Of a stretch of DNA of 64,000 bases, positions 1-64,000 are shown piece after piece. The notes beneath the pieces are model-generated. The model saw nothing but the letters and a program-made list of their open reading frames with translations, was not told where the DNA came from and searched no databases. How positions within the stretch are numbered: position 1 is the first letter of the stretch; every line of letters begins with the position of its first letter. This DNA is from Hamadaea flava (GTDB lineage: Bacteria > Actinomycetota > Actinomycetes > Mycobacteriales > Micromonosporaceae): NCBI RefSeq assembly GCF_024172085.1, contig NZ_JAMZDZ010000001.1, forward strand, positions 7,316,001 through 7,380,000. The letters are read 5' to 3'. The translations under genes and the position numbers were made by a program.

Positions 1-518
1 GGCGGTTGCGGCAGCGTGACGCACCGGGTGAGGAACAGGAATCGGCGTAAGCCGTCGCGGCGGGCCCGGATCAGGCGATGGACCCGGATCGCGGCCTCGT
101 GACCGTGCTCGTCGACCCGATATGTGAAACTCTGCGAGAGCTTGACCGGATCGGCCAGGTCGGCCCGCGTCGCATCCAGCTTGGCGAGAGCACGCAGGAC
201 CGCGTCGGGCTGATGCCAGAACAGGTTCGGCGGCCGGACGTCGGGCGGCAGCGCCACGGCCCGGCGTCCCCGGGGCCGCCGTGGCCCGAGCAGCGCCGCC
301 AGCGCGCCCGGCGACTCGCCCAGGACTTCCTCCAAAGTGGCCAGCGCGGCCAGGGAAGAGGCCCGTTCCGGCCGGTTGCCGCCGTTCTGCCAGTAACTGA
401 GCGCGCTGGCGCTGACCGGCGTCCCGCGCTCGCGGAGCACCTCCGCCAACTCGTCGAGGCTACGGCCGCTGCGCTGGACGGCGACCCGCAACGCATCCCC
501 GAACGCGGTCACCCTCAC
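1..518 (-). CDS. XRE-family helix-turn-helix regulator (partial, 3' end off window)
   Basis: Read on the minus strand from GTG 518, with GGAG five bases upstream and an in-frame stop at 546-548, this frame stays open to the left edge (172 codons). The N-terminal ~70 residues look like an XRE/Cro HTH domain: FGDALRVAVQRSG, then SLDELAEVL, then SASALSYWQNG, followed by a helical stretch (SLAALATLEEVLG). The remainder is Arg/Leu-rich and unrecognised. Actinomycetes have many XRE proteins of this kind with a long C-terminal part of unknown role. Two other frames over the same bases give low-complexity Arg/Ser-rich translations and were discarded. A second in-frame GTG lies at 512. Confidence 0.7.
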   Translation of the reverse strand, partial: MRVTAFGDALRVAVQRSGRSLDELAEVLRERGTPVSASALSYWQNGGNRPERASSLAALATLEEVLGESPGALAALLGPRRPRGRRAVALPPDVRPPNLFWHQPDAVLRALAKLDATRADLADPVKLSQSFTYRVDEHGHEAAIRVHRLIRARRDGLRRFLFLTRCVTLPQP

Positions 519-668
519 CCGCTCTCCGCCGCCCCTTCCGCGCGATCATGAACTATCGGTCGTGATCGACCGGCGTGTCGTGTCCCGCGCGCCCTGATCG
601 ACTCCTCAGCGCCCTGATCATCAGGACGGTACATCCAGAGTTATCCAGATGGCTATGGCCTTCACGCG

Positions 669-696
669 TTGACGTACGCCGATGTCTGGCTAGGGT
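669..696 (+). promoter_or_regulatory. Housekeeping-type promoter for the phosphatase gene
   Basis: TTGACG (669-674) and TAGGGT (691-696) are separated by 16 bp, close to the actinobacterial primary sigma consensus. The implied transcript has a leader of about 110 nt before ATG 813. The preceding stretch 519-668 holds no gene, only two small palindromes (CGGTCG/CGACCG near 555-570 and CCTGAT/ATCAGG near 613-625). Confidence 0.55.
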
Positions 697-812
697 CGGT
701 GACACCGATCGCGACACGTGGCGCCACGCCGGGCGCGTCGATCGATGCGCCCGGACCACACTTCGCCGCCGCCCGGCCCACCGGCCGGCGCGGTCCCACC
801 TTGCGAGGAGCC

Positions 813-2972
813 ATGCCTAGTCCTCACCTGCGCCGCCGCCGTGGTGGCGCGGCCGCCCTCGCGGCCCTGCTGACGATCGCCGGACTCGTTCTGGCGGCCG
901 AACCCACTGCCGCCCGGCGCGCTTCCGGCCCCGACACCGTCGCCGAGATCGCCGAGCCGTCCGACCAGACCCCGCAGATCGCCGAGGCGGGCGCGGTCAC
1001 CCACCGGCTCGCCCTGTCCGGGCGGGCGGGGGCCACAGCGCAACCGGTCTGCCAGGACGGCGCCGCGTGGCTGCGGCTGCGGTTCACCGAGCTGACCCTG
1101 CGGGGCGGCGACACGATAACGCTTACCGGGCAGGACGGCCGGTCGCTCACGCTGAGCGCTCGCTCCTGGCCCGGCCGCGCCTTCCACACCCGGGCCTTCG
1201 CAGGCGGTTGCGTGCGAGTCGCGCCCGCGCTACGCGATCCCACCAGTCGGTACGCCGTCGACGCGGTCCAGTCCGGCAGTCAGTCGCTCGCCGCCGCGAC
1301 CGTGACCGTGGCCGCGGCCGGTGACATCTGCGGCACCGCCTGCAACCAGACCGACGACCTGGTGGCAGCCATGAATCCGACCGCCGTGATCACCATGGGC
1401 GACCAGGCCTACGAGAGCGGCACCCTCACCGAGTACAACACCAACTACAACCCGACATGGGGCCAGTTCAAGGCCATCACCTACCCAGTGCCGGGCAACC
1501 ACGAGTACAACACCTCCGGCGCGGCCGGCTACTTCGACTACTTCAACGGCACCGGCAATCAGACCGGCCGGGCGGGGGATCGCAGCAAGGGTTATTACAG
1601 CTTCGACGTCGGTGACTGGCATTTCGTCGCGCTCAACTCCAACATCTCCACCGCCGCTGGATCGGCGCAGGAACAGTGGCTGCGTACGGATCTGGTGGCC
1701 ACCACGAAGCCGTGCACCGCGGCGTTCTGGCACCATCCCCGCTTCGCCAAGGGAAACTACGGCGACAACACGGCCGTCCGGCCGCTGTTCCAAGCGTTGT
1801 ACGACAATCGCGCCGACCTCGTCCTCAACGGACACGACCACAACTACGTCCGGTACGCGATGTCCCGGCCGGACGGCGTCAAGGACACCGTCAACGGCGT
1901 ACGGGAGTTGCTGATCGGCACCGGCGGCCGAGCGCTCTACACCAGCACGAGCACGACCTCCGCGACCGTGGAGGCGAGCAACAACGCCACCTTCGGCGTC
2001 GGGCGGCTGACCCTGACCGCGACCGGCTACACCGCGGCGTTCGTGCCCGTGGCTGGGCGCACCTTCACCGATTCGGTCACCGGCACCTGCAAAAAGGCCG
2101 CCGCGACACCCGACTTCGCGGTGACGGCGAACCCGGCGTCGCTGGCCGTCACCCGAGGCGCCAGCACGTCGACGACGGTGAGCGTGTCGAGCACCGGCGG
2201 CTTCTCCGCGGCGACCGCCCTGTCGGTCAGCGGCCTGCCCACCGGCGTCACCGCGTCCTTCTCGCCCACCAGCGTCACCCCGCCGGCCAATGGTGCGGCG
2301 ACCGCGGCCTTGACCCTGACCGCGTCGTCGACCGCGACCACCGGTTCGGCGACGCTGACCGTCTCCGGCGTCTCGGGGGCGACCACCCGCACCGCCACCC
2401 TGCCGCTCACCGTCAGCGCGAGCAGCACGACGGTCTTCTCGGACGACTTCGAGACCGACAAAGGCTGGACGGTCAATCCGTCCGGCACCGACACCGCCAC
2501 GGCCGGGCTGATCGAGCGCGGCGTCGCGGAGCAGACCACCTCCACCTACAGCAACCAGATCAAGCAGCTGGGTACGCCGACCAGCGGAACCAGCTGCCTG
2601 GTCACCGGCCGGCTGGCCGGATCGTCCTACGGCGCCAATGACCTCGACGGCGGCGTCACCTCCATCCGTTCCCCGTTGATCACGCTGCCCGCTGGAACGT
2701 CGACGCTGAGCCTGAAGTACAACCTGGCCCACGGCGACAACTCCAGCGCCGACGACTATCTGCGGGTGTCCGTCGTCGACGGCACGACCGTGACCGTCGT
2801 CGTCCAGCGGCTCGGCAGCGCGACCGAGGTCGCCGGAGCCTGGCAGACCGCGACCGCCGACCTCTCGGCGTACGCGGGACGGTCGATCCGGCTGCTCGTG
2901 AGCGTGGCTGACGCCGGCACCGGCAGCCTTCTGGAAGCACAGGTCGACGACATAGCCGTCGCCGGCAGCTGA
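813..2972 (+). CDS. Secreted metallophosphoesterase (purple acid phosphatase-like)
   Basis: A 719-residue exported phosphoesterase of the calcineurin-like superfamily. A signal peptide (RRRR then a hydrophobic core, residues 5-30) is followed by the five metallophosphoesterase motifs in order: GDI (D171), GDQAYESG (D197), GNHEY (N229, H230), HHP (H307, H308) and GHDH (H341, H343). These residues build the dinuclear metal site. After the catalytic domain comes an Ala/Ser/Thr-rich Ig-like domain (about 430-545) and a C-terminal jelly-roll region starting FSDDFETDKGW (about 548-719) that resembles domains appended to secreted zinc carboxypeptidases. ATG 813 was chosen over upstream TTG 669 because GCGAGGAG lies just ahead and the signal peptide begins there. 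Extracellular phosphate scavenging is the likely role; the substrate cannot be told. Confidence 0.85.
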   Translation: MPSPHLRRRRGGAAALAALLTIAGLVLAAEPTAARRASGPDTVAEIAEPSDQTPQIAEAGAVTHRLALSGRAGATAQPVCQDGAAWLRLRFTELTLRGGDTITLTGQDGRSLTLSARSWPGRAFHTRAFAGGCVRVAPALRDPTSRYAVDAVQSGSQSLAAATVTVAAAGDICGTACNQTDDLVAAMNPTAVITMGDQAYESGTLTEYNTNYNPTWGQFKAITYPVPGNHEYNTSGAAGYFDYFNGTGNQTGRAGDRSKGYYSFDVGDWHFVALNSNISTAAGSAQEQWLRTDLVATTKPCTAAFWHHPRFAKGNYGDNTAVRPLFQALYDNRADLVLNGHDHNYVRYAMSRPDGVKDTVNGVRELLIGTGGRALYTSTSTTSATVEASNNATFGVGRLTLTATGYTAAFVPVAGRTFTDSVTGTCKKAAATPDFAVTANPASLAVTRGASTSTTVSVSSTGGFSAATALSVSGLPTGVTASFSPTSVTPPANGAATAALTLTASSTATTGSATLTVSGVSGATTRTATLPLTVSASSTTVFSDDFETDKGWTVNPSGTDTATAGLIERGVAEQTTSTYSNQIKQLGTPTSGTSCLVTGRLAGSSYGANDLDGGVTSIRSPLITLPAGTSTLSLKYNLAHGDNSSADDYLRVSVVDGTTVTVVVQRLGSATEVAGAWQTATADLSAYAGRSIRLLVSVADAGTGSLLEAQVDDIAVAGS

Positions 2973-2978
2973 TCACCA

Positions 2979-3012
2979 GTCCGGCCGCCTGCCGTCCAGC
3001 GGGCGGCCGGAC
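2979..3012 (+). terminator. Hairpin between phosphatase and TolB-like gene
   Basis: Perfect 11-bp arms (GTCCGGCCGCC at 2979-2989 and its complement at 3002-3012) begin 6 nt after the phosphatase stop codon and end about 8 nt before the next ribosome binding site. It could terminate or attenuate transcription into the next gene. Confidence 0.55.
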
Positions 3013-3034
3013 CCCCTTCCCTCCGGAGGACACG

Positions 3035-3976
3035 ATGCGTGTCAGGCACACCGTGAGCGCCGCCGCGCTCGCCGTCGTCATCAGCATCACCGCCGGGTAC
3101 GCCGGCTGGCTGTCGTTCGACCATCGCTCCGCTGCCGCGCCACCACGAGTGGACCCCGGTCGCGGCGACACGATGATCTACCTGGACGCCGAGGCGCGAG
3201 TACGGCAGGCCACCAGAGCCGACCCAGCCCACCCGTTCGCCGAGGGGCCCACCTGCCATCGGGCGTACGCCGCCGCCGGGACGCTGATCTGCCTGCGCCC
3301 GGCCGACGGCGTGCCGGACGCGTACGAGGCGGCGATCTTCGACCGGAACCTGGTGCTGCGCAAGCGAATCGACCTCTGGGGTACGCCCAGCCGAGCCCGC
3401 GTCTCACCGAGCGGCCACCTGATCGCCTGGACGGTGTTCCACTCCGGCGACTCCTATCTGCTGGCCGGACAGTTCTCCACCATCGCCGGCATCTACGACC
3501 TGACGACCGGCGAACACCACGGCTCGCTCGAAGACTTCACCGCCCGCGTCGACGGCGTCACAGTGACCTCCACCCACGTGAACTACTGGGGGATCACGTT
3601 TGCCGCAGACGACCACACCTTCTACGCCACCATGGGCATCGACGGCCAGACCTGGCTGGTCCGCGGCGACCTTCGCGACCGAACCCTCACCGCGCTCCAG
3701 GGGAACGTCGAATGCCCGTCGCTGTCACCGGACGGCACTCGAATCGCGTACAAGAAGAAAATCGGGGGACACTGGCGCCTCCACGTGCTGGACCTGACGA
3801 CGGGCCGGCAGACGCCCTTGGCCGAGCAGCGCGACGTGGACGACCAGGCCGCGTGGCTGGACACGCAGACGGTCGCCTACCGCCAGAACGGTGGGGTCTT
3901 CGCGGTGCCCGCCGACGGCACCGGAACTGCCCGCCTGTTGCTGCCCGGCGCATCCTCCCCAGCATCGCTGCCCTGA
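3035..3976 (+). CDS. Exported TolB-like beta-propeller protein
   Basis: A 313-residue protein with one N-terminal hydrophobic segment (about 7-27, AAALAVVISITAGYAGWLSF) that is a signal anchor or signal peptide. The rest is a chain of short beta repeats ending in motifs such as LSPDGTRIAYKKK and TFYATMGIDGQTW, the WD40/TolB-like (PD40) propeller pattern. Start ATG 3035 has CTCCGGAGGA six bases upstream. It follows the phosphatase gene by 62 nt in the same direction, with a hairpin between. It probably works outside the membrane as a binding or scaffold protein; no catalytic motif is visible. Confidence 0.65.
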   Translation: MRVRHTVSAAALAVVISITAGYAGWLSFDHRSAAAPPRVDPGRGDTMIYLDAEARVRQATRADPAHPFAEGPTCHRAYAAAGTLICLRPADGVPDAYEAAIFDRNLVLRKRIDLWGTPSRARVSPSGHLIAWTVFHSGDSYLLAGQFSTIAGIYDLTTGEHHGSLEDFTARVDGVTVTSTHVNYWGITFAADDHTFYATMGIDGQTWLVRGDLRDRTLTALQGNVECPSLSPDGTRIAYKKKIGGHWRLHVLDLTTGRQTPLAEQRDVDDQAAWLDTQTVAYRQNGGVFAVPADGTGTARLLLPGASSPASLP

Positions 3977-3990
3977 TCCCGCAACACCGG

Positions 3991-3996
3991 TACTGT
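3991..3996 (+). promoter_or_regulatory. -10 box of the zinc-ribbon-like gene
   Basis: TACTGT begins 13 nt before ATG 4004 and no Shine-Dalgarno sequence lies between, so the transcript probably starts at or next to the start codon. Confidence 0.45.
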
Positions 3997-4003
3997 CGCG
4001 CTC

Positions 4004-4417
4004 ATGACCGGGGCCGAGCTGAACGAACCATGCGCGACCTGCGGCGAGTCGATGGCCGGGTACGTCTCCGAGGCGATCGCGGGGCACCGGCTCGTCTGGG
4101 CGGTGTCGATGCGATGCGACGGATGTGGCGCTGCCCTCGAAATCGACGACAGCGGCGAGATGCCCGCGCCTGTGCGGGCGGCGCTAGTCGCACGAGTGGG
4201 TCTGGTCCGGCTGCACGTCGAACCGGAGTCCGCCCGGGGACTTCGCGTGCCGCTGCTTGCGGTGTTCCGGAAGCAGGGCATGACATATAGCGAAGCGATC
4301 GCTGCTTACAACGACATCATCGCTGGTGGCGTCGCCGGGACGCCCGCCGAGATGAAGCTGCTCGCAGGACTGGTGAATGCGACGGGAGCGACCCCGGTGC
4401 TGCGAGTCGTGGTTTAG
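4004..4417 (+). CDS. Hypothetical protein with two CxxC pairs
   Basis: A 137-residue cytoplasmic protein that I do not recognise. Near the N terminus CATC and, about 25 residues later, CDGC form two CxxC knuckles, suggesting a small zinc ribbon. The rest is a compact alpha/beta domain (LLAVFRKQGMTYSEAIAAYNDIIAGG). It is preceded by a TACTGT box at leaderless spacing. The same frame stays open after the TAG stop as far as 4558, which may be a remnant (separate entry). No functional assignment is possible from sequence or neighbours. Confidence 0.6.
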   Translation: MTGAELNEPCATCGESMAGYVSEAIAGHRLVWAVSMRCDGCGAALEIDDSGEMPAPVRAALVARVGLVRLHVEPESARGLRVPLLAVFRKQGMTYSEAIAAYNDIIAGGVAGTPAEMKLLAGLVNATGATPVLRVVV

Positions 4418-4558
4418 ATCCGACGGATTCCTCGGACAACGACGCGGAGTTGGCACGACGGCGACGAACGCGTGCACCCGTTGCGGCTGGCGGCATTCGA
4501 CATCGAAGGCATCGAACGCTCGCTCGCAGCCTTCGCCGCCGACAAGTACATTCCCTAG
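4418..4558 (+). pseudogene. Possible coding remnant in frame after the CxxC gene
   Basis: Directly after the TAG ending the preceding gene the same frame stays open for 46 codons to TAG 4556-4558. Its last part (HPLRLAAFDIEGIERSLAAF...) has the composition of real protein, unlike typical off-frame translation here. The only start is GTG 4472, without a ribosome binding site. It may be the tail of a decayed or truncated gene. Confidence 0.25.
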
Positions 4559-4629
4559 CGGTCCTCTGTCGCCGATCGTGTCACTCGGGTGGCGCGGCAA
4601 GCATGCGCTGAAGCTGGTGATCGAAGGGT

Positions 4630-5421
4630 CTATGCCGTAAGCGTCGGTTTGCGGCCCGACCAGACGGGGTTGACGCGTCGTAGGACGAAGTCCTTCGCTT
4701 GCAGCGCAAGCATTCGGTCGTGGAACTCGGCGCGGCGGGCGTCCGGCAGATCGTCGATGAAGGCTCGATATCCGTGCGTCAGCGACCAGCGCCAGAGGGC
4801 TTCGGCGTCGTCGAACGGGATGGCGACCTCGGCGAAGTCCTCGCGCAGGTCGACGAAGCCCGCGTCCTCCAGCATGTCTGCCGCGTCGTCCCACTTGCCG
4901 ATGCTGCCGTTGGGCGGCAGGTAGGCGGTGAACTCGGCGAACAGTTCGTTGAGGCGTACGCCCAGCTCGTCGGCGGCTGACACGGTCGGCCCGCCCTTGC
5001 TCCGTTCGCTGCCGCCGGTGAACGCGAATCGGCCGCCGGGTTTGAGGACCCGGTACGCCTCGGCCACTCCGGCCGCCGGATCGTCGAGCAGGTGGATGAC
5101 GAACGATGAGGCGACAACGTCGAAGCTGTCGTCCGCAAACGCGAGCGCCTGGGCGTCCATCGTGTGCACCTCGGCGTCCGGAAATGTGGCAGCGAGGCGG
5201 CGCACCATGCCGGGTGCGGCGTCGATCGCGGTGACGTGGCAGCCTCGGGCGAGCGCGGGTGCCGTCAGCGCTCCACGTCCGGCACCGAGATCCAGCAGCC
5301 GGGCGCCCGGCGGTGGGTCGATCGTCGCCATGATGGCCGCGCCGAACGAGGCGAAGAAGGGCACGACTTCGTCGTAGTCGGCTGAGACGCGATCGAACAG
5401 CTCCCACGATGACCCGTTCAT
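4630..5421 (-). CDS. Class I SAM-dependent methyltransferase
   Basis: 263 residues with the Rossmann methyltransferase pattern: motif I LLDLGAGRGAL (residues 42-52), an acidic residue after the second strand (TAIDAAPGM), motif II DAQALAFADDSFDVV, then FVIHLLDDP and YRVLKPGGRFAF, as in the Methyltransf_11 group. The start was set at ATG 5421 (MNGSSWELFD) because the upstream part of the frame is basic and non-conserved, although no strong ribosome binding site is visible. It lies tail-to-tail with the CxxC gene and 67 nt from the LysR gene on the same strand. The acceptor substrate is unknown. Confidence 0.8.
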   Translation of the reverse strand: MNGSSWELFDRVSADYDEVVPFFASFGAAIMATIDPPPGARLLDLGAGRGALTAPALARGCHVTAIDAAPGMVRRLAATFPDAEVHTMDAQALAFADDSFDVVASSFVIHLLDDPAAGVAEAYRVLKPGGRFAFTGGSERSKGGPTVSAADELGVRLNELFAEFTAYLPPNGSIGKWDDAADMLEDAGFVDLREDFAEVAIPFDDAEALWRWSLTHGYRAFIDDLPDARRAEFHDRMLALQAKDFVLRRVNPVWSGRKPTLTA

Positions 5422-5488
5422 GGTCCGAGATGGTGGCGGATCCGGCCCGCCCCGGCAACAGATATTCCAACCCCGCGTTCGGTGTCGG

Positions 5489-6328
5489 TTAGCAGCGTGT
5501 CGCGGTGCGGACGAGCTGGGCAACCGCTTTGGACCTGCTGTGAGGTGGCCAAGCGATGACGGTCGTGACGGCCGGTGCGTCCGGCACGGGCACGGCGGCG
5601 TGACCGTCGCGTAGCTGGGTTCGCAGCGACTCGGGCACGACCGCGCAGGCCAGTCCGAGCGCGATCAGCTGGAGTAGTTGGGTATGGTCGCGCACCTGCG
5701 GGCCGGGGCCGTCGGGATAGCTGCCATCCCGGCCTGGCCAGCGCGGCAGGGGCAGGTCCGTCAGGGCCTTGACCTCGGCCAATGACACGTTCGCCCGGTT
5801 GGCGAGGGGATGGCCCGCGGGCAGGACCACGACCTGCTGCTCGGTGTGCAGATCCTCGCTGTCGAATCCGGCTGTCGTGTCGTAAGGCCGGTGGAGCAGA
5901 GCAACGTCGGCCTGCCCGGTGCGCAGCAGATCCTCCGGCTGGCCGGGCCCGCACAGCATCACCTCGACGGCCACGGCGCCCGGTTCGGCGGCGTAGGCGT
6001 GCAGCAGCTTCGACAACAGGTCGCTGGACGCTCCGGCCTTGGTGGCCAGCACCATGCCGGGTTGGCCGGCGACGGCACGGCGAGTTCGCCGCTCGGCGGC
6101 TTCGACCGCGTCGAGTGCGGCTCGGGCCTCCCGCAGCAGCACCGACCCTGCCTCGGTCAATGCGATGGCACGAGTGGTGCGGTGCAGCAGGACGACTCCG
6201 AGTCGCCGTTCGAGCTGCTGGATCGCCCGCGACAGCGGTGGCTGCGCCATCGCGAGCCGTTGTGCCGCCCGCCCGAAGTGCAACTCCTCGGCCACAGCGA
6301 CGAAGTATCGCATCTCCCGCGTCTCCAC
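5489..6328 (-). CDS. LysR-family transcriptional regulator
   Basis: 279 residues with the standard LysR layout: an N-terminal winged HTH (residues 5-65, with AEELHFGRAAQRLAMAQPPLSRAIQQLERRLG) and a two-subdomain effector-binding region (about 90-279). GTG 6328 fits the family start (VETREMRYFVAVAEE) and lies exactly 12 nt after a TACCAT -10 box, so the mRNA is probably leaderless. It is divergent from the SDR gene at 6434, the classic LysR/target arrangement, with an ATACC-N5-GGTAT palindrome between. It most likely regulates that gene in response to a small molecule. Confidence 0.87.
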   Translation of the reverse strand: METREMRYFVAVAEELHFGRAAQRLAMAQPPLSRAIQQLERRLGVVLLHRTTRAIALTEAGSVLLREARAALDAVEAAERRTRRAVAGQPGMVLATKAGASSDLLSKLLHAYAAEPGAVAVEVMLCGPGQPEDLLRTGQADVALLHRPYDTTAGFDSEDLHTEQQVVVLPAGHPLANRANVSLAEVKALTDLPLPRWPGRDGSYPDGPGPQVRDHTQLLQLIALGLACAVVPESLRTQLRDGHAAVPVPDAPAVTTVIAWPPHSRSKAVAQLVRTATRC

Positions 6329-6334
6329 CCGGGC

Positions 6335-6340
6335 ATGGTA
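6335..6340 (-). promoter_or_regulatory. -10 box of the LysR gene
   Basis: TACCAT on the minus strand begins 12 nt upstream of GTG 6328. This supports the GTG start over the upstream in-frame GTG at 6355. Confidence 0.45.
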
Positions 6341-6360
6341 TCCGGCGATGACCACGACTT

Positions 6361-6375
6361 ATACCCGTGCGGTAT
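6361..6375. promoter_or_regulatory. LysR-box operator
   Basis: ATACC-CGTGC-GGTAT is a perfect palindrome of the LysR form (interrupted dyad, T-N11-A type). A further GGTAT half-site lies at 6337-6341 over the LysR -10 box. The position suits autorepression together with control of the SDR gene. Confidence 0.5.
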
Positions 6376-6433
6376 TACCGCCCACCCGATCGGTCTTGGA
6401 CGCCGTACCCGGAGCCGCAGCAGGATCGGCGGT

Positions 6434-7159
6434 GTGAGTGAACAGACGATTGCGCTGGTGACCGGCGCTAACAAGGGAATCGGATACGAGATCGCCGCGG
6501 GCCTGGGCGCGCTCGGCTGGCGAATCGGTGTGGGTGCGCGCGATCGGCAACGCCGCGACACCGCGGTGGAGAAGCTGCTCGCGGCCGGGATCGATGCGTT
6601 CGGGGTGCCGCTCGACGTGACCGACGACGTGAGTGTGGCCGCGGCGGCCGAGGTGATCGCCGACCATGCCGGAGGGCTCGACGTCCTGGTCAACAATGCC
6701 GCGATCACCGGCGGTATGCCGCAGACGCCGACCACGGTCGATCCTGCGACCGTGCGAGCTGTCGTGGAGACCAACGTGATCGGGGTCATCCGGGTCACGA
6801 ACGCGATGCTGCCGATGCTGCGCGCCTCGGCCGCACCGCGGATCGTCAACATGTCCAGCAGCGTCGGCTCGCTGGCCCTGCAGACCACGCCCGGCATCGA
6901 CATGGGCCCGGTGCCGGCCGCCTACTTGGCCTCGAAGACCTTCCTCAACGCCCTCACCATCCAATACGTCAGGGAACTGGCCGACACCAACATCCTGATC
7001 AACTCCGGCTGTCCCGGGTTCACCGCCACCGACCTCAACGGGTTTCGCGGCGTCCGTACGCCGGAACAGGGTGCGGCCATCGCAATTCGCCTCGCGACCC
7101 TGCCCGACGACGGGCCGACCGGCGGATTCTTCGACGACGCCGGAACGGTGCCCTGGTGA
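6434..7159 (+). CDS. Short-chain dehydrogenase/reductase
   Basis: 241 residues, the usual length for a classical SDR. The cofactor motif TGANKGIG (10-17), NNA (87-89) and the catalytic set Ser 141-143, Tyr164 and Lys168 (YLASK) are present. The segment after the active site (SGCPGFTATDLNG) resembles plant-type and actinobacterial carbonyl reductases of the NAD(P)H family. Start GTG 6434 gives VSEQTIALVTG; no clear ribosome binding site is present. Its position opposite the LysR gene suggests inducible reduction of a carbonyl compound, substrate unknown. Confidence 0.85.
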   Translation: MSEQTIALVTGANKGIGYEIAAGLGALGWRIGVGARDRQRRDTAVEKLLAAGIDAFGVPLDVTDDVSVAAAAEVIADHAGGLDVLVNNAAITGGMPQTPTTVDPATVRAVVETNVIGVIRVTNAMLPMLRASAAPRIVNMSSSVGSLALQTTPGIDMGPVPAAYLASKTFLNALTIQYVRELADTNILINSGCPGFTATDLNGFRGVRTPEQGAAIAIRLATLPDDGPTGGFFDDAGTVPW

Positions 7160-7205
7160 CGGGCACCCCGGTCATCGAGGATCTGCGCTCAGGTACGCCT
7201 TTCGG

Positions 7206-7239
7206 CCGCTGAATCACTGATCACCAGTGCGGTCAGCGG
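7206..7239. terminator. Nested hairpin between convergent genes
   Basis: An outer pair CCGCTGA/TCAGCGG (7206-7212, 7233-7239) encloses an inner pair CACTG/CAGTG (7215-7219, 7225-7229). It lies between the SDR stop and the end of the minus-strand membrane gene, whose stop codon is inside the right arm. Likely a bidirectional terminator. Confidence 0.5.
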
Positions 7240-7703
7240 ATGGCGAAGAGCCGGTCCGACGGGTCGACCACAGCGCCCAGCACGACGCCGGGCACCAGCG
7301 CGACGTCGACCGGGCGGGTCGTCTCCGCCTCGAACGCGACGAATCCCGGCCCGCTGACGCGTACGCAGAGCTTCAGCGCCGGATCCTCGTCGCCGAGGTG
7401 GTTCGCCACGGTCAGAATCTCCGCCGTCGCGGCGACGCCGGCGGCCGCGAGCTGGCGGGCATCGCGGCGCGAGCGATTGACGACGCGAAAGCCGAACATG
7501 CCGAAGCCGACGCCGACGATCGTCGTCAGCACGCCGCCGGCGAGCAGACCCCAAGTGTCCTGAGTGGACAGCTTCCCGGCTTGCGACACGTCGGCGGCGA
7601 GCAGGATCGGCCCCGGTAGGCAGATCGCCAGAAAGGCCACCCGGCACAGGAATGCGCCGACCGGGCCGATGCTGCGTTCGGCCTCACGGGGCGTACTCGT
7701 CAT
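7233..7703 (-). CDS. Small integral membrane protein, unknown function
   Basis: 156 residues with two membrane segments (about 17-37, AFLCRVAFLAICLPGPILLAA, and 51-73, WGLLAGGVLTTIVGVGFGMFGF). A basic loop (VVNRSRRDAR) follows, then a soluble C-terminal domain of beta strands (AEILTVANHLGDEDPALKLCVRVSG). The layout is reminiscent of DUF3592-like membrane proteins, but I cannot assign it. A TAGATT box 12 nt before ATG 7703 suggests a leaderless transcript. It is convergent with the SDR gene and divergent from the haloperoxidase gene. Confidence 0.65.
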   Translation of the reverse strand: MTSTPREAERSIGPVGAFLCRVAFLAICLPGPILLAADVSQAGKLSTQDTWGLLAGGVLTTIVGVGFGMFGFRVVNRSRRDARQLAAAGVAATAEILTVANHLGDEDPALKLCVRVSGPGFVAFEAETTRPVDVALVPGVVLGAVVDPSDRLFAIR

Positions 7704-7709
7704 GGGAGC

Positions 7710-7715
7710 AATCTA
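7710..7715 (-). promoter_or_regulatory. -10 box of the membrane protein gene
   Basis: TAGATT on the minus strand begins 12 nt upstream of ATG 7703, with no ribosome binding site between. Confidence 0.4.
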
Positions 7716-7795
7716 CTGCCTCCGCTTGGTGATCAAGGAGTGCGAATGGTTCGATAGTGAGCGGCGAGCTCATCGAATCCGGACGGGGAGGATTT

Positions 7796-9058
7796 ATGAC
7801 CAGGCGTACGCTCCTGCGCGTCGTCGTATCCGCAGCTTTGGCGCTGACATCCACGGTCGCGGTCAGGCCGGCGATCGCCCAGGCCACCACCACCAATCCA
7901 GTCGTCACCTGGGACGCCAACGCCCAGCAGGCCATCTGGGACGTGGCGCAGCAGCAGCCCAACGAGCAGGCCCGCAGTTTCGCGATGGTGCACGGGGCGG
8001 TCTACGACGCGGTGAACGCGATCGCGGGCAAGCCGTACCAGCCGTATCTGGTCGCGCCGGCCGCCAAGGGCACCGAATCCACCGACGCCGCGGTCGCTGC
8101 GGCGGCGTACCAGATGCTCGTGTCCTTGTTCCCGGCGCAGCAGGCCCGCCTGCAGGCGCAGTACGACGAAGCCCTGGTCGCGATCGCCGACGGTGCGGCC
8201 AAGCAGGGCGGCATCGCGGTCGGTACGCAGGCGGCGGCCGCGATGATCGCGGCGCGGCAGAACGACGGCGCGTTCGGTTCGCAGACCTGGGTGATCGGCA
8301 CGCAGCCCGGGCAGTGGCGCCCGACGCCGCCCACCTACGCCTCGGCCGGGGCGTGGACCGGGCACGTCAAGCCGTTCCTGCTCCCCAGCGCGTCGATGTT
8401 CCGCACGTCCGGCCCGCCCGCGCTCACCAGCGCTGCTTATGCTCGCGACCTCAACGAGGTGAAGCGGATCGGCGGGGTCGACAGTACGGTCCGCACCGCC
8501 GACCAGACCGAGGCGGCGATCTGGTGGCACGACCGGCACCTCGCCGAATGGGAGATCAAGCGGCAGATCGTGGTCAGCCAAGGACTGAGCCCGCTGCAGG
8601 CCGCGCGCATGTTCGCCATGGTCGACATGACCGAGGCCGACGCGCTGATCGCCTGCTACAACGAGAAGGAGTACTGGGGCTTCTGGCGGCCGGTGACCGC
8701 GGTCCAGCTCGCCGACACCGACGGCAACAAGGCGACCGCGGGCGACCCGAGCTGGATGCCGCTGCTGGTCACGCCGGCGTTCCCCGAGTACACGTCGGGC
8801 CACACCTGCTTCACCTCGGCGTCGATGACGACCTTGGCGTACTTCTTCCACCGCGACGACATCTCGTTCAGCGCGTACAGCCCGGCCGCGAACGCGACCC
8901 GGCACTACAGCAGCTTCTCGCAGGCGCTGGCCGAGGTCGTCGAGGCGCGCATCTGGGGCGGCGTCCACTTCCGCTCCGCCGACAACCAGGGCGTGCGGAT
9001 CGGCCTGTCGGTGTTCGCGTACATGGCCGCCGGACCCTACTTCAAACCCCGGCGATAA
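7796..9058 (+). CDS. Secreted vanadium-dependent haloperoxidase / PAP2-like protein
   Basis: 420 residues with an export signal (TRRTLLRVVVSAALALTS, cleavage near AIAQA). The all-alpha domain carries the phosphate/vanadate pocket signature: KEYWGFWRP (Lys and Arg), EYTSGHT (S334, G335, H336) and RIWGGVHFR (R385, H391). The order and spacing match vanadium-dependent haloperoxidases and related PAP2 phosphatases. ATG 7796 has GGGGAGGA four bases upstream and is preferred over an upstream in-frame GTG. Whether it oxidises halides, binds vanadate or is a phosphatase cannot be read from sequence; the length and KxxxxxxRP motif favour the haloperoxidase family. Confidence 0.8.
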   Translation: MTRRTLLRVVVSAALALTSTVAVRPAIAQATTTNPVVTWDANAQQAIWDVAQQQPNEQARSFAMVHGAVYDAVNAIAGKPYQPYLVAPAAKGTESTDAAVAAAAYQMLVSLFPAQQARLQAQYDEALVAIADGAAKQGGIAVGTQAAAAMIAARQNDGAFGSQTWVIGTQPGQWRPTPPTYASAGAWTGHVKPFLLPSASMFRTSGPPALTSAAYARDLNEVKRIGGVDSTVRTADQTEAAIWWHDRHLAEWEIKRQIVVSQGLSPLQAARMFAMVDMTEADALIACYNEKEYWGFWRPVTAVQLADTDGNKATAGDPSWMPLLVTPAFPEYTSGHTCFTSASMTTLAYFFHRDDISFSAYSPAANATRHYSSFSQALAEVVEARIWGGVHFRSADNQGVRIGLSVFAYMAAGPYFKPRR

Positions 9059-9072
9059 GAAGGCACAGGCGT

Positions 9073-9552
9073 TCAGTCGTCCTTGGTCTCCGTGACGGTG
9101 GCGGTGGTGCCGTCGCAGGTCACGGAGACCACGAACTCCTGCCCGCGACCGTGGCCGCCGCCGTCCTGCTTGAACTTCACCCAGGCCGTACGCGCGGGGC
9201 CGCGTTGCGACTCGTCGAGCCGGAAGCCGGTCTTCGGAGTGATCCCCTCGACGGACGCGAGCCCGTTGCGGCAGGTCGCCCACAGGCTGCCGCCCGACCC
9301 GGTGAAATGCCGCCGGGCCGACGAAGCCGCGGGGGATGCCGTCGGAGAGGCGGCGGAGGACGACGACGGGGACGAGCTGGGCTGGGCCGTCGCCTGCGCT
9401 GTCGTCTGCGCCAGCCGGTCCTCGACCTCTTGCCGCGACAACGGCCGGCCGGGGAACTCGTCGCCGAGCGAGCTGACCGCCGTGAAGCCGAGCACGGTCG
9501 CGGTGGCCACCGCAGTGACCCAACCGGCCGTGATGAGAAGCCCTCGCCGCAT
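9073..9552 (-). CDS. Membrane-anchored hypothetical protein with Ser/Pro/Ala linker
   Basis: 159 residues: one N-terminal transmembrane segment (about 5-27, LLITAGWVTAVATATVLGFTAVSS), then a low-complexity Ser/Ala/Pro/Thr linker (about 54-80), then a compact external domain with two cysteines (WATCRNG, VTCDGTTATV) that may form a disulfide. A GATACT box begins 12 nt before ATG 9552. It is divergent from the two-component system at 9656, so it may belong to that regulon; this is inference. I do not recognise the external domain. Confidence 0.6.
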   Translation of the reverse strand: MRRGLLITAGWVTAVATATVLGFTAVSSLGDEFPGRPLSRQEVEDRLAQTTAQATAQPSSSPSSSSAASPTASPAASSARRHFTGSGGSLWATCRNGLASVEGITPKTGFRLDESQRGPARTAWVKFKQDGGGHGRGQEFVVSVTCDGTTATVTETKDD

Positions 9553-9643
9553 CGGCCCAGTATCCGGGAGGCAAGGATAACGGGAGGATAAGGGCGGCTC
9601 ATGATGCCGCAAACGGGGGTCGCGGGCGTACGCGGTCGGCGGC

Positions 9644-9649
9644 TAGCGT
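9644..9649 (+). promoter_or_regulatory. -10 box of the two-component operon
   Basis: TAGCGT begins 12 nt before GTG 9656 and no Shine-Dalgarno sequence follows, so the response-regulator mRNA is probably leaderless. Confidence 0.45.
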
Positions 9650-9655
9650 GGCCGC

Positions 9656-10372
9656 GTGACGAAGGTCCTGCTGGTGGAGGACGACGCGACCATTCGCGTC
9701 GCGGTGGTGCGCGCGCTCGGGCAACGGGGTCATGCGGTGGCGACCGCGCCGGACGCGCTGACCGGGCTGCAACTGGCGGTGTCCGAACGGCCGGAGATCG
9801 TGCTGCTCGACCTGGGGTTGCCGGATCTGGACGGCCGCGAGGCGCTGCGGATGCTGCGGGCGGTCAGCGCGGTCCCGGTCATCGTCGTCACCGCCGCCGG
9901 GGCGGAGAGCGACATGGTGCGCGCACTGGACGCCGGGGCCGACGACTACATCGTCAAACCGTTCGGCGCGGACCAGCTCGACGCCCGGATCCGGGCGGTG
10001 CTACGGCGGCTCGGCAGCGAAACGGCGGCCGGGCCGATCGTCGTCGGCGGGCTCGTGGTCGACGCCCGGGCCCGGCAGGCCAGCGTCGACGGGCGGCGAC
10101 TGGAGCTGACCCCGCGAGAGTTCGACCTGCTGCACTATCTGGCGCAGCGGCCGGATCAAGTGGTCAGCAAGGCGGACCTGCTGACCCACGTGTGGCAGAT
10201 CCCGTACGCGCGGGCGGACAAGACGGTCGACGTGCACCTGTCCTGGCTGCGGCGCAAACTGGGGGAGACCGCGCTGGAACCCCGCTACCTGCACACCGTG
10301 CGGCGGGTCGGCGTACGGCTGTCCGCGCCGGAGGCGCTGGGGACATCGCCGGAGCAGGGGACGGCCGCGTGA
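9656..10372 (+). CDS. OmpR/PhoB-family response regulator
   Basis: 238 residues. The receiver domain (1-118) has the acidic triad ED-D (E8, D9, D10), phospho-acceptor D52 (IVLLDLGLPD), T79 and K101 (YIVKPFG). The C-terminal winged helix (about 130-228) has LTPREFDLLHYLAQ and the recognition region DKTVDVHLSWLRRKLG. The gene overlaps the kinase gene by four bases (GTGA), so the two are translationally coupled. Transcription appears to start at the start codon. It probably regulates its own operon and the PepSY gene downstream. Confidence 0.9.
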   Translation: MTKVLLVEDDATIRVAVVRALGQRGHAVATAPDALTGLQLAVSERPEIVLLDLGLPDLDGREALRMLRAVSAVPVIVVTAAGAESDMVRALDAGADDYIVKPFGADQLDARIRAVLRRLGSETAAGPIVVGGLVVDARARQASVDGRRLELTPREFDLLHYLAQRPDQVVSKADLLTHVWQIPYARADKTVDVHLSWLRRKLGETALEPRYLHTVRRVGVRLSAPEALGTSPEQGTAA

Positions 10373-11649
10373 GACTGCGGCAAGCCGCACTGCTGATCGC
10401 GGCGATGACCCTCGTGCTGGCCGCGCTGCTGCTGCCGTTGGCTCGGCTGGTGCAGGTGCTGGCGGCCGACCGGGCCCTGTCGGCCGCGGTCGACAAGGCT
10501 CGCAACCTGGAGTTCCTCGTCACCAGCGTCAGCCAGGACGACCTGGCCGCGGCCGTCGACCAGGCCAATTCCGATCTGCCGCGATATCCGGCCACCGTCT
10601 ACCTGCCCGACGGCACCGTCCTCGGCTCGGCCCAGCCGCGTACGGCGGCGGTGGAACTGGCCGCACGCGGGTCCAGCCTCACCGCCGAAGGCGACGGCGG
10701 CTGGGAGGTCGTCGGCCCGGTCGCCGGGAGCGCGTACACCGGGATCGTGGTGGTCCGCGTGTTCGTCGGCGACGACGAACTGACCCGAGGCGTCGCCCGG
10801 ACCTGGACCGTCCTCGGCGTACTGGGTGCGGGTGCGCTGCTGCTCGCCGTGCTCGCGGGGGACTGGCTCACCCGCGCGGCGGTCCGCCCGATCCGGGAAC
10901 TGGCCGCGCTCTCGCACCAGCTCGCCTCCGGCCGGCTCGCGGCCCGCTCGCGCGTCCACGGCCCACCCGAGGTCCAGGCCGTCGCCGAGGGCCTCAACCA
11001 TCTCGCCGGCCGCATCGAAGACCTGCTCCGCGCCGAGCGCGAGTCCGTCGCCGACATCTCTCACCAGTTGCGTACGCCGTTGACGGCGCTGCGTCTGGAG
11101 GTGGAGGCCACCCCGGGCACGGCTGCGATCGCCGAACACGTCGCGAGCCTGGAAGCCGCCGTCACCCGGGTCATCGAGCAGGCCCGCCGATCCGGCGTAC
11201 CGGTGGCCCCGGCGGCCTGCGACGCGGCCCTGATCGTCGCCGAGCGCGCCGAGTTCTGGGCGGCGCTGGCCGAGGACCAGGCCCGGCCGGTCACGACGGA
11301 GATCGCGGCCGGTCCGGTGCTGGTCGGCGTCGCCGAGGCGGATCTGCGTACGTGTGTGGATGTGTTGCTGGGCAACGTTTTCGCCCACACCCCGGACGGA
11401 GCCGCGTACGCCGTCAGGTTGACCGGCGGGGGACAGCTGACCGTCGAGGACGCCGGACCCGGCTTCAGCTCACCCGACGTACGCCGTGGTGAAAGCGGTG
11501 GCGGGTCGACCGGGCTCGGCCTGGACATCGCCCGGCGGACCGCCCAGTCCAGCGGCGGCGACCTGACCATCGGCCCGTCCCGGCTCGGCGGCGCCCGGGT
11601 CGTCGTCGACCTCGGCCCGCCCCGGCAACCATCCTTTGCCGTTCGTTAG
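10369..11649 (+). CDS. Membrane sensor histidine kinase
   Basis: 426 residues. Two transmembrane segments (about 5-30 and 146-166) flank an extracytoplasmic sensor domain of about 115 residues. HAMP follows (about 167-220), then the HisKA H-box ESVADISHQLRTPLTALR with H232. The ATPase domain shows an N-box LLGNVFAHTPDG, G1 VEDAGPGF and G2 GSTGLGLDIAR. The GTG start overlaps the response-regulator stop. It lacks extra domains, so signal sensing must lie in the periplasmic-side loop, whose ligand is unknown. Confidence 0.9.
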   Translation: MRLRQAALLIAAMTLVLAALLLPLARLVQVLAADRALSAAVDKARNLEFLVTSVSQDDLAAAVDQANSDLPRYPATVYLPDGTVLGSAQPRTAAVELAARGSSLTAEGDGGWEVVGPVAGSAYTGIVVVRVFVGDDELTRGVARTWTVLGVLGAGALLLAVLAGDWLTRAAVRPIRELAALSHQLASGRLAARSRVHGPPEVQAVAEGLNHLAGRIEDLLRAERESVADISHQLRTPLTALRLEVEATPGTAAIAEHVASLEAAVTRVIEQARRSGVPVAPAACDAALIVAERAEFWAALAEDQARPVTTEIAAGPVLVGVAEADLRTCVDVLLGNVFAHTPDGAAYAVRLTGGGQLTVEDAGPGFSSPDVRRGESGGGSTGLGLDIARRTAQSSGGDLTIGPSRLGGARVVVDLGPPRQPSFAVR

Positions 11650-11726
11650 CCGTCGCACTGCCCGCCCATAGGCGCCCTCCCGGCAAAGTCAGGTCCATCG
11701 AAACCGACGCTGACAGGGAGGACGTT

Positions 11727-12233
11727 GTGCGTACCAAATGGATTGTCGTGGCCGGGGTGACTGCCGGAGTGCTGGTCAGCGGAACCGCGGTGGCCGCCGC
11801 CACAGACCGGGTCGTGCCCACGGTCGCGAGCAGCCCGAGCGCGAGCCCGGCGGGCGTGAGCCGGGCGGAGGCCGAGCGGATCGCGCAGGCGTTGGTGCCC
11901 GGCGCGCGGGTCGTCGAGACCAAGCGGGACGTCGACGGCGGCCGGGCGGTGTGGAACGTGCACCTGATCACCGCGCAGGGGGCGAAGGTCGAGGTCAAGG
12001 TCGACCTGAGCACCGGTGCAGCTCGGATCGACGACCGCCGCGAAACCGAGCCCGGCGACGACCGCGGCCGGGACGATTCTGGAACCGACGACCACGGCGG
12101 CCGTGGCCGTGACGATTCTGAAACCGACGACCACGGTGGACACGGCAACGACGACACCGGAACCGACGACCACGGCGGACACGGCAACGACGACACCGGA
12201 ACCGACGACCACGGCGGCCGTGGCCGTCACTAA
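11727..12233 (+). CDS. Secreted PepSY-domain protein with Asp/His/Gly repeat tail
   Basis: 168 residues. After a signal peptide (about 5-27) comes one PepSY domain (about 44-103: VSRAEAERIAQALVPGARVVE ... VWNVHLITAQGAKVEVKVDLSTG), a fold linked to inhibition of extracellular proteases and often placed beside two-component systems. The C-terminal 60 residues are tandem repeats of a 13-residue unit such as GTDDHGGHGNDDT, extremely rich in Asp, His and Gly and plausibly able to bind divalent metal. It starts at GTG 11727 behind GGGAGGAC, 77 nt after the kinase stop, so it probably belongs to the same regulon. Confidence 0.75.
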   Translation: MRTKWIVVAGVTAGVLVSGTAVAAATDRVVPTVASSPSASPAGVSRAEAERIAQALVPGARVVETKRDVDGGRAVWNVHLITAQGAKVEVKVDLSTGAARIDDRRETEPGDDRGRDDSGTDDHGGRGRDDSETDDHGGHGNDDTGTDDHGGHGNDDTGTDDHGGRGRH

Positions 12234-12238
12234 CCCCC

Positions 12239-12320
12239 AAGCGTGATCATCGCGCCAGCCATGTCGTTCCGGCGGCGAAAGGTCCGCCGAAACCGCTTGG
12301 TCGGCGCGATGATCACGCTT
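12239..12320. terminator. Long inverted repeat between convergent genes
   Basis: Perfect 18-bp arms, AAGCGTGATCATCGCGCC at 12239-12256 and its complement at 12303-12320, are separated by 46 bp. They lie between the ends of the PepSY and TetR genes; the right arm includes the last two codons and stop of TetR. Most likely a bidirectional terminator, although the arms are long for one. Confidence 0.5.
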
Positions 12321-12936
12321 TCTGGTGGCGACTCCGGTACGCGAATAGGCGGTCGAGGTGGTAGATCAGAATCGCCTCGGCCGCCGCACCGTCGCGTTGA
12401 CCGCCGAGCACGCTGGAACCGAGCCCGTTGGTGAGGGCGAGCAGCGCGGCGGCCACTGTCGGTGCCACCAGGTCCGGATCGACCTCGCCCTGCTCCTGCG
12501 CGGTCTGTAGCTGCCGGGTCAGGAACCGTTCCAGCGCGTCGGGATAGGTGCCACCGTGCTCCGCGCCCAAGGCCGGCTCGGCGAGCACGAGGGTGTAGTA
12601 GGCCGCGTAGGTGCGTGTCAGCCGACGGCTCTCGTCGTCGGTGGGCAGGATCGCCGACAGCGTGCCGTAGATGGTCGATTGTGGAGTCGGCGGCAGGCCC
12701 CGAGCGCGGATGTGCCGCTCCACCCGGGCCGACAGCTGCTCGCCCAGGTACACCATCGCGCCGAGCAACAGCTCGTTCTTGCTGTGGAAGTAGTACTGCA
12801 CCAGGCGCAGCGACACGCCTGCCTCGGCGGCCACCTCCCGCATGCTCGCCGCCTGGAGACCTCGCGACGCCGCGATGCGTAGCAGTGCTTCACCGATCTC
12901 GCGACGGCGTACGTCGTGGTCCACCCGCTTCGGCAT
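12313..12936 (-). CDS. TetR-family regulator of the adjacent hydrolase
   Basis: 207 residues with an N-terminal TetR HTH (about 10-58: GEALLRIAASRGLQAASMREVAAEAGVSLRLVQYYFHSKNELL) and a helical ligand/dimer domain. It is divergent from an alpha/beta hydrolase, with TGATAC-N4-GTATCA between them. That site overlaps the -35 side of its own promoter, a typical autoregulated repressor arrangement. A TAGGCT box 12 nt before ATG 12936 indicates leaderless translation. The inducer is unknown but may be the hydrolase substrate. Confidence 0.85.
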   Translation of the reverse strand: MPKRVDHDVRRREIGEALLRIAASRGLQAASMREVAAEAGVSLRLVQYYFHSKNELLLGAMVYLGEQLSARVERHIRARGLPPTPQSTIYGTLSAILPTDDESRRLTRTYAAYYTLVLAEPALGAEHGGTYPDALERFLTRQLQTAQEQGEVDPDLVAPTVAAALLALTNGLGSSVLGGQRDGAAAEAILIYHLDRLFAYRSRHQKA

Positions 12937-12942
12937 GCGGCT

Positions 12943-12948
12943 AGCCTA
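12943..12948 (-). promoter_or_regulatory. -10 box of the TetR gene at 12313-12936
   Basis: TAGGCT on the minus strand begins 12 nt before ATG 12936; the operator at 12957-12972 lies in the spacer toward the -35 region. Confidence 0.45.
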
Positions 12949-12956
12949 CCTCATCG

Positions 12957-12972
12957 TGATACAGTCGTATCA
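12957..12972. promoter_or_regulatory. TetR operator candidate
   Basis: TGATAC-AGTC-GTATCA, a perfect 6-bp dyad with a 4-bp centre, sits in the 57-bp gap between the divergent TetR and hydrolase genes, where repressor binding would block both. Confidence 0.55.
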
Positions 12973-12993
12973 TCAAAAGCGAGGAGGCACCTC

Positions 12994-13872
12994 ATGGGAG
13001 TCAGCTCCTTCACCAGTGACCAGGCCCGCAGCACCTTCACCCTCGCGTACGACGAGGCGATGCAACGCCTCTGGCCGGCCGGGTGGACCTCGACCGACAT
13101 CACGACGGCCTACGGGCCGACGCGGGTCAACCGGTTCGGGCCGGCGGACGGCGTACCCGTGGTGTTGCTGCCGGGCGCGGCCGGGAACTCACTGATGTGG
13201 TACCGATACGTCGCCGACCTCGGCCGCGACCACCAGGTGCTCGCGGTGGACCCGGTGGGCGAGCCGGGCGGATCGCGGCAGGACAAGCCGATCGACACCG
13301 CCGACGACCTCACCGAATGGCTTGGCGAAGTGTTCACCGGGCTGGGCGTCGCCCAGGCGCACCTGATCGGCTGCTCCTACGGCGGCTGGACCGCGATGCA
13401 GTACGCCCTGCGCCACCCCGACCGCGTCGCGACGATGACCCTGCTGGATCCGGCCGGCTTCGGTAAGGTCGGCGGGCGCTTCCTCGCCTGGGTCATCCTC
13501 GGTGGACTCGCGGGGCTGGCCCCTCGGGGCGTACGCCATCGGGCCGCTCGGTGGCTTCGCAACGCCACGCTGTTGGACGACGACCTCATGGGGATGGCTC
13601 GCGTCTCGATGAGCTTCCGGCGGCGGCTGCCCGTCCCGCCCTCGTCGACCGACGACGAGCTGCGTACTTCGTCGACGCCCGCGCTGGTGTTGTTGGGTGC
13701 GAACAGCCAGCTCTACGACGCTGCTTCCGTTGCTCAGCGATTGCGTACTGTCGGCTCCTTCCACGTTGACGTGGTGCCGGATGCGGGGCACGACCTGCCG
13801 GTCAGCTGCCCATCGCTGGTCGTCGAACGTTCGCTCGCTTTCCTGGCACGGACCTCGTCGCGCGCTGCTTGA
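12994..13872 (+). CDS. Alpha/beta hydrolase
   Basis: 292 residues of the alpha/beta hydrolase fold: oxyanion-region VVLLPGAAGNS (about 56-66), strand and turn VLAVDPVGEPG, nucleophile elbow GCSYGG with S128, and catalytic histidine H266 in PDAGHDLP; the acid is probably in LVLLGANSQLYD. There is no signal peptide. ATG 12994 has GAGGAGG seven bases upstream. The gene is under a divergent TetR with an obvious operator, suggesting induced hydrolysis of an ester, lactone or similar small molecule. Confidence 0.82.
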   Translation: MGVSSFTSDQARSTFTLAYDEAMQRLWPAGWTSTDITTAYGPTRVNRFGPADGVPVVLLPGAAGNSLMWYRYVADLGRDHQVLAVDPVGEPGGSRQDKPIDTADDLTEWLGEVFTGLGVAQAHLIGCSYGGWTAMQYALRHPDRVATMTLLDPAGFGKVGGRFLAWVILGGLAGLAPRGVRHRAARWLRNATLLDDDLMGMARVSMSFRRRLPVPPSSTDDELRTSSTPALVLLGANSQLYDAASVAQRLRTVGSFHVDVVPDAGHDLPVSCPSLVVERSLAFLARTSSRAA

Positions 13873-13934
13873 TCGGCTCGTGCTGCGATCGGCTCGTGCT
13901 GCGATCGGCTCGTGCTGCGATCGGCTCGTGCTGC
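13871..13934. repeat. Four tandem copies of a 16-bp unit
   Basis: GATCGGCTCGTGCTGC is repeated four times without mismatch just after the hydrolase stop and is followed by a fifth partial GATCGG. It lies in the 250-bp space between convergent genes. No coding signal is present. Confidence 0.85.
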
Positions 13935-13986
13935 GATCGGGGACGCAAGATTGTCGGCGGCCGTCGATCTTGGGTGTTTTAGCCCC

Positions 13987-14050
13987 ATGAACGGCGGCAG
14001 CCGACGATCTTCGAGGAGCGGATCGCGATGAATGGCGGCAGCCGACGATC
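13987..14050. repeat. 23-bp direct repeat, two copies
   Basis: Two 23-bp copies at 13987-14009 and 14028-14050 begin ATGAACGGCGG and ATGAATGGCGG and both end in AGCCGACGATC; they differ at one base and are spaced 41 bp apart. Just before them, CAAGAT (13947) and ATCTTG (13968) form an imperfect hairpin that may terminate the hydrolase transcript. Confidence 0.7.
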
Positions 14051-14122
14051 ATCGCGGCCGTGTCCGGACTGGCCGGCATCAATCGGCGGGTCGAGGGCGC
14101 GGACTCCATGATCGACGGGGCG

Positions 14123-15163
14123 TCAGGCCTTCGGCGTGCTCGCGCGGGCGCGGCCGTAGTCGGCTAGGGCGTGGAAGGCGGCCTTGGGCTCCCATGGCAT
14201 TCCTGGATAGACAGTTCCGGTACGCCCAGCCGGGAGGATCTTCACGATCCCGAAGCTGCCGAGGTCGAAGTCCTGCTCGGGATCATCGGATGTGGGCAGA
14301 TGCCGGGACGCGAAGGTGTAGACGAACGCGGTGTCCACGCCACCGGCGTCGTAGAGGTCGAGCAGCTCACGCACGTACGCAGCCTGCTCAGGTTCGTTGC
14401 GCTCCACGACCTCGGTGAGCCGGACCGCCTGCGCGGTGTTCTCGTCGTAGCCGATGATCTCCCCACGGCTGCCCCGATCCGCCGCACCGGTGAAGGGCGC
14501 GCAGCCGAACTCGGTGACGGCGAACGGCTTGCCCTGCGCGGTCATTTTCGCGAGGTTCGCGGGCAGGTCTGCCGCGTTGCTCGCGTCGCGGTAGGCGGCG
14601 TCGGTGGCGATGAAGTCGAACGGCGTCCAGTCCACCCCCTCCATAGGGAGCGAGGCGTACCCTATGAGTCCGCCGAACCGCTCGCGGGCGCCGGCCGCGG
14701 CCTGGGCCAGCAGTGCGTTGACGTCTCGCTGCAGGCCGGGGAGGATCTCGCGGATCCGCGCGGGATCGGTGAGGGCGGCTGCCCGCTCCGTGAGGGTGTC
14801 GCCGGGCAGCAGCCCGATCGTCATGATGCTGATCTCCGAGCCGGTCAGGAACCGGATGTCCGCCCCTTCCCGCCGGATCTGCTCCGCACGCTCGGCCCCA
14901 TCCAGGAGGAACTCCAGCAACTGGCTGGTAGTCAGGTCGTTGGTGAACGGGCAGTACCAGACCTCCAGCCCGACTGCGGCCGCGTGCCGGGCGGCGATCT
15001 CCAGACGGTCGGCGACTCCGCCGGTGATGCGTACGGCGTCGGCGTGCAACTCGTCGCGGATGATCCGCATGTCCTCGGCGACGATGCCGGGGTCGAAGGG
15101 TTCGTGCGTGGTGCTGCCGAGATTGGTGAAGCCGGTGTCGTAGGTGACGCCCCAGGCGCGCAT
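14123..15163 (-). CDS. TIM-barrel, glycoside-hydrolase-like protein of unknown function
   Basis: 346 residues, cytoplasmic (no signal peptide). The sequence alternates strands and helices as in a (beta/alpha)8 barrel: RAWGVTYDTGFTNLG at the start, LEVWYCPF, FLTGSEISIM, FDFIATDAAYR, FAVTEFGCAPF, DTAFVYTFASR. E110 after FLTGS and E218 in VTEFG occupy the positions of the acid/base and nucleophile glutamates of clan GH-A hydrolases, so a glycosidase-like activity is possible. I recall homologues carrying an abortive-infection label, which nothing here tests. ATG 15163 follows AAAGGAGG. A divergent TetR gene and a palindrome in the gap suggest it is the regulated target. Confidence 0.65.
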   Translation of the reverse strand: MRAWGVTYDTGFTNLGSTTHEPFDPGIVAEDMRIIRDELHADAVRITGGVADRLEIAARHAAAVGLEVWYCPFTNDLTTSQLLEFLLDGAERAEQIRREGADIRFLTGSEISIMTIGLLPGDTLTERAAALTDPARIREILPGLQRDVNALLAQAAAGARERFGGLIGYASLPMEGVDWTPFDFIATDAAYRDASNAADLPANLAKMTAQGKPFAVTEFGCAPFTGAADRGSRGEIIGYDENTAQAVRLTEVVERNEPEQAAYVRELLDLYDAGGVDTAFVYTFASRHLPTSDDPEQDFDLGSFGIVKILPAGRTGTVYPGMPWEPKAAFHALADYGRARASTPKA

Positions 15164-15178
15164 GACTGCCTCCTTTAA

Positions 15179-15193
15179 GGTACTCGCAGTACC
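15179..15193. promoter_or_regulatory. TetR operator candidate
   Basis: GGTACT-CGC-AGTACC is a perfect 15-bp palindrome 15 bp upstream of the TIM-barrel gene and 20 bp before the TetR gene; further GTAC half-sites follow to 15220. It overlaps the likely promoter region of both genes. Confidence 0.5.
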
Positions 15194-15212
15194 GTACACT
15201 AAATAGCGTACG

Positions 15213-15815
15213 ATGCGTACCGTGGCGGAAGCGCGGCGGCGAGGCGCGGAACTGGAGCAGGCGATCCTGCGGGCAGCCGCAGCAGAACTCGAGACCTCCG
15301 GCTACGCCGGCATGACCATGGACAAGGTCGCCCAGCGCGCGGGCACCAACAAGAACGCGATCTACCGCCGTTGGCCACAGCGTGCCGCGCTGGGCATTGC
15401 CGCGTACAAGTTCCTGGCCAGTGCCCGCACGCCGGCGCCCGACACGGGCAGCCTTCGCGGTGACGCGCTCGAACTGCTGAGGCAGGCCAACGCGACCTGG
15501 TCGTCACCGCGCGGCGCGATCCTGCGCGACCTCCTGGCCGCAGCCGCCGACGAGCCCGCGCTACTTGACCTGCTCCGCGAGCAAGCCGGCGGTGGTGCGA
15601 TGAACGCAGCCTGGTTCACCAGCCTGAGCCGCGCGGTGGCGCGCGGCGAAGCACCTCCCGAGGCGGTCCAGCCACGCGTGGCCGCGCTGCCGATGATGCT
15701 GCTCCGCGGCGAGTACGCGCTGCGAGGCGTCCCGTCGGTGTCGGACGAGACGCTGGTCGAGATCGTCGACGAGATCTTCCTGCCCCTGGTACGCGGCCGG
15801 GGCGTAGCCGCCTGA
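15213..15815 (+). CDS. TetR-family regulator
   Basis: 200 residues. The N-terminal HTH is clear (about 15-62: EQAILRAAAAELETSGYAGMTMDKVAQRAGTNKNAIYRRWPQRAAL), and a TetR_C-type helical domain follows. The start may be ATG 15213 or GTG 15222; neither has a good ribosome binding site. TACACT at 15195-15200 is a plausible -10 box giving a leader of only a few bases before ATG 15213. Divergent orientation and the shared palindrome make the TIM-barrel gene its probable target. Confidence 0.82.
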   Translation: MRTVAEARRRGAELEQAILRAAAAELETSGYAGMTMDKVAQRAGTNKNAIYRRWPQRAALGIAAYKFLASARTPAPDTGSLRGDALELLRQANATWSSPRGAILRDLLAAAADEPALLDLLREQAGGGAMNAAWFTSLSRAVARGEAPPEAVQPRVAALPMMLLRGEYALRGVPSVSDETLVEIVDEIFLPLVRGRGVAA

Positions 15816-16006
15816 TCTCTCCAGTCGCCACCCGATCGGCGACTGCCGGATCGACTGTCGGGCGATGCGATCTCCGGACGGCTACGCACGTTTCCGCGTC
15901 ACCGAAAGGTGGCCCCTCCACCGGAGATCACCTGGTTCGTCAACGGCAAGGAAGTGACCGCGTGGCGGTACTCCACGACTTCCCGGTCGCCGCGAGGGGC
16001 TCCGGC

Positions 16007-16057
16007 AATCTTATCGACATCGCGTTGGTAAGATGCCGACATGATGTCGATAAGATT
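16007..16057. promoter_or_regulatory. Large operator-like inverted repeat upstream of the ABC operon
   Basis: Perfect 15-bp arms AATCTTATCGACATC (16007-16021) and its complement (16043-16057) flank a 21-bp centre containing GGTAAGATGCCGACAT, a third related half-site. The repeat ends 15 bp before the permease start codon. The TetR protein encoded last in the operon is the obvious candidate to bind it. Confidence 0.55.
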
Positions 16058-16072
16058 CACAGGGGGACGCTG

Positions 16073-17203
16073 ATGTTCCTGGCACTTCGGGAACTGCGGT
16101 TCGCCCGGGTGAGGTTCGCCTTGGTAGGCGCGGTGGTCGCGCTGATCGCGGTGTTGATGGTGATGCTGTCCGGATTGTCGGTGGGGCTCGTCCGGGACGG
16201 TGTCTCCGGCCTGCAGAACCTGCCGGTGACGTCGTTCGCTTTCGCGCACGGCGTGCAACACGATTCGGCGTTCACTCGCAGCGTCGTCGATATGTCGGCG
16301 GTGGACACCTGGCGGGCGCAGCCGGGCGTCACCGACGCGGCCCCGTTTGGGAGCATGCTGGTCAACACCCGTACCGATCGCGGGACGGAGATCGATCTGG
16401 CGTTGTTCGGGGTGCAGCCGGACTCGTTCGTCGCACCGGCGGTCGGCGCCGGTGAACGGCTCGGCTCGGCGGACGGGATCGTCGTGAGCCCGACCGCGCT
16501 GGACGCGGGCCTGCGCCTCGGTGACGTCGTCACCGTGGCCCGGTTGGGCATCACCTTGCGGGTCGTGGGTGTCACCCGCCAGCAGGACACGTTCGGGCAC
16601 GTGGACGTGGCGTACGTTCCGCTGTCGCTGTGGCAGGCGATCAAGTCCGACACCCCGCCGGGCACCGCGCTCCCGGCGCATGCCTCGCGGGAGATCACGG
16701 CGGTCGCGGTCCGCGCGGACTCCGGGGGGTCCGGGCACCTTGCCGCCGGTGACACGGCGGCGGGCACCGAGAGCCTCACCCGTTCCCAGTCGTACGCCGC
16801 CTCGCCCGGGTACACGGCCGAAACGACGACCCTCCAACTGATCCAAGGCTTCCTGTACGCGATCTCGGCGCTGGTCGCGGGTGCGTTCTTCGCGGTATGG
16901 GCGATTCAGCGCAAGCAGGAGGTGGCCGTCCTGCGCGCCATGGGCGCCTCGACCGGCTGGGTGTTGCGTGATGCGCTGACACAGGCGTTCATGTTGCTCA
17001 CCGGTGCCGTCATCGTCGGGGTGGGCATCGGGCTGGCGCTCGGCGTCCCCGTCGCCGGCAGCGGCGTCCCGTTCGCGCTGAGTACGCCCAGCGTCGCGGC
17101 CGCGGCGATCGCCCTGATCGTGCTGGGCCTGATCGGTGCGGCAGCAGCTGTCATCCGCCTGACCTCCGTCGACCCCGCGACCGCTCTGGGAGGAAACCGA
17201 TGA
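16073..17203 (+). CDS. FtsX-type ABC transporter permease
   Basis: 376 residues with the MacB/FtsX/DevC layout: one N-terminal transmembrane segment (about 13-37), a large extracytoplasmic domain (about 40-250), then three membrane segments (about 262-285, 305-330, 340-365). ATG 16073 (MFLALRELRFARVRF) was chosen because GGGGGACG lies just upstream and the family begins with such a basic amphipathic stretch. The last codons overlap the ATPase start by four bases. It should work with that ATPase in export or lipoprotein/antimicrobial handling; the substrate is unknown. Confidence 0.85.
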   Translation: MFLALRELRFARVRFALVGAVVALIAVLMVMLSGLSVGLVRDGVSGLQNLPVTSFAFAHGVQHDSAFTRSVVDMSAVDTWRAQPGVTDAAPFGSMLVNTRTDRGTEIDLALFGVQPDSFVAPAVGAGERLGSADGIVVSPTALDAGLRLGDVVTVARLGITLRVVGVTRQQDTFGHVDVAYVPLSLWQAIKSDTPPGTALPAHASREITAVAVRADSGGSGHLAAGDTAAGTESLTRSQSYAASPGYTAETTTLQLIQGFLYAISALVAGAFFAVWAIQRKQEVAVLRAMGASTGWVLRDALTQAFMLLTGAVIVGVGIGLALGVPVAGSGVPFALSTPSVAAAAIALIVLGLIGAAAAVIRLTSVDPATALGGNR

Positions 17204-17931
17204 GCCGCAGCGTCGCCCCGTCCGCCACCTCCTCGGTCGGCGACCCCGCGTCGCCTGGATCCGGACTCGTGCTGCAGGCGGTGTATCTGCAGCACGGTGA
17301 TGCCGCGGAGACCGTGCAAGCCCTCGACGACGTCCATCTCAGCGTCCAGCCGGGTGAGCTGGCCGCCGTCGTCGGGCCGTCCGGCGCCGGCAAATCCAGC
17401 CTGCTGGCCGTCGCGGGTGGCTTGGCCCGCCCCGACCGCGGGATCGTCACCGTGGCCGGACACGACATGACCGTCGCGAGTCGGCGTCTCCGCACCAGCC
17501 TGCGGCAACGCCACGTCGGTTTCGTGTTCCAATCGGGCAACCTGCTGCCCGCGTTGACCGCCGTCGACCAGCTGCGGCTGGCGCAGCGCATCGCACCACG
17601 CGCTGAGCGCGCCGTTCGTGACCCGTACGAGCTGCTGACGGAGGTCGGCATGGCCGACAAGGCCAACCGGCGGCCCGACCAGCTGTCCGGCGGCGAGCGC
17701 CAGCGCGTCGGAATCGCCCGCGCGCTCGTGACCGAACCCAGCGTGCTGTTGGTCGACGAGCCCACCGCGGCGCTGGACCGGGCCCGCAGCCACGACATCG
17801 TGCAGCTGCTGGCCCGTGAGGCCGCCCGGCGATCGGTCGCGGTGGTCATGGTCACTCATGACCACGACGTGCTGCAATACTGTGACACGGTCTACGAGAT
17901 GATCGACGGCAAGCTCAGGGCCGACAAATAG
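17200..17931 (+). CDS. ABC transporter ATP-binding protein (LolD/MacB type)
   Basis: 243 residues with Walker A GPSGAGKSS, Q-loop FVFQSGNLLPALT, signature LSGGERQRVGIARAL, Walker B VLLVDEPTAALD and switch histidine in VTHDHDV. The N-terminal ~25 residues are Ser/Ala/Pro-rich and precede the usual fold. The gene starts within the permease stop (ATGA), so the two are translationally coupled and form one transporter. A TetR gene follows after 65 nt. Confidence 0.9.
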   Translation: MSRSVAPSATSSVGDPASPGSGLVLQAVYLQHGDAAETVQALDDVHLSVQPGELAAVVGPSGAGKSSLLAVAGGLARPDRGIVTVAGHDMTVASRRLRTSLRQRHVGFVFQSGNLLPALTAVDQLRLAQRIAPRAERAVRDPYELLTEVGMADKANRRPDQLSGGERQRVGIARALVTEPSVLLVDEPTAALDRARSHDIVQLLAREAARRSVAVVMVTHDHDVLQYCDTVYEMIDGKLRADK

Positions 17932-17996
17932 CGGCGACAGCGGGCGCGGGCGCAGACCGGCGGACCACGCGCTGCCGGGACGACAGGGGGACGGCA

Positions 17997-18581
17997 GTGC
18001 CGAAGATCCAAGCCTCGACCGTCGCCGAACACCGGGCCACCCAGCGCGCAGCGCTGCTGGAGGCGGCCCGCGCCCTGCTGTCGCAACACCCCGACCAGAT
18101 CCCCAGCCTCGCGGACGTCGCCGAGCATGCCGGCCTCGCCCGCTCCAGCGTCTACTCCTACTTCAAGTCCCGCGCCGACATGTTCGACGCCCTCGTGACC
18201 GACACCTTTCCCCGCTGGTCGGCCTACGTCGACAAGCAGATGGACTCCGCCACCACATCAGGGCAGAAGATCCTGACCTACGTGGAGGCCAACCTGCAAC
18301 TGGTCGCCCGGGGCGACCACGCGCTCGCGCGGGCGTTGGCCGCGATCGGGGGCAGCGAGACCCTCGCAAGCTCCAGCCGGCTGCTGCACGACAGTCTCGA
18401 AGTGCCGTTGCGCACCGCACTGGCCGAGCACGGAGCTGCCCAGCCCGAATACATGGCTGAGCTGATCCAGTCGATCGTCTACACCTTGAGCCGGATGATC
18501 GAGAACGGGCTGTCCCTCCGCGCGGCCACGGGCCTGGCCCGGGAGCTGCTTGCCCCGTACGTGGCGCAGAAGGCCGGCTGA
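17997..18581 (+). CDS. TetR-family regulator of the ABC operon
   Basis: 194 residues. The HTH occupies about 14-60 (HRATQRAALLEAARALLSQ... SLADVAEHAGLARSSVYSYFKSRADMF); the ligand domain is helical. It starts at GTG 17997 behind CAGGGGGAC. As last gene of the permease-ATPase-TetR cluster it probably represses the operon through the 51-bp inverted repeat at 16007-16057 and responds to a transported compound. Confidence 0.85.
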   Translation: MPKIQASTVAEHRATQRAALLEAARALLSQHPDQIPSLADVAEHAGLARSSVYSYFKSRADMFDALVTDTFPRWSAYVDKQMDSATTSGQKILTYVEANLQLVARGDHALARALAAIGGSETLASSSRLLHDSLEVPLRTALAEHGAAQPEYMAELIQSIVYTLSRMIENGLSLRAATGLARELLAPYVAQKAG

Positions 18582-18880
18582 CCTCAACGGGTGTCGGTGG
18601 CCCAGCCCGGCGGGCGCATAACGACTGCACATTTCGCGTACATCGATGCGTTGGGCCCATCCTGCCGTTCCCGAGAAGGAACCGAGGTCAGAAGGCTTGC
18701 GTGCGGCGCTCGGGGTGAAGAAGGCAACCAGCGTCGAGGCAGTTAATCGCACACCGGGCACATCTCGTTGATCGTTACATCTTTACGTATACGAAGATCG
18801 AATTTACGGTGAGGGGCATTCCCTCGAGCGGCCATCGACACGTTCCACAGGCTGCTGGTCCCGCACCGGAGGTTCGAGAC
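18582..18880 (+). promoter_or_regulatory. Promoter region of the giant subtilase gene
   Basis: No gene is seen in this 299-bp gap. Its most AT-rich part contains a dyad ATCTT-N10-AAGAT (18779-18798) with TTGATC (18770-18775) just upstream, a plausible promoter/operator. GGAGG for the next gene is at 18868-18872. Confidence 0.35.
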
Positions 18881-21800
18881 ATGCGCGTCGCCCGAAGCTG
18901 GTTCACCAGAGCGGTGCTGCCGCTGCTCGCCATCACCCTGGTCGGCGCGCCGGCACCGATCGCCGCCGTGGCGGCACCATCCGCGCAGTCGGCGGCATCG
19001 GCGGCGGGGACCTCGCCCCAGCCCGGGGTTCTCGACCTGCTGAGCGGGCTCCCGGTCGAGGCGACAGACTTCGGCGCCGAGCCGGTAACCAAGGGCACCC
19101 AGCCGCCGAGCGGCGTGGCCGCAGAGGTACGCGCGGCACTGGCCGACGGCGGCACCGCCAACGTCATCATCCGGCTGCGAGCGCAGCCAGACCTGACCGC
19201 GATCACGCGGCGGGCGGCCGACGAGGGCCGGACGGCGGCCGAGACCACGCGCCGACAGCTCACCGTGGCCAGCACCTACATTGGACGGCAGGCCGTGGAG
19301 CGGCAGGTCGCCGATGCCGCTCAAAGCGCACGAGCGCGTACCGTGCGCGACGGCATGCGGCAAACCGCCGACGCCTCCCAGCCGGCCGTACGCGGGCTGC
19401 TCGCCAGCCAAGAGAAGGCGGGCCATGCTCGCGCCGTCAAGCCGTACTGGATCTTCAACGGCTTCGCCGCCACCGTCGACAAGCAGGCGCTCGACGCGCT
19501 CGCCAGCCATCCCGACGTCGCGAGCATCACGCCCGACGTCGAGATCCGGCAGGAGGAGCCCATCGCACCGGCGTCAGGTGAACCGCTGCTGCCGACCTGG
19601 AGCCTCGAGTCGATCAACGCACCGGAAACCTGGGGCGAGTACGGCGTACGCGGCAACGGTGTCGTCGTGGGCATCATGGACGGTGGCGCGGACGGCGGCC
19701 ACCCGGCGCTGCATGACTCGTGGCGCGGTGTCACCGGCGACCCGGCGGCGAGCTGGTACGTGCCGACGGGGGAGAACTACCCGACGCCCGGCGACGGCGG
19801 CGGCCACGGCACCCACGTCACCGGCAGCATCGTCGGCTCCGCGCCGGGCGAGCTGACGGGCGTGGCGCCGGGCGCGCAGTGGATCGCCGCGAAGATCTTC
19901 CGAGACTCCGGCAGCACGACCGAGTCGATCATCCACGACGCGTTCCAGTGGATGATGGCGCCCGGCGGCGACCCGTCCGCAGCGCCCGACGTCGTCAACA
20001 ACTCTTGGGGCGCCGACGCGCCGAACGCCACGACGTTCTGGAACGACCTGCTCGCCTGGGAGGCCGCGGGAATCGTCGCGGTGTTCGCCAACGGCAACAA
20101 CGGACCCGGGCCGGGCACCGTCGGTTCGCCCGGCAGCTATCCGCACGTCATCGGCATCGGCGCGACCGACCAGCAGGACCGCATCGCCGGCTTCTCCAGC
20201 CGCGGGCCGGTCACCTGGGACGGCGTCACCCACATCAAGCCCGACGTCAGCGCACCCGGCCACCTGATCCGCTCGACCTGGCCACGGCAGTTGAGCGCGT
20301 CCGGATACAACACGATCTCGGGCACCTCGATGGCCACGCCACACGCCACCGGCGTCGTCGCCCTCATGCTCTCGGCCAATCCGGAGCTGACCGTCGCCGA
20401 GGTACGCCAGATACTCACGGGCACGGCGAGAGTCGAGTCGCACATGGGCGCGGTGCCCAACAACGCCTACGGCACGGGGATCATCGACGCGTACGCCGCC
20501 GTCACCCGGGCCGCATACTCGGGCACCGTCACCGGCCGGGTGACCGGGCCGGACGGCAAACCGCGGGCGGCCACGGTCACCATCGCGGGAGCGTTGACGA
20601 CCGCCGACCCGCAGACCGGTGCGTACTCGCTGGTGGCACCGGCCGGCGCGCAGGACGTCACCGTCAGCGCGTACGGGTTCGTCACCCACCGTGGCAAGGT
20701 CGCCGTCACCATCGGTCAGTCGCTGACGCACGACGTGTCCCTCGTCGCCGCGCCCGACCGGCGGGTCGTCGGCACGGTCACCGGCCCGTCCGGTGCGGTC
20801 CGGGGCGCCCGGATCACCGTCAGCGGCACCCCGCTCGACGTCGCGACGACGGACGCCGATGGACGGTTCGAGCTGAGGATCGCCGAGGGCGTCTACCAGC
20901 TGCGTGTCGCCGCGGCCGGGTTCAAACCCGCCACCGTCGAGACCACTGTAGACGGTGACGAGAGCCTCCGATTCACCCTGGAGGCATTGAACCAGCCGAC
21001 CGCAGCGGGCTGGGCGCAGTACCAGAACAACCCGAGCCGGGCCGGCCTGTCCGGTGATCGGATCGCGGGCCGCACTCTGCAGCCGGCCTGGAACGCGGCC
21101 ACGGGCAGCTCGGTGGTCTTCGCCAGTCCGGTCATCGCCGACGGCCGGGTGTTCCTCGGCTCCGACGCCGGGCGGCTGACCGCGCGCGACGTCGCAACCG
21201 GGCGACAGCTGTGGGCCTTCCAGACCGGTCAGGCATTGCGGGGCAGCCCGGCCGTCGCGGACGGACTGGTGTTCACCGGTGGCGGGCTGAGCGGCGGCAT
21301 CTACGCCCTCGACATCGCCACCGGCAAGGTGCGCTGGCAGGTGCCCACCCCGGATCGCTTGACCGTTTACACGGCGCCTTCGGTCGTGAACGGCGTCCTG
21401 TACGCCGCGACCGGGCCGACGCAAGGACGCGCGGACACGGTGTTCGCGCTCGACGCCGCCACCGGCCGGCAGCTCTGGGCCACCGACGTCGGCACGTCGG
21501 TCTTCGCCGGCCCAGCCGTCGGCAACGGCCTGGTCATCGTCGGCAACGCCGACGACGGGCAACTCATCGCGCTCGACGCGGCCACCGGAACCCGGAAGTG
21601 GACCTACACCCGCACCGGTGACTACTTCATCGGCGGAGCGAGCATCGTCGGCGGCACCGTCTACGTCACGACGACCGACGGCAACAGCGGCGGCAGCATG
21701 CTCGCCCTCGACGCCGCCAGCGGCGCGCTGCGCTGGGAGAACAACACCCACGGCGACGGCCAGGGCAGCACCCCGGCGGTCTACGGCGACCTCGTCATCG

Positions 21801-24800
21801 CCGGGTCGCACGGGCTCGGCTTCGTCGCCGCCTACGACGCGGCGACCGGCAAAGCGGTCTGGCACTACGGGCTCAACGGTGCGGTCAGCGCGTCCGTGCT
21901 CGTCAGCGACGACGGCTACGTGATCGGCGGCGCCCAGCTCGACCGGCGGATCTGGGCGCTCGACGCGGCCACCGGCGACCTGGTCTGGCAGGCCACCACC
22001 GGCGCGAACGTGACCGCCTCCCCGGCGTACGCCCAAGGACTGCTGGTCACCGCGGACGTCGACGGGAAGGTCTACGCGTACCACCCGACCGGCAAGATCA
22101 CCGGCACCGTCACCGGGCCGTCCGGCCCGATCGCCGCCACGGTACGCGTACAGGAGACCGGTGCGCAGGTCGCCACCGATCCGGCCACCGGCCGGTTCGA
22201 GCTGACCCATCAGCCCGGGCGTGTCACGGTCGTCGTCACCGCGTACGGACTGGCCGGTCAGACCCGCGAGATCGACGTGGTCGCGGGCGAGACCAGCACG
22301 CTGGACGCCGCTCTCGTCTCCGTCGGCACCGGCGCGATCCGCGGTGTGGTGCGCGACGAGGCCGGGGCGCCCCTGCCGGGTGCCACCGTCACCCTGGAGT
22401 CCACCCCGGTCGGTCCGGCGACCAGCGGCACTGCGGGCGAGTTCACGTTCGCGGACGTCGCAGCCGGCACATATCGCGTCACGATCGCGCTCACGGGCTA
22501 CGCGCCGCAGACGCGGTCCGTGACCGTCGTGGCCGGGCAGACCGTGGCGGTCGACACCACCCTGAAGCGGTATGACCTGGCGGTCGTCGGCGACTACGAG
22601 GGACGCATCGCCGCCGAACTCACCTCGCTCGGGTACTCCGTCCAACCCGCGACCTACGCCGAGGTGACTGCCCGGCCAGGTGATTTCCGCGCGGTCGTGG
22701 CCAACGGCACCAGTGGCAGCGATCCCGGACCGGACGCGTTCCGGGCCTTCCTCACCGCGACGGACGCGGCGGGCACCAGCGTGGTCTTCCTCGACCAGTG
22801 GTCGCTGGGCTACGGAGCGATCAACCAGCTGAGCAAGCACACTGGCGATCCGCAGGCCCTGCCGGGAGACCTGAACACCTCCGGACGCATCTCCGTCGTC
22901 GCCACGACCGCGCACCCGCTGACCGCGGGCCTCACTCCCGGCGCGCGCACCGAGATCCTCGCGCCGCGCGGCGCGTGGTCGGCCTTCACCGGCTACTCCG
23001 GCACCACGGTCGCCACCCTGAACACCGACGAATCCGGTGACGTCGGCAGCGCCATCGCCTTCGACCCGCGCGGCACCGAAAGCACCCACGTGCTGCTCGG
23101 ATCGCTGGCCGCCGCGGCCTCGTGGGGGGTCCCGGCCGACGACTGGCTGCCTGCCGCGCGCACCATCCTCAAGAATGCCATCGGGTACGCCATCGACGCG
23201 CGTTACGGCGCTGTCGAGGGCACGGTCACCGATCCGTCGGGTACGCCACTGGCGGGAGTGACGGTGGCGGTGCCCGCGACGGGTGAGCGGACCACGACGG
23301 CCGCCGACGGCACCTATCGGCTGCTCGTCACCCCCGGCACGCCGACGCTGCGGTTCACCCGGGTCGGCAGCGCACCGTTCGAGCAGACGATCACGGTGAC
23401 GGCGGGCGACTTGATCACCGTCAACCCCACCCTGGCGGTCTCCGGCGCCGGCGGCGTACGCGGCGTCGTCACCAGCGGACGCGACGGCTCACCGGTGAAC
23501 GGCGCATCCATCGTGGTCGAGGGCACCGATCTCGCCGCGACCACAGCCGCCGACGGTGCATACGCCGTCGACCTGCCGGCCGGTACGTACCAGATCCGGA
23601 CGAGCGCTGCCGGTCATCTGAGCACGACGGCCACGGTCGAGGTCCGGGCCGGCGCCGAAACGGTGTCGAATGTAGAGCTGGCTGCGGCGCCCCGGGTCGC
23701 GGTGCTGGGCGACTACTCCGGCGACAGCGTCGTCGCCCTGATGCGGGCCAACGAGATCGCCGCGGAGCCGATCGACTGGACCGATGTCGGGCGGCTGCCG
23801 CAGTTGGACGTCGTCGTCTTCAACGACCCGACCGACCCGGGCGCGGCCGTATTCGCCGGCTTCCTCACGGCCATGGACGCCGCTTCGGTGAGCGGGGTCT
23901 TCCCCGACGATCGCTACTCCACTGACGGCGGTGCGCGCCTGCTGCGCAAGTACCTGGCCGATCCGAGCGGGACGCTGCCCGTCAGCGGCGAAGGCATCAT
24001 CTCGTACGCGCCGACCGTCGCCGGGCATCCGCTGTTCGCCGGTCTGCCCGAGCGGCCGGAGATCTTCCGCGCCGGTCGGACCGCCGCGGCGATCGTGGGT
24101 TACTCCGGTACGCCGCTGGCCGACGTGCACTCCGAGACGGGCGGCCGGCGTGGGGTCGCCGCCGCGTACACGGTGCGTACCACCGGCAGCGTGCACCTGG
24201 TGCTCGGCGGCTTCGCCGGCACGACGCTGCAGGGGCCGAAGGACGACTGGACGCCCGACGGTGTCAAGCTCTACCTCAACGCGATCCGGTGGACCGCCGC
24301 ACCGGGGCTGGCGGGCGCGACCGGCCGGGTCGTCGGCGTCGACGCCACGGCGCTGCCGGCGACCGTCGAACTTGTCGGCGGCACGCGCCGGGTGACGACC
24401 GACGCCGCCGGTGAATACACGTTCCCGCTGGAACCCGGCACACACAGACTGCGGTTCAGCTCCTTCGGCTACACCCCGGTCGAGCGTGAGGTGACCGTCG
24501 AGCGCAACGGAACGGCCAGGCTGGATGTCGAGATGCAGCCGGGGACCGTCGGCGGTATCGCCGGGACGATCACCGCGCTGACCGACATCGAAGCCAGCGG
24601 CCGGCAGGCGAGCACCGCCGGGCCGGTCGACGGTGCGACGATCACCCTGCTGGGCACCACCGCGCACACCGTCACCGACAGCACCGGGCACTACCGGCTG
24701 CCGCTGGTCGAACCCGGGTCATACGAGCTGGAGGTGGCCTCCGACGGCTACGTCCGCACCCGGATACCGGTGACCGTGATCGGCGGCGGCGAGACCGGCG

Positions 24801-27800
24801 CCGACGCCGCACTGCGCCCGTCGCCGGTGGTCGGCGTCCTCGACGACTTCGAGGGCCGGCTGGCCGCATACCTCTCGTACTGGGGCTACGAGCCGCGTCC
24901 CGTCGGGTGGACCGACACGGCGGCACTCGGCGACCTCGACCTGCTCATCGGCAACATGGCGACCTACACCGGGACCGACCCGGGCGCAGCGGGCTGGGCC
25001 GCCTTCGACGACGCGCTCAACCGCTCCGGCGTACCGGCCTTGTGGCTGGACCAACTGGGGCGCGGATCGTTCCGCTACCTGAAGGCGTACGAGCAAGATC
25101 CTGGTGTGGAAGGTGAGGGACGTAACGACGGCACCGTGACCGCGCACGCGACCGTGACCGGCCACCCGCTGCTCGCGGGGCTGCCGGCGTCGTTCGAGCT
25201 GGTGCCGCCGAACAAGGAGTACTCGTGGTTCGGTGAGTTCAGCGGGACCACGATCGCGACCGTGACCTCAGACGACCCGGCGGCGGGCGGCGGCCTCGTG
25301 GGCGTGCGGCACCGCGGGGCGCGGGCCGTCGACGTGCTGCTCGGCACGTTGTCGGTGAGCACCTACGGATACCCGGGCTACGGCGACCATCCCGGGCTCA
25401 CCTGGACCGGCGGCGCGGAGCGGCTGCTGCGCAACGCGCTGTCCTACGCGCTGGACACCGACGGGCGCGGCGGCGAGGTGCGCGGCACCCTGCGTACCGC
25501 GGCCCAGGCACCGCTCGCGGGCACGGTCAAGGTCGTCGAGACCGGCGACACGGTGCCCGCGCGGTCCGGTGACGGCACCTTCGTCGTGCCGCTGCCCGCC
25601 GGCCGGTGGACCCTTCAAGCGTCGAGCTTCGGGTACGCCGACGCCACGACCGTCGTCGACATCACCGCGGGCGGCGTGGTGACACTGCCGTTGACACTCA
25701 CCAGCGACCCGGCCGGGACGATCAGTGGGATCGTCACGGGACCGGCGGGCCCCATCGTGGGGGCGGCCGTCGCCGTCGCCGGTACGCCGCTGAGCGCGAC
25801 CACTGGCTCCGACGGCTCGTACACGATCATCGGTGTGCCGGCGGCCACCTGGACGCTGCGGGTGACCGCTGCGGGCCACCAAGTCGCCACGCGTACCGTC
25901 ACGGTGCCCGCCGACGGGACCTTGCCGGTGAACGTCACACTGGTGGCCTCGCATCGGGTCGCCGTCATCGCCGACTCGTCCAACGCGATCACCGGACTGC
26001 TGCAGCGCGAGGGCTATGCCGTCGAGCAGTTCACAGCGGCCCAGATCAGCACGCTGGTCCCCCGAGTGAGCGAGTTCGATCTGATCATCGTCAACGGATC
26101 GGTGAGCACCTCGTACCGTCCGGCGCTGCTCCAGATGATCAACGAAGCGGCCGCCCGGGGCGTATCGACGCTCTATGGTGGACAGTGGGGCGGCGCTGCC
26201 GTCGGTGCGCTCTCCGACGTGCGCCACGATCCCACCGCCGTCGCCTACGACTTCGAGCCCACCGACATCGCGTACGTCGTCGGCAAGCCGCACCCGATCT
26301 TCGCCGGGTTCCCGGCCGGCGAGCCGGTCGTCGTGCTCACCAACCCCGGCGACAACCAGCAATGGATGACGTACTCGGGATACAGCGGCACCACCGTCGC
26401 CGACGCGCGATCGGCGACGACCGACCTCGGCAACGCGGTCGGTTACCGGTTCACCTCGGGGTCCAGCGTCGAGGTGCTGCTCGGCGGCTTGTCGGCCGGC
26501 TCCTACGGCCGGCCCGGCACACGGTGGACACCGGCGGCCGAGCAGATCTACCGCAACGCGGTCGCGTGGGCGGTCGACGCGCGACAAGCCGCCGTAGCCG
26601 GCGTGGTGACCGGCGCCGAGGGCACTCCCATCGGCGGGGTGCGGGTCACCGCCGTCGAGGCCGGCGCCAGCACGGTGACCGCGGCGAACGGCGCCTACAC
26701 CCTGGGCCTGGCCGCCGGCACACACACGATCCGGATCGAGGCATTCGGCTACGAGACGACCGAGCGTTCGGTGACCATGCCGGAGAGCGGGACACTGACG
26801 CTCGACATCGCCCTGGTGCCGCTGCCCCGAGGCGTCGTCACCGGCACCGTCCGCTCGACGGACGGCACGGTCATACCGGCCGCCACCCTGACGGCCCACG
26901 GCGTACAACCCTGGTCGGCGACCACCGGCGAGGCAGGAACGTTCACCGCGGACCAGTTGCTCGAGGGCGACTACACCGTCGACGTGACAGCGCCGGGACA
27001 CCTGCCAGCGACGGCGTCGGTGACGGTCACCGCCGGCGCGGTCGCCCGGCTCGACGTGACGCTGCGGCCCTACGACGTCGGCGTGCTCGGCGACGCCGAC
27101 GGAACACTGGTGGCGTTCCTGCGGGCGAACGGCCTGGCGGCCACGGAACTGCCCTGGTCGCGCAGCCTCGATCTCGACGGCTACGACACCGTGGTGGTCA
27201 ACGGCGGAACGCCGGACAAGGCGACCTACGACGCCGTGGTGGCCGCCGCGGACGCAGCCCGGACCAGCCTCGTCTACACCGGCACCTGGGGCGCGGACCG
27301 AGGCGGCCTGCGGCTGCTCGAACGTCACACCGGCAGGATTTCCGTCACCGGGCAGGGCTACGGCGAAGGCGCCGTGACGCTGGCCGGCTTCGACCGCGGG
27401 CACCCGCTGTTCGCCGGGCTCGCCGATCCGGCCGAGCTGATCGTCGCGGGCGGCTACTACAGCATCGCGGGCGGCTACGCCGGGAAGCCACTGGCCGAGC
27501 TGTCAGTCCGCCGCCCGGACGGGTCGGTGGTACGCGGCCTGGGCGTCGGCTTCGACTGGCGAACGACCGGCAGCGTCGAGGTCGTGCTGTCCGCCAGCGC
27601 CGTGACCGAAGCGGTCGGCCCTGACCTGGGCTGGACCGAAGCGGGCCGCCGTCTGCTGCTGAACGCGGTCTCCTGGACGCGCACCGTCTCCATGCCACGC
27701 CCGGCACCTCCGGTCGTGAGCGCACCGGCGGTGACCCTCGACGACTCGATCACGGTGTCAGGCACTGCGGACTGGCCGTCGACCGTGCACCTGCGCATCG

Positions 27801-28231
27801 GCACGAGAGACGTGGCCACCACCTTGACCGCGCAGGACGGCACGTGGACGGCCAAGGTGCCGCTGTCGCTGGGCCGCAACGTGCTGACCGCGACGGCGAC
27901 GAACGCGGCCGGTACGTCCGCCGCAACCACGCCCGTCGTCATCCAGCGCTGGCATCCCGACTGGACACTGCCCGGCAGTGGCCGATCGCGCCCAGTCCAG
28001 CTCCGGCTCGACGGCATCACACCCGGCGGAGCGCCGGCCGACAACGCGATCCTCGTGGTACGCAATGCCCTCGGCGTGGAAACGGCGCGCCTGCCGCTGA
28101 AATGGACGACGGACCAGTTCTACCTGGTCGTGCTGAAGAACCTGCCGACCGGCACGTATTCGCTCAGCGCGGAGCTGACCGTCGGCGGCACCACCGTCGT
28201 CGCCGACGGCCCGGAGGTGGTGATGGGCTGA
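18881..28231 (+). CDS. Giant secreted S8 protease with PQQ propeller and five CpD-CpD-Rossmann units
   Basis: 3,116 residues, one of the largest non-assembly-line proteins to expect here. In order: signal peptide (1-32); inhibitor-like propeptide (about 80-225); S8 subtilase domain with D267, H309 and S483 (GIMDGG, GGGHGTHV, ISGTSMATPH) and oxyanion-region Asn406; two CpD domains (nt 20520-20990); a PQQ/quinoprotein-type beta-propeller of about 360 residues with repeated ALDAATG blades (21000-22090). Then come five units of about 370 residues, each two CpD domains plus a Rossmann-like ThuA/glutamine-amidotransferase-like domain marked by V(V/I)(V/F)N, HPL(F/L)AGL and a closing W...NA; units begin near 22090, 23210, 24310, 25470 and 26590. 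A bacterial Ig-like domain (27700-27965) and a terminal beta domain finish the protein. ATG 18881 is preceded by GGAGG. The Rossmann domains show no obvious catalytic Cys, so they may bind ligands or act structurally. Confidence 0.85.
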   Translation: MRVARSWFTRAVLPLLAITLVGAPAPIAAVAAPSAQSAASAAGTSPQPGVLDLLSGLPVEATDFGAEPVTKGTQPPSGVAAEVRAALADGGTANVIIRLRAQPDLTAITRRAADEGRTAAETTRRQLTVASTYIGRQAVERQVADAAQSARARTVRDGMRQTADASQPAVRGLLASQEKAGHARAVKPYWIFNGFAATVDKQALDALASHPDVASITPDVEIRQEEPIAPASGEPLLPTWSLESINAPETWGEYGVRGNGVVVGIMDGGADGGHPALHDSWRGVTGDPAASWYVPTGENYPTPGDGGGHGTHVTGSIVGSAPGELTGVAPGAQWIAAKIFRDSGSTTESIIHDAFQWMMAPGGDPSAAPDVVNNSWGADAPNATTFWNDLLAWEAAGIVAVFANGNNGPGPGTVGSPGSYPHVIGIGATDQQDRIAGFSSRGPVTWDGVTHIKPDVSAPGHLIRSTWPRQLSASGYNTISGTSMATPHATGVVALMLSANPELTVAEVRQILTGTARVESHMGAVPNNAYGTGIIDAYAAVTRAAYSGTVTGRVTGPDGKPRAATVTIAGALTTADPQTGAYSLVAPAGAQDVTVSAYGFVTHRGKVAVTIGQSLTHDVSLVAAPDRRVVGTVTGPSGAVRGARITVSGTPLDVATTDADGRFELRIAEGVYQLRVAAAGFKPATVETTVDGDESLRFTLEALNQPTAAGWAQYQNNPSRAGLSGDRIAGRTLQPAWNAATGSSVVFASPVIADGRVFLGSDAGRLTARDVATGRQLWAFQTGQALRGSPAVADGLVFTGGGLSGGIYALDIATGKVRWQVPTPDRLTVYTAPSVVNGVLYAATGPTQGRADTVFALDAATGRQLWATDVGTSVFAGPAVGNGLVIVGNADDGQLIALDAATGTRKWTYTRTGDYFIGGASIVGGTVYVTTTDGNSGGSMLALDAASGALRWENNTHGDGQGSTPAVYGDLVIAGSHGLGFVAAYDAATGKAVWHYGLNGAVSASVLVSDDGYVIGGAQLDRRIWALDAATGDLVWQATTGANVTASPAYAQGLLVTADVDGKVYAYHPTGKITGTVTGPSGPIAATVRVQETGAQVATDPATGRFELTHQPGRVTVVVTAYGLAGQTREIDVVAGETSTLDAALVSVGTGAIRGVVRDEAGAPLPGATVTLESTPVGPATSGTAGEFTFADVAAGTYRVTIALTGYAPQTRSVTVVAGQTVAVDTTLKRYDLAVVGDYEGRIAAELTSLGYSVQPATYAEVTARPGDFRAVVANGTSGSDPGPDAFRAFLTATDAAGTSVVFLDQWSLGYGAINQLSKHTGDPQALPGDLNTSGRISVVATTAHPLTAGLTPGARTEILAPRGAWSAFTGYSGTTVATLNTDESGDVGSAIAFDPRGTESTHVLLGSLAAAASWGVPADDWLPAARTILKNAIGYAIDARYGAVEGTVTDPSGTPLAGVTVAVPATGERTTTAADGTYRLLVTPGTPTLRFTRVGSAPFEQTITVTAGDLITVNPTLAVSGAGGVRGVVTSGRDGSPVNGASIVVEGTDLAATTAADGAYAVDLPAGTYQIRTSAAGHLSTTATVEVRAGAETVSNVELAAAPRVAVLGDYSGDSVVALMRANEIAAEPIDWTDVGRLPQLDVVVFNDPTDPGAAVFAGFLTAMDAASVSGVFPDDRYSTDGGARLLRKYLADPSGTLPVSGEGIISYAPTVAGHPLFAGLPERPEIFRAGRTAAAIVGYSGTPLADVHSETGGRRGVAAAYTVRTTGSVHLVLGGFAGTTLQGPKDDWTPDGVKLYLNAIRWTAAPGLAGATGRVVGVDATALPATVELVGGTRRVTTDAAGEYTFPLEPGTHRLRFSSFGYTPVEREVTVERNGTARLDVEMQPGTVGGIAGTITALTDIEASGRQASTAGPVDGATITLLGTTAHTVTDSTGHYRLPLVEPGSYELEVASDGYVRTRIPVTVIGGGETGADAALRPSPVVGVLDDFEGRLAAYLSYWGYEPRPVGWTDTAALGDLDLLIGNMATYTGTDPGAAGWAAFDDALNRSGVPALWLDQLGRGSFRYLKAYEQDPGVEGEGRNDGTVTAHATVTGHPLLAGLPASFELVPPNKEYSWFGEFSGTTIATVTSDDPAAGGGLVGVRHRGARAVDVLLGTLSVSTYGYPGYGDHPGLTWTGGAERLLRNALSYALDTDGRGGEVRGTLRTAAQAPLAGTVKVVETGDTVPARSGDGTFVVPLPAGRWTLQASSFGYADATTVVDITAGGVVTLPLTLTSDPAGTISGIVTGPAGPIVGAAVAVAGTPLSATTGSDGSYTIIGVPAATWTLRVTAAGHQVATRTVTVPADGTLPVNVTLVASHRVAVIADSSNAITGLLQREGYAVEQFTAAQISTLVPRVSEFDLIIVNGSVSTSYRPALLQMINEAAARGVSTLYGGQWGGAAVGALSDVRHDPTAVAYDFEPTDIAYVVGKPHPIFAGFPAGEPVVVLTNPGDNQQWMTYSGYSGTTVADARSATTDLGNAVGYRFTSGSSVEVLLGGLSAGSYGRPGTRWTPAAEQIYRNAVAWAVDARQAAVAGVVTGAEGTPIGGVRVTAVEAGASTVTAANGAYTLGLAAGTHTIRIEAFGYETTERSVTMPESGTLTLDIALVPLPRGVVTGTVRSTDGTVIPAATLTAHGVQPWSATTGEAGTFTADQLLEGDYTVDVTAPGHLPATASVTVTAGAVARLDVTLRPYDVGVLGDADGTLVAFLRANGLAATELPWSRSLDLDGYDTVVVNGGTPDKATYDAVVAAADAARTSLVYTGTWGADRGGLRLLERHTGRISVTGQGYGEGAVTLAGFDRGHPLFAGLADPAELIVAGGYYSIAGGYAGKPLAELSVRRPDGSVVRGLGVGFDWRTTGSVEVVLSASAVTEAVGPDLGWTEAGRRLLLNAVSWTRTVSMPRPAPPVVSAPAVTLDDSITVSGTADWPSTVHLRIGTRDVATTLTAQDGTWTAKVPLSLGRNVLTATATNAAGTSAATTPVVIQRWHPDWTLPGSGRSRPVQLRLDGITPGGAPADNAILVVRNALGVETARLPLKWTTDQFYLVVLKNLPTGTYSLSAELTVGGTTVVADGPEVVMG

Positions 28232-28246
28232 CCCGGCGAAGCGGGC

Positions 28247-28277
28247 GGTCGGGTCGCACCGTGAACGCGACCCGACC
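28247..28277 (+). terminator. Terminator of the giant subtilase gene
   Basis: Perfect 11-bp arms GGTCGGGTCGC (28247-28257) and its complement (28267-28277) with a 9-nt loop, 16 nt after the stop codon. Confidence 0.6.
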
Positions 28278-28386
28278 CGCTCCCGCCGGTTCGGTGATCG
28301 TGGGCTTAGCATCCGCGATCATCAACGGATCATGAGGTGCCGTAGACCTCGACGTGCATCGCTGGCCCGTGCCCGAACGGAAAAGC

Positions 28387-28392
28387 TATTGT
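28387..28392 (+). promoter_or_regulatory. -10 box of the 76-residue membrane protein gene
   Basis: TATTGT begins 12 nt before ATG 28399, with no ribosome binding site in between. Confidence 0.45.
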
Positions 28393-28398
28393 TCGCCG

Positions 28399-28629
28399 AT
28401 GCCGACCACCGCACAGCCTGACCCCGACGACGAGGGCCTCAGCCTGTCGCAGCGGTGGGCCGCCGAGCGCGTATCCGGTCGAGAGACGTTGCTGCTCGGC
28501 GCGATGGCGGTGGTGGCCTGGCCGTTCATCATGATCGGCAAAGCCTTGTACGCGTTGCGCTGGATCGTCCTGGGCCCGTGGGAGCTGATCCAGATCCTTC
28601 GCTATCTGCGCCGCAGCCGCGACGAATAG
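28399..28629 (+). CDS. Small single-pass membrane protein
   Basis: 76 residues: an acidic N-terminal segment (QPDPDDEGLSLSQRWAAERVSG), a hydrophobic stretch (about 31-60, TLLLGAMAVVAWPFIMIGKALYALRWIVLG) and a basic tail (RYLRRSRDE). ATG 28399 is supported by a TATTGT box at leaderless spacing. Unrecognised; too small for functional inference. The 150 bp that follow hold nothing but the leader of the next gene. Confidence 0.55.
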   Translation: MPTTAQPDPDDEGLSLSQRWAAERVSGRETLLLGAMAVVAWPFIMIGKALYALRWIVLGPWELIQILRYLRRSRDE

Positions 28630-28780
28630 CTTGCGCCCGCGTAACTCCGGCTGCTGCCGACCGTGTTTTGGTTGCTCTACCTGGTGGGTTGGCTGAGCTG
28701 GGGATGGGCTACCTTGGGGGCCACGAGCGGACTGCCGAGGCGGCCGCACGTTCTACTGCCGGCCCCGGAAGGTTGCTTCG

Positions 28781-29560
28781 ATGACTTCGTACACCGTGAC
28801 GATCGCGCCGGACGATCCGGGTCTGCCCACGACGACCATCCGCCTGGACGTCAGCGGCGCTGCGGCGTCGATCCGTGAACTGCGGCTGGTTCCTGGCGCG
28901 GCCGGTGGCCTCAAGCCCGGTGAGTTGCCGGTGCTCGACCTGAACCAACTGGTCGCAGCGGTGGTGGCCTCGGTTGCCCCCACGGCCACTTCCGAAGGCG
29001 GCACCGGTGCGCGGCGTACGCGGACGAGCCGAGCCAAAGCGAGCGACGCGGCAGATGAACCCGTTGCCCGGCCGACCGAGGTAGGTGCCCCGGCGGCTGC
29101 CCGGCGGAAGAAGCCGGCTCGGAAGTCGCCAGCTGCGACGGCACAACCGGCGGCGGCTCCATCCGTGCCGTCGGCACAGTCCGCGCAGTCCGCGCCGGCC
29201 GCGCCGGCCAGCAAGGCCGCCGTCGTCAAGGTGACGACGGCAAAGCCGTCTGCCCGGAAGCCGGCGGCCCGGAAGGCGCCAGCCGCAGAGGCTACGACCG
29301 CAAAGGCATCCGCCGCGAAGGCATCAGCCGCGACGGCGCCAGCCGCGAAGGCGCCAGCCGCGAAGGCACCGGCCGCGAAGCCGGCCGCAGCACCGAAACC
29401 AGGCGGCCGGACGTACCGCCGGATGCCGGAGGACTTCAACGAGGTGCTCCGGCAGGCGGGGGAGAACGCGAGCATCATCGCCGACCACTACGCCGTCCCA
29501 CGGCACACCGCGTACGGGTGGATCCGTAACGCGCGTGCGAAGGAAGCCGCTACGGCCTGA
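28781..29560 (+). CDS. Protein with Lys/Ala/Pro-rich histone-like region and C-terminal HTH
   Basis: 259 residues in three parts. Residues 1-60 form a small beta-rich domain (YTVTIAPDDPGLPTTTIRLDVSG...). Residues about 75-205 are a low-complexity basic linker of Lys/Ala/Pro/Ser repeats (AAKAPAAKAP type), like the tails of actinobacterial HU/HupB and histone-H1-like proteins, suited to nonspecific DNA binding. Residues 208-255 (RRMPEDFNEVLRQAGENASIIADHYAVPRHTAYGWIRNARAKE) read as a helix-turn-helix. GGAAGG lies 8 bases before ATG 28781. I infer a nucleoid-associated or regulatory DNA-binding protein; the family name is not known to me. Confidence 0.65.
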   Translation: MTSYTVTIAPDDPGLPTTTIRLDVSGAAASIRELRLVPGAAGGLKPGELPVLDLNQLVAAVVASVAPTATSEGGTGARRTRTSRAKASDAADEPVARPTEVGAPAAARRKKPARKSPAATAQPAAAPSVPSAQSAQSAPAAPASKAAVVKVTTAKPSARKPAARKAPAAEATTAKASAAKASAATAPAAKAPAAKAPAAKPAAAPKPGGRTYRRMPEDFNEVLRQAGENASIIADHYAVPRHTAYGWIRNARAKEAATA

Positions 29561-29593
29561 ATAGTCGGCAGGACGTTGCCGGACGCGAGGCGG

Positions 29594-29770
29594 CTACAGC
29601 GTCATCATGTAGCCGAACGCGCAGACGACGGCAGCGAGCCCGGCTATGGCGAACGCGAGCAATGGAGCCCCGACGCTGGTGATCCGGCGAATCATCAGGA
29701 CCGCGCCGAGCAGCGTCATCTCGGATGAGGCCGCCCGGCCGGAGCCTCCCCGGTCCGGTTCGCGACTCAC
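29594..29770 (-). CDS. Small membrane protein coupled to the GNAT gene
   Basis: 58 residues if started at GTG 29770, which overlaps the stop of the acetyltransferase gene by four bases (GTGA), as seen in coupled genes here. A hydrophobic segment follows (GAPLLAFAIAGLAAVVCAFGYMM). A shorter version could begin at ATG 29719. There is no homology I recognise; the overlap is the main support. Confidence 0.4.
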   Translation of the reverse strand: MSREPDRGGSGRAASSEMTLLGAVLMIRRITSVGAPLLAFAIAGLAAVVCAFGYMMTL

Positions 29771-30306
29771 CTGGAAGGCGTGACCGGGGATCGCATGCCG
29801 AGCCATTGTTCGGCATCCCAGGCCGCGAACCGTTCTACCTCAACGAATCCCAGCTTCTGCGCCAGGCGCATCGATGCGACGTTGGCGCTCTGCGTGGTGA
29901 GCACCACCGGCTCGCCGGGAAGGGCGCCCGCGAGCCAGTCGAGTGCCGCCGTGCAAGCCTCTGCGGCGTACCCGAAGCCCCATGCGTGGGGCAGGAACAG
30001 GTAGCCGAGATCGGCTTTCCCTGCGGCAGCCGGGCTGCGGTGCCCAGTTGCTCGCCTGAGCAGGATCTGGCCGATCATCGCCCCGTCGAGGTCGACGACG
30101 AAGTTCCCGGGCCATCGCCTGGGCACCTCGGGCATCGCACGCTCGAGTTCCGCACGCGGCTGGGGGCCACCGACGTACATGTTGACTTCTGCCGAGGCGT
30201 ACAAGTCGATGAACGCCGCACGGTCCCGCGCCTCGGGCTCGCGGAGCACGAGCCGCGCGGTCCTGATCGGCTCAGGCGGCCACGCGACGTTTGCCAGATC
30301 GTCCAT
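29767..30306 (-). CDS. GNAT-family N-acetyltransferase (RimJ-like)
   Basis: 179 residues with the RimJ/RimL-type GNAT pattern: TARLVLREPEARDRAAFIDLYAS near the start, DLGYLFLPHAWGFGYAAEACTAALDWL (motif A, acetyl-CoA pyrophosphate loop) and the closing NVASMRLAQKLGFVEVERF. A TAGTCT box begins 12 nt before ATG 30306 and no ribosome binding site is present. It may acetylate a protein N terminus or small amine; substrate unknown. Confidence 0.8.
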   Translation of the reverse strand: MDDLANVAWPPEPIRTARLVLREPEARDRAAFIDLYASAEVNMYVGGPQPRAELERAMPEVPRRWPGNFVVDLDGAMIGQILLRRATGHRSPAAAGKADLGYLFLPHAWGFGYAAEACTAALDWLAGALPGEPVVLTTQSANVASMRLAQKLGFVEVERFAAWDAEQWLGMRSPVTPSR

Positions 30307-30312
30307 CCGCGC

Positions 30313-30318
30313 AGACTA
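30313..30318 (-). promoter_or_regulatory. -10 box of the GNAT gene at 29767-30306
   Basis: TAGTCT on the minus strand begins 12 nt upstream of ATG 30306. Confidence 0.45.
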
Positions 30319-30368
30319 ACCCGATGTCGGTGGTCGTCCGGAATCAGCCATGCTGCGACAGCGACGGG

Positions 30369-31598
30369 CTACCCGTCCACCTGCTGGGTGAGGAACTCCC
30401 GCTCCGCCTCATTGGTCGTCAGAGCCAACGCCTGCGTGTACGCCTCGCGGGCCTCGGCGTCACGGCCCAGCTGCCGCAACAGATCAGCCCGAACCGCAGG
30501 CAGATACTGATACCCCGGAAGGTCCAGCTGCGAGATCTCGGCGAGCGCAACCTCCGGCCCGGCCACCATCGCCAGCGGCACCGCCCGGTTCAACGCGACG
30601 ACCGGCGACGGCCAGATCTTCAACAGCGTGTCGTAGAGCTGCACGATCTGTGCGAAGTCCGTCTCCGCGTACGACGGCGCTTCGGCGTACAAGGAGGCGA
30701 TCGCGGCTTGCAGCGCGTAACGCCCGATCCGGCCGTCGCGCAGCCCGGCCACGATCAGGTCGTGCGCCTCGGCCATCGCCGCGCGATCCCACAGTGCGCG
30801 ATCTTGATCCGGCAGGCGCACCAGCCGGCCCGCCGCGTCCACGCGCGTCGCCCGGCGCGCGTCGGTGACCAGCAGCAACGCGAGCAGGCCGGCGGCCTCT
30901 GGCTCGTCGGGCATCAGTTCGCGCAGCATCCGCGCCAGGTGCAGCGCGCGGTCCACCAGGTCCGCGCGCACGAGGTCCGCGCCGGACGGCGCGGTGTGGC
31001 CTGCGGTGAACAGCAGGTGGACGACCGCGAGCACGCCCCGCAGGCGGTCGGGCAATTCAGCACCATGTGGTACGCGGAAAGGAATGCGAGCGCCCGAGAC
31101 CTTCTTCTTCGCTCGCGTGATCCGGGCCGCCATCGTCGGTTCCGTGACGAGGAAAGCGCGCGCCACATCTGGTGTGGGAATGCCGCATACCAGCCGCAAC
31201 GTCAGAGCCACCTGAGCCTCTTGCGCGAGTGCCGGGTGGCAGCAGGTGAAGATGAGCCGCAGTCGCTCGTCGGGGATCTCGTCGTCGTGATCTTCGGCCG
31301 GCGGGTGATCCATCACCGTGTCCTCAACGGTCGCCTCGGGCTCCAACAGCAGCGGAAGTTTCGACCGTAGTGTGCGTTCGCGCCGGATCGCGTCCATCGC
31401 CCGGCGGCGGGCGGTCGTCGTCAGCCACGCCAGCGGTTGGTCCGGGACGCCGTCACGCGCCCAGCTCTGCAATGCCGCGGCGTACGCCTCTTGCACGCAT
31501 TCTTCGGCCAGGTCAAGGTCGTTGGTCACCCGCATCGTCGCGGCGAGCACGAGTGCCCAGCCGCGACGATGCGCTTCGGCGACCGCCTCTTCGATCAT
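30369..31598 (-). CDS. ECF42-type sigma factor with C-terminal extension
   Basis: 409 residues, far longer than a minimal ECF sigma factor. Region 2 (about 15-80: NDLDLAEECVQEAYAAALQSW ... AMDAIRRERTL) and region 4 (about 112-165: VALTLRLVCGIPTPDVARAFLVTEPTMAARITRAKKK) are followed by the long DUF6596/TPR-like extension typical of ECF42 proteins, with NRAVPLAMVAGPEVAL near the end. These factors lack an anti-sigma factor and are encoded next to DGPF/YCII proteins, exactly as here: the gene overlaps the DGPF gene by four bases. The C-terminal extension is known in this group to be needed for activity. Confidence 0.88.
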   Translation of the reverse strand: MIEEAVAEAHRRGWALVLAATMRVTNDLDLAEECVQEAYAAALQSWARDGVPDQPLAWLTTTARRRAMDAIRRERTLRSKLPLLLEPEATVEDTVMDHPPAEDHDDEIPDERLRLIFTCCHPALAQEAQVALTLRLVCGIPTPDVARAFLVTEPTMAARITRAKKKVSGARIPFRVPHGAELPDRLRGVLAVVHLLFTAGHTAPSGADLVRADLVDRALHLARMLRELMPDEPEAAGLLALLLVTDARRATRVDAAGRLVRLPDQDRALWDRAAMAEAHDLIVAGLRDGRIGRYALQAAIASLYAEAPSYAETDFAQIVQLYDTLLKIWPSPVVALNRAVPLAMVAGPEVALAEISQLDLPGYQYLPAVRADLLRQLGRDAEAREAYTQALALTTNEAEREFLTQQVDG

Positions 31599-31945
31599 CC
31601 GCGCTGAATGGGCCCGCCACCGGCGACCGGGCGTACCTCGACGCCGCCGCCCATCTGGCAGACCGGGTTGAGCTTCGCGATCGCCAGCGCCGCGTCGAGG
31701 TCGGGCGCCTCGAGGATGTAGAACCCGGCGACGATCTCCTTCGCCTCGATGAACGGGCCGTCAGTGATCGCGTCGCCACGCACAGTCGTGGCCAGGTCCC
31801 TCGGCGTGAGCGCGTACGCGGCCAGCAGAGCACCTGAGCGCTCCAGCTCCTCGGCGTGCCGGTCGTGCGGTGCGGTGTCCTGCGGGGTCGCGTCCGGTCC
31901 GTGTGCGGCGTCGCCGGCGTAGATCAGCACTGCGTACTGGGCCAT
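31595..31945 (-). CDS. DGPF/YCII-related protein, ECF42 partner
   Basis: 116 residues with the YCII/DGPF signature: QYAVLIYAGD at the start, TVRGDAITDGPFIEAKEIVAGFYILE in the middle and ALAIAKLNPVCQMGGGVEVRPV at the end. DGPF proteins are the usual targets and genomic partners of ECF42 sigma factors; their biochemical role is not settled. The start codon overlap with the sigma gene (ATGA) implies co-translation. The promoter at 31989-32014 fits ECF42 recognition, so the pair is probably autoregulated. Confidence 0.88.
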   Translation of the reverse strand: MAQYAVLIYAGDAAHGPDATPQDTAPHDRHAEELERSGALLAAYALTPRDLATTVRGDAITDGPFIEAKEIVAGFYILEAPDLDAALAIAKLNPVCQMGGGVEVRPVAGGGPIQRG

Positions 31946-31988
31946 GATTCGCTGCCTTCCTGGTCGAACATCGTCGGTACGCCTACAT

Positions 31989-32014
31989 GTCGAACGGGCT
32001 CCGCGAAATCGACA
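31989..32014 (-). promoter_or_regulatory. ECF42-type promoter of the DGPF-sigma operon
   Basis: Reading the minus strand, TGTCGA (32014-32009) is followed after 16 nt by CGAC (31992-31989), 44 nt before the DGPF start codon. As I recall, the reported ECF42 target motif is TGTCGA at -35 and CG(A/T)C at -10. Two copies of TCTCGAGA (32033-32040, 32045-32052) lie just upstream. Confidence 0.55.
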
Positions 32015-32112
32015 ACCGGTCCGGCAGATTCTTCTCGAGAGTTTTCTCGAGATTCTGAGTCAACTCCCGCACCGTACCCGTCGTCCCTGCTCAGGGCGGA
32101 AGTGGTTGCGGC

Positions 32113-32502
32113 TCAGCTTCCGTATTTTCCGCTGGGTCGTTGATGAGCGCCGGGGACCTCATTGTCGTCCTGGTCGGAGACCGTCGCGAAGAAGGAGGTC
32201 ACCCAGATCGTGATGCAGTTGGGTTCGTGGACGGTCCCGAAGGGATGGCCGTCCCAGTGGCCGTACGACGTGACGATGACGGACTCGCCGGGCTGGAGCC
32301 AGTAGTCCTGCCCGAAGGGTTCGAGCCACAGTTCGAGCAGTTCGCTGCCGTCGTTCTTCACGAGCATCGGCACGGGGTTGCCGAGCGCCTGGATCGCCTC
32401 GAAGCTGAAGTCTCCCGCCAGCAGCATGTTTTTGATCAACGGCGCGGTGACCTTCGCCGCCCAGGTCTGGCCCGGCTCGTCTGCTGATCCGTGCTCCGTC
32501 AT
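32113..32502 (-). CDS. Hypothetical acidic protein
   Basis: 129 residues, soluble and acidic, that I do not recognise. The central part reads as beta-rich (PVPMLVKNDGSELLELWLEPFGQDYWLQPGESVIVTSYG), reminiscent of a small cupin-like or Ig-like sandwich but without a metal motif. CAGGCT begins 12 nt before ATG 32502, a near match to the leaderless -10 boxes elsewhere. It stands alone between the ECF pair and the protease operon terminator. Confidence 0.5.
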   Translation of the reverse strand: MTEHGSADEPGQTWAAKVTAPLIKNMLLAGDFSFEAIQALGNPVPMLVKNDGSELLELWLEPFGQDYWLQPGESVIVTSYGHWDGHPFGTVHEPNCITIWVTSFFATVSDQDDNEVPGAHQRPSGKYGS

Positions 32503-32544
32503 GGTGAGAGCCTGCCATGAGTGCAGGCGCCCGAGTGCGTGACC

Positions 32545-32578
32545 GCGTCGGTGCGGGGTGAACGCCCCGCACCGACGC
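32545..32578 (-). terminator. Terminator of the M4/S8 protease operon
   Basis: Perfect 14-bp arms GCGTCGGTGCGGGG (32545-32558) and its complement (32565-32578) with a 6-nt loop, 9 nt beyond the stop codon of the S8 gene. Confidence 0.65.
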
Positions 32579-32586
32579 CGCCCTGC

Positions 32587-35500
32587 TCAGGTGGTCGGTG
32601 GGACGAACCGCACGGTGATGCCCGGGCGGGCGTACGCGCCGTTGAAGTCGTTCACGTATTGCAGGAAGCGCGAACCAGTGGCGTCTTCGATCCCGACGTT
32701 GGCGGGATAGGTCGCGACGGTCTGATACCCGGTCGCCACCTGCCCGTTCTCGTAGAGGGTGACGGAGAACGTGTTGCGTTGGCTCGTCCACTTGTCCTGC
32801 ACGTTGCGCCACTCGATGATCAGCCGCCGGTTCGTCCCGGACCCGGCCACCGAGGTGCGTACGCTCGCCGACCCGTCGACCACGAAGTCACCCCACAGCG
32901 CGTAGACCGCCGCGTTGGGCGTACCGGTGCTCGGCAGCCACGACATGACCGGCGCCGGGACGGCGTCGGTGAAGCTGACGAACCCGTTCGTCGAGACGTA
33001 CACGCTGCTGTACTGCGTACCGTAGAAGCTGAACGTGAAGGGAAGCGGCACCGTCGCGACCGAGTCGTCGCCGGTGAGCGCGAGCACGGTCTCGCCGGTC
33101 TCCCAGACGGATGCCTCGGTGCGGCACGTGTAGCCGTAGCCGTCGGCGTAGCGGGTCATGGTCGTGTCGATGACCTGATCCGCGGTGATGACCACGTCGG
33201 TGGTGCGGGAGCGCAGGCAGCCGTCGCCGTAGGCGGCGAGCAGCAGGGTGTGCGTGCCGTCGCCGACTCCGTCGAGCCGGTAGGAGCCGTCGGCGGCGGT
33301 CGTGGTCTCGACGGTCAGCCCGTTGGCCCTGATCTTGGTGTTGACCCCGGCCAGCGGTACGCCGGTGGCGTCCGTGATTCGGCCGGTGATCGTGTTCACC
33401 GGCAGGGCGAGATCGGCGATAACGGTGGTTCCGACGCCGGGCACTGTGACTGTCCGGCTGGTCGTCGAGGTGCCCTTGACGACCTCGACCGTGTAGTCCC
33501 CGGGTTGCAGCGGCAGGACGTAGTGGCCGGTCGCGTCGGCGTGGACCTCTTTCACCTTGCTGCCGTTGCGGAGCCCGCGCACGATCGCGTCGGCGACCGC
33601 GGTGCCGTCGTCAGCGTCGGTGACGGCGCCTTGGACCTGGCCGGGTGGCGTGAACCGCACGGCGAGCCCGTCGCGGATCGGATAGAACGTGTCGTCGTAG
33701 CGGTAGCCGACCGTCCCGGTCGCGTTCTCGATGCCCAGACGCGCCCGGTAACTGCCCAGCGAGTCGCGTACGCGTATCTCGACGGTGCCGTCCTCGCCGA
33801 GCACGATCTCCATCGACACCCGGTCGAGGGTGAATTCGACGAGCGCGTTGCGCCACTCGACGACGAATCGACGGTTGGGCGCCTGGCCGGTGACGGCGGT
33901 GCGGACGCTGCCCGCGCCGTCGATCATGAGGTCCTGCCAGAGGGCGTAGATCGCGGCGTTGGGCGTACCCGGTGTGGGGAAGCTGTCGCTGATCTCGCCG
34001 ACGTCGTTGCCGGTGAAGCTCAGGAACCCGTTGGTCGACACGTACGCCGACGTGTACGCCGTTCCGTACAGCCGGAACGGGAACGGCAGGGTCACGCCGG
34101 TGGTGGCTTCGTCGGCGGTCAGCGGCAGCACCCCGGTCGCGTCGACGTACGCCGCGTTCACCGGCCGGCACTGGTAGCCGAAGTCGTCGTACCGGGTGGT
34201 CACGGCGAAGTCGGCGGACTCGTCCCCGTCGACGGTCATCGTCGAGGCGCTGCCGAACACGCACGGGCTGCCGACCGAGACGTTGTACGAGCCGAGCGGC
34301 ACGTTCGTCATCCGGTACGCGCCGGTGTCGTCGGTGGTCGCCGTGAACTCGGCCAGCCCGGTGAACAACCGCACCCGCTGCCCCGACGCCGGATTGCCCC
34401 GGTCGTCCCGGACGATCCCGCTGATGGTCTTGCCGGACCCGGACATCGCCAGATTGCGTACGGCGACCTCGCCCTCCGCCGTCAGCGTCACGTCCGCGCT
34501 GCCCATCAGATAGCCCGGCAACGTGTACGTCAGACTGTAGGCGCCCGCCGGCAGCGCGACCGCGTACTTCCCAGTGTCGTCGGTGGTCTTGGTCGCGACG
34601 AACTCACCCGCCCGATACGCCGAGACCGTGACCCCGCTGAGCGCATGGCCGTCCTCGGCGTCGGTCACCGTGCCGGTCACGGTCGCCGGCGGCCGGAACA
34701 CCAGCGTCGCGCCGGGCTCCAGGGCCACTTCGTTGTACGCGTACTGCAGGCCGACTGTGCCGGTGGAGTCCTCGACGCCGATCGACGCGCTCGCACCATG
34801 GGCCTGCGTCTCGGCCGACAGTGACTGGTAGCCGAACTGGACCCGGCCGTTCTCCGACAACACCGCCTCGAACGTGACCCGCCCCGGCAACCCGTAGAAC
34901 GTCGCGTTGCGCCACTCGACCACGAATCGGCGATTCGGGGCGGTGCCGACGACCGTGGTGTAGATCCCGGCGGCCGAGTCGACCACCAGGTCGTCCCAGA
35001 ACGGATAGAGCCCGGCGTTCGGGTACGCGGTGGACGGGATCGGACGGTTCGTCGAGGAGTACACCGCGCGGTCGAACGTCAGGAAGCCGTTCGTGGTCAC
35101 CGTGACCGTCGTGTAGGTCCGGCCGTAGAGCGGGAACGGGAACGGTGTCGCGATCGTCGTCAGCGCCTGATCGCCGGTCAGCGCCAGCAGATCCGTCCCC
35201 GGCACCCATTCCGACGCCGTGGCCTGGCACGTGTAACCCGAAACATCCGGTCTCGGCGGCACCGCCAGGTCGGTGACCTCATCGCCGTCCACGACGACGC
35301 GTTGCAGGGTGGCCGCGGTGCAGCCGCCGTCGGTCACGCTGACGTCGTAGGCGCCGTCCGGCACGCCGGTGAAGTGGTACGCCCCGTCGACGCCGGTGAC
35401 GACGGACGGAATCGGCGTGCCGTCGAGGCGTACGGTGACGCCGTGCACCGGCCCGCCGCCGACGTCCCGCACGACACCGGTGACGGCGTGCCGGGGCGCC

Positions 35501-37176
35501 TGCCCCAGTGCGACGTTGACCACGACCGTGGTGCCGGTGGTCACCTGGACGGTCCGCTGCGCGGTCAGGAACGCGAACTTCGCATACGTCATCTGGTACG
35601 CGCCGACCGACAACACCATCCGATAGGTGCCGTCCGCCGCAGTGGCGACCCCGTAGCGCGACGACGATCCGCTGCCGACGTTCACGCTGACCCCGCCGAG
35701 CGGCAAGCCGGTCACCGCGTCCGTCACCACGCCGGACAGGACACCGGTCGGACCACGTGGCGAGCGTTCGACTGCGGCGTACGCGTCGAGGCGGCCCTCG
35801 CCCCACACGTTGTTGTCGGCGATGGTGCCACCGCACGAGGTGTCGGCGGTGTCGATGGCGCTCTGGTCCAGCAGATTGCGAGTCAGTCCTACGTCACCGC
35901 GTAGGGCGGGCGCGGCCGACCACATCAGTGCGACGACTCCGGCGACGTGCGGGGTCGCCATCGACGTGCCGCTCCACGACTCGTACCGGCCGCCCGGAAC
36001 ACTGGAGCGGATGCCGGAGCCGGGGGCGGCGATGTTCGGCTTGATCTCCCCGTCGAACACCGACGCGCCCCGACTGGAGAACGGTGCGATCGAGTTCGAG
36101 CTGTCGAACGCGCCGACGGCGTACGAGTTCTGGTAATCGCCGGGCGATCCGGCGGTGCCGCAACCCGGACCCGAATTACCGGCCGCGAACGCGGGGAAGA
36201 TACCGACCGACGTCCACGCGTTGATGATGTCCTGGTAGAAGTCGTCGCCCGGTCCGCCGCCCCAGGAGTTGTTCACGATGTTCGGCGCCAGGTCGGGACG
36301 CGGGTTGTTGCCGGAGAGATCGGTCGGGGCCATCACCCACTGCCCGGAGCGGATCAGCGCCACGTCGGAGCAGGAGTCGCTCTCACAGCCCTTCGCCGAG
36401 ATCCACTTAGCCCCGGGTGCGACGCCGATCACCGTGCCGGCGCCGTCGTCACCGGTCATCGTGCCGGTCACATGCGTACCGTGACCATTGTTGTCGCACG
36501 GCACAGGACTGGGACAGATGTGGCTGGGGTCGAACCAGTTGTAGTTGTGGTTGAAGGCGCCACCGAGGTTGCCGCGATACTGCCGCGTCACCGCGGGATG
36601 GGTGAAGTCGACCCCGGTGTCGATGCTCGCCACGACCACGCCTTCGCCGGACACGCCGAACTGCGCCCAGGTCTGCGGTGCGCGGATCCGGTCGAGGTTC
36701 CAGTCGACCGCCGCGTCAGCGGAGACACCGGTGATCGGCGTGGGAATGTGCCGCTCGCCGGCCAGGCGTACGCGCCGCACGTCAGCGCGACCGGCCAGCT
36801 CCCGGATCACCTCCGCCGAGGCACTGCGAACCAGGACGGTGTTGACGATCCAATACGGCTCGTACGCCACCTTGCGGCGGGCCAGCGCTGTGCGTACCCC
36901 TGCCTGAGTGTTCTCCGCGGTGGTGATGAGCGCCTGGCGGCCCCGGGCCACCTGCTCGCCGTGAGTGCGACCGGCAGCCGGACCACTGAGCGTCGCCTTC
37001 GCGCGGAGCATGACGAACACGTCGGCGGTGTGCTCTTGCGCGAGGCGTGTCGTCACCGCGGCGTCGACCGTGGCGGGGAGTGGGCGGGCGGTGGGCGTGG
37101 CGCCGGTCAGCCCGCTCAGCACGAGCAGCGGGACCAACATCCCGGCGAACGGGAAACGACGACGGCCCCGCATCAT
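32587..37176 (-). CDS. Secreted S8 protease with three CpD-CpD-beta units
   Basis: 1,529 residues. A signal peptide (about 12-30) precedes an inhibitor-like propeptide (about 38-140) and an S8 domain (about 175-470) with D186 (SIDTGVD), H232 (NGHGTHVTG), Asn334 (AAGNSGPG) and S405 (SGTSMATPH). From residue 478 there are three tandem units of about 350 residues, each two carboxypeptidase-regulatory-like (CpD) domains plus a beta-rich domain containing (T/S)TNGFL(T/S)F, PNA(A/G)(I/V/L)Y and (R/L)(F/I)(V/I)(V/I)EWRN, somewhat like NIDO/adhesion sandwiches. Cysteine pairs recur at the CpD/beta junctions (GYTCQ, GYQCR, GYTCR). The gene begins inside the stop codon of the M4 gene (ATGA), so the two proteases are made together. 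The layout parallels the larger subtilase at 18881-28231 with a different third module. Confidence 0.87.
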   Translation of the reverse strand: MMRGRRRFPFAGMLVPLLVLSGLTGATPTARPLPATVDAAVTTRLAQEHTADVFVMLRAKATLSGPAAGRTHGEQVARGRQALITTAENTQAGVRTALARRKVAYEPYWIVNTVLVRSASAEVIRELAGRADVRRVRLAGERHIPTPITGVSADAAVDWNLDRIRAPQTWAQFGVSGEGVVVASIDTGVDFTHPAVTRQYRGNLGGAFNHNYNWFDPSHICPSPVPCDNNGHGTHVTGTMTGDDGAGTVIGVAPGAKWISAKGCESDSCSDVALIRSGQWVMAPTDLSGNNPRPDLAPNIVNNSWGGGPGDDFYQDIINAWTSVGIFPAFAAGNSGPGCGTAGSPGDYQNSYAVGAFDSSNSIAPFSSRGASVFDGEIKPNIAAPGSGIRSSVPGGRYESWSGTSMATPHVAGVVALMWSAAPALRGDVGLTRNLLDQSAIDTADTSCGGTIADNNVWGEGRLDAYAAVERSPRGPTGVLSGVVTDAVTGLPLGGVSVNVGSGSSSRYGVATAADGTYRMVLSVGAYQMTYAKFAFLTAQRTVQVTTGTTVVVNVALGQAPRHAVTGVVRDVGGGPVHGVTVRLDGTPIPSVVTGVDGAYHFTGVPDGAYDVSVTDGGCTAATLQRVVVDGDEVTDLAVPPRPDVSGYTCQATASEWVPGTDLLALTGDQALTTIATPFPFPLYGRTYTTVTVTTNGFLTFDRAVYSSTNRPIPSTAYPNAGLYPFWDDLVVDSAAGIYTTVVGTAPNRRFVVEWRNATFYGLPGRVTFEAVLSENGRVQFGYQSLSAETQAHGASASIGVEDSTGTVGLQYAYNEVALEPGATLVFRPPATVTGTVTDAEDGHALSGVTVSAYRAGEFVATKTTDDTGKYAVALPAGAYSLTYTLPGYLMGSADVTLTAEGEVAVRNLAMSGSGKTISGIVRDDRGNPASGQRVRLFTGLAEFTATTDDTGAYRMTNVPLGSYNVSVGSPCVFGSASTMTVDGDESADFAVTTRYDDFGYQCRPVNAAYVDATGVLPLTADEATTGVTLPFPFRLYGTAYTSAYVSTNGFLSFTGNDVGEISDSFPTPGTPNAAIYALWQDLMIDGAGSVRTAVTGQAPNRRFVVEWRNALVEFTLDRVSMEIVLGEDGTVEIRVRDSLGSYRARLGIENATGTVGYRYDDTFYPIRDGLAVRFTPPGQVQGAVTDADDGTAVADAIVRGLRNGSKVKEVHADATGHYVLPLQPGDYTVEVVKGTSTTSRTVTVPGVGTTVIADLALPVNTITGRITDATGVPLAGVNTKIRANGLTVETTTAADGSYRLDGVGDGTHTLLLAAYGDGCLRSRTTDVVITADQVIDTTMTRYADGYGYTCRTEASVWETGETVLALTGDDSVATVPLPFTFSFYGTQYSSVYVSTNGFVSFTDAVPAPVMSWLPSTGTPNAAVYALWGDFVVDGSASVRTSVAGSGTNRRLIIEWRNVQDKWTSQRNTFSVTLYENGQVATGYQTVATYPANVGIEDATGSRFLQYVNDFNGAYARPGITVRFVPPTT

Positions 37177-39785
37177 GCACCGAAGGCGGTGTCGAGGAAC
37201 TGCCGGGCGTGTGCGGCGTCGAGCCCGACGAGATCATCGAGATCGACCTGCGCGCGTTCGACAGCGAGCAGGTCGGCCAGATCGTGGCCGCCGGCCGCCA
37301 AGTCCGCCGCCGCGAGCGCGTCGAGCAACGCGTTGACCTGCGCCACGTTCTGGGCGGTGACAGTCGCTTGCGGCGACGAATCGTCCGCCAGGGACTTCAC
37401 GACTGGTTGCATGGCGTAGAGCACCGCCGCGAACTGATTCTTCAGAGCCGCGTTCGCCAGCATCAGCTCACTCATCCGGTCGCTGCCGGCCAGGAACGCC
37501 TCCGCATAGTGCCGGAGAGAGACGGAGACGTCGGTGCCGGCGACCGCCAGCAGCCGGTGCAGGTCGAGGTAGAGCTGCTGAGCGAGCGGGCCACCGCCCG
37601 TTCCGCCGCCGCTGGTGCCGAGGCTGGTGGTGGCGGCGCAAGTGCACTCGTCGGGATGGTTGATCACCGTCGTGTCCTCCACACCGACCGCGCTCCACGC
37701 CTGCTCGACCGTCTGCGACCACGGCGAATTTCGGCCATACAGAGCCTCGGCCGTGGCGATCTGCTGGATCCGGAAGTCCGCGAACGACGAGTCGGAGGCC
37801 AGCATGCCGAAGTCGCCGCCGGCGATCGTGTACCAGAGCAGGTTCGCGGCGAACGAGATGCCCTGCTGCTGGGCGATCAGATAGAACGCGTGGTTGGGAA
37901 TGCCGCTGTTCGAGTGGACGCCGCCCGCGTCCTCCCAGGAGCACATCTCCTTGTAGTCGCGCACGTGCGCGGGCTGCTTGTACCTACCCGGATCCGCCAT
38001 GCTGCGCAGTGCGCCGCCCTTGAGCTCCGCGCCCATGAGCCAGTCGTTGGAGCCGCGCGTGTACGACTCGATCCGCTCGGCGAACGAGTCGGAGATGCTC
38101 TCGTTCAGCGCGCCGGATTCGAACTCGTAGGTGAGGCCACCGCCACCGGTGTTGCGCTGGAACACCATCTGGGTCAGCGCATGGGTCCATTCGTGGGCCA
38201 CCACGTCGAGCTTGGTGAAGCCGTCGCCGAACGCGGTGAATCCGAAGGCGCCACCGCCGGACCACTCCGCGTTGCCAACGTCCTCGCCCCACCGGACCTT
38301 GGCCAACATGTCGGCACCGTGCCCGTCGAAGCTGTCCTGAGCGAGCGCGTGGAGGAAATACTGATACGTCTCGCCACTGTGGTCGTAGACCTCGTTGGCG
38401 TCGGCGATCGAGCTGGGCGGGCCGCTCTCCTGCCGCAGCAACACGCCAGACGCGTACTCCCACTCCCGGTGCTGCAAGTCGTAGACGTATCGGCGGAGCA
38501 CCGGCATCGCCTGGTTGCGTACCTGGACGATCCGCTCAGGCCCGGCCGCCGCCACGAGATACTCGAGCGACACACCCCGATCGCCGTCGGCGAGGGCGAC
38601 ACTCCACACCGGAACCGCGACCACCTCGACTCCGGAACGTGCACGATCGAGCGGATGCATCACCAGCCGCGTTTCGCGCGTCGGCACACCCTTCGGCAGA
38701 TCCTTTCCGGCACGCCGCCTCGCGGCTCCGGCGTCGCGGGCCACCGGCGTACGGTCCGGCAGCAGATCGGGTCGCAGACCGTTCCTCACCAGCTGCACGC
38801 GCCGCCCGGACTCGTCCAGCTGCACGCCAAGTTCGGCGTTCTCGACCGGAATCCCACCGACCACCTGCTGGAACCAGACATGCCGCCGGCGCAGGTCGTC
38901 GCGTCCGTCGAGCGTCTGCCGCAGCACCGTCGTCACGTCCCGGAAGCCGAACAGCCGCGAGTTGGTACGCAGCCAGGTCAGCACATCGGAGCCGAGCGGA
39001 ACGTCGAGCTGCACAGTCGACGGCACTCCGCGGTTTGGCGAGTACGCCACCCGCCAGGTCTCCGGGCTCGCCGCGTGCAGCCGCTCCAGCGCCGCCTCAA
39101 CCCCCGGCCGCCGGTACGCCACCACGCCCGCCGAACCTGGTGTGGCCTGCGCGGGCGCGAACATCAGCACCGAACCGCCCACCAGAACCGACACCACCAG
39201 CGCCCTGACTCTTCGGCGAGTCCGCGGTAGACCCGACGGTGAACGGCGACGCACCGCCGCCGCCCGCCATGCAGCCACCGCGCCGCCCACGATCGCACTC
39301 CCGGTGAACGCGAGACCGAACGCGGGCCAGATGCCCACGTGGTACGCGATGAGCCCACCATCGGGCCGCCCGACCGTGCCGATCGCCACCGCGACCACGA
39401 TCCCGAACGCCAGCGCTGTCACCGGAACGGTCAGCGCCAACGGGAATCGATGCCGCGCCGCCGATCTGGCGGCCAGCCAACCGATCGTGACAGCCGCCGT
39501 CAGCGGGCCAAGCAGAAGAAGCAACGCTGGACCGAGATGCGCGGAATCGACCGGAAGCGCCACGGGAACACCGGCGATCTCCACCGTCAGCGGGGCGCCG
39601 GTCGCGGCGCCGAACGCAGTCAAGACGCCCTGCGCGGTCGTCGCCAGACGACCGGAGACCGCGCCAAGGACATCGGTCCGTCCAGAAAGTACAGTCAACG
39701 CGCCCCACGAGGCGGCGAGGGCGGCGGCCAACGCCGCGACACCGGCGAACACGGCTGAACACAGGAACCTGGCCACGCGACCCAT
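37173..39785 (-). CDS. Membrane-embedded M4 (thermolysin-type) metalloprotease
   Basis: 870 residues. The first ~205 residues hold five predicted membrane segments (about 3-27, 82-103, 109-133, 141-166, 187-207); the last ends APAQA-TPG, which could be a signal-peptidase site. An FTP/propeptide-like region (about 225-420: LTWLRTNSRLFG ... VWFQQVVGGIPVENAELGVQL) is followed by the M4 catalytic domain: HEWTH (H531, E532, H535), GALNESISD (E562), and NSGIPNHAFYLIA with the transition-state histidine. The C-terminal ~190 residues after CTCAATT are helical and unassigned. Usual M4 proteases have a plain signal peptide, so the multi-pass front end is unusual. ATG 39785 has GGGAG five bases upstream. 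Confidence 0.85.
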   Translation of the reverse strand: MGRVARFLCSAVFAGVAALAAALAASWGALTVLSGRTDVLGAVSGRLATTAQGVLTAFGAATGAPLTVEIAGVPVALPVDSAHLGPALLLLLGPLTAAVTIGWLAARSAARHRFPLALTVPVTALAFGIVVAVAIGTVGRPDGGLIAYHVGIWPAFGLAFTGSAIVGGAVAAWRAAAVRRRSPSGLPRTRRRVRALVVSVLVGGSVLMFAPAQATPGSAGVVAYRRPGVEAALERLHAASPETWRVAYSPNRGVPSTVQLDVPLGSDVLTWLRTNSRLFGFRDVTTVLRQTLDGRDDLRRRHVWFQQVVGGIPVENAELGVQLDESGRRVQLVRNGLRPDLLPDRTPVARDAGAARRRAGKDLPKGVPTRETRLVMHPLDRARSGVEVVAVPVWSVALADGDRGVSLEYLVAAAGPERIVQVRNQAMPVLRRYVYDLQHREWEYASGVLLRQESGPPSSIADANEVYDHSGETYQYFLHALAQDSFDGHGADMLAKVRWGEDVGNAEWSGGGAFGFTAFGDGFTKLDVVAHEWTHALTQMVFQRNTGGGGLTYEFESGALNESISDSFAERIESYTRGSNDWLMGAELKGGALRSMADPGRYKQPAHVRDYKEMCSWEDAGGVHSNSGIPNHAFYLIAQQQGISFAANLLWYTIAGGDFGMLASDSSFADFRIQQIATAEALYGRNSPWSQTVEQAWSAVGVEDTTVINHPDECTCAATTSLGTSGGGTGGGPLAQQLYLDLHRLLAVAGTDVSVSLRHYAEAFLAGSDRMSELMLANAALKNQFAAVLYAMQPVVKSLADDSSPQATVTAQNVAQVNALLDALAAADLAAGGHDLADLLAVERAQVDLDDLVGLDAAHARQFLDTAFGA

Positions 39786-39988
39786 CGAGTCTCCCAAGGT
39801 TGGCTGCGACGCTCCAGAAGAGGGCTGAACTCCCGCCGAACAGGTCCAGCGGGCGGTACGCGGCGGCGCGAAACGTGCCGCATCATCGTTTCCGCCGGGT
39901 CACCCGTTGGACAGGAGCGGAACCGGAGATTGACCGGCATCTTCCACGCCGCGCGAGCCGCGACACCCCACGGCAGAGTCACGTCGCG

Positions 39989-41875
39989 CTATGATCTCGG
40001 CACGTCCCAGCCGGTCAGCAAGGTCTTGGTCTCGTCGTTCTGATCGGGAACCATCGCGATGAGCTGGCTGGGCATCGGAATGCTCCACGTCAGATTCGAG
40101 CAGTCCCCGGTGATAGGTCCGCCGGCGGCGAACGGCGCGCTCAAGGCGTTCTTGCCAAGATCTTTCTTCCCGATCCCCGGCGTGTCGATGGTGTAGACGA
40201 GCTTGGTGATCATCGGTGCGGCGACGGTGCCCCCGATCTGCCAGCCGACTTCGATGGATCCGCCTGGCCCCGCGTCGGTGAAGGTCACCACCTTGCCGCT
40301 GACCGAACCGTCCGAGCTGACCTGCAGGTCGAGGATCTGCTGCTGGGATGTGCCGTCGCCGAGATCCTTCTTGTTGCGACCGAGTCGGTAGTGGCCGGGC
40401 GCGACGTCGTTCGGGCCACAGGACAGCCCTTTGCCGCCGCCCGTCGTCGCCGTCGGGGTGGGCTGCTTGTCGGCGTGATACAGGATGCCGATGTAGGTGA
40501 CGGCTTTGACATCGGTGAGCGCGGCCAGGCGCCGGGTCGCCAGGTCGAGCACCGGCTTGGCCACCGCCTCCACCAGGTCGCGGACAGCCGCCGGGATCTG
40601 ATCGAAGACGAGTTTGGTGAACAGCCGGCGCACTCGCTCGATGTCGTTGCGCTGGACCGACGCGGTCAGCTGCAGCAGGCCGCCGCGTTCCTGCTCCTTG
40701 CCTCCGGCGGCGAGTTTCGCACTCTCCTGGCCGGTGGCGTAGGTGTAGTCGGCGGTCTGGTTCTTGCCCAGCTCACCATCGGCCGACTTCTTGCTGCTGA
40801 GGTCCGGCCGACCCTGATTGATCGCAGCCCAGGCGAGTTTCGATCCGGCCGCCGAACCGACCTCGCGTAGATCGACCCCGAACGCGTCGGCGCAGTCGAG
40901 GATCAGCTCCGATATCGGGAGCTTGTTGTCGCTGATCGTGAGCTTGACCCGGCCGGTGACGACCTCGGCGTCGACGCCGAACCGGTTCTCCTCCGGATCC
41001 GGGCTGAGGACGGCCCGCCACACGGTCAGGAAGGTGGAGACCTGTTCGATGGTGGCGATGACGCCGAACACATTGGCCATCAGACTCACCACCGGCTGGG
41101 TCACCGTCTCGATGAGACCTTTGACCAGCCCGGCCGCCAGGTCGACAGCCGCGTTCCAGATCTTGCCGAGGAAGCCGAGGAAGCCTCCCTTGGACGCGTT
41201 GACCTTCAGCACGTTCGCGACCGAGTAGATGGCGCGCTGGACGAAGTTGGTCACGGCGGTGCACGGACCGGCGAGCCCTCCGGCCAGGACCGGTTGTCCG
41301 GCGGGTCCGATGGCAGGCGAAGCCGCGCTGGCACCGTCGGCGGCCGCCGCCTTCGTCGCGTCGGCGAGGAACAGGGTGAGCACCGCGTTCGGGAAGACGA
41401 TCTGCTCCGGCCGGTGGAAGTCGCGCTCGCCGAGCAGGGCATATGCGAACCGCGCGCCAGGGCTGTCGTAGGTGGTGGCCCATGCGGCGATCAGGTACCC
41501 GAGCGGTGGTGCTCCCTGCGGGGTCGGTGCCGTCGTGGCAAGCAGATCGCCGCGTACGCCGCCGCCGTTGGCGGCCTCGGCCGCCATGTTCTGCAGCTGC
41601 CATCCGGTCAGCCGAACCGTCTGCAGCTGGAGCGTCGGTCCGCTCGGCGTCGTCGGATCCTGCGTGATCCCGACCCCAGCGGCCGCCAGCTCGTCAGCCA
41701 GTACGCCTACCTGGTCGGCGTCGAACGGCAGTCGGCGTAGCTTGCTGACCTTGGCCGCTGACGCCGGGTCGATCGACGGCCGCGCCGAGTCCGGCTTGTC
41801 GTCGTGCGAACACGCTGAGACGGTGGCGAGCAGGGCGACGGCGACCACGGCGGCGATCAGGCGCGACGATCTCAT
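39989..41875 (-). CDS. Large hypothetical lipoprotein
   Basis: 628 residues. The signal peptide ends in a lipobox LATVSAC with Cys22, so it should be anchored in the outer leaflet of the membrane. The mature protein is Lys/Asp/Ala-rich with helical stretches (FVQRAIYSVANVLKVNASKGGFLGFLGKIWNAAVDL) and a C-terminal beta region (GHYRLGRNKKDLGD ... VSSDGSVSGKVVTF). I recognise no catalytic motif or family. It is separated from the M4 gene by about 200 bp on the same strand and could be transcribed with it. No clear ribosome binding site. Confidence 0.7.
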   Translation of the reverse strand: MRSSRLIAAVVAVALLATVSACSHDDKPDSARPSIDPASAAKVSKLRRLPFDADQVGVLADELAAAGVGITQDPTTPSGPTLQLQTVRLTGWQLQNMAAEAANGGGVRGDLLATTAPTPQGAPPLGYLIAAWATTYDSPGARFAYALLGERDFHRPEQIVFPNAVLTLFLADATKAAAADGASAASPAIGPAGQPVLAGGLAGPCTAVTNFVQRAIYSVANVLKVNASKGGFLGFLGKIWNAAVDLAAGLVKGLIETVTQPVVSLMANVFGVIATIEQVSTFLTVWRAVLSPDPEENRFGVDAEVVTGRVKLTISDNKLPISELILDCADAFGVDLREVGSAAGSKLAWAAINQGRPDLSSKKSADGELGKNQTADYTYATGQESAKLAAGGKEQERGGLLQLTASVQRNDIERVRRLFTKLVFDQIPAAVRDLVEAVAKPVLDLATRRLAALTDVKAVTYIGILYHADKQPTPTATTGGGKGLSCGPNDVAPGHYRLGRNKKDLGDGTSQQQILDLQVSSDGSVSGKVVTFTDAGPGGSIEVGWQIGGTVAAPMITKLVYTIDTPGIGKKDLGKNALSAPFAAGGPITGDCSNLTWSIPMPSQLIAMVPDQNDETKTLLTGWDVPRS

Positions 41876-42098
41876 GCCCTGATGCTCACGGATACGGTCG
41901 GCAGATCACATCGTGGCTACCACCGAGAAAGTTGCCGCAGCGGCTGACGACCGCTTGCCATCGGTCCTGGGGCGAGCACTTCCAGGGCGGCCTGACCGTC
42001 GCCGGCTCGCGGACGTGCAGGCCGAGGCCGGTGCCCGGCGGCAGCGGCAGCGAGCTGCCCACAGCAGGGCTGGGAAACAGCGCGTCCGCGGACTGGGT

Positions 42099-42104
42099 TA
42101 AGGT
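42099..42104 (+). promoter_or_regulatory. -10 box for the ileS T-box transcript
   Basis: TAAGGT lies about 7 nt before the start of the T-box stem I region; no good -35 match is seen. The 220 bp upstream (41876-42098) show no gene. Confidence 0.35.
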
Positions 42105-42110
42105 ACAAAG

Positions 42111-42340
42111 GCGAGGCGTTGATGGGGACGAGTAGCTCCGGACGCAGCCCAGAGAGACCCGGGGACGGTGGAAGCCCGGGGGCGTGCCCGTTGTGAAGAT
42201 CACCCCAGAGCCGTCGGAGGAAAGGCCCCCGGGCCGAGTAGAACCGACCGCATGAATGAGCGGGCCGCTTTGCGGCCAAGGAGGGTGGTACCGCGGGGTT
42301 CGCCTCGTCCCTCCGGGAACGTGTGAACGAGACCGGAGGA
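42111..42340 (+). promoter_or_regulatory. Translational T-box riboswitch (isoleucine)
   Basis: The leader before ileS has T-box landmarks: stem I with GATGGGGACGAGTAG (from 42120) and AGAGAGACC, a specifier region GAAGATCACCCC with AUC at 42199-42201, and the T-box AGGGTGGTACCGCG at 42282-42295 that pairs with the tRNA acceptor end. CCTCCGG (42310-42316) is exactly complementary to CCGGAGG (42333-42339), the ileS ribosome binding site, and its CCCTCC part can instead pair with GGAGGG (42280-42285) in the T-box stem. Uncharged tRNA-Ile would thus free the ribosome binding site. There is no poly-U terminator. This matches the translational T-boxes known for actinobacterial ileS. Confidence 0.9.
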
Positions 42341-42343
42341 AAG

Positions 42344-45457
<3,114 letters not shown>

Positions 45458-45662
45458 GGGCTTCCCGGGCGTCCGATCGCATCGATGAGACCGGCGCGCG
45501 GCGTCAGCGCCTTGACCGTCAGGCAATGAAACGAGGTGAAGGCAGCGTCTTTCGGTCGATGAGGGTGGCGATGGCCGATCAGCTGTCGCGCTGATGATCA
45601 GACCGCCTTCCCGTCGCCGATTCGCTTACGCTCTACTGAGATGCAAGCGGCACGCGAGGCGT

Positions 45663-45668
45663 TAGCGT
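45663..45668 (+). promoter_or_regulatory. -10 box of the small membrane protein gene at 45675
   Basis: TAGCGT begins 12 nt before ATG 45675; no ribosome binding site lies between. Confidence 0.45.
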
Positions 45669-45674
45669 GTGCCT

Positions 45675-45905
45675 ATGACTGTGGTGTGGGTGAGTTGTGC
45701 TGTGGCGGCGCTGCTTGCCGTCTCGGTCGCAGTCCTCTGGGCACGTCGTAGGCGTGCCCTCGACGGTCAGTCGGCGATGCGCGAGTTGGCGAAGGAACGG
45801 CGACGACGGCAGCGGGGGACAATTCGCGGCGCGGGCCAGGGAGGTAACGAGGGCCTGTCGCATGACGCTGCTTATGGCACCGATTCCAGTGGATCTGGGA
45901 TTTGA
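45675..45905 (+). CDS. Small membrane-anchored protein
   Basis: 76 residues with one N-terminal transmembrane segment (about 2-21, VVWVSCAVAALLAVSVAVLWA), a strongly basic juxtamembrane stretch (RRRR ... KERRRRQRG) and a Gly/Ser-rich tail. Supported by a TAGCGT box at leaderless spacing. No recognisable family. The preceding 217 bp after ileS and the following 240 bp contain no convincing gene. Confidence 0.45.
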   Translation: MTVVWVSCAVAALLAVSVAVLWARRRRALDGQSAMRELAKERRRRQRGTIRGAGQGGNEGLSHDAAYGTDSSGSGI

Positions 45906-46148
45906 TCAGCAACGGACGCGGCCAACACTGGCGGTGGGCGTATCACGGTGACTGGGGTTCGGCGCCGACGCGGAGGTGCCAGCCGTCTATTCGGCTCTCT
46001 GAACCGTGTGGCCGGCTCATTGCGTGGCCGCAGATAAGGCCGCCTGCGTCGGTCGGAATACTGGCTGGGACGCGGGATACTGTCACCGCGGACCAGGCGA
46101 CCTGCGTCGGGGAGCAGCCGGTCGCAGCCCACCAGGAGGCGATGACGA

Positions 46149-46568
46149 GTGCGACGCGGTGACGTCTGGTGGGCCTTCGTCGGGGAGAAGTGCCTCATTG
46201 TGCTTCTCTCTGGCGATGAGGACCTGGAGCTGCGTGCCATACAGATCGTGGCTCCGGCCACCGCTCCCGAGAAACACGGGTTCGTGGTGCTGTCCGGCGA
46301 GCAGGCGGCCGACCCCGGGGTGATGCGGCAGGTCATCGCCTCAGCCGGACCCGGCGTAGGTGGTGTGGCCATCGAGGTCGACGTCGGCGCCTGGGAAGGG
46401 CTTACGCATGGCGGTGTCGTACGCGTGGGGCTTCCCCGCGAAGACCGCATCTTCTGCACGTGGCTGGTGACGCTGACACAGCAGAGCTTGGCTGAGAAGG
46501 CGGGGGAGTTGTCCCCTGCGACGCTCGATCAACTCGCCAACGCGCTGCGACTGGCCCGAATGGAGTAG
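46149..46568 (+). CDS. Degenerate MazF/PemK-like protein without antitoxin
   Basis: 139 residues. The start MRRGDVWWA and the strand order match the MazF/PemK endoribonuclease fold, as does the tail SLAEKAGELSPATLDQLANALRLA, which resembles the closing helix of actinobacterial MazF. However, the usual RPV(V/L)VLS active-site strand is KCLIVLLS here, without the Arg-Pro pair, and the Thr/Ser-rich catalytic loop reads PATAP. GTG 46149 has AGGAGG nine bases upstream. No antitoxin-like gene lies within the 240 bp before it. It may be an inactive or repurposed PemK-fold protein. Confidence 0.55.
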   Translation: MRRGDVWWAFVGEKCLIVLLSGDEDLELRAIQIVAPATAPEKHGFVVLSGEQAADPGVMRQVIASAGPGVGGVAIEVDVGAWEGLTHGGVVRVGLPREDRIFCTWLVTLTQQSLAEKAGELSPATLDQLANALRLARME

Positions 46569-46681
46569 CCGCGCGGACGACGCACGACGGTGGCAATCCA
46601 GGTGGGACCAGGAAACATCAAGCCTCTTGCCGTGGGCACCCGCAGCGCCTTGGTCTTGTTGGGCGGAGGGCTTATGAGGTG

Positions 46682-46719
46682 GGCCGGCTTCCCCTGCGTG
46701 CGCGCGGGGGAAGCCGGCC
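46682..46719 (-). terminator. Terminator of the CHAP gene
   Basis: Perfect 13-bp arms GGCCGGCTTCCCC (46682-46694) and its complement (46707-46719), loop 12 nt, 20 nt beyond the stop of the minus-strand CHAP gene; it could also stop transcription from the MazF-like gene. Confidence 0.6.
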
Positions 46720-46739
46720 TGTTGCTGTCGGGCCTCGCG

Positions 46740-47560
46740 CTACACGATCAGGTTGAATCCGCCCCAGCCGGTGCCGATTTTGCTGCCGGTGCCGCTGTAG
46801 GGGTCGCCGTTGTCGCGTTCGATGTTGTTGGAGTAGAGCCAGAGTGTGCCGTCGGGCTTGCGGCCTACGAGGTCGGTGTATCCGTCGCCGGTTACGTCGG
46901 CTCCGATGATCTGGTTGAACTCGCCCCAGCCGGTGCCGATTTTGCTGCCGGTGCCGCTGTAGGGGTCGCCGTTGTCGCGTTCGATGTTGTTGGAGTAGAG
47001 CCAGAGTGTGCCGTCGGGCTTGCGGCCTACGAGGTCGGTGTATCCGTCGCCGGTTACGTCGGCTCCGATGATCTGGTTGAATCCGCCCCAGCCGGTGCCG
47101 ATTTTGCTGCCGGTGCCGCTGTAGGGGTCGCCGTTGTCGCGTTCGATGTTGTTGGAGTAGAGCCAGAGTGTGCCGTCGGGCTTGCGGCCTACGAGGTCGG
47201 TGTATCCGTCGCCGGTTACGTCGGCTCCGATGATCTGGTTGAACTCGCCCCAGCCGGTGCCGATTTTGCTGCCGGTGCCGCTGTAGGGGTCGCCGTTGTC
47301 GCGCTCGATGTTGTTGGAGTAGAGCCACAGTGTGCCGTCGGATTTGCGGCCTACGAGGTCGGTGTATCCGTCGCCGGTTACGTCGGCTCCGATGATCTGG
47401 TTGAATCCGCCCCAGCCGGTGCCGATTTTGCTGCCGGTGCCGCTGTACGGGTCGCCGTTGTCGCGCTCGATGTTGTTCGAATACATCAGTAGGGTGCCGT
47501 CGGATTTGCGGCCCACCAGGTCGGCGTACGAGTCACCGGTGACGCTATGGCCGAGCCTGC
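46740..47560. repeat. Five tandem 162-bp repeats inside the CHAP gene
   Basis: The marker CTGGTTGA recurs at 46911, 47073, 47235 and 47397, a strict 162-bp period. Copies alternate between GAACTCGCC (Glu) and GAATCCGCC (Gly) at one site, giving a 324-bp higher-order period. Copies nearest the 3' end of the gene are almost base-identical, whereas the two nearest the CHAP domain carry a few more differences. Confidence 0.9.
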
Positions 47561-48191
47561 GTTCCGGCGGCGTCGCCCCGCCGGTCACGCCGACTGGCTC
47601 GATGTATCCGACGATGTCGACGTCCGAGCGTTTCTTGTGGACCGCCGTGATCCCATCGCTCTGGTTGCCCCCGATGTAGTAGACGTCGGTGTCGTCTGAG
47701 CTGGTGACGATGGCGACGTGGTCGATCGCGTTCGTGTCGCTGCTGTTGTGGTCCCAGTCGAACACGACCGCGTCACCGGCCTGGGGCTTATACCCGGTGC
47801 TGCGGGCGTGGTAAGTCCCGTTGTCATCGCCATACGCCTTGAATGACTGCGCATACCCGTTGATGGCACCGAGGCCAGTGGTCACGCCGGCTTCACGCCA
47901 GACGTACTTGGCGAATGCCGCGCACCAGGCATATGCGCTGCCGCCACCTCCCCAGCCGCTTCTGCCGCCACAGGCGGGCCAGCCGAACATCTCTCCGCCG
48001 TAGTAGGTGCAGTTGACGCCGATCTCCTTGTTACGCGAGTCGTCGTTCTTCTCCCGCTTCGCAATGCTCACGATGCCGCTACGGCTCGCCGCGGCGCTGG
48101 CCGGCGGCGGGCTGATCAGGATGCCGCCGCCTAGCGCAACGACGACCGTCGCCGAAGCGACCGCCCAGCGCCGAAGCCTGGTGTGTCCCAT
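46740..48191 (-). CDS. Secreted CHAP-domain cell-wall hydrolase with FG-GAP repeats
   Basis: 483 residues. A signal peptide (about 8-34, cleavage near ASAAA) precedes a CHAP cysteine amidase/endopeptidase domain with C90 (AYAWCAAFAKYVW) and H158 (IDHVAIV). Other cysteines (C61, C74) may pair. From about residue 210 to the end come tandem 54-residue FG-GAP/VCBS repeats (VTGDGYTDLVGRKPDGTLW...), almost identical at DNA level. CHAP proteins cleave peptidoglycan; integrin-like FG-GAP repeats form a propeller for binding. Five repeats is low for a seven-bladed propeller, so copy number may vary. AAGGACAG precedes ATG 48191 by about 10 bases. Confidence 0.85.
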   Translation of the reverse strand: MGHTRLRRWAVASATVVVALGGGILISPPPASAAASRSGIVSIAKREKNDDSRNKEIGVNCTYYGGEMFGWPACGGRSGWGGGGSAYAWCAAFAKYVWREAGVTTGLGAINGYAQSFKAYGDDNGTYHARSTGYKPQAGDAVVFDWDHNSSDTNAIDHVAIVTSSDDTDVYYIGGNQSDGITAVHKKRSDVDIVGYIEPVGVTGGATPPERRLGHSVTGDSYADLVGRKSDGTLLMYSNNIERDNGDPYSGTGSKIGTGWGGFNQIIGADVTGDGYTDLVGRKSDGTLWLYSNNIERDNGDPYSGTGSKIGTGWGEFNQIIGADVTGDGYTDLVGRKPDGTLWLYSNNIERDNGDPYSGTGSKIGTGWGGFNQIIGADVTGDGYTDLVGRKPDGTLWLYSNNIERDNGDPYSGTGSKIGTGWGEFNQIIGADVTGDGYTDLVGRKPDGTLWLYSNNIERDNGDPYSGTGSKIGTGWGGFNLIV

Positions 48192-48634
48192 GGGCCATCT
48201 GTCCTTTCCGTGGGTTGCTCGCCACTACGAGCAGCCCATCGCCTGACTACTGACGCCGGGCAACGTATCGGGGGGCTATTGCGGCGGTCTTGCAGAAACC
48301 TTGAATCGGCAGCTCACGGCGAGGGTCTGAGCGGACCACAGCGCGACTCGGCAGGAACGAGCCGACCGCGCAAGACACGGAACTCGCGAGCGAACTGGTG
48401 ATGGCGTTCTCGCGCTATCGGAACGCGATCGTGGAGCGGGTGCTCACTAACCAGGACCGGCCGGTGGCGCGCACAACGCGGCGCGGTCGTCCGAAGGTAA
48501 AGGCGGCAGAGAAGACCGAATAGCACCACCCCTCATGAAGGCTTCCGGCGCTAAGGGACGCGTCGGGGGATGCGTGCTGCCCTGGGCGCGCGCTGGCATC
48601 TATCCATGCACCGCATCACGAAGGAGAGGCGAGA
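48192..48634. other. Gap between CHAP gene and broken secreted-protein gene
   Basis: Apart from the short fragment at 48398-48523 I see no gene in these 443 bp. The left part holds the CHAP gene leader; the right end holds AAGGAGAGG, the ribosome binding site of the next gene. Confidence 0.5.
48398..48523 (+). pseudogene. Short fragment with basic RRGRPK tail
   Basis: An open frame from 48305 to TAG 48521 gives plausible protein in its second half: TELASELVMAFSRYRNAIVERV, ending RRGRPKVKAAEKTE, an AT-hook-like tail. The only starts are GTG 48398 and ATG 48401, without ribosome binding sites, giving 41 residues. It may be the 3' remnant of a lost gene. Confidence 0.3.
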
Positions 48635-49124
48635 GTGCACACCCCCAAACTCATGCGTGGTCTGACCACGCTAGTCGTCGTCGCGCTGGTTGGCTTGCTC
48701 GGCGCTCAACTGGCGACGGCGAAGCCCGCTCCCGGTCCGGGTCCATCGTCGGCGTCGGTGACGGCCAACGGCGTCGTCAGCAGCTTTACGTGCGCGATGA
48801 CGTTCAATCCGGAGCCGCAGTACTCCGGCACGAACAAGGTGATCCACTATGGCGTTCGCGGCGACTGTGACAAGCCGGTTGACCTGATGTTCCAGGGCTG
48901 GCTGTACACCGTCGTCGGGACCGGTGACAACACGCGGTATGTCCTGGAGGACAGCTTCGCGCCTCGCTACGCGACGGCGCAGAAACTGGGGCACCGGTAA
49001 GCAGTTGGCCTGCCTCGGGACCGCGAGCAACCGTTGGGTCGCGAAAGGCTACGGCACCGCGAACGGGTTCCTGTTCACGCCGACCTACATCTGGAGCAGC
49101 GTCTATACCTTCCCCTGCGAGTAA
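48635..49124 (+). pseudogene. Secreted four-cysteine protein split by a +1 frameshift
   Basis: GTG 48635 (AAGGAGAGG upstream) opens a frame with a signal peptide (about 9-29) that stops at 48998-49000. If one G is removed from GGGG 48988-48991, reading continues KLGTGKQLACLG ... FTPTYIWSSVYTFPCE to the stop at 49122-49124, about 162 residues. The first part has two cysteines (FTCAM, GDCDK) and the second two more (LACLG, FPCE), so the whole would make two disulfides. The combined protein has no family I know. Either a recent frameshift or a sequencing error in the G run. Confidence 0.65.
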
Positions 49125-49130
49125 GGCTCA

Positions 49131-49136
49131 TAGGCT
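49131..49136 (+). promoter_or_regulatory. -10 box of the 119-residue hypothetical gene
   Basis: TAGGCT begins 12 nt before ATG 49143, favouring that start over GTG 49140. Confidence 0.45.
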
Positions 49137-49142
49137 GACGTG

Positions 49143-49502
49143 ATGACGATTCTGCGCCGTAGCTGGTATCACCCGCGCAACCGGCCTAAGACCGTTCCGG
49201 AGATCTTCGCGCTAGTGGTCGCGTTCGAGAATGGGCGCGCTCTGCACGTGGTGGTAGAGGGGCCGGCTTCGGCCGATGAGGACAGCTATCAGCTGATGGC
49301 TAGCGGGCCGGATGGGCTGCTTCGGCGTACCCATCATGAAGGTCACGGCGACCGCTGGGGACGAGTGCTGGTCGGCACCTTCGACCTTCCCCCAGCGGGA
49401 TTAGTTCCGCTGACGGTTCAGGTCACCGCCACAACGCCGGATGGCGAGACGCGAACGGTGATGTCGGTCGAGACGACGACGTTGGCGTACGAGTCCGATT
49501 GA
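49143..49502 (+). CDS. Hypothetical beta-rich protein
   Basis: 119 residues, soluble, no signal peptide. Alternating strands (FALVVAFENGRALHVVVEG ... LVPLTVQVTATTPDGETRTVMSVETTTL) suggest a single Ig-like or C2-like sandwich. No catalytic motif and no recognised family. It starts at leaderless distance from TAGGCT and ends 84 bp before the CRISPR array. Confidence 0.5.
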   Translation: MTILRRSWYHPRNRPKTVPEIFALVVAFENGRALHVVVEGPASADEDSYQLMASGPDGLLRRTHHEGHGDRWGRVLVGTFDLPPAGLVPLTVQVTATTPDGETRTVMSVETTTLAYESD

Positions 49503-49586
49503 GACTGCGGCCCGGCCTCACCTTCCGGCCGGGCCGCGCAAGCGGCTCGACACCCTGACAGATGAAGGGTCGCCCTCCGCCCGCGC

Positions 49587-50040
49587 GGATCACCACGCGT
49601 GCGCGGGTAGTAGGTCAGCGATGCCACGATCCGCGACCTCGACACGGGATCACCTCCGCGTGCGCGAGGAGCAGCGCAGCGCGGCCGGGAGCGTCCCCAC
49701 GAAGTCCGGATCACCCTCGCGTGCGCGGGGAGCAGGCTCGGGGACGGGGCCGGGCTGAAGCTGGGCAAGGATCACTCCCGCGTGCGCGGGGAGCAGAGTC
49801 TGCGTGGCCAGCCGCGTGTCGAGTACCACGGATCACCCCCGCGTGCGCGGGGAGCAGTATGGCCATCTGGCCGCGATCATCGACCCGGCGGGATCACCCC
49901 CGCGTGCGCGGGGAGCAGCCTTGGATCTTCGCCGTCGGCGATGATGTTCGCGGATCACCCCCGTGTGCGCGGGGAGCAGAGCTGATCGGCCTGGAACGTC
50001 TTGGTGCCCGCCGGATCACCCCCGCGTGCGCGGGGAGCAG
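49587..50040 (-). CRISPR. Type I-E CRISPR array, 8 repeats, 7 spacers, no cas genes nearby
   Basis: Eight copies of a 28-bp repeat start at 49587, 49647, 49708, 49769, 49830, 49891, 49952 and 50013; on the plus strand they begin GGATCACC and end GCGGGGAGCAG, with palindromic core CCCGCG-TG-CGCGGG, typical of actinobacterial type I-E. All seven spacers are 33 bp. The first copy lacks one base and has several changes, and copies 2-4 and 7 each carry one or two; 5, 6 and 8 are identical. Degeneracy at the left end and the usual I-E polarity place the leader on the right, so transcription should run on the minus strand. No cas gene lies in the window. Confidence 0.95.
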
Positions 50041-50130
50041 GCTTGTTCACCTGCGCCGATGAAGATCCAGATCGCGGATTTCCATCACTTTGATTTCCCA
50101 TCGCCGAGCAAGCGAGCCCCCTAATCCTAC
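50041..50130 (-). promoter_or_regulatory. CRISPR leader
   Basis: The AT-richer sequence right of the last perfect repeat (on the minus strand GAAATCAAAGTGATGGAAATC ahead of GCAGGTGAACAAGC next to the repeat) is where the leader of this array should be. The 33 bp touching the repeat equal a spacer in length but no further repeat follows, so leader is preferred. The rest up to 50328 contains no gene. Confidence 0.5.
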
Positions 50131-50328
50131 GTGGATGGCCGCCGCCACGCACGAGCCATACCTCGCGCTGTCTGCACCGAGGAACGCGCCGAATCGCGAG
50201 CGAACGAGGCCGCGTACGGGACCGTAGACCTGCCCCAAGTCGGGCCCTTATGCCCTGGTCGCCGATGCGCCGCCCCCAGCAGGCTGATCGCTGGAGGCCA
50301 GCTGGCCGGATGATCAGGAGGTCCACAC

Positions 50329-51075
50329 ATGCCGGGGTCCGTCACACCGACTTCGCCGACGGTACGCGTCGACGGCAGCGTCTCAGCCGACGAGCGCGAT
50401 TGCGCCGAGGCGATGATCGGTGCGGTGCTGGCCCATCACAGTGGCGTGATCGACGATGCGCGACTACGCGTGACGGGCAGCCCGTGTGCGGGTGGTCCGG
50501 GGTTGGTCCAGGTGAACCTGCGTGTTCATGGCGCGCCGGCTCGCGTACAGGTGCCGGGGCGGACGGTGGTCGAGGCGATTTCCGCTGCGGCTGCGCGGCT
50601 GGATCGGCAGGTTCACCGGTTGGCGACGGCGTGGGAGCAGTGGCCGTGGCCGGATCCCGAGCGGCGTGCGCTCGGTTTGCCGGGTGGTGGGACGGTCGCC
50701 CGGGTCAAGAATGTTCGGCTGCATGTCGGTATGCCGTGCCAGGCGGCGTCGACGCTGAGTGCGATGGACTACGACGTCTACCTCTACACCGATGCCGAGA
50801 CCGGCGAGGACGCGGTGGTCTACCGGTCGGGGCCGACCGGCTTGTGTTTGGCGCGGCAGCGGACGATGCGGCCGCCGTCGCTGCGGTCGGCATTGCCGTT
50901 GACGGTCAACCCTCGCAAGACGTCGGCGATGACGGTCGGTCAGGCGGCGGCTCGGCTGGCCGAAGGCTGGCTGCCGTTCGTGTTCTTCACCGACGAGCCG
51001 ACCGGGCGGGGCAATCTGCTCTATCGCCGATACGACGGGCAGTTGGGACTTGTCACGCCGATCGAAGGCGCCTGA
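50329..51075 (+). CDS. RafH-like ribosome hibernation factor (HPF/RaiA family, two C-terminal domains)
   Basis: 248 residues. The N-terminal ~100 residues fit the RaiA/HPF fold that sits in the ribosomal decoding region (VRVDGSVSADERDCAEAMIGAVLAHH ... LVQVNLRVHGAPARVQVPGRTVVEAISAAAARLDRQVHRL). Two copies of the S30EA C-terminal domain follow: MDYDVYLYTDAETGEDAVVYRSGPTGLCL (about 145-172) and WLPFVFFTDEPTGRGNLLYRRYDGQLGLVTPI (about 215-246), separated by TMRPPS. Mycobacterial RafH has this double arrangement and promotes hibernation under hypoxia. AGGAGG lies seven bases before ATG 50329. It should bind idle ribosomes in stress or stationary phase. Confidence 0.75.
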   Translation: MPGSVTPTSPTVRVDGSVSADERDCAEAMIGAVLAHHSGVIDDARLRVTGSPCAGGPGLVQVNLRVHGAPARVQVPGRTVVEAISAAAARLDRQVHRLATAWEQWPWPDPERRALGLPGGGTVARVKNVRLHVGMPCQAASTLSAMDYDVYLYTDAETGEDAVVYRSGPTGLCLARQRTMRPPSLRSALPLTVNPRKTSAMTVGQAAARLAEGWLPFVFFTDEPTGRGNLLYRRYDGQLGLVTPIEGA

Positions 51076-51314
51076 TCGCACGGAGAGCCCGTGGGACGCC
51101 CCTGACCGCGCGGGGGGCGGGACTGCGCTGATCCGCCACGACTGACCGCGCCGGGGCGAGACAAGCGCCGATCGGAAACGCCTGGCCGGACGACCGTGGG
51201 ACACGCGGGAAGCGGGCGGCATTAACAGATCTCGCGTGAACGGCGAGAATCGTTGACGGTGAAGATTCTTCATGATTCGATGTGGGCCACCCTGTCCCCA
51301 TTGGAGATGTCCCT

Positions 51315-52574
51315 GTGTCAATCCTTCGCCGAGCGGCGTTGGCCGCCGCACTTCTCCTCGCCACGGTGCCCGCCCGCGCCATGGCCGCCCCCGTCGCCGA
51401 ATTGGACGCTCTGCCTGTCGCCGCCGTCGTGATGGGCGACAGCTTCGTCAGCGGCGAAGGCGCGGGCAACTACTCGAACGTCGTCGACGTCAACGGTGTG
51501 TCCCAAGGGTTCCCCGGCTGGTCGGCCGCGAACTCGAACGCGTACTTCTGTCACCGGTCGCCGAACGCGTCGATCTTCCAGGCTTCGCTGCCTGGCATTC
51601 AGAACCGCTTCAACCTGGCCTGCTCGGGCGGTCGCCCGTACGACATCACCAGTGCCTCGTCCACTCGCGACAAGGGCCGCTCGGTCAAGTCGCAGATCGA
51701 CCAGGTGCGCGCGGTCGCCCAGACCAACGACATCGACCTCGTACTCATCGGGCTCGGCTCCAACAACAGCTCGTTCAGCTTCGGCGATGTGGCGAGCAAG
51801 TGCGCCAACCGGTTCATCGCCGACGCCTGGACCGGGTGGTGGGAGTTCTGGGCGTACATCAACGGGCCGGTCGAGCAGGACCCGTGCACGTCTGATGATC
51901 TGGCCACCGCGGCGCAGGTGAGCAGCGCGACCGCCGAGACGATCACCGCGCTGCGCCAGCTGCTGACCGTCCTGGACCAGGTCGACGCCGACCACCAGCA
52001 CCGGATCGTGCTGCAGGATTACACCAACCCGCTGCCCTTCGACGTGCTGCCCTCGCTGGTCGAGGCGGACGGTCGCCAGGACGACCGGGACAAGTTCCGC
52101 GACCTGGGCGCCGCCCGCTATGCGGCCGGCTGCCCGATCCACCGGGCCAGCCTCGCGCCCGGCCACCAGTTCTCGGCCAACCTCGGCACCATCGTCAAGA
52201 CCGCGTACACGACGCTCGCGGCTGAGTTCCCGGCTGATGATCTGGTCTATCTCAACGTTCAGCAGGCCTTCGACGGCGCGCGGCTCTGCGAGGCCGCCAC
52301 GAACCCGGCCACGGCGTTGGCCACGCCGGTACGCGTCCAGGACGGGCCGTCCGGTGTGCCGCTCACCAGCCTGTCCGGCAAGGACAAGCTCGACATCAAG
52401 CGGTACGCCGACACGTGCATCACGTATTTCCAGACGTGCCAGGAGTCGTGGCACCCGAACGTGGCCGGGCACGGCGTGCTCGGTCAATGTCTCGCCGGAG
52501 CGTACGCCGCGAGTGCGCATTCGGTGAAGTGCGTACGCCAGTCCAACGGCACGATCGTGGTGTCGGCGGCCTGA
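51315..52574 (+). CDS. Secreted SGNH/GDSL hydrolase
   Basis: 419 residues with a signal peptide (about 5-25). The four SGNH blocks are present: GDSFVSGEGAG (S43), CSGG (G104), GLGSNN (N149) and the C-terminal SWHPNVAGH (H380). Six or more cysteines in the mature region suggest disulfides. GTG 51315 (VSILRRAALAAALLLA) follows TTGGAG by 8 bases and is chosen over the upstream frame extension. Likely an extracellular esterase or lipase; substrate unknown. The inserted Trp-rich segment DAWTGWWEFWAYI is characteristic of a subgroup in actinomycetes. Confidence 0.83.
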   Translation: MSILRRAALAAALLLATVPARAMAAPVAELDALPVAAVVMGDSFVSGEGAGNYSNVVDVNGVSQGFPGWSAANSNAYFCHRSPNASIFQASLPGIQNRFNLACSGGRPYDITSASSTRDKGRSVKSQIDQVRAVAQTNDIDLVLIGLGSNNSSFSFGDVASKCANRFIADAWTGWWEFWAYINGPVEQDPCTSDDLATAAQVSSATAETITALRQLLTVLDQVDADHQHRIVLQDYTNPLPFDVLPSLVEADGRQDDRDKFRDLGAARYAAGCPIHRASLAPGHQFSANLGTIVKTAYTTLAAEFPADDLVYLNVQQAFDGARLCEAATNPATALATPVRVQDGPSGVPLTSLSGKDKLDIKRYADTCITYFQTCQESWHPNVAGHGVLGQCLAGAYAASAHSVKCVRQSNGTIVVSAA

Positions 52575-52582
52575 CGTCGCGT

Positions 52583-52622
52583 CCCGCGATCCCGTCGAAC
52601 TACACCTCGACGGGGTCGCGGG
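52583..52622. terminator. Bidirectional terminator at convergent gene ends
   Basis: 16-bp arms CCCGCGATCCCGTCGA (52583-52598) and TCGACGGGGTCGCGGG (52607-52622), one wobble pair, between the SGNH stop and the HxlR stop; the right arm encodes the last residues of HxlR. Confidence 0.65.
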
Positions 52623-52950
52623 CGTCCAGGATCTCGTCCCAATGTTCGGCCGTCCACGCGTACAGCGCTTTGAGCGGGCCGAGCAGGCTGCGGCCGAGCG
52701 GCGTCAGCTCGTAGGAGACGGCGCGACCGGCCGCGGAGCGGACCACGAACCCGTCGCGTTCGAGCGTACGCAGCGCCCGTGTCAGCTCCTTCGGGCTGGT
52801 CCGGTGCAGCACCGTACGCAGTTCGCTGAACCGCAGCGGTCCCGCTTCCAGCGTCCCCAGCACCAGCGGCCCCCACTTGTGATCCATCCGCACCGGCAGG
52901 AACGCCGACGGGCACAGCTCGTCGAACAGGTCGGGCTTCGAGTGGATCAT
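52600..52950 (-). CDS. HxlR-family regulator
   Basis: 116 residues, the full length of a single-domain HxlR winged helix: PVRMDHKWGPLVLGTLEAGPLRFSELR, then TSPKELTRALRTLERDGFVVR and the wing VSYELTPLGRSLLGPLKALYAW. A cysteine (C13) near the start could be a redox switch as in other HxlR proteins. TATCCT begins 12 nt before ATG 52950 (leaderless). It is divergent from an NAD(P)-binding reductase gene, the most common HxlR pairing, with an operator-like palindrome between; these regulators usually sense electrophiles or quinones. Confidence 0.87.
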   Translation of the reverse strand: MIHSKPDLFDELCPSAFLPVRMDHKWGPLVLGTLEAGPLRFSELRTVLHRTSPKELTRALRTLERDGFVVRSAAGRAVSYELTPLGRSLLGPLKALYAWTAEHWDEILDARDPVEV

Positions 52951-52956
52951 AGATCG

Positions 52957-52962
52957 AGGATA
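52957..52962 (-). promoter_or_regulatory. -10 box of the HxlR gene
   Basis: TATCCT on the minus strand begins 12 nt upstream of ATG 52950. Confidence 0.45.
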
Positions 52963-52964
52963 GC

Positions 52965-52977
52965 TACCCGATCGGTA
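52965..52977. promoter_or_regulatory. HxlR operator candidate
   Basis: TACC-N5-GGTA lies between the two divergent -10 boxes, inside the spacer of both promoters, and has the TAC...GTA form seen in HxlR/MarR-type sites. Confidence 0.45.
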
Positions 52978-52991
52978 ACCATGCCCGGAAC

Positions 52992-52997
52992 TACGGT
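52992..52997 (+). promoter_or_regulatory. -10 box of the NmrA-like gene
   Basis: TACGGT begins 13 nt before ATG 53005 and no ribosome binding site intervenes. Confidence 0.4.
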
Positions 52998-53004
52998 CGT
53001 CGCC

Positions 53005-53592
53005 ATGTTGAAGATCGTTGTTTTCGGGGCGGACGGCAAAGCCGGCAGCGCTGCCGCCGCCGAGGCGAAGTCCCGTGGTCACCAGGTCACCTCGCTCGAC
53101 CGGCCGGACACCGACGTCACCGATCCGACCGTCGTGGCCGGCGGCGCGGCCGGGCACGACGTGGCGATCATGGCGGCGGCCGATCCCACCGCCGATCCCG
53201 CGGTGTTCTTCCGCTCGGCCGCGGAGAGCCTCATCACCGGGTTGGGTCAGGCCGGGGTCAACCGGCTCGTCTGGATGAGCCTGGCGTCGCTGCTGCCCGA
53301 CGCCAACGGCGTACGGCTGATGGACATGGACGGGTTCCCGGCCGAGTTCCAGCCGTTCTCGCTGGCACATCGGGCGGCCTTGGAGATCGTGCGCGGCTCC
53401 GACCTCGACTGGGTCGCGGTCAGCCCCGCCGGCAACTTCGACACTGGCGGACAGCCTGTCGGTGCGTACAAGATCAAGGAGGGTGACCTGACCGCGAGCG
53501 TCACGTATCCCGATCTCGCGCGGGCGCTGATCGACGAGGCCGAGCGCGAGCAGTTCCGCCGCACGCACATCGGGGTGGTCGGCGCGCTGTAG
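53005..53592 (+). CDS. NAD(P)-binding NmrA/atypical SDR protein
   Basis: 195 residues with an N-terminal dinucleotide-binding motif KIVVFGADGKAGSAAAAEAKSRGHQV, a DVTDP acidic turn, and the closing region WVAVSPAGNFDTGGQPVGAY ... ASVTYPDLARALIDEAE seen in the SDR_a5/YwnB-like group. It lacks the YxxxK pair of classical SDRs, as expected for this group. Start ATG 53005 (MLKIVVFG) is preferred over in-frame ATG 52981. Divergent from HxlR, so probably induced by electrophilic or quinone stress. Confidence 0.8.
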   Translation: MLKIVVFGADGKAGSAAAAEAKSRGHQVTSLDRPDTDVTDPTVVAGGAAGHDVAIMAAADPTADPAVFFRSAAESLITGLGQAGVNRLVWMSLASLLPDANGVRLMDMDGFPAEFQPFSLAHRAALEIVRGSDLDWVAVSPAGNFDTGGQPVGAYKIKEGDLTASVTYPDLARALIDEAEREQFRRTHIGVVGAL

Positions 53593-53601
53593 CCGGTGAA
53601 C

Positions 53602-53629
53602 GCCGGCTCACGGCTCGCCGTGAGCCGGC
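53602..53629. terminator. Bidirectional terminator at convergent gene ends
   Basis: Perfect 12-bp arms GCCGGCTCACGG (53602-53613) and its complement (53618-53629) with a 4-nt loop, overlapping the last codons of the minus-strand methyltransferase gene and 10 nt after the NmrA-like stop. Confidence 0.7.
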
Positions 53630-54363
53630 ACGCCCAGGGTGAGGTACGCGAAGCCCATCACCCCGCGATGCCCGCGCAGCCAGATCGACCGCTGTGCGTC
53701 GAGCTTGTCCCGCAGACCGGCGGTCTCGGGATGATCTGGATGATCGAGGATCCATTCCTCGATGTCGGCCGCCAGCCCGGACTCGAACTCTGCCCACTCG
53801 TCCGCGGTCGCGGTTCCGATCCGCAACGGCCGGAACCCGGCGGTCACCGCCGCGTCGACCAGATCCGCGAGGTACAGACAGGCGTCAGCGTCGATGCCCG
53901 GCCACATCCGGCCGAGCTCGGCCTCCGTCGGCGGCCGCTCCCAGAACTCTGCGCCGAACAGCAGCCGCCCGCCCGGGTGGACCAGCTTCCTCAGCTCCGC
54001 CAACGCCTCCGAGATCGTGCCGAAGGCCTGATAGGCGCCGATGCTGATCACCAGGTCGGCGGCCTGCGCGTGCCGCCCCGCCTCACCGGCCACAAAGGAC
54101 GCTCGGTCGGCCAGGCCGCGCTGTTCAGCCGAGGCCCGGCCCCGGTCCAGATCCGGGCCGTGCGTGTCGATCGCCACCCCCTGCGCCTCGGGCAGCGCGG
54201 TCAGCAACCGCAGCAGCAACTCGCCCCACCCCGAGCCGACGTCGACGATGGTCGCCGGTCGGCGGACGGCCAGCCCGGCCACCAGATCCGCCGCCCGCTG
54301 CGCGGACAGCGGCGCCATGAACTGCAACTGCGAGCCCGTGCCGAGCGCTGGGGGATCGATCAT
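53608..54363 (-). CDS. SAM-dependent methyltransferase
   Basis: 251 residues with motif I ATIVDVGSGWGELLLRLL (37-54), acidic GVAIDTHGPDLDRG after strand 2, ADLVISIGAYQAFG (motif II) and VHPGGRLLFGAEFWERPP after strand 5. The early QLQFMAPLSAQRAADLV segment resembles actinobacterial small-molecule methyltransferases annotated only as class I. A TAGCCT box begins 12 nt before ATG 54363. It stands alone, convergent with the NmrA-like gene. Substrate unknown. Confidence 0.8.
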   Translation of the reverse strand: MIDPPALGTGSQLQFMAPLSAQRAADLVAGLAVRRPATIVDVGSGWGELLLRLLTALPEAQGVAIDTHGPDLDRGRASAEQRGLADRASFVAGEAGRHAQAADLVISIGAYQAFGTISEALAELRKLVHPGGRLLFGAEFWERPPTEAELGRMWPGIDADACLYLADLVDAAVTAGFRPLRIGTATADEWAEFESGLAADIEEWILDHPDHPETAGLRDKLDAQRSIWLRGHRGVMGFAYLTLGVPAHGEP

Positions 54364-54369
54364 CGCGCG

Positions 54370-54375
54370 AGGCTA
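54370..54375 (-). promoter_or_regulatory. -10 box of the methyltransferase gene at 53608-54363
   Basis: TAGCCT on the minus strand begins 12 nt upstream of ATG 54363. Confidence 0.45.
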
Positions 54376-54517
54376 TTCGAGCTGGTACGCAGAGCGCCAC
54401 CGATTTGCGGGGCGACTCGACGTCCCCTTCTGAGCAGCGGCTGGCCGCCTCTCGCCTCAGTTCGTCCGTAGGCCCGTTTTGTGCCAAGATGGTAGGCCGC
54501 CCATTCCCGGAGGACGA

Positions 54518-55033
54518 GTGAATACTCCACAGATTCCGTCACCCACGTCGAGGTTGGCGTTTCGGCTGATGACCGCCGACGACCTCGACGACATGGCCGG
54601 ACTGCTCGGCGATCCCGCGGTGATGCGGTACTACCCCAGCCCGAAGACGCGGGCCGAGGCGCTCGCGTGGATCGAGTGGAACCAGCGGCTCTACCGGGAG
54701 CACGGGTATGGGCTGTGGGTGGTCACGCTGCTGGACACCGGCGAGTTCGTCGGTGACTGCGGGCTCACGCCGCAGGAGATCGAGGGCGTGGTCGAGCTGG
54801 AGGTCGGCTACCACGTCCGGACGGATCTGCAGGGATTGGGATACGCGACCGAAGCCGCGGCGGCATGCCGCGACTACGCGCGGGACGTCCTCGGGGCGGA
54901 GCGGCTCATCGCGATTATCCGGCCGGACAACCGGCCGTCGCAGCGGGTTGCGGAGAAGATCGGACTGCCGTTGGAGCGTATGGCTATGTCACGGTCGGGG
55001 TTGCCGGTGCAGGTGCATGCCACGGCGTTCTGA
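54518..55033 (+). CDS. GNAT-family N-acetyltransferase (RimJ-like)
   Basis: 171 residues: FRLMTADDLDDMAGLLGDPAVMRYYPSPKT at the start, VVELEVGYHVRTDLQGLGYATEAAAACRDYA (motif A with QGLGYA) and IIRPDNRPSQRVAEKIGLPLERM (motif B), the RimJ/RimL pattern of Acetyltransf_3. GTG 54518 lies seven bases after CGGAGG. Another acetyltransferase gene follows 124 bp downstream in the same direction but is of a different GNAT subfamily. Confidence 0.83.
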   Translation: MNTPQIPSPTSRLAFRLMTADDLDDMAGLLGDPAVMRYYPSPKTRAEALAWIEWNQRLYREHGYGLWVVTLLDTGEFVGDCGLTPQEIEGVVELEVGYHVRTDLQGLGYATEAAAACRDYARDVLGAERLIAIIRPDNRPSQRVAEKIGLPLERMAMSRSGLPVQVHATAF

Positions 55034-55145
55034 CAACCTTGCGGCGTGAGCCCTTGGGTCGTGGCATCGGCCGCTGCTGGGCCCCCGTGGTCGGGGACTG
55101 GCGGTTCGCGGCGCTGGCCGCTGGATCCAGTCTTTGCCGATCTTG

Positions 55146-55151
55146 TAGGTT
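55146..55151 (+). promoter_or_regulatory. -10 box of the GNAT gene at 55158
   Basis: TAGGTT begins 12 nt before GTG 55158. Confidence 0.45.
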
Positions 55152-55157
55152 CCTGGC

Positions 55158-55628
55158 GTGAGTGATGACGGCGAGACACGGATCCGATTCGCGGAGGAGG
55201 CAGACGCAGGCGTGATCGCGCGCATCCACATGACCTCCCGGTCGGCGACCATGCCCTATCTGCCCCCGCAGAAGCGCAATCATGAGCAGGTGACCCGATG
55301 GGTCCAGGACGTCCTGCTCAAGCACTGCCGTACCTGGGTCGCAGTGCGTGATGCGGAGATCGTCGGCTACGCGGCCCTTGACGGTGACCTGCTCGAACAC
55401 CTCTATCTACGCCCGGACGTCCGTCGGACGGGAATCGGCACGCTGCTGCTCGACGAGGTCAGGCGGCACAGCCGCGGCGGGGTGTCCCTGCACGTCTTTC
55501 AGCAGAACACCGAGGCCCGCGCGTTCTACGAGCGCCACGGTTTCACCGTCCTCGACACGAACGACGGTGATCGCAACATGGAGAACCTGCCCGACATGAC
55601 GCTTCGCTGGACGCCGCGGCTGCCTTGA
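55158..55628 (+). CDS. GNAT-family N-acetyltransferase
   Basis: 156 residues of the Acetyltransf_1 type: TRIRFAEEADAGVIARIHMTS, then EIVGYAALDGDLLEHLYLRPDVRRTGIGTLLLDEVRRH (motif A with RRTGIG) and LHVFQQNTEARAFYERHGFTVLDTN (motif B). Start GTG 55158 is set by the 12-nt spacing to TAGGTT; no ribosome binding site is visible. Acceptor unknown. Confidence 0.83.
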   Translation: MSDDGETRIRFAEEADAGVIARIHMTSRSATMPYLPPQKRNHEQVTRWVQDVLLKHCRTWVAVRDAEIVGYAALDGDLLEHLYLRPDVRRTGIGTLLLDEVRRHSRGGVSLHVFQQNTEARAFYERHGFTVLDTNDGDRNMENLPDMTLRWTPRLP

Positions 55629-55763
55629 AGATCGTCCTTCGGCGCATTGCATCCTCCCCGGGAAGTCCTGAACGGACCTCGCCGGCGGGGATGCTATTCC
55701 GTCGAATCGCTCCGCGCGATCGTTCACCATCACTCCCTCCCACCGCCGCGCGTGCTCGATGTG

Positions 55764-55816
55764 GATCACGGTTACGCATGCCAAACCGGCTCGGTGAAGC
55801 ATGCGTAACCGTGATC
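55764..55816. repeat. Perfect 18-bp inverted repeat
   Basis: GATCACGGTTACGCATGC (55764-55781) and its exact complement (55799-55816) flank a 17-nt loop, 135 bp after the GNAT stop. It could be the terminator of that gene or a dispersed palindromic element. Confidence 0.8.
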
Positions 55817-55982
55817 TGCACCCGGTCGCGTCGACGCGTACGCGGGGGGAGCGGGGGAGCGGAGGGAGTGGCGGCTGCAGGGGATGTTCAGCCGAGTGCG
55901 GGGAGTGGTTGAACGCTCACGCTTCATAACGATTCGATGTACGCGAATTTTCGCCGCCAAGCGCCGCGATATCTAACTGGAT

Positions 55983-56002
55983 ACATCGCCATCCGGCGAT
56001 GT
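55983..56002 (+). promoter_or_regulatory. Leader hairpin of the RHS gene
   Basis: ACATCGCC (55983-55990) and GGCGATGT (55995-56002) form an 8-bp stem with a 4-nt loop, ending 20 nt before the ribosome binding site GGAGG (56023-56027). Confidence 0.4.
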
Positions 56003-56033
56003 GACCAGGACGACTTGCGCGCGGAGGTCTGCG

Positions 56034-59000
56034 ATGCATGGCGGCTACCCCGAGATGCCCGGCCGACCCAAGACGATGTGGTCGCGCCGCTTACAGCTCA
56101 TTGCTCTGTCGCTGTCCGGGCTGATGCTGTTCACCACAGCCGCCAGCGGGGTGTCGGGCATGCAGAAGTGGACTCGGCCGGACACCCCGGGCACCACCGC
56201 TGAGGGGGCCGGTGCGTCGCCGCAGCAGGAGTGGACCGGAGCGAAGGGTTCGGGTAGCTCAACCTCTCGTGGAGGTGGGGCTGCGCAGAAGACGAACCGC
56301 GTCATCCCCGCTTCGCAGCGGTCGCGGTATCCGGAGCACGAGCTGTCGCAGGACGCCGTCGCGCCGTCCAACGTCGCCTCGGTCGAGACGGGGCCAGTGA
56401 CCAAGGCGCAGGGCTATCTGGCTGGAAGCAGCCAGGAGCTGTCCGACCGGCGGGACGCGTACCAGCAGGTTTATGTGAACCCGGACGGTACGCAGACGAC
56501 CGTGTTCTCCACCGCGCGCGTCAACTACAAGTCCGCCGCAGGCACGTGGGAGCCCATCGACGCCCGGTTGTCCGGTGACGCCGTCTCGGGCTGGCGTAAC
56601 ACCGCCGACGAGGTGCGGATCGGGTTCGCTGGTCGCGCCGACGCGCGGGCGTTGGCGAGCTTCACCGTCGCAGGTGGGCAGTCGATCGCGTACGGGTTGT
56701 CGGGCGCGGCTGCGGTCGCCGGTCGGTCCGACGGATCGCTTGTGGCGTACCAAAACGTGTTGCCTGGCATCGACGTCGAGCTTCAGTCGCTTCCGGGTGA
56801 GCTGAAGGAGACGCTCGTCCTGCGCTCGGCGGCGGCCGCGCGTAGCTATGACTTCCCGCTGCGCCTCGACGGGCTGTCCGCCTCGGTGCGTGACGGCGCG
56901 GTGGTGCTGGCCGACGCCAGCGGTACGGCGCGCGCGGTGATTCCGCCGGGCTATGTCGTGGACGCGACAGGCGCGAGCGCCCCCCAGAGTGCGGTCCGCT
57001 ATGAGCTGCTGACCGTCGGCGGCTCACCGGTGTTGCGGATGAGCGTCGACAAGGCTTGGCTGCTCGATCGAGCCCGAGTGTTCCCCGTACGCGTCGACCC
57101 GACGGTCAAACTACCGGTCGCCAGCGACGGCGCCGACTCCGCGATGTACGTCAGCGGCTCGAGTTCCGCCTCGGGTTCCAGCGAACTGCGCGTCGGCACG
57201 GTCAACGGCGTCAACACCGCGTCCTACATCAAGTTCGCCGGCCTGGTGGACCGGCTGCGGTACCACACGATCTTCGGCGCGCAGCTGGTAGTGGTCAACT
57301 ACGACTCGGACTCCTGCTCGGCCCGCCCGGTGACGGTGCACCCGGTGACCTCGGCGTGGAGCCCGGGCACCGGGTACTCGTACCCGGGTCCGTCAGTGGG
57401 CGGCTCGCTGGCGCGCAAGTCGTTCGCCCACGGCTACGTCGCCTTCGGGGAGAGCACGTCGCGTTGCCCGGCGGCGGGGGAGGTGTTCGACCTCGGCGGT
57501 TCCGGCGCGGACCTGGTGCAGCGGTGGGTCAACGGCGATCAGGCCAACTACGGCCTGTCGTTGCGGGCGCTCACCGGAGCATCGAGCGGCAAGCGGTTCG
57601 CCGGTCCGTCGACGGCCAACCCGCCCCGGTTGTACGTGACGCACAGCCCCTACAACGCGTCGTACCAGATCTCCAACCCGGTGCCCAACCCGCCGGTGCT
57701 GCAGAACCAGGACGGCCGGGTGAATGTGACGGTCACCAACCGCAGCGCCGAAGCGTGGTCCGCGGGTGGCTACTACCTCGCCTATCGCGCGTACAACGCC
57801 AGGACGGGTGCGGCGGTCGGCCAGCAGCGCGCCGCGGACCTCACGGGCAGCGTGGCACGCGGGGCGAAGGTGACGCTGAGCGCGACCATCAAACGGCTGC
57901 CGCCGGGGCGGTACTTCCTCGACTTCACCATGGTCCGCGCCGGCGGGGTGGTCTTCACCGACCACCAGGTCGCACCGGCGCGCATGGTGCTGGAGGTCAT
58001 CGACATCCCGCCGGTGGTGCAGGAGCTGTACCCGCCCAACGGCTACTCGGCGCAGACGCTGTCGCCGCAGCTGTGGGCGCGGGCGGTCGACATCGACGCG
58101 CCGCCCGGCGTCACGCTGAGCTACAAGTTCGAGGTCTGCCAGCAGACCGCCACCGGCGGCACGACCGGCTGCTTCGACTCGGGCTTCCAGGCCAAGACGG
58201 CCTGGACCGTGCCCAGCGGCAAGCTGACGTGGAGCAAGACCTTCGTCTGGAAGGTCACCGTCAAGGACGGCTCCAACGAGACGCCGTCGCCGCAGTCGAC
58301 GCTGCTCACCGCCGTGCCGCAGCCCGAGATCACGTCCCGGATCGCCGCGTCGGCCAGCGCCGAGCAGGACCGGGAGTTCGACGCGCAGACCGGCAACGTC
58401 ACGACGGTCGCGATGGACGCCACGGTCAGCACCGTGGGTCCCGAGCTGAACCTGGTACGCACCTACAACAGCCTGGACCCCCGGCGCGACAGCCTGTTCG
58501 GGGCCGGCTGGTGGACCCGGTACGACATGCGGGTCGTGGCCGACGACGACGGGTCGGGCAACGTCACCGTCACCTATCCCGACGGGCAGCAGGTGCGCTT
58601 CGGCAAGAACCCGGACGGCACCTTCGCCGCGCCGGCCGGCCGGACCGCATCGCTGACCTGGAACGGAACCGTGTGGGCGCTGACCGACAAGGCGAAGATG
58701 GTCTACCAGTTCTCCGGAGGCGGTCGCCTGGTGAAGATCACCGACGCCGCGCTGCGGTCGATCGTGCTGACCTACAGCACCACCGACGGGAAGCTGGCCC
58801 GCGCCCGGGTCTCCAACAGCCAGACGAACACCGCCGGCCGGTCGATCGTGTTCACCTGGTCCGGCAACCACATCGCCACCGTCGCCACCGATCCGGTCGG
58901 CGGCACCGCGCCGACGTGGACCTACACCTACAGCGGCGACCAGCTCACCTCGGTGTGCGCGCCGGGCAACGCGTGCACGCGGTACGCGTACACGGCCGGA

Positions 59001-62000
59001 TCGCACTATCGCAGCGGGGTGCTGGACGCGAAACCGGAGTCCTATTGGCGGCTCGGTGAGGCGCAGGGCACCGCCGCCGCCAGCGAGGTCGCCGTGAACC
59101 TCGGCAAGGACGCGGCCACCTACGCCAACGTCACGCTGGCCCAGGCCGGTGCGCTGACCGGAACCCAGGAGACCGCCGCCGGTTTCAACGGCACCTCCTC
59201 CGCTGTCACCTTGCCCAAGGGCGCGCTGAAGAAGTCCCGGGACGGCGCGGTCGAGCTGTGGTTCAAACCGACCGCGACCGGCGGCGGTGGACCGCTGCTG
59301 GGCTACCAGGACAAGGACCTGAGCGCCACCTCCACCACCGGTGTGCCGCTGCTCTACGTGGGCACCGACGGCAAGCTGTACGGGCAGTTCGGCGGGACGA
59401 CGATCGCCCCGCTGGCGTCCACCGCCACCGTCAACGACGGCCGCTGGCACCACGCCGTGCTGTCGATCATGGGCGGTACGCAGACGCTGTGGCTCGACGG
59501 CGCCAAGGCCGCTGAGCGTACGGGCATGACGGTGGAGCATTCGCTGCTCACCTTCAACCAGGTGGGCGCGGCGTACGCCACCACGCCGGCGTCCTGGCCG
59601 GGCTGGGGTTCGGCGTCGCGGCGCTACTTCACCGGCGCGATCGACGAGGTCGCCGTCTACTCCCACCCGCTGGGCCTGACGGCGGTCGCCGCGCACTACA
59701 GCTACGGCGCGGGCGCCAGCCAGCTGTCGTCGATCACCCTGCCCAGCGGCAAGGTGGCTGCCGAGTTCAGCTATGACACCGCGGCCGACCGGGTCGTCAA
59801 GCACACCGACCGGCACGGCGGCACGTGGCAGATCGGCGCCCCGCTGGTCTTCGGCGGTAACGACGACCTGCGCCGCAGCGTGCAGATCCTGGACCCGTCG
59901 AACCGCCCCTACCTGTTCGAGTACGACGGGATGACCGGCCAGCTGCTGCGCTCGGGCTCGCCGATGGGGCTGGAGACCCGCGAGGAGGACCTCTCCCTGC
60001 CGGTCGACCCGCCGGCCGAACCGCCGACCGAGGTCTGCACCGCGCCCGACCCGAGCGACCCGTCGTTCTGCACCGTCATCCCCGGGGACGCCGGCGGGCC
60101 GGTGTTCGTCCGGCATCCGCTGGAGGGCATGGCGATCCGCACGTTCGAGTACGACGCCGACGGCAACCAGACGGTGGTCACCAACGAGAACGGCGACGCC
60201 GCCCGGATGACCTACGACGCGCGCGGCAACGTCGTCTCGACGCGTACCTGCCGCACGTCGACCGTCTGCTTCACCAGCTACTCGACCTATCCGGCGACCG
60301 TGACCGACCTGTTCGATCCGCGTAACGACCTGCCGACCGAGACCCGCGACGCCCGCTCCGCCAGTGCCACCGACGCGACGTATCGCACGACGTACGCGTA
60401 CACGTCGTTCGGGGAGCTCGCCACCCAGGCGAACCCCGACGGCAGCACGGTGAGCCACACCTACAGCACCGGCGGGGAAGCGGCGTACGGCGGCGGCAGC
60501 GTCCCGGCCGGGCTGCTGCTGACCACGACCGACGCCCGCGGCAAGATCACCCGGTACGCCTACTACCAGAACGGCGACCTGTACCGCGTCACGCAGCCGT
60601 CCGGGTTGCAGACGAGCTACACGTACGACGCGCTGGGCCGGACCGCCACCGAGACCGAGATCTCTGACGCGTACCCGTCCGGGCTGGTCACGACCTACAC
60701 CTTCGACGCTCTGTCGCGGCCGGTCACGACTACCGAACCCGTGACGAGCGACGCCGTGACCGGGCAGACCCACCAGAAGAAGTCCATCACGACCTACGAC
60801 GCCGACGGCAACGTCATAAAGGTCGAGGTCGACGACGTCGCCGGCGCCGACGCCACCCGGGTGAGCACCTGGGAGTACGACGACTTCAACCACCCGGTGC
60901 GCATCGTCGACGCGGCCGGCAACGAGACCGTGAAGAACTACGACCGGTACGGCAACGAGACGACGGTCGTCGACGCCAACGGCAACCGGTACGACTACGC
61001 GTACACCGCCCGCAACGCGCTGTCGGAGGTCCGGCTGCGCGACTACAAGGGCGACGGCGGCCCGACCGTCGGCGACTACCTGACGCTGCACACCTACTCC
61101 TACGACTACGCCGGGCGGCTGGCCAGCGACACCGACGCCATGGGCCGCCGGCTGGAGTACGAGTACTACGGCGACGACCTGCTGTACCGCATCGTCATGA
61201 AGAACCTGCGCAACCCCGACGGCACGACGCGGGACTACGTCGTGGAGGAGGACACCTACGACGGGGCCGGCAACCTGTCGCGCCAGGCCGCCGCCAACGG
61301 CACCCAGGTGACCCAGCGGACCTTCACCAAGGTCGGCAACATCGCCAGTCTCGTCACCGACCCCGGCGGCCAGGCGCTGACCGCCACCTACACCTACGAC
61401 CTGATGGGCAACGTCACCCGCACGACCAGCACCGGCCGCCCGTCGAACGTGCCGTGGGTGCTCGCCACCACGACCGAGCAGACCGACTACGTCTACGACG
61501 ACACCGGCAACGCCATCCGGCAGACGGTCACCGCCGGTTCCACCACCCGCGTGAGCACCAGCACCTACGACCAGCGCGGGCTGCTGACCTCCACCACCGA
61601 CCCGCTGGGGCGCACCACCACCTACACCAACGACGAGCTCGGCCGCCGGATCAGGGCGATCTCGCCCTCGGTGAGCGTCGAGCAGGACGGCGGCGCGCCC
61701 ACCACCGTCACGCCGACGATCCTCACCGGATTCAACACGTTCGACGAAGCGGTCAGCTACCGCGACGAGCGCAGCAACATCACCCGGAACGACTACGACC
61801 AGCTCGGGCGGGTCGTCAGCAGCGTCGCGCCGTCCTACCGGGCGCCCGGCGCGCTGACCGCGACCGAGTCCACCGTCACCGCCCGCTACGACGCCGCCGG
61901 CAACATGCTCGAGAAGATGGACGGGCTCGGTCACGCCACCCGCTACACCTACGACCAGCTCGGGCGGCTCACCGCCACCGACGAGCCCGGCGCGACCGAC

Positions 62001-64000
62001 ACCGAACGCGCGATCACCCGGCGCACCTATACGCGTACGGGCGAGCTGCTCTCGGTGACCGGACCCAACGGGGCGCGCACCGAGGCGACCTACGACGACC
62101 TCGACCGCCAGGTCACCTCGACCATCGTGGAGCGATACCCGACCGCCCGGACGCTGACCACCCGGTACGCCTTCGACGACGCAGGCAACGTCACGTCGAT
62201 CACCTCGCCCAGCGGCAACGTCACCACCAACGCGTACGACGGGCAGGGTCAGCTGATCCAGGTCACCGACCCCAGCGGGACGAAGATCTCCTACGGGTAC
62301 GACAACGACGGGCGGCAGGTGCGGACCAGCGACGGGCTCGGCCGCACCGAACGGGTGGACTACGACCCGCTCGGTCAGGTGACCGCCGAGTCCGACGTCG
62401 CCCCGGACGGCACAGTGCTGCGTACCCAGACGTACACCTACGATGCCGTGGGCAACCAGCTCTCCTCCACCAGCCCCGGCGGAGTCACCACGACCTACGC
62501 GTACGACGCGCTCGATCGCCTGATCCGCCAGGTCGAGCCGGTCACCGACACGACCTCCATCACCACCGGCTTCGGCTACGACGCGGCCGGCAACCAGACC
62601 CGGTACACCGACGGCCGGGGCAATCAGACCCTCATGACCTACAACAGCCTCGGCCTGCTGGAATCGCAGATCGAACCGGCGACCACCGCCCACCCGACCG
62701 CCGCCGACCGGACCTGGACGCTGACCTACGACGCGTCCGGGCAGCCCGTGCGGCTCGCCGCACCCGGCGGGATCACCACCAGCCAGACCTACGACGCGGC
62801 CGGGCGGGTCATCACCGAGGCCGCCGCCGGGGCCGGCACAGCCCAGCAGTCGTTCGGCTACGACATCGCCGGCCGGATGACTCAGGCCACCTCCGCGGCC
62901 GGCACCGACACGTTCACCTACGACGACCGCGGCAACCTGCTCACCTCCGCCGGGCGCGGCGGCTCGGCCAGCTTCGGCTACAACGTCGACGGACAGCTGA
63001 CCAGCCGCACCGACGCGGCCGGGGCCAGCACCTACGCGTACACGAAGGGGCGGTTGTCGTCGACCCGCGACGGGATCACCGGCACCAGCCAGAACTACAC
63101 CTACGACGCGGCGGGATTCCTCAAGAGCATCGACTACGGCTCCAGCCGCGTCCGGTCGGTCACCTACGACAACCTCTCCCGCGTCGCCACCGACACCACC
63201 CGCAACGGCGGCGGCACCGCGGTCGCGTCGATCGCGTACAGCTACGACGTCGACGACCACCTGACCCGCAAGATCACCACCGGCACGGCCGGGGCTGGCG
63301 ACAACACCTACGCGTACGACAAGGCGGGCCGCCTCACCTCGTGGACCGGGCCGCAGGGCACCGTGGCCTACGCGTGGGACGCCTCCGGCAACCGCACCCG
63401 CGCCGGCTCGAAGACCGCCACCTACGACCAGCGCAACCGGCTGCTGTCGGACACCGACTACACCTACACCTACACGGCGCGCGGCACGCTCGCCTCGCGT
63501 ACCAGCTCCGGCCTGACCGAGAGCTACACCTTCGACGCCTTCGACCGGCTCACGACGGCCGGCAGCCAGACCTACACCTACGACGCCCTCGACCGGGTGG
63601 CCACCCGCAACGGCATGACCTTCTTGTACGCGGGCATGGGCGACGACGTCGTGTCCGACGGTTCCGGCCAGTACGCCCGGGGCCCGTCCGGCGAGGTAGT
63701 GGGCATCGCCAAGGGCGGCGAGGAGATGCTGGCGATCCGCGACGGGCACGGCGACGTGGTGGCCGGCATCGACCCGGACGACACCACGATGTCCCGGGTC
63801 GCCGACTCCAAGGCGTACGACCCGTTCGGCCAGGTGACCGCCAAGGAGGGCGACACCGGCGACCTCGGCTTCCAGGGGGACTGGACCGATCCGGCCACCG
63901 GCCAGGTCGACATGGGCGCCCGCTGGTACGAGCCGGGCACCGGGGCGTTCACCTCCCGCGACACCGTCGACTACGACACCGGGGACTCGATCCTGGCCAA
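56034..64000 (+). CDS. RHS/YD-repeat surface protein with DNRLRE and LamG regions (partial)
   Basis: At least 2,655 codons, open to the right edge. ATG 56034 follows GGAGG by 6 bases. A signal anchor (about 15-42, MWSRRLQLIALSLSGLMLF) leads to a beta-rich N-terminal region (about 140-350), a DNRLRE-like cell-wall adhesion domain (about 356-543) and Ig-like material. A DUF6531-type RHS entry follows (about 776-850: REFDAQTGNVTTVAMDATVSTVGPELNLVRTYNSLDPRRDSLFGAGWW), then an inserted LamG/concanavalin-like domain (about 1000-1226: ESYWRLGEAQG ... GRWHHAVLS ... GAIDEVAVYSHPLG) and a long series of YD repeats (about 1360-2530, such as YTYDALGR, YDAAGN). The RHS core YDPFGQ ... LGFQGDWTDPATGQVDMGARWYEP is reached near 63810-63940. 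The variable C-terminal tip, often a toxin, is outside the window. No frameshift was found at the points checked. Confidence 0.9.
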   Translation, partial: MHGGYPEMPGRPKTMWSRRLQLIALSLSGLMLFTTAASGVSGMQKWTRPDTPGTTAEGAGASPQQEWTGAKGSGSSTSRGGGAAQKTNRVIPASQRSRYPEHELSQDAVAPSNVASVETGPVTKAQGYLAGSSQELSDRRDAYQQVYVNPDGTQTTVFSTARVNYKSAAGTWEPIDARLSGDAVSGWRNTADEVRIGFAGRADARALASFTVAGGQSIAYGLSGAAAVAGRSDGSLVAYQNVLPGIDVELQSLPGELKETLVLRSAAAARSYDFPLRLDGLSASVRDGAVVLADASGTARAVIPPGYVVDATGASAPQSAVRYELLTVGGSPVLRMSVDKAWLLDRARVFPVRVDPTVKLPVASDGADSAMYVSGSSSASGSSELRVGTVNGVNTASYIKFAGLVDRLRYHTIFGAQLVVVNYDSDSCSARPVTVHPVTSAWSPGTGYSYPGPSVGGSLARKSFAHGYVAFGESTSRCPAAGEVFDLGGSGADLVQRWVNGDQANYGLSLRALTGASSGKRFAGPSTANPPRLYVTHSPYNASYQISNPVPNPPVLQNQDGRVNVTVTNRSAEAWSAGGYYLAYRAYNARTGAAVGQQRAADLTGSVARGAKVTLSATIKRLPPGRYFLDFTMVRAGGVVFTDHQVAPARMVLEVIDIPPVVQELYPPNGYSAQTLSPQLWARAVDIDAPPGVTLSYKFEVCQQTATGGTTGCFDSGFQAKTAWTVPSGKLTWSKTFVWKVTVKDGSNETPSPQSTLLTAVPQPEITSRIAASASAEQDREFDAQTGNVTTVAMDATVSTVGPELNLVRTYNSLDPRRDSLFGAGWWTRYDMRVVADDDGSGNVTVTYPDGQQVRFGKNPDGTFAAPAGRTASLTWNGTVWALTDKAKMVYQFSGGGRLVKITDAALRSIVLTYSTTDGKLARARVSNSQTNTAGRSIVFTWSGNHIATVATDPVGGTAPTWTYTYSGDQLTSVCAPGNACTRYAYTAGSHYRSGVLDAKPESYWRLGEAQGTAAASEVAVNLGKDAATYANVTLAQAGALTGTQETAAGFNGTSSAVTLPKGALKKSRDGAVELWFKPTATGGGGPLLGYQDKDLSATSTTGVPLLYVGTDGKLYGQFGGTTIAPLASTATVNDGRWHHAVLSIMGGTQTLWLDGAKAAERTGMTVEHSLLTFNQVGAAYATTPASWPGWGSASRRYFTGAIDEVAVYSHPLGLTAVAAHYSYGAGASQLSSITLPSGKVAAEFSYDTAADRVVKHTDRHGGTWQIGAPLVFGGNDDLRRSVQILDPSNRPYLFEYDGMTGQLLRSGSPMGLETREEDLSLPVDPPAEPPTEVCTAPDPSDPSFCTVIPGDAGGPVFVRHPLEGMAIRTFEYDADGNQTVVTNENGDAARMTYDARGNVVSTRTCRTSTVCFTSYSTYPATVTDLFDPRNDLPTETRDARSASATDATYRTTYAYTSFGELATQANPDGSTVSHTYSTGGEAAYGGGSVPAGLLLTTTDARGKITRYAYYQNGDLYRVTQPSGLQTSYTYDALGRTATETEISDAYPSGLVTTYTFDALSRPVTTTEPVTSDAVTGQTHQKKSITTYDADGNVIKVEVDDVAGADATRVSTWEYDDFNHPVRIVDAAGNETVKNYDRYGNETTVVDANGNRYDYAYTARNALSEVRLRDYKGDGGPTVGDYLTLHTYSYDYAGRLASDTDAMGRRLEYEYYGDDLLYRIVMKNLRNPDGTTRDYVVEEDTYDGAGNLSRQAAANGTQVTQRTFTKVGNIASLVTDPGGQALTATYTYDLMGNVTRTTSTGRPSNVPWVLATTTEQTDYVYDDTGNAIRQTVTAGSTTRVSTSTYDQRGLLTSTTDPLGRTTTYTNDELGRRIRAISPSVSVEQDGGAPTTVTPTILTGFNTFDEAVSYRDERSNITRNDYDQLGRVVSSVAPSYRAPGALTATESTVTARYDAAGNMLEKMDGLGHATRYTYDQLGRLTATDEPGATDTERAITRRTYTRTGELLSVTGPNGARTEATYDDLDRQVTSTIVERYPTARTLTTRYAFDDAGNVTSITSPSGNVTTNAYDGQGQLIQVTDPSGTKISYGYDNDGRQVRTSDGLGRTERVDYDPLGQVTAESDVAPDGTVLRTQTYTYDAVGNQLSSTSPGGVTTTYAYDALDRLIRQVEPVTDTTSITTGFGYDAAGNQTRYTDGRGNQTLMTYNSLGLLESQIEPATTAHPTAADRTWTLTYDASGQPVRLAAPGGITTSQTYDAAGRVITEAAAGAGTAQQSFGYDIAGRMTQATSAAGTDTFTYDDRGNLLTSAGRGGSASFGYNVDGQLTSRTDAAGASTYAYTKGRLSSTRDGITGTSQNYTYDAAGFLKSIDYGSSRVRSVTYDNLSRVATDTTRNGGGTAVASIAYSYDVDDHLTRKITTGTAGAGDNTYAYDKAGRLTSWTGPQGTVAYAWDASGNRTRAGSKTATYDQRNRLLSDTDYTYTYTARGTLASRTSSGLTESYTFDAFDRLTTAGSQTYTYDALDRVATRNGMTFLYAGMGDDVVSDGSGQYARGPSGEVVGIAKGGEEMLAIRDGHGDVVAGIDPDDTTMSRVADSKAYDPFGQVTAKEGDTGDLGFQGDWTDPATGQVDMGARWYEPGTGAFTSRDTVDYDTGDSILA

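Follow-up and report, generated by a model that had tools for sequence, protein, structure and literature searches.

The gene P0001 of Hamadaea flava, which lies in a 64,000-nucleotide stretch of contig NZ_JAMZDZ010000001.1 (hereafter the window), encodes a modular subtilase in which a Rossmann-like domain of predicted ThuA/GATase1-like fold, here called R, is present in five tandem copies. The tail of this protein consists of six CpD-CpD-X units, where CpD is a carboxypeptidase-regulatory-like domain, and where X is a beta-propeller once and then the R domain five times. The design is real and old, it is rare as far as searched, and it is built of known folds. We propose, with a probability of roughly one half, that the R domains are glycan-binding modules carried on CpD spacers, which would tether a secreted protease to polysaccharide.

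The features of P0001 are collected in Table 1. The first-pass annotation of the window had claimed a single open reading frame at this position, and the frame does indeed run without an internal stop, in a genome of 8.86 Mb that forms a single contig. While the mechanical ORF list begins the frame at GTG 18809, the ATG at 18881 was taken as the start. Within the gene, two long ORFs on the antisense strand (1,171 and 711 aa) were taken as shadow frames of high-GC coding DNA. Judged by eye, the signal peptide is probably cleaved after the motif AVAA. In motif and hydropathy scans of P0001, both an LPXTG motif and a C-terminal hydrophobic segment were absent, and no cell anchor was seen; past the signal peptide, the hydropathy scan gave one borderline hydrophobic window, at residue 2281.

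Table 1. Features of P0001 and of the neighbouring subtilase gene, in window positions.
Feature	Positions	Strand	Basis
GGAGG, Shine-Dalgarno-like	18868..18872	+	read from sequence, 8 nt upstream of ATG at 18881
Modular subtilase P0001, entire gene, 3,116 aa	18881..28231	+	ORF translation
Predicted Sec-type signal peptide, residues 1-32	18881..18976	+	hydropathy windows starting at residues 10-16
Prodomain region, Inhibitor_I9 at residues 174-222	18977..19585	+	Pfam, I9 E 6.2e-6
S8 catalytic domain; D267, H309, N406, S483	19586..20500	+	Pfam and alignment
CpD pair 1, residues 551-621 and 631-698	20531..20974	+	local CpD search
Beta-propeller, BamB/PQQ_2-type repeats, residues about 709-1070; X of unit 1	21005..22090	+	Pfam
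CpD pair 2, residues 1074-1145 and 1155-1228	22100..22564	+	local CpD search
R1, ThuA-like domain, residues 1229-1442	22565..23206	+	copy comparison, profile search, tree
CpD pair 3, residues 1447-1518 and 1528-1600	23219..23680	+	local CpD search
R2, ThuA-like domain, residues 1600-1810	23678..24310	+	copy comparison, profile search, tree
CpD pair 4, residues 1814-1884 and 1912-1978	24320..24814	+	local CpD search
R3, ThuA-like domain, residues 1978-2195	24812..25465	+	copy comparison, profile search, tree
CpD pair 5, residues 2202-2273 and 2282-2354	25484..25942	+	local CpD search
R4, ThuA-like domain, residues 2352-2569	25934..26587	+	copy comparison, profile search, tree
CpD pair 6, residues 2573-2645 and 2654-2728	26597..27064	+	local CpD search
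R5, ThuA-like domain, residues 2728-2938; best-conserved copy versus g24 lineage	27062..27694	+	structure prediction, Foldseek
Ig-like (Glucodextran_B-like), residues 2954-3020	27707..27955	+	Pfam E 7.9e-4, 19.7 bits, below cut-off of 27
C-terminal domain, type unassigned	27956..28228	+	no LPXTG, no C-terminal hydrophobic segment
Second large subtilase, 1,529 aa	32590-37176	-	4.4 kb downstream of P0001, convergent

The Pfam model Peptidase_S8 (PF00082) matches residues 258-533 of P0001 with an E-value of 1.1e-55. The triad D267/H309/S483 had already been named from the sequence, and these residues, together with the oxyanion residue N406, are identical in all ten aligned sequences, that of the window included. 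P0001 is probably a secreted, active subtilase, and its pre-pro-S8 part would act as a conventional extracellular serine protease. Following the S8 domain, CarboxypepD_reg (PF13620) exceeds its curated cut-off over 12 stretches (E 3.1e-145), and a local search of P0001 counted 12 CpD domains, arranged as six pairs. Pfam additionally matched PQQ_2 and Inhibitor_I9, and the repeats suggest a propeller of the BamB/PQQ type. The first-pass annotation had described five CpD-CpD-Rossmann units plus an internal propeller. All of these components are present, but the reading of the propeller as an insertion within the array was replaced, on the basis of the local CpD search, by one in which it is the X domain of the first of six units. 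In each unit, the paired CpD beta-sandwiches would serve as spacers and the X domain as a recognition module.

The five R copies of P0001 start at intervals of 1113, 1134, 1122, and 1128 bp, which agrees with the steady period of 1,100-1,160 bp noted previously, and across eight array proteins measured the period is 1110-1170 bp. The copies were also correctly described as diverged from each other, as copies 2-5 share only 30-35% identity with copy 1. R1 matches the other four copies with E-values from 9.2e-15 to 2.7e-24, and in a search of its own genome these four are its sole matches. This mutual similarity, together with the conservation of the repeats in other genera, excludes chance as their origin. 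As for the motifs said to be common to the copies, W...NA closes all five, but HPLFAGL is exact only in R2 and R5, with HPLTAGL, HPLLAGL, and HPIFAGF in the remainder.

None of the five R copies has a credible Pfam family. The ThuA model (PF06283) matched none of them at E-values up to 10, in a search whose HMMER filters drop most weak matches, and the best match of a profile search against PDB sequences, at E 0.079, was not credible. Structure prediction and profile comparison nevertheless point to the ThuA/glutamine-amidotransferase-like Rossmann domain that had been proposed for these segments. The AlphaFold2 model of R5, modelled singly from an alignment of 41 array copies, is Rossmann-like and has a mean pLDDT of 93.7 and a pTM of 0.92. 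Its first Foldseek match is 2a9v, the amidotransferase subunit of GMP synthase, and it matches the ThuA-like structure 1t0b with an E-value of 2e-6 and a TM of 0.65-0.66 over the query; the list also holds the ThuA-like structures 4pxy, 4e5v, and 4jqs, other GATases, GH42 enzymes (5e9a, 4oif, 6lvw), and IFT52 (5fms). Furthermore, hhalign aligned the R profile with four ThuA-family sequences over 181 columns (probability 94.8, P 5.1e-8), and a profile built from the five copies, searched in the 150 family genomes, found two genuine ThuA proteins, identified as such by Pfam, at E-values of 1.4e-5 and 2.7e-5. Two weak matches of this profile, a periplasmic binding protein (L053) and a protein without a Pfam match (L050), were set aside.

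A model of two consecutive units contains well-formed individual domains (pLDDT 86.7); because its pTM is 0.54, no fixed arrangement between units can be claimed. Foldseek ranked 8aa2_G seventh for this model (E 7.6e-8, 475 columns), a 435-residue chain of the levan utilisome which, from its length and fold, we take to be the chain of the surface glycan-binding protein (SGBP). With an rmsd of 20.2 and TM values of 0.22/0.36, the order of the domains may match, but their orientation does not. The six matches ranked above it are sandwich, pilin, or teneurin proteins, and most of the other top matches are pilins or sandwich proteins.

The five-copy protein was found in other actinomycetes, namely in nine genomes besides that of the window: one Hamadaea MAG, five Jiangella genomes, and a further three genomes from the family of the window. 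Eight of these orthologues are complete, and all eight have exactly five R copies in the same order, within open frames of 3,109-3,189 residues; the ninth (G080, from the same genus as the window) is split between two contigs that hold four copies and one copy, respectively. Family-wide searches of 150 genomes, in which the best 15-20 candidates per genome were scored, gave R-profile matches in 17 genomes, the window's own included. The array itself was present in the window genome and four others of this set, complete in three genomes of the genus g24 (G023, G054, G074) and split in G080, and two other genomes of the window's genus (G039, G061) gave no R-profile match. Among the best candidates of each of these 150 genomes, the S8 domain found matches at E-values up to 1e-85 only in the window genome and the same four array genomes.

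A scan of the genomes of 84,980 species with R5-specific patterns, from which records close to the window genome may be missing, returned eight loci, from the Hamadaea MAG, the five Jiangella genomes, and two Micromonosporaceae MAGs; three of them (L062, L066, L068) are repeats of L037, L038, and L039, and each such pair was counted as one locus. All five Jiangella genomes carry five array copies, and J. asiatica has one extra R domain in another gene. In 396 genomes across the phylum, with the best 7 candidates taken from each, a search with R matched only the window genome and G267, and another search matched only the window genome. Beyond Actinomycetota, coverage is by the R5-pattern scan and a plasmid search, in which single-copy forms may be missed; tblastn of R5 against plasmids gave no match. 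As far as searched, then, the string is not one of the commonly annotated architectures: R belongs to no Pfam family, the orthologues number nine, and among the matches listed the architecture is not described in the titles or abstract openings of open-licence papers.

Identity between the orthologues and the window protein is 70-97% in the S8 domain, 60-88% in the propeller, and 35-93% in R1-R5. Relative to the g24 lineage, R5 is 57-63% identical while R1-R4 are 35-49% identical, with R1 and R2 at 35-39%; relative to Jiangella, this contrast is absent, with R1-R4 at 59-73% (R3 at 69-73%) and R5 at 61-64%. When 50 array copies were placed in a tree with 12 single copies (L045 was left out) and two ThuA rows, R1, R2, R3, R4, and R5 each fell on one side of a branch, giving five position clades; six label changes, the minimum, suffice for its seven groups, as against 42.5 in shuffles. 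The weaker clades are those of R2 (88/76) and R3 (88/38), and the program warns of long branches meeting in R2. Same-position copies are also mutual best matches, narrowly so for R2 (99-113 bits versus 96). A recent or homogenised repeat is ruled out by the position clades and these best matches. The division of R1-R5 into position clades shows an old array that has not been homogenised, in keeping with its initial description as an old, maintained repeat, and most likely it formed before these lineages parted and has not been reshuffled since.

Within R1-R4, Hamadaea groups with Jiangella, of the Jiangellales, and not with g24, of its own family (100/97, 100/100, 100/100, and 96/92, respectively), and in R5 the support for this grouping is weak (91/49). 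Because the R copies root each other, the grouping looks like a transfer of the array between actinomycete orders, with differential loss as the alternative.

P0001 appears to follow a wider rule, S8-[CpD-CpD-X]n, in which X is exchangeable and in which n is 6 for P0001. Its genome contains 34 S8 matches, P0001 included, some of which are pieces of one frame. The four closest other S8 proteins (44-48% identical in S8) all begin with S8-CpD-CpD; the next closest, L117 (45%), was outside the domain scan. These proteins resemble P0001 in the S8 domain and the CpD pair that follows it but differ in X. The subtilase at 32590-37176 has three CpD-CpD-nidogen-like units after S8, with the repeats read by eye, and Pfam sees nidogen in it once and weakly (E 1.2e-6). 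The X domains of L114 are jelly-roll-like, judged by eye, and Kelch; those of L115 are nidogen-like, again by eye, and an FG-GAP propeller; and that of L116 is a reelin-like domain. The CpD-CpD-X pattern is also a simple way to read large actinomycete subtilases.

The R domain also occurs singly, in subtilases of the form S8-CpD-CpD-R, which share S8, the CpD pair, and a homologous R with P0001 but possess only one R. The 19 single-copy matches (17 family-wide, one phylum-wide, and one from J. asiatica) are spread over three genera within the family, a single genome further away, and J. asiatica; 13 were examined, and five were scanned with Pfam, of which two have Kelch tails, two have CARDB tails, and one, from J. 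asiatica, has neither. In J. asiatica, locus L118 (3-13130, minus strand) has four S8-matching frames in a row, and the frame at 6055-9903 carries the single R. The Kelch-type single-copy subtilases are rich in cysteine, unlike P0001. Four single-copy proteins (L044, L041, L042, and L052) have one cysteine just before and one just after R (residues 679 and 903 in L044); this pair suggests a disulfide staple, which the array protein would do without.

P0001 contains no cysteine in its 3,116 residues. Of nine long orthologous frames listed, seven likewise have none, and the two others have a single one, solely upstream of the first plausible methionine. Without cysteine, there is no GATase nucleophile, and amidotransferase activity was rejected for P0001. 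The histidine of the closing GH of ThuA is found in only 1 of 50 array copies, as compared to 12 of the 13 single-copy relatives examined and both ThuA proteins. Similarly, where 11 of 13 single-copy forms have an aspartate, the arrays mostly have a hydrophobic residue. The lack of cysteine and the loss of the ThuA-type histidine together make amidotransferase or ordinary ThuA chemistry unlikely. With the single-copy relatives that keep the histidine, array forms can be compared naturally with forms that look catalytic.

Other residues of the array are strongly conserved. In R5 numbering, H114, G141, P187, W191, and A202 occur in all 41 aligned array copies, D11 in 39, and N47 in 36; an aromatic position, 76, is Trp in only 24 of the 41. 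The HP motif is common to the arrays and two aligned ThuA proteins, and each R position additionally keeps conserved residues of its own. In the predicted secondary structure of the R5 model, the strand at 6-9 is followed by D11 and that at 43-46 by N47, with W191 between the 171-176 strand and the final helix. By comparison with the GATase fold, D11, N47, and W191 may be placed at the pocket end of the sheet.

ThuA-like proteins are common and poorly understood. The family (PF06283; 1t0b, 4e5v, 4jqs, 4pxy) and the R domain are alike in fold, in the HP motif, and in the 181-column profile alignment, whereas the array copies have no Pfam ThuA match, have lost the closing-GH histidine in 49 of 50 cases, and are arranged in tandem on a protease. 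The ThuA fold has here been amplified to a fixed five-slot array with loss of the ThuA histidine.

Glycan binding is the most likely role of the R domains given the precedent of published ThuA-like glycan binders. Residues 141-364 of Agd3 (CBM87) are described as a ThuA-like domain without a Cys-His-Glu triad that binds galactosaminogalactan through D242, W292, and W344 (PMC7229062). By that description it resembles R in having a ThuA/GATase1 fold without the triad on an enzyme acting extracellularly, and it differs in that its host enzyme is a fungal deacetylase. The levan SGBP is presented as an Ig-Ig-ThuA-like protein that binds levan through W297 and W359 (PMC7618045). In this Bacteroides protein (8aa2), the ThuA-like domain comes after a pair of Ig-like sandwiches, an order that may be comparable with one CpD-CpD-R unit, although the CpD domain of P0001 is a transthyretin-type sandwich and not strictly Ig; as described there, the SGBP differs in being lipidated, in belonging to a SusCD complex, and in comprising one unit with no protease. 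A carbohydrate-binding or bridging role is suggested for the ThuA-like domain of PelA in PMC12022489, and PMC4562250 places a ThuA-GSDH-PKD-CBM6-PKD protein within a cellulosome-like multienzyme complex.

If this precedent applies, the five R domains would be non-enzymatic and would keep the protease attached to a surface of polysaccharide, be it the cell envelope, a biofilm, or biomass, with the five-copy tail giving avidity and reach. Each of R1-R5 retains a sequence signature peculiar to it, so that each position would be specialised, and the five may differ in specificity. A recognition tail is also consistent with the sister subtilases, whose post-CpD domains, assigned partly by eye, are of extracellular interaction types (nidogen-like, reelin-like, jelly-roll-like, and Kelch). 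Counted against the glycan reading are position 76, where a glycan platform might use an aromatic residue but Trp is limited to 24 of the 41 copies, the first Foldseek match being 2a9v, which is an amidotransferase subunit rather than a glycan binder, the missing cell anchor, the lack of a recognised polysaccharide gene among the ten neighbouring frames scanned, and the ThuA-like core of an enzyme, dimethylformamidase, as reported in PMC7686228. Should the modules bind glycans, they would add a set of binding domains without a Pfam family, and the targeting of the protease would parallel the logic of polysaccharide-degrading enzymes. More speculatively, the R domains could represent a new and so far uncatalogued family of binding modules with the ThuA fold, arranged in tandem, whose five positions have diverged to read five different glycan motifs and deliver the protease, in a fixed five-slot cassette passed between actinomycete orders.

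We consider it unlikely that the R domains are structural spacers or oligomerisation domains, which would merely lengthen or cluster the protease. A role of this kind is ascribed to the GATase-like domains of GH42 beta-galactosidases, and GH42 enzymes and IFT52 are among the Foldseek matches of R5; the near-constant period in eight proteins and the five copies in all eight complete orthologues would likewise suit spacers. However, each position has its own conserved residues, and relative to g24 R5 is far better conserved than R1 and R2, while pure spacers need not differ; this contrast is lineage-dependent, since relative to Jiangella R3 exceeds R5.

It is similarly doubtful that the tail is an exosite or adhesion array that binds protein substrates or partners in place of glycans. 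In favour of this reading, domains of the kinds that follow the CpD pair in the sister subtilases (nidogen-like, reelin-like, Kelch, and propeller) often bind proteins in other settings. Agd3 and the levan SGBP, which carry ThuA-like domains in secreted or surface proteins, instead bind glycans in their published descriptions (PMC7229062, PMC7618045). Finally, it is very unlikely that the R domains are ThuA-type enzymes acting on keto-sugars or glycosides, such that a protease would carry a five-fold sugar-processing array: the fold and profile similarity to ThuA, the invariant H114, and the shared HP motif would fit such enzymes, but the closing-GH histidine is lost, the aspartate of the single-copy forms has mostly become hydrophobic, and P0001 is free of cysteine.

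Among the frames scanned, glycan binding by the array finds no counterpart in the gene neighbourhood. In Pfam searches, the ten neighbouring frames comprise an ABC transporter, FtsX, TetR, a sigma factor, the second subtilase, and five frames without a family, and no polysaccharide gene, SusCD transporter, or glycan-uptake gene was recognised among them. When the frames of the window outside the gene were compared with the flanks (0.7 to 13 kb) of 13 loci, no conserved operon was detected at an E-value of 1e-15, a weak negative for flanks of such length. Two frames departed from this: the second subtilase, whose matches were to the arrays themselves, and the frame at 53611-54372, about 25 kb away, which is 40% identical to a frame in the flank of L040.
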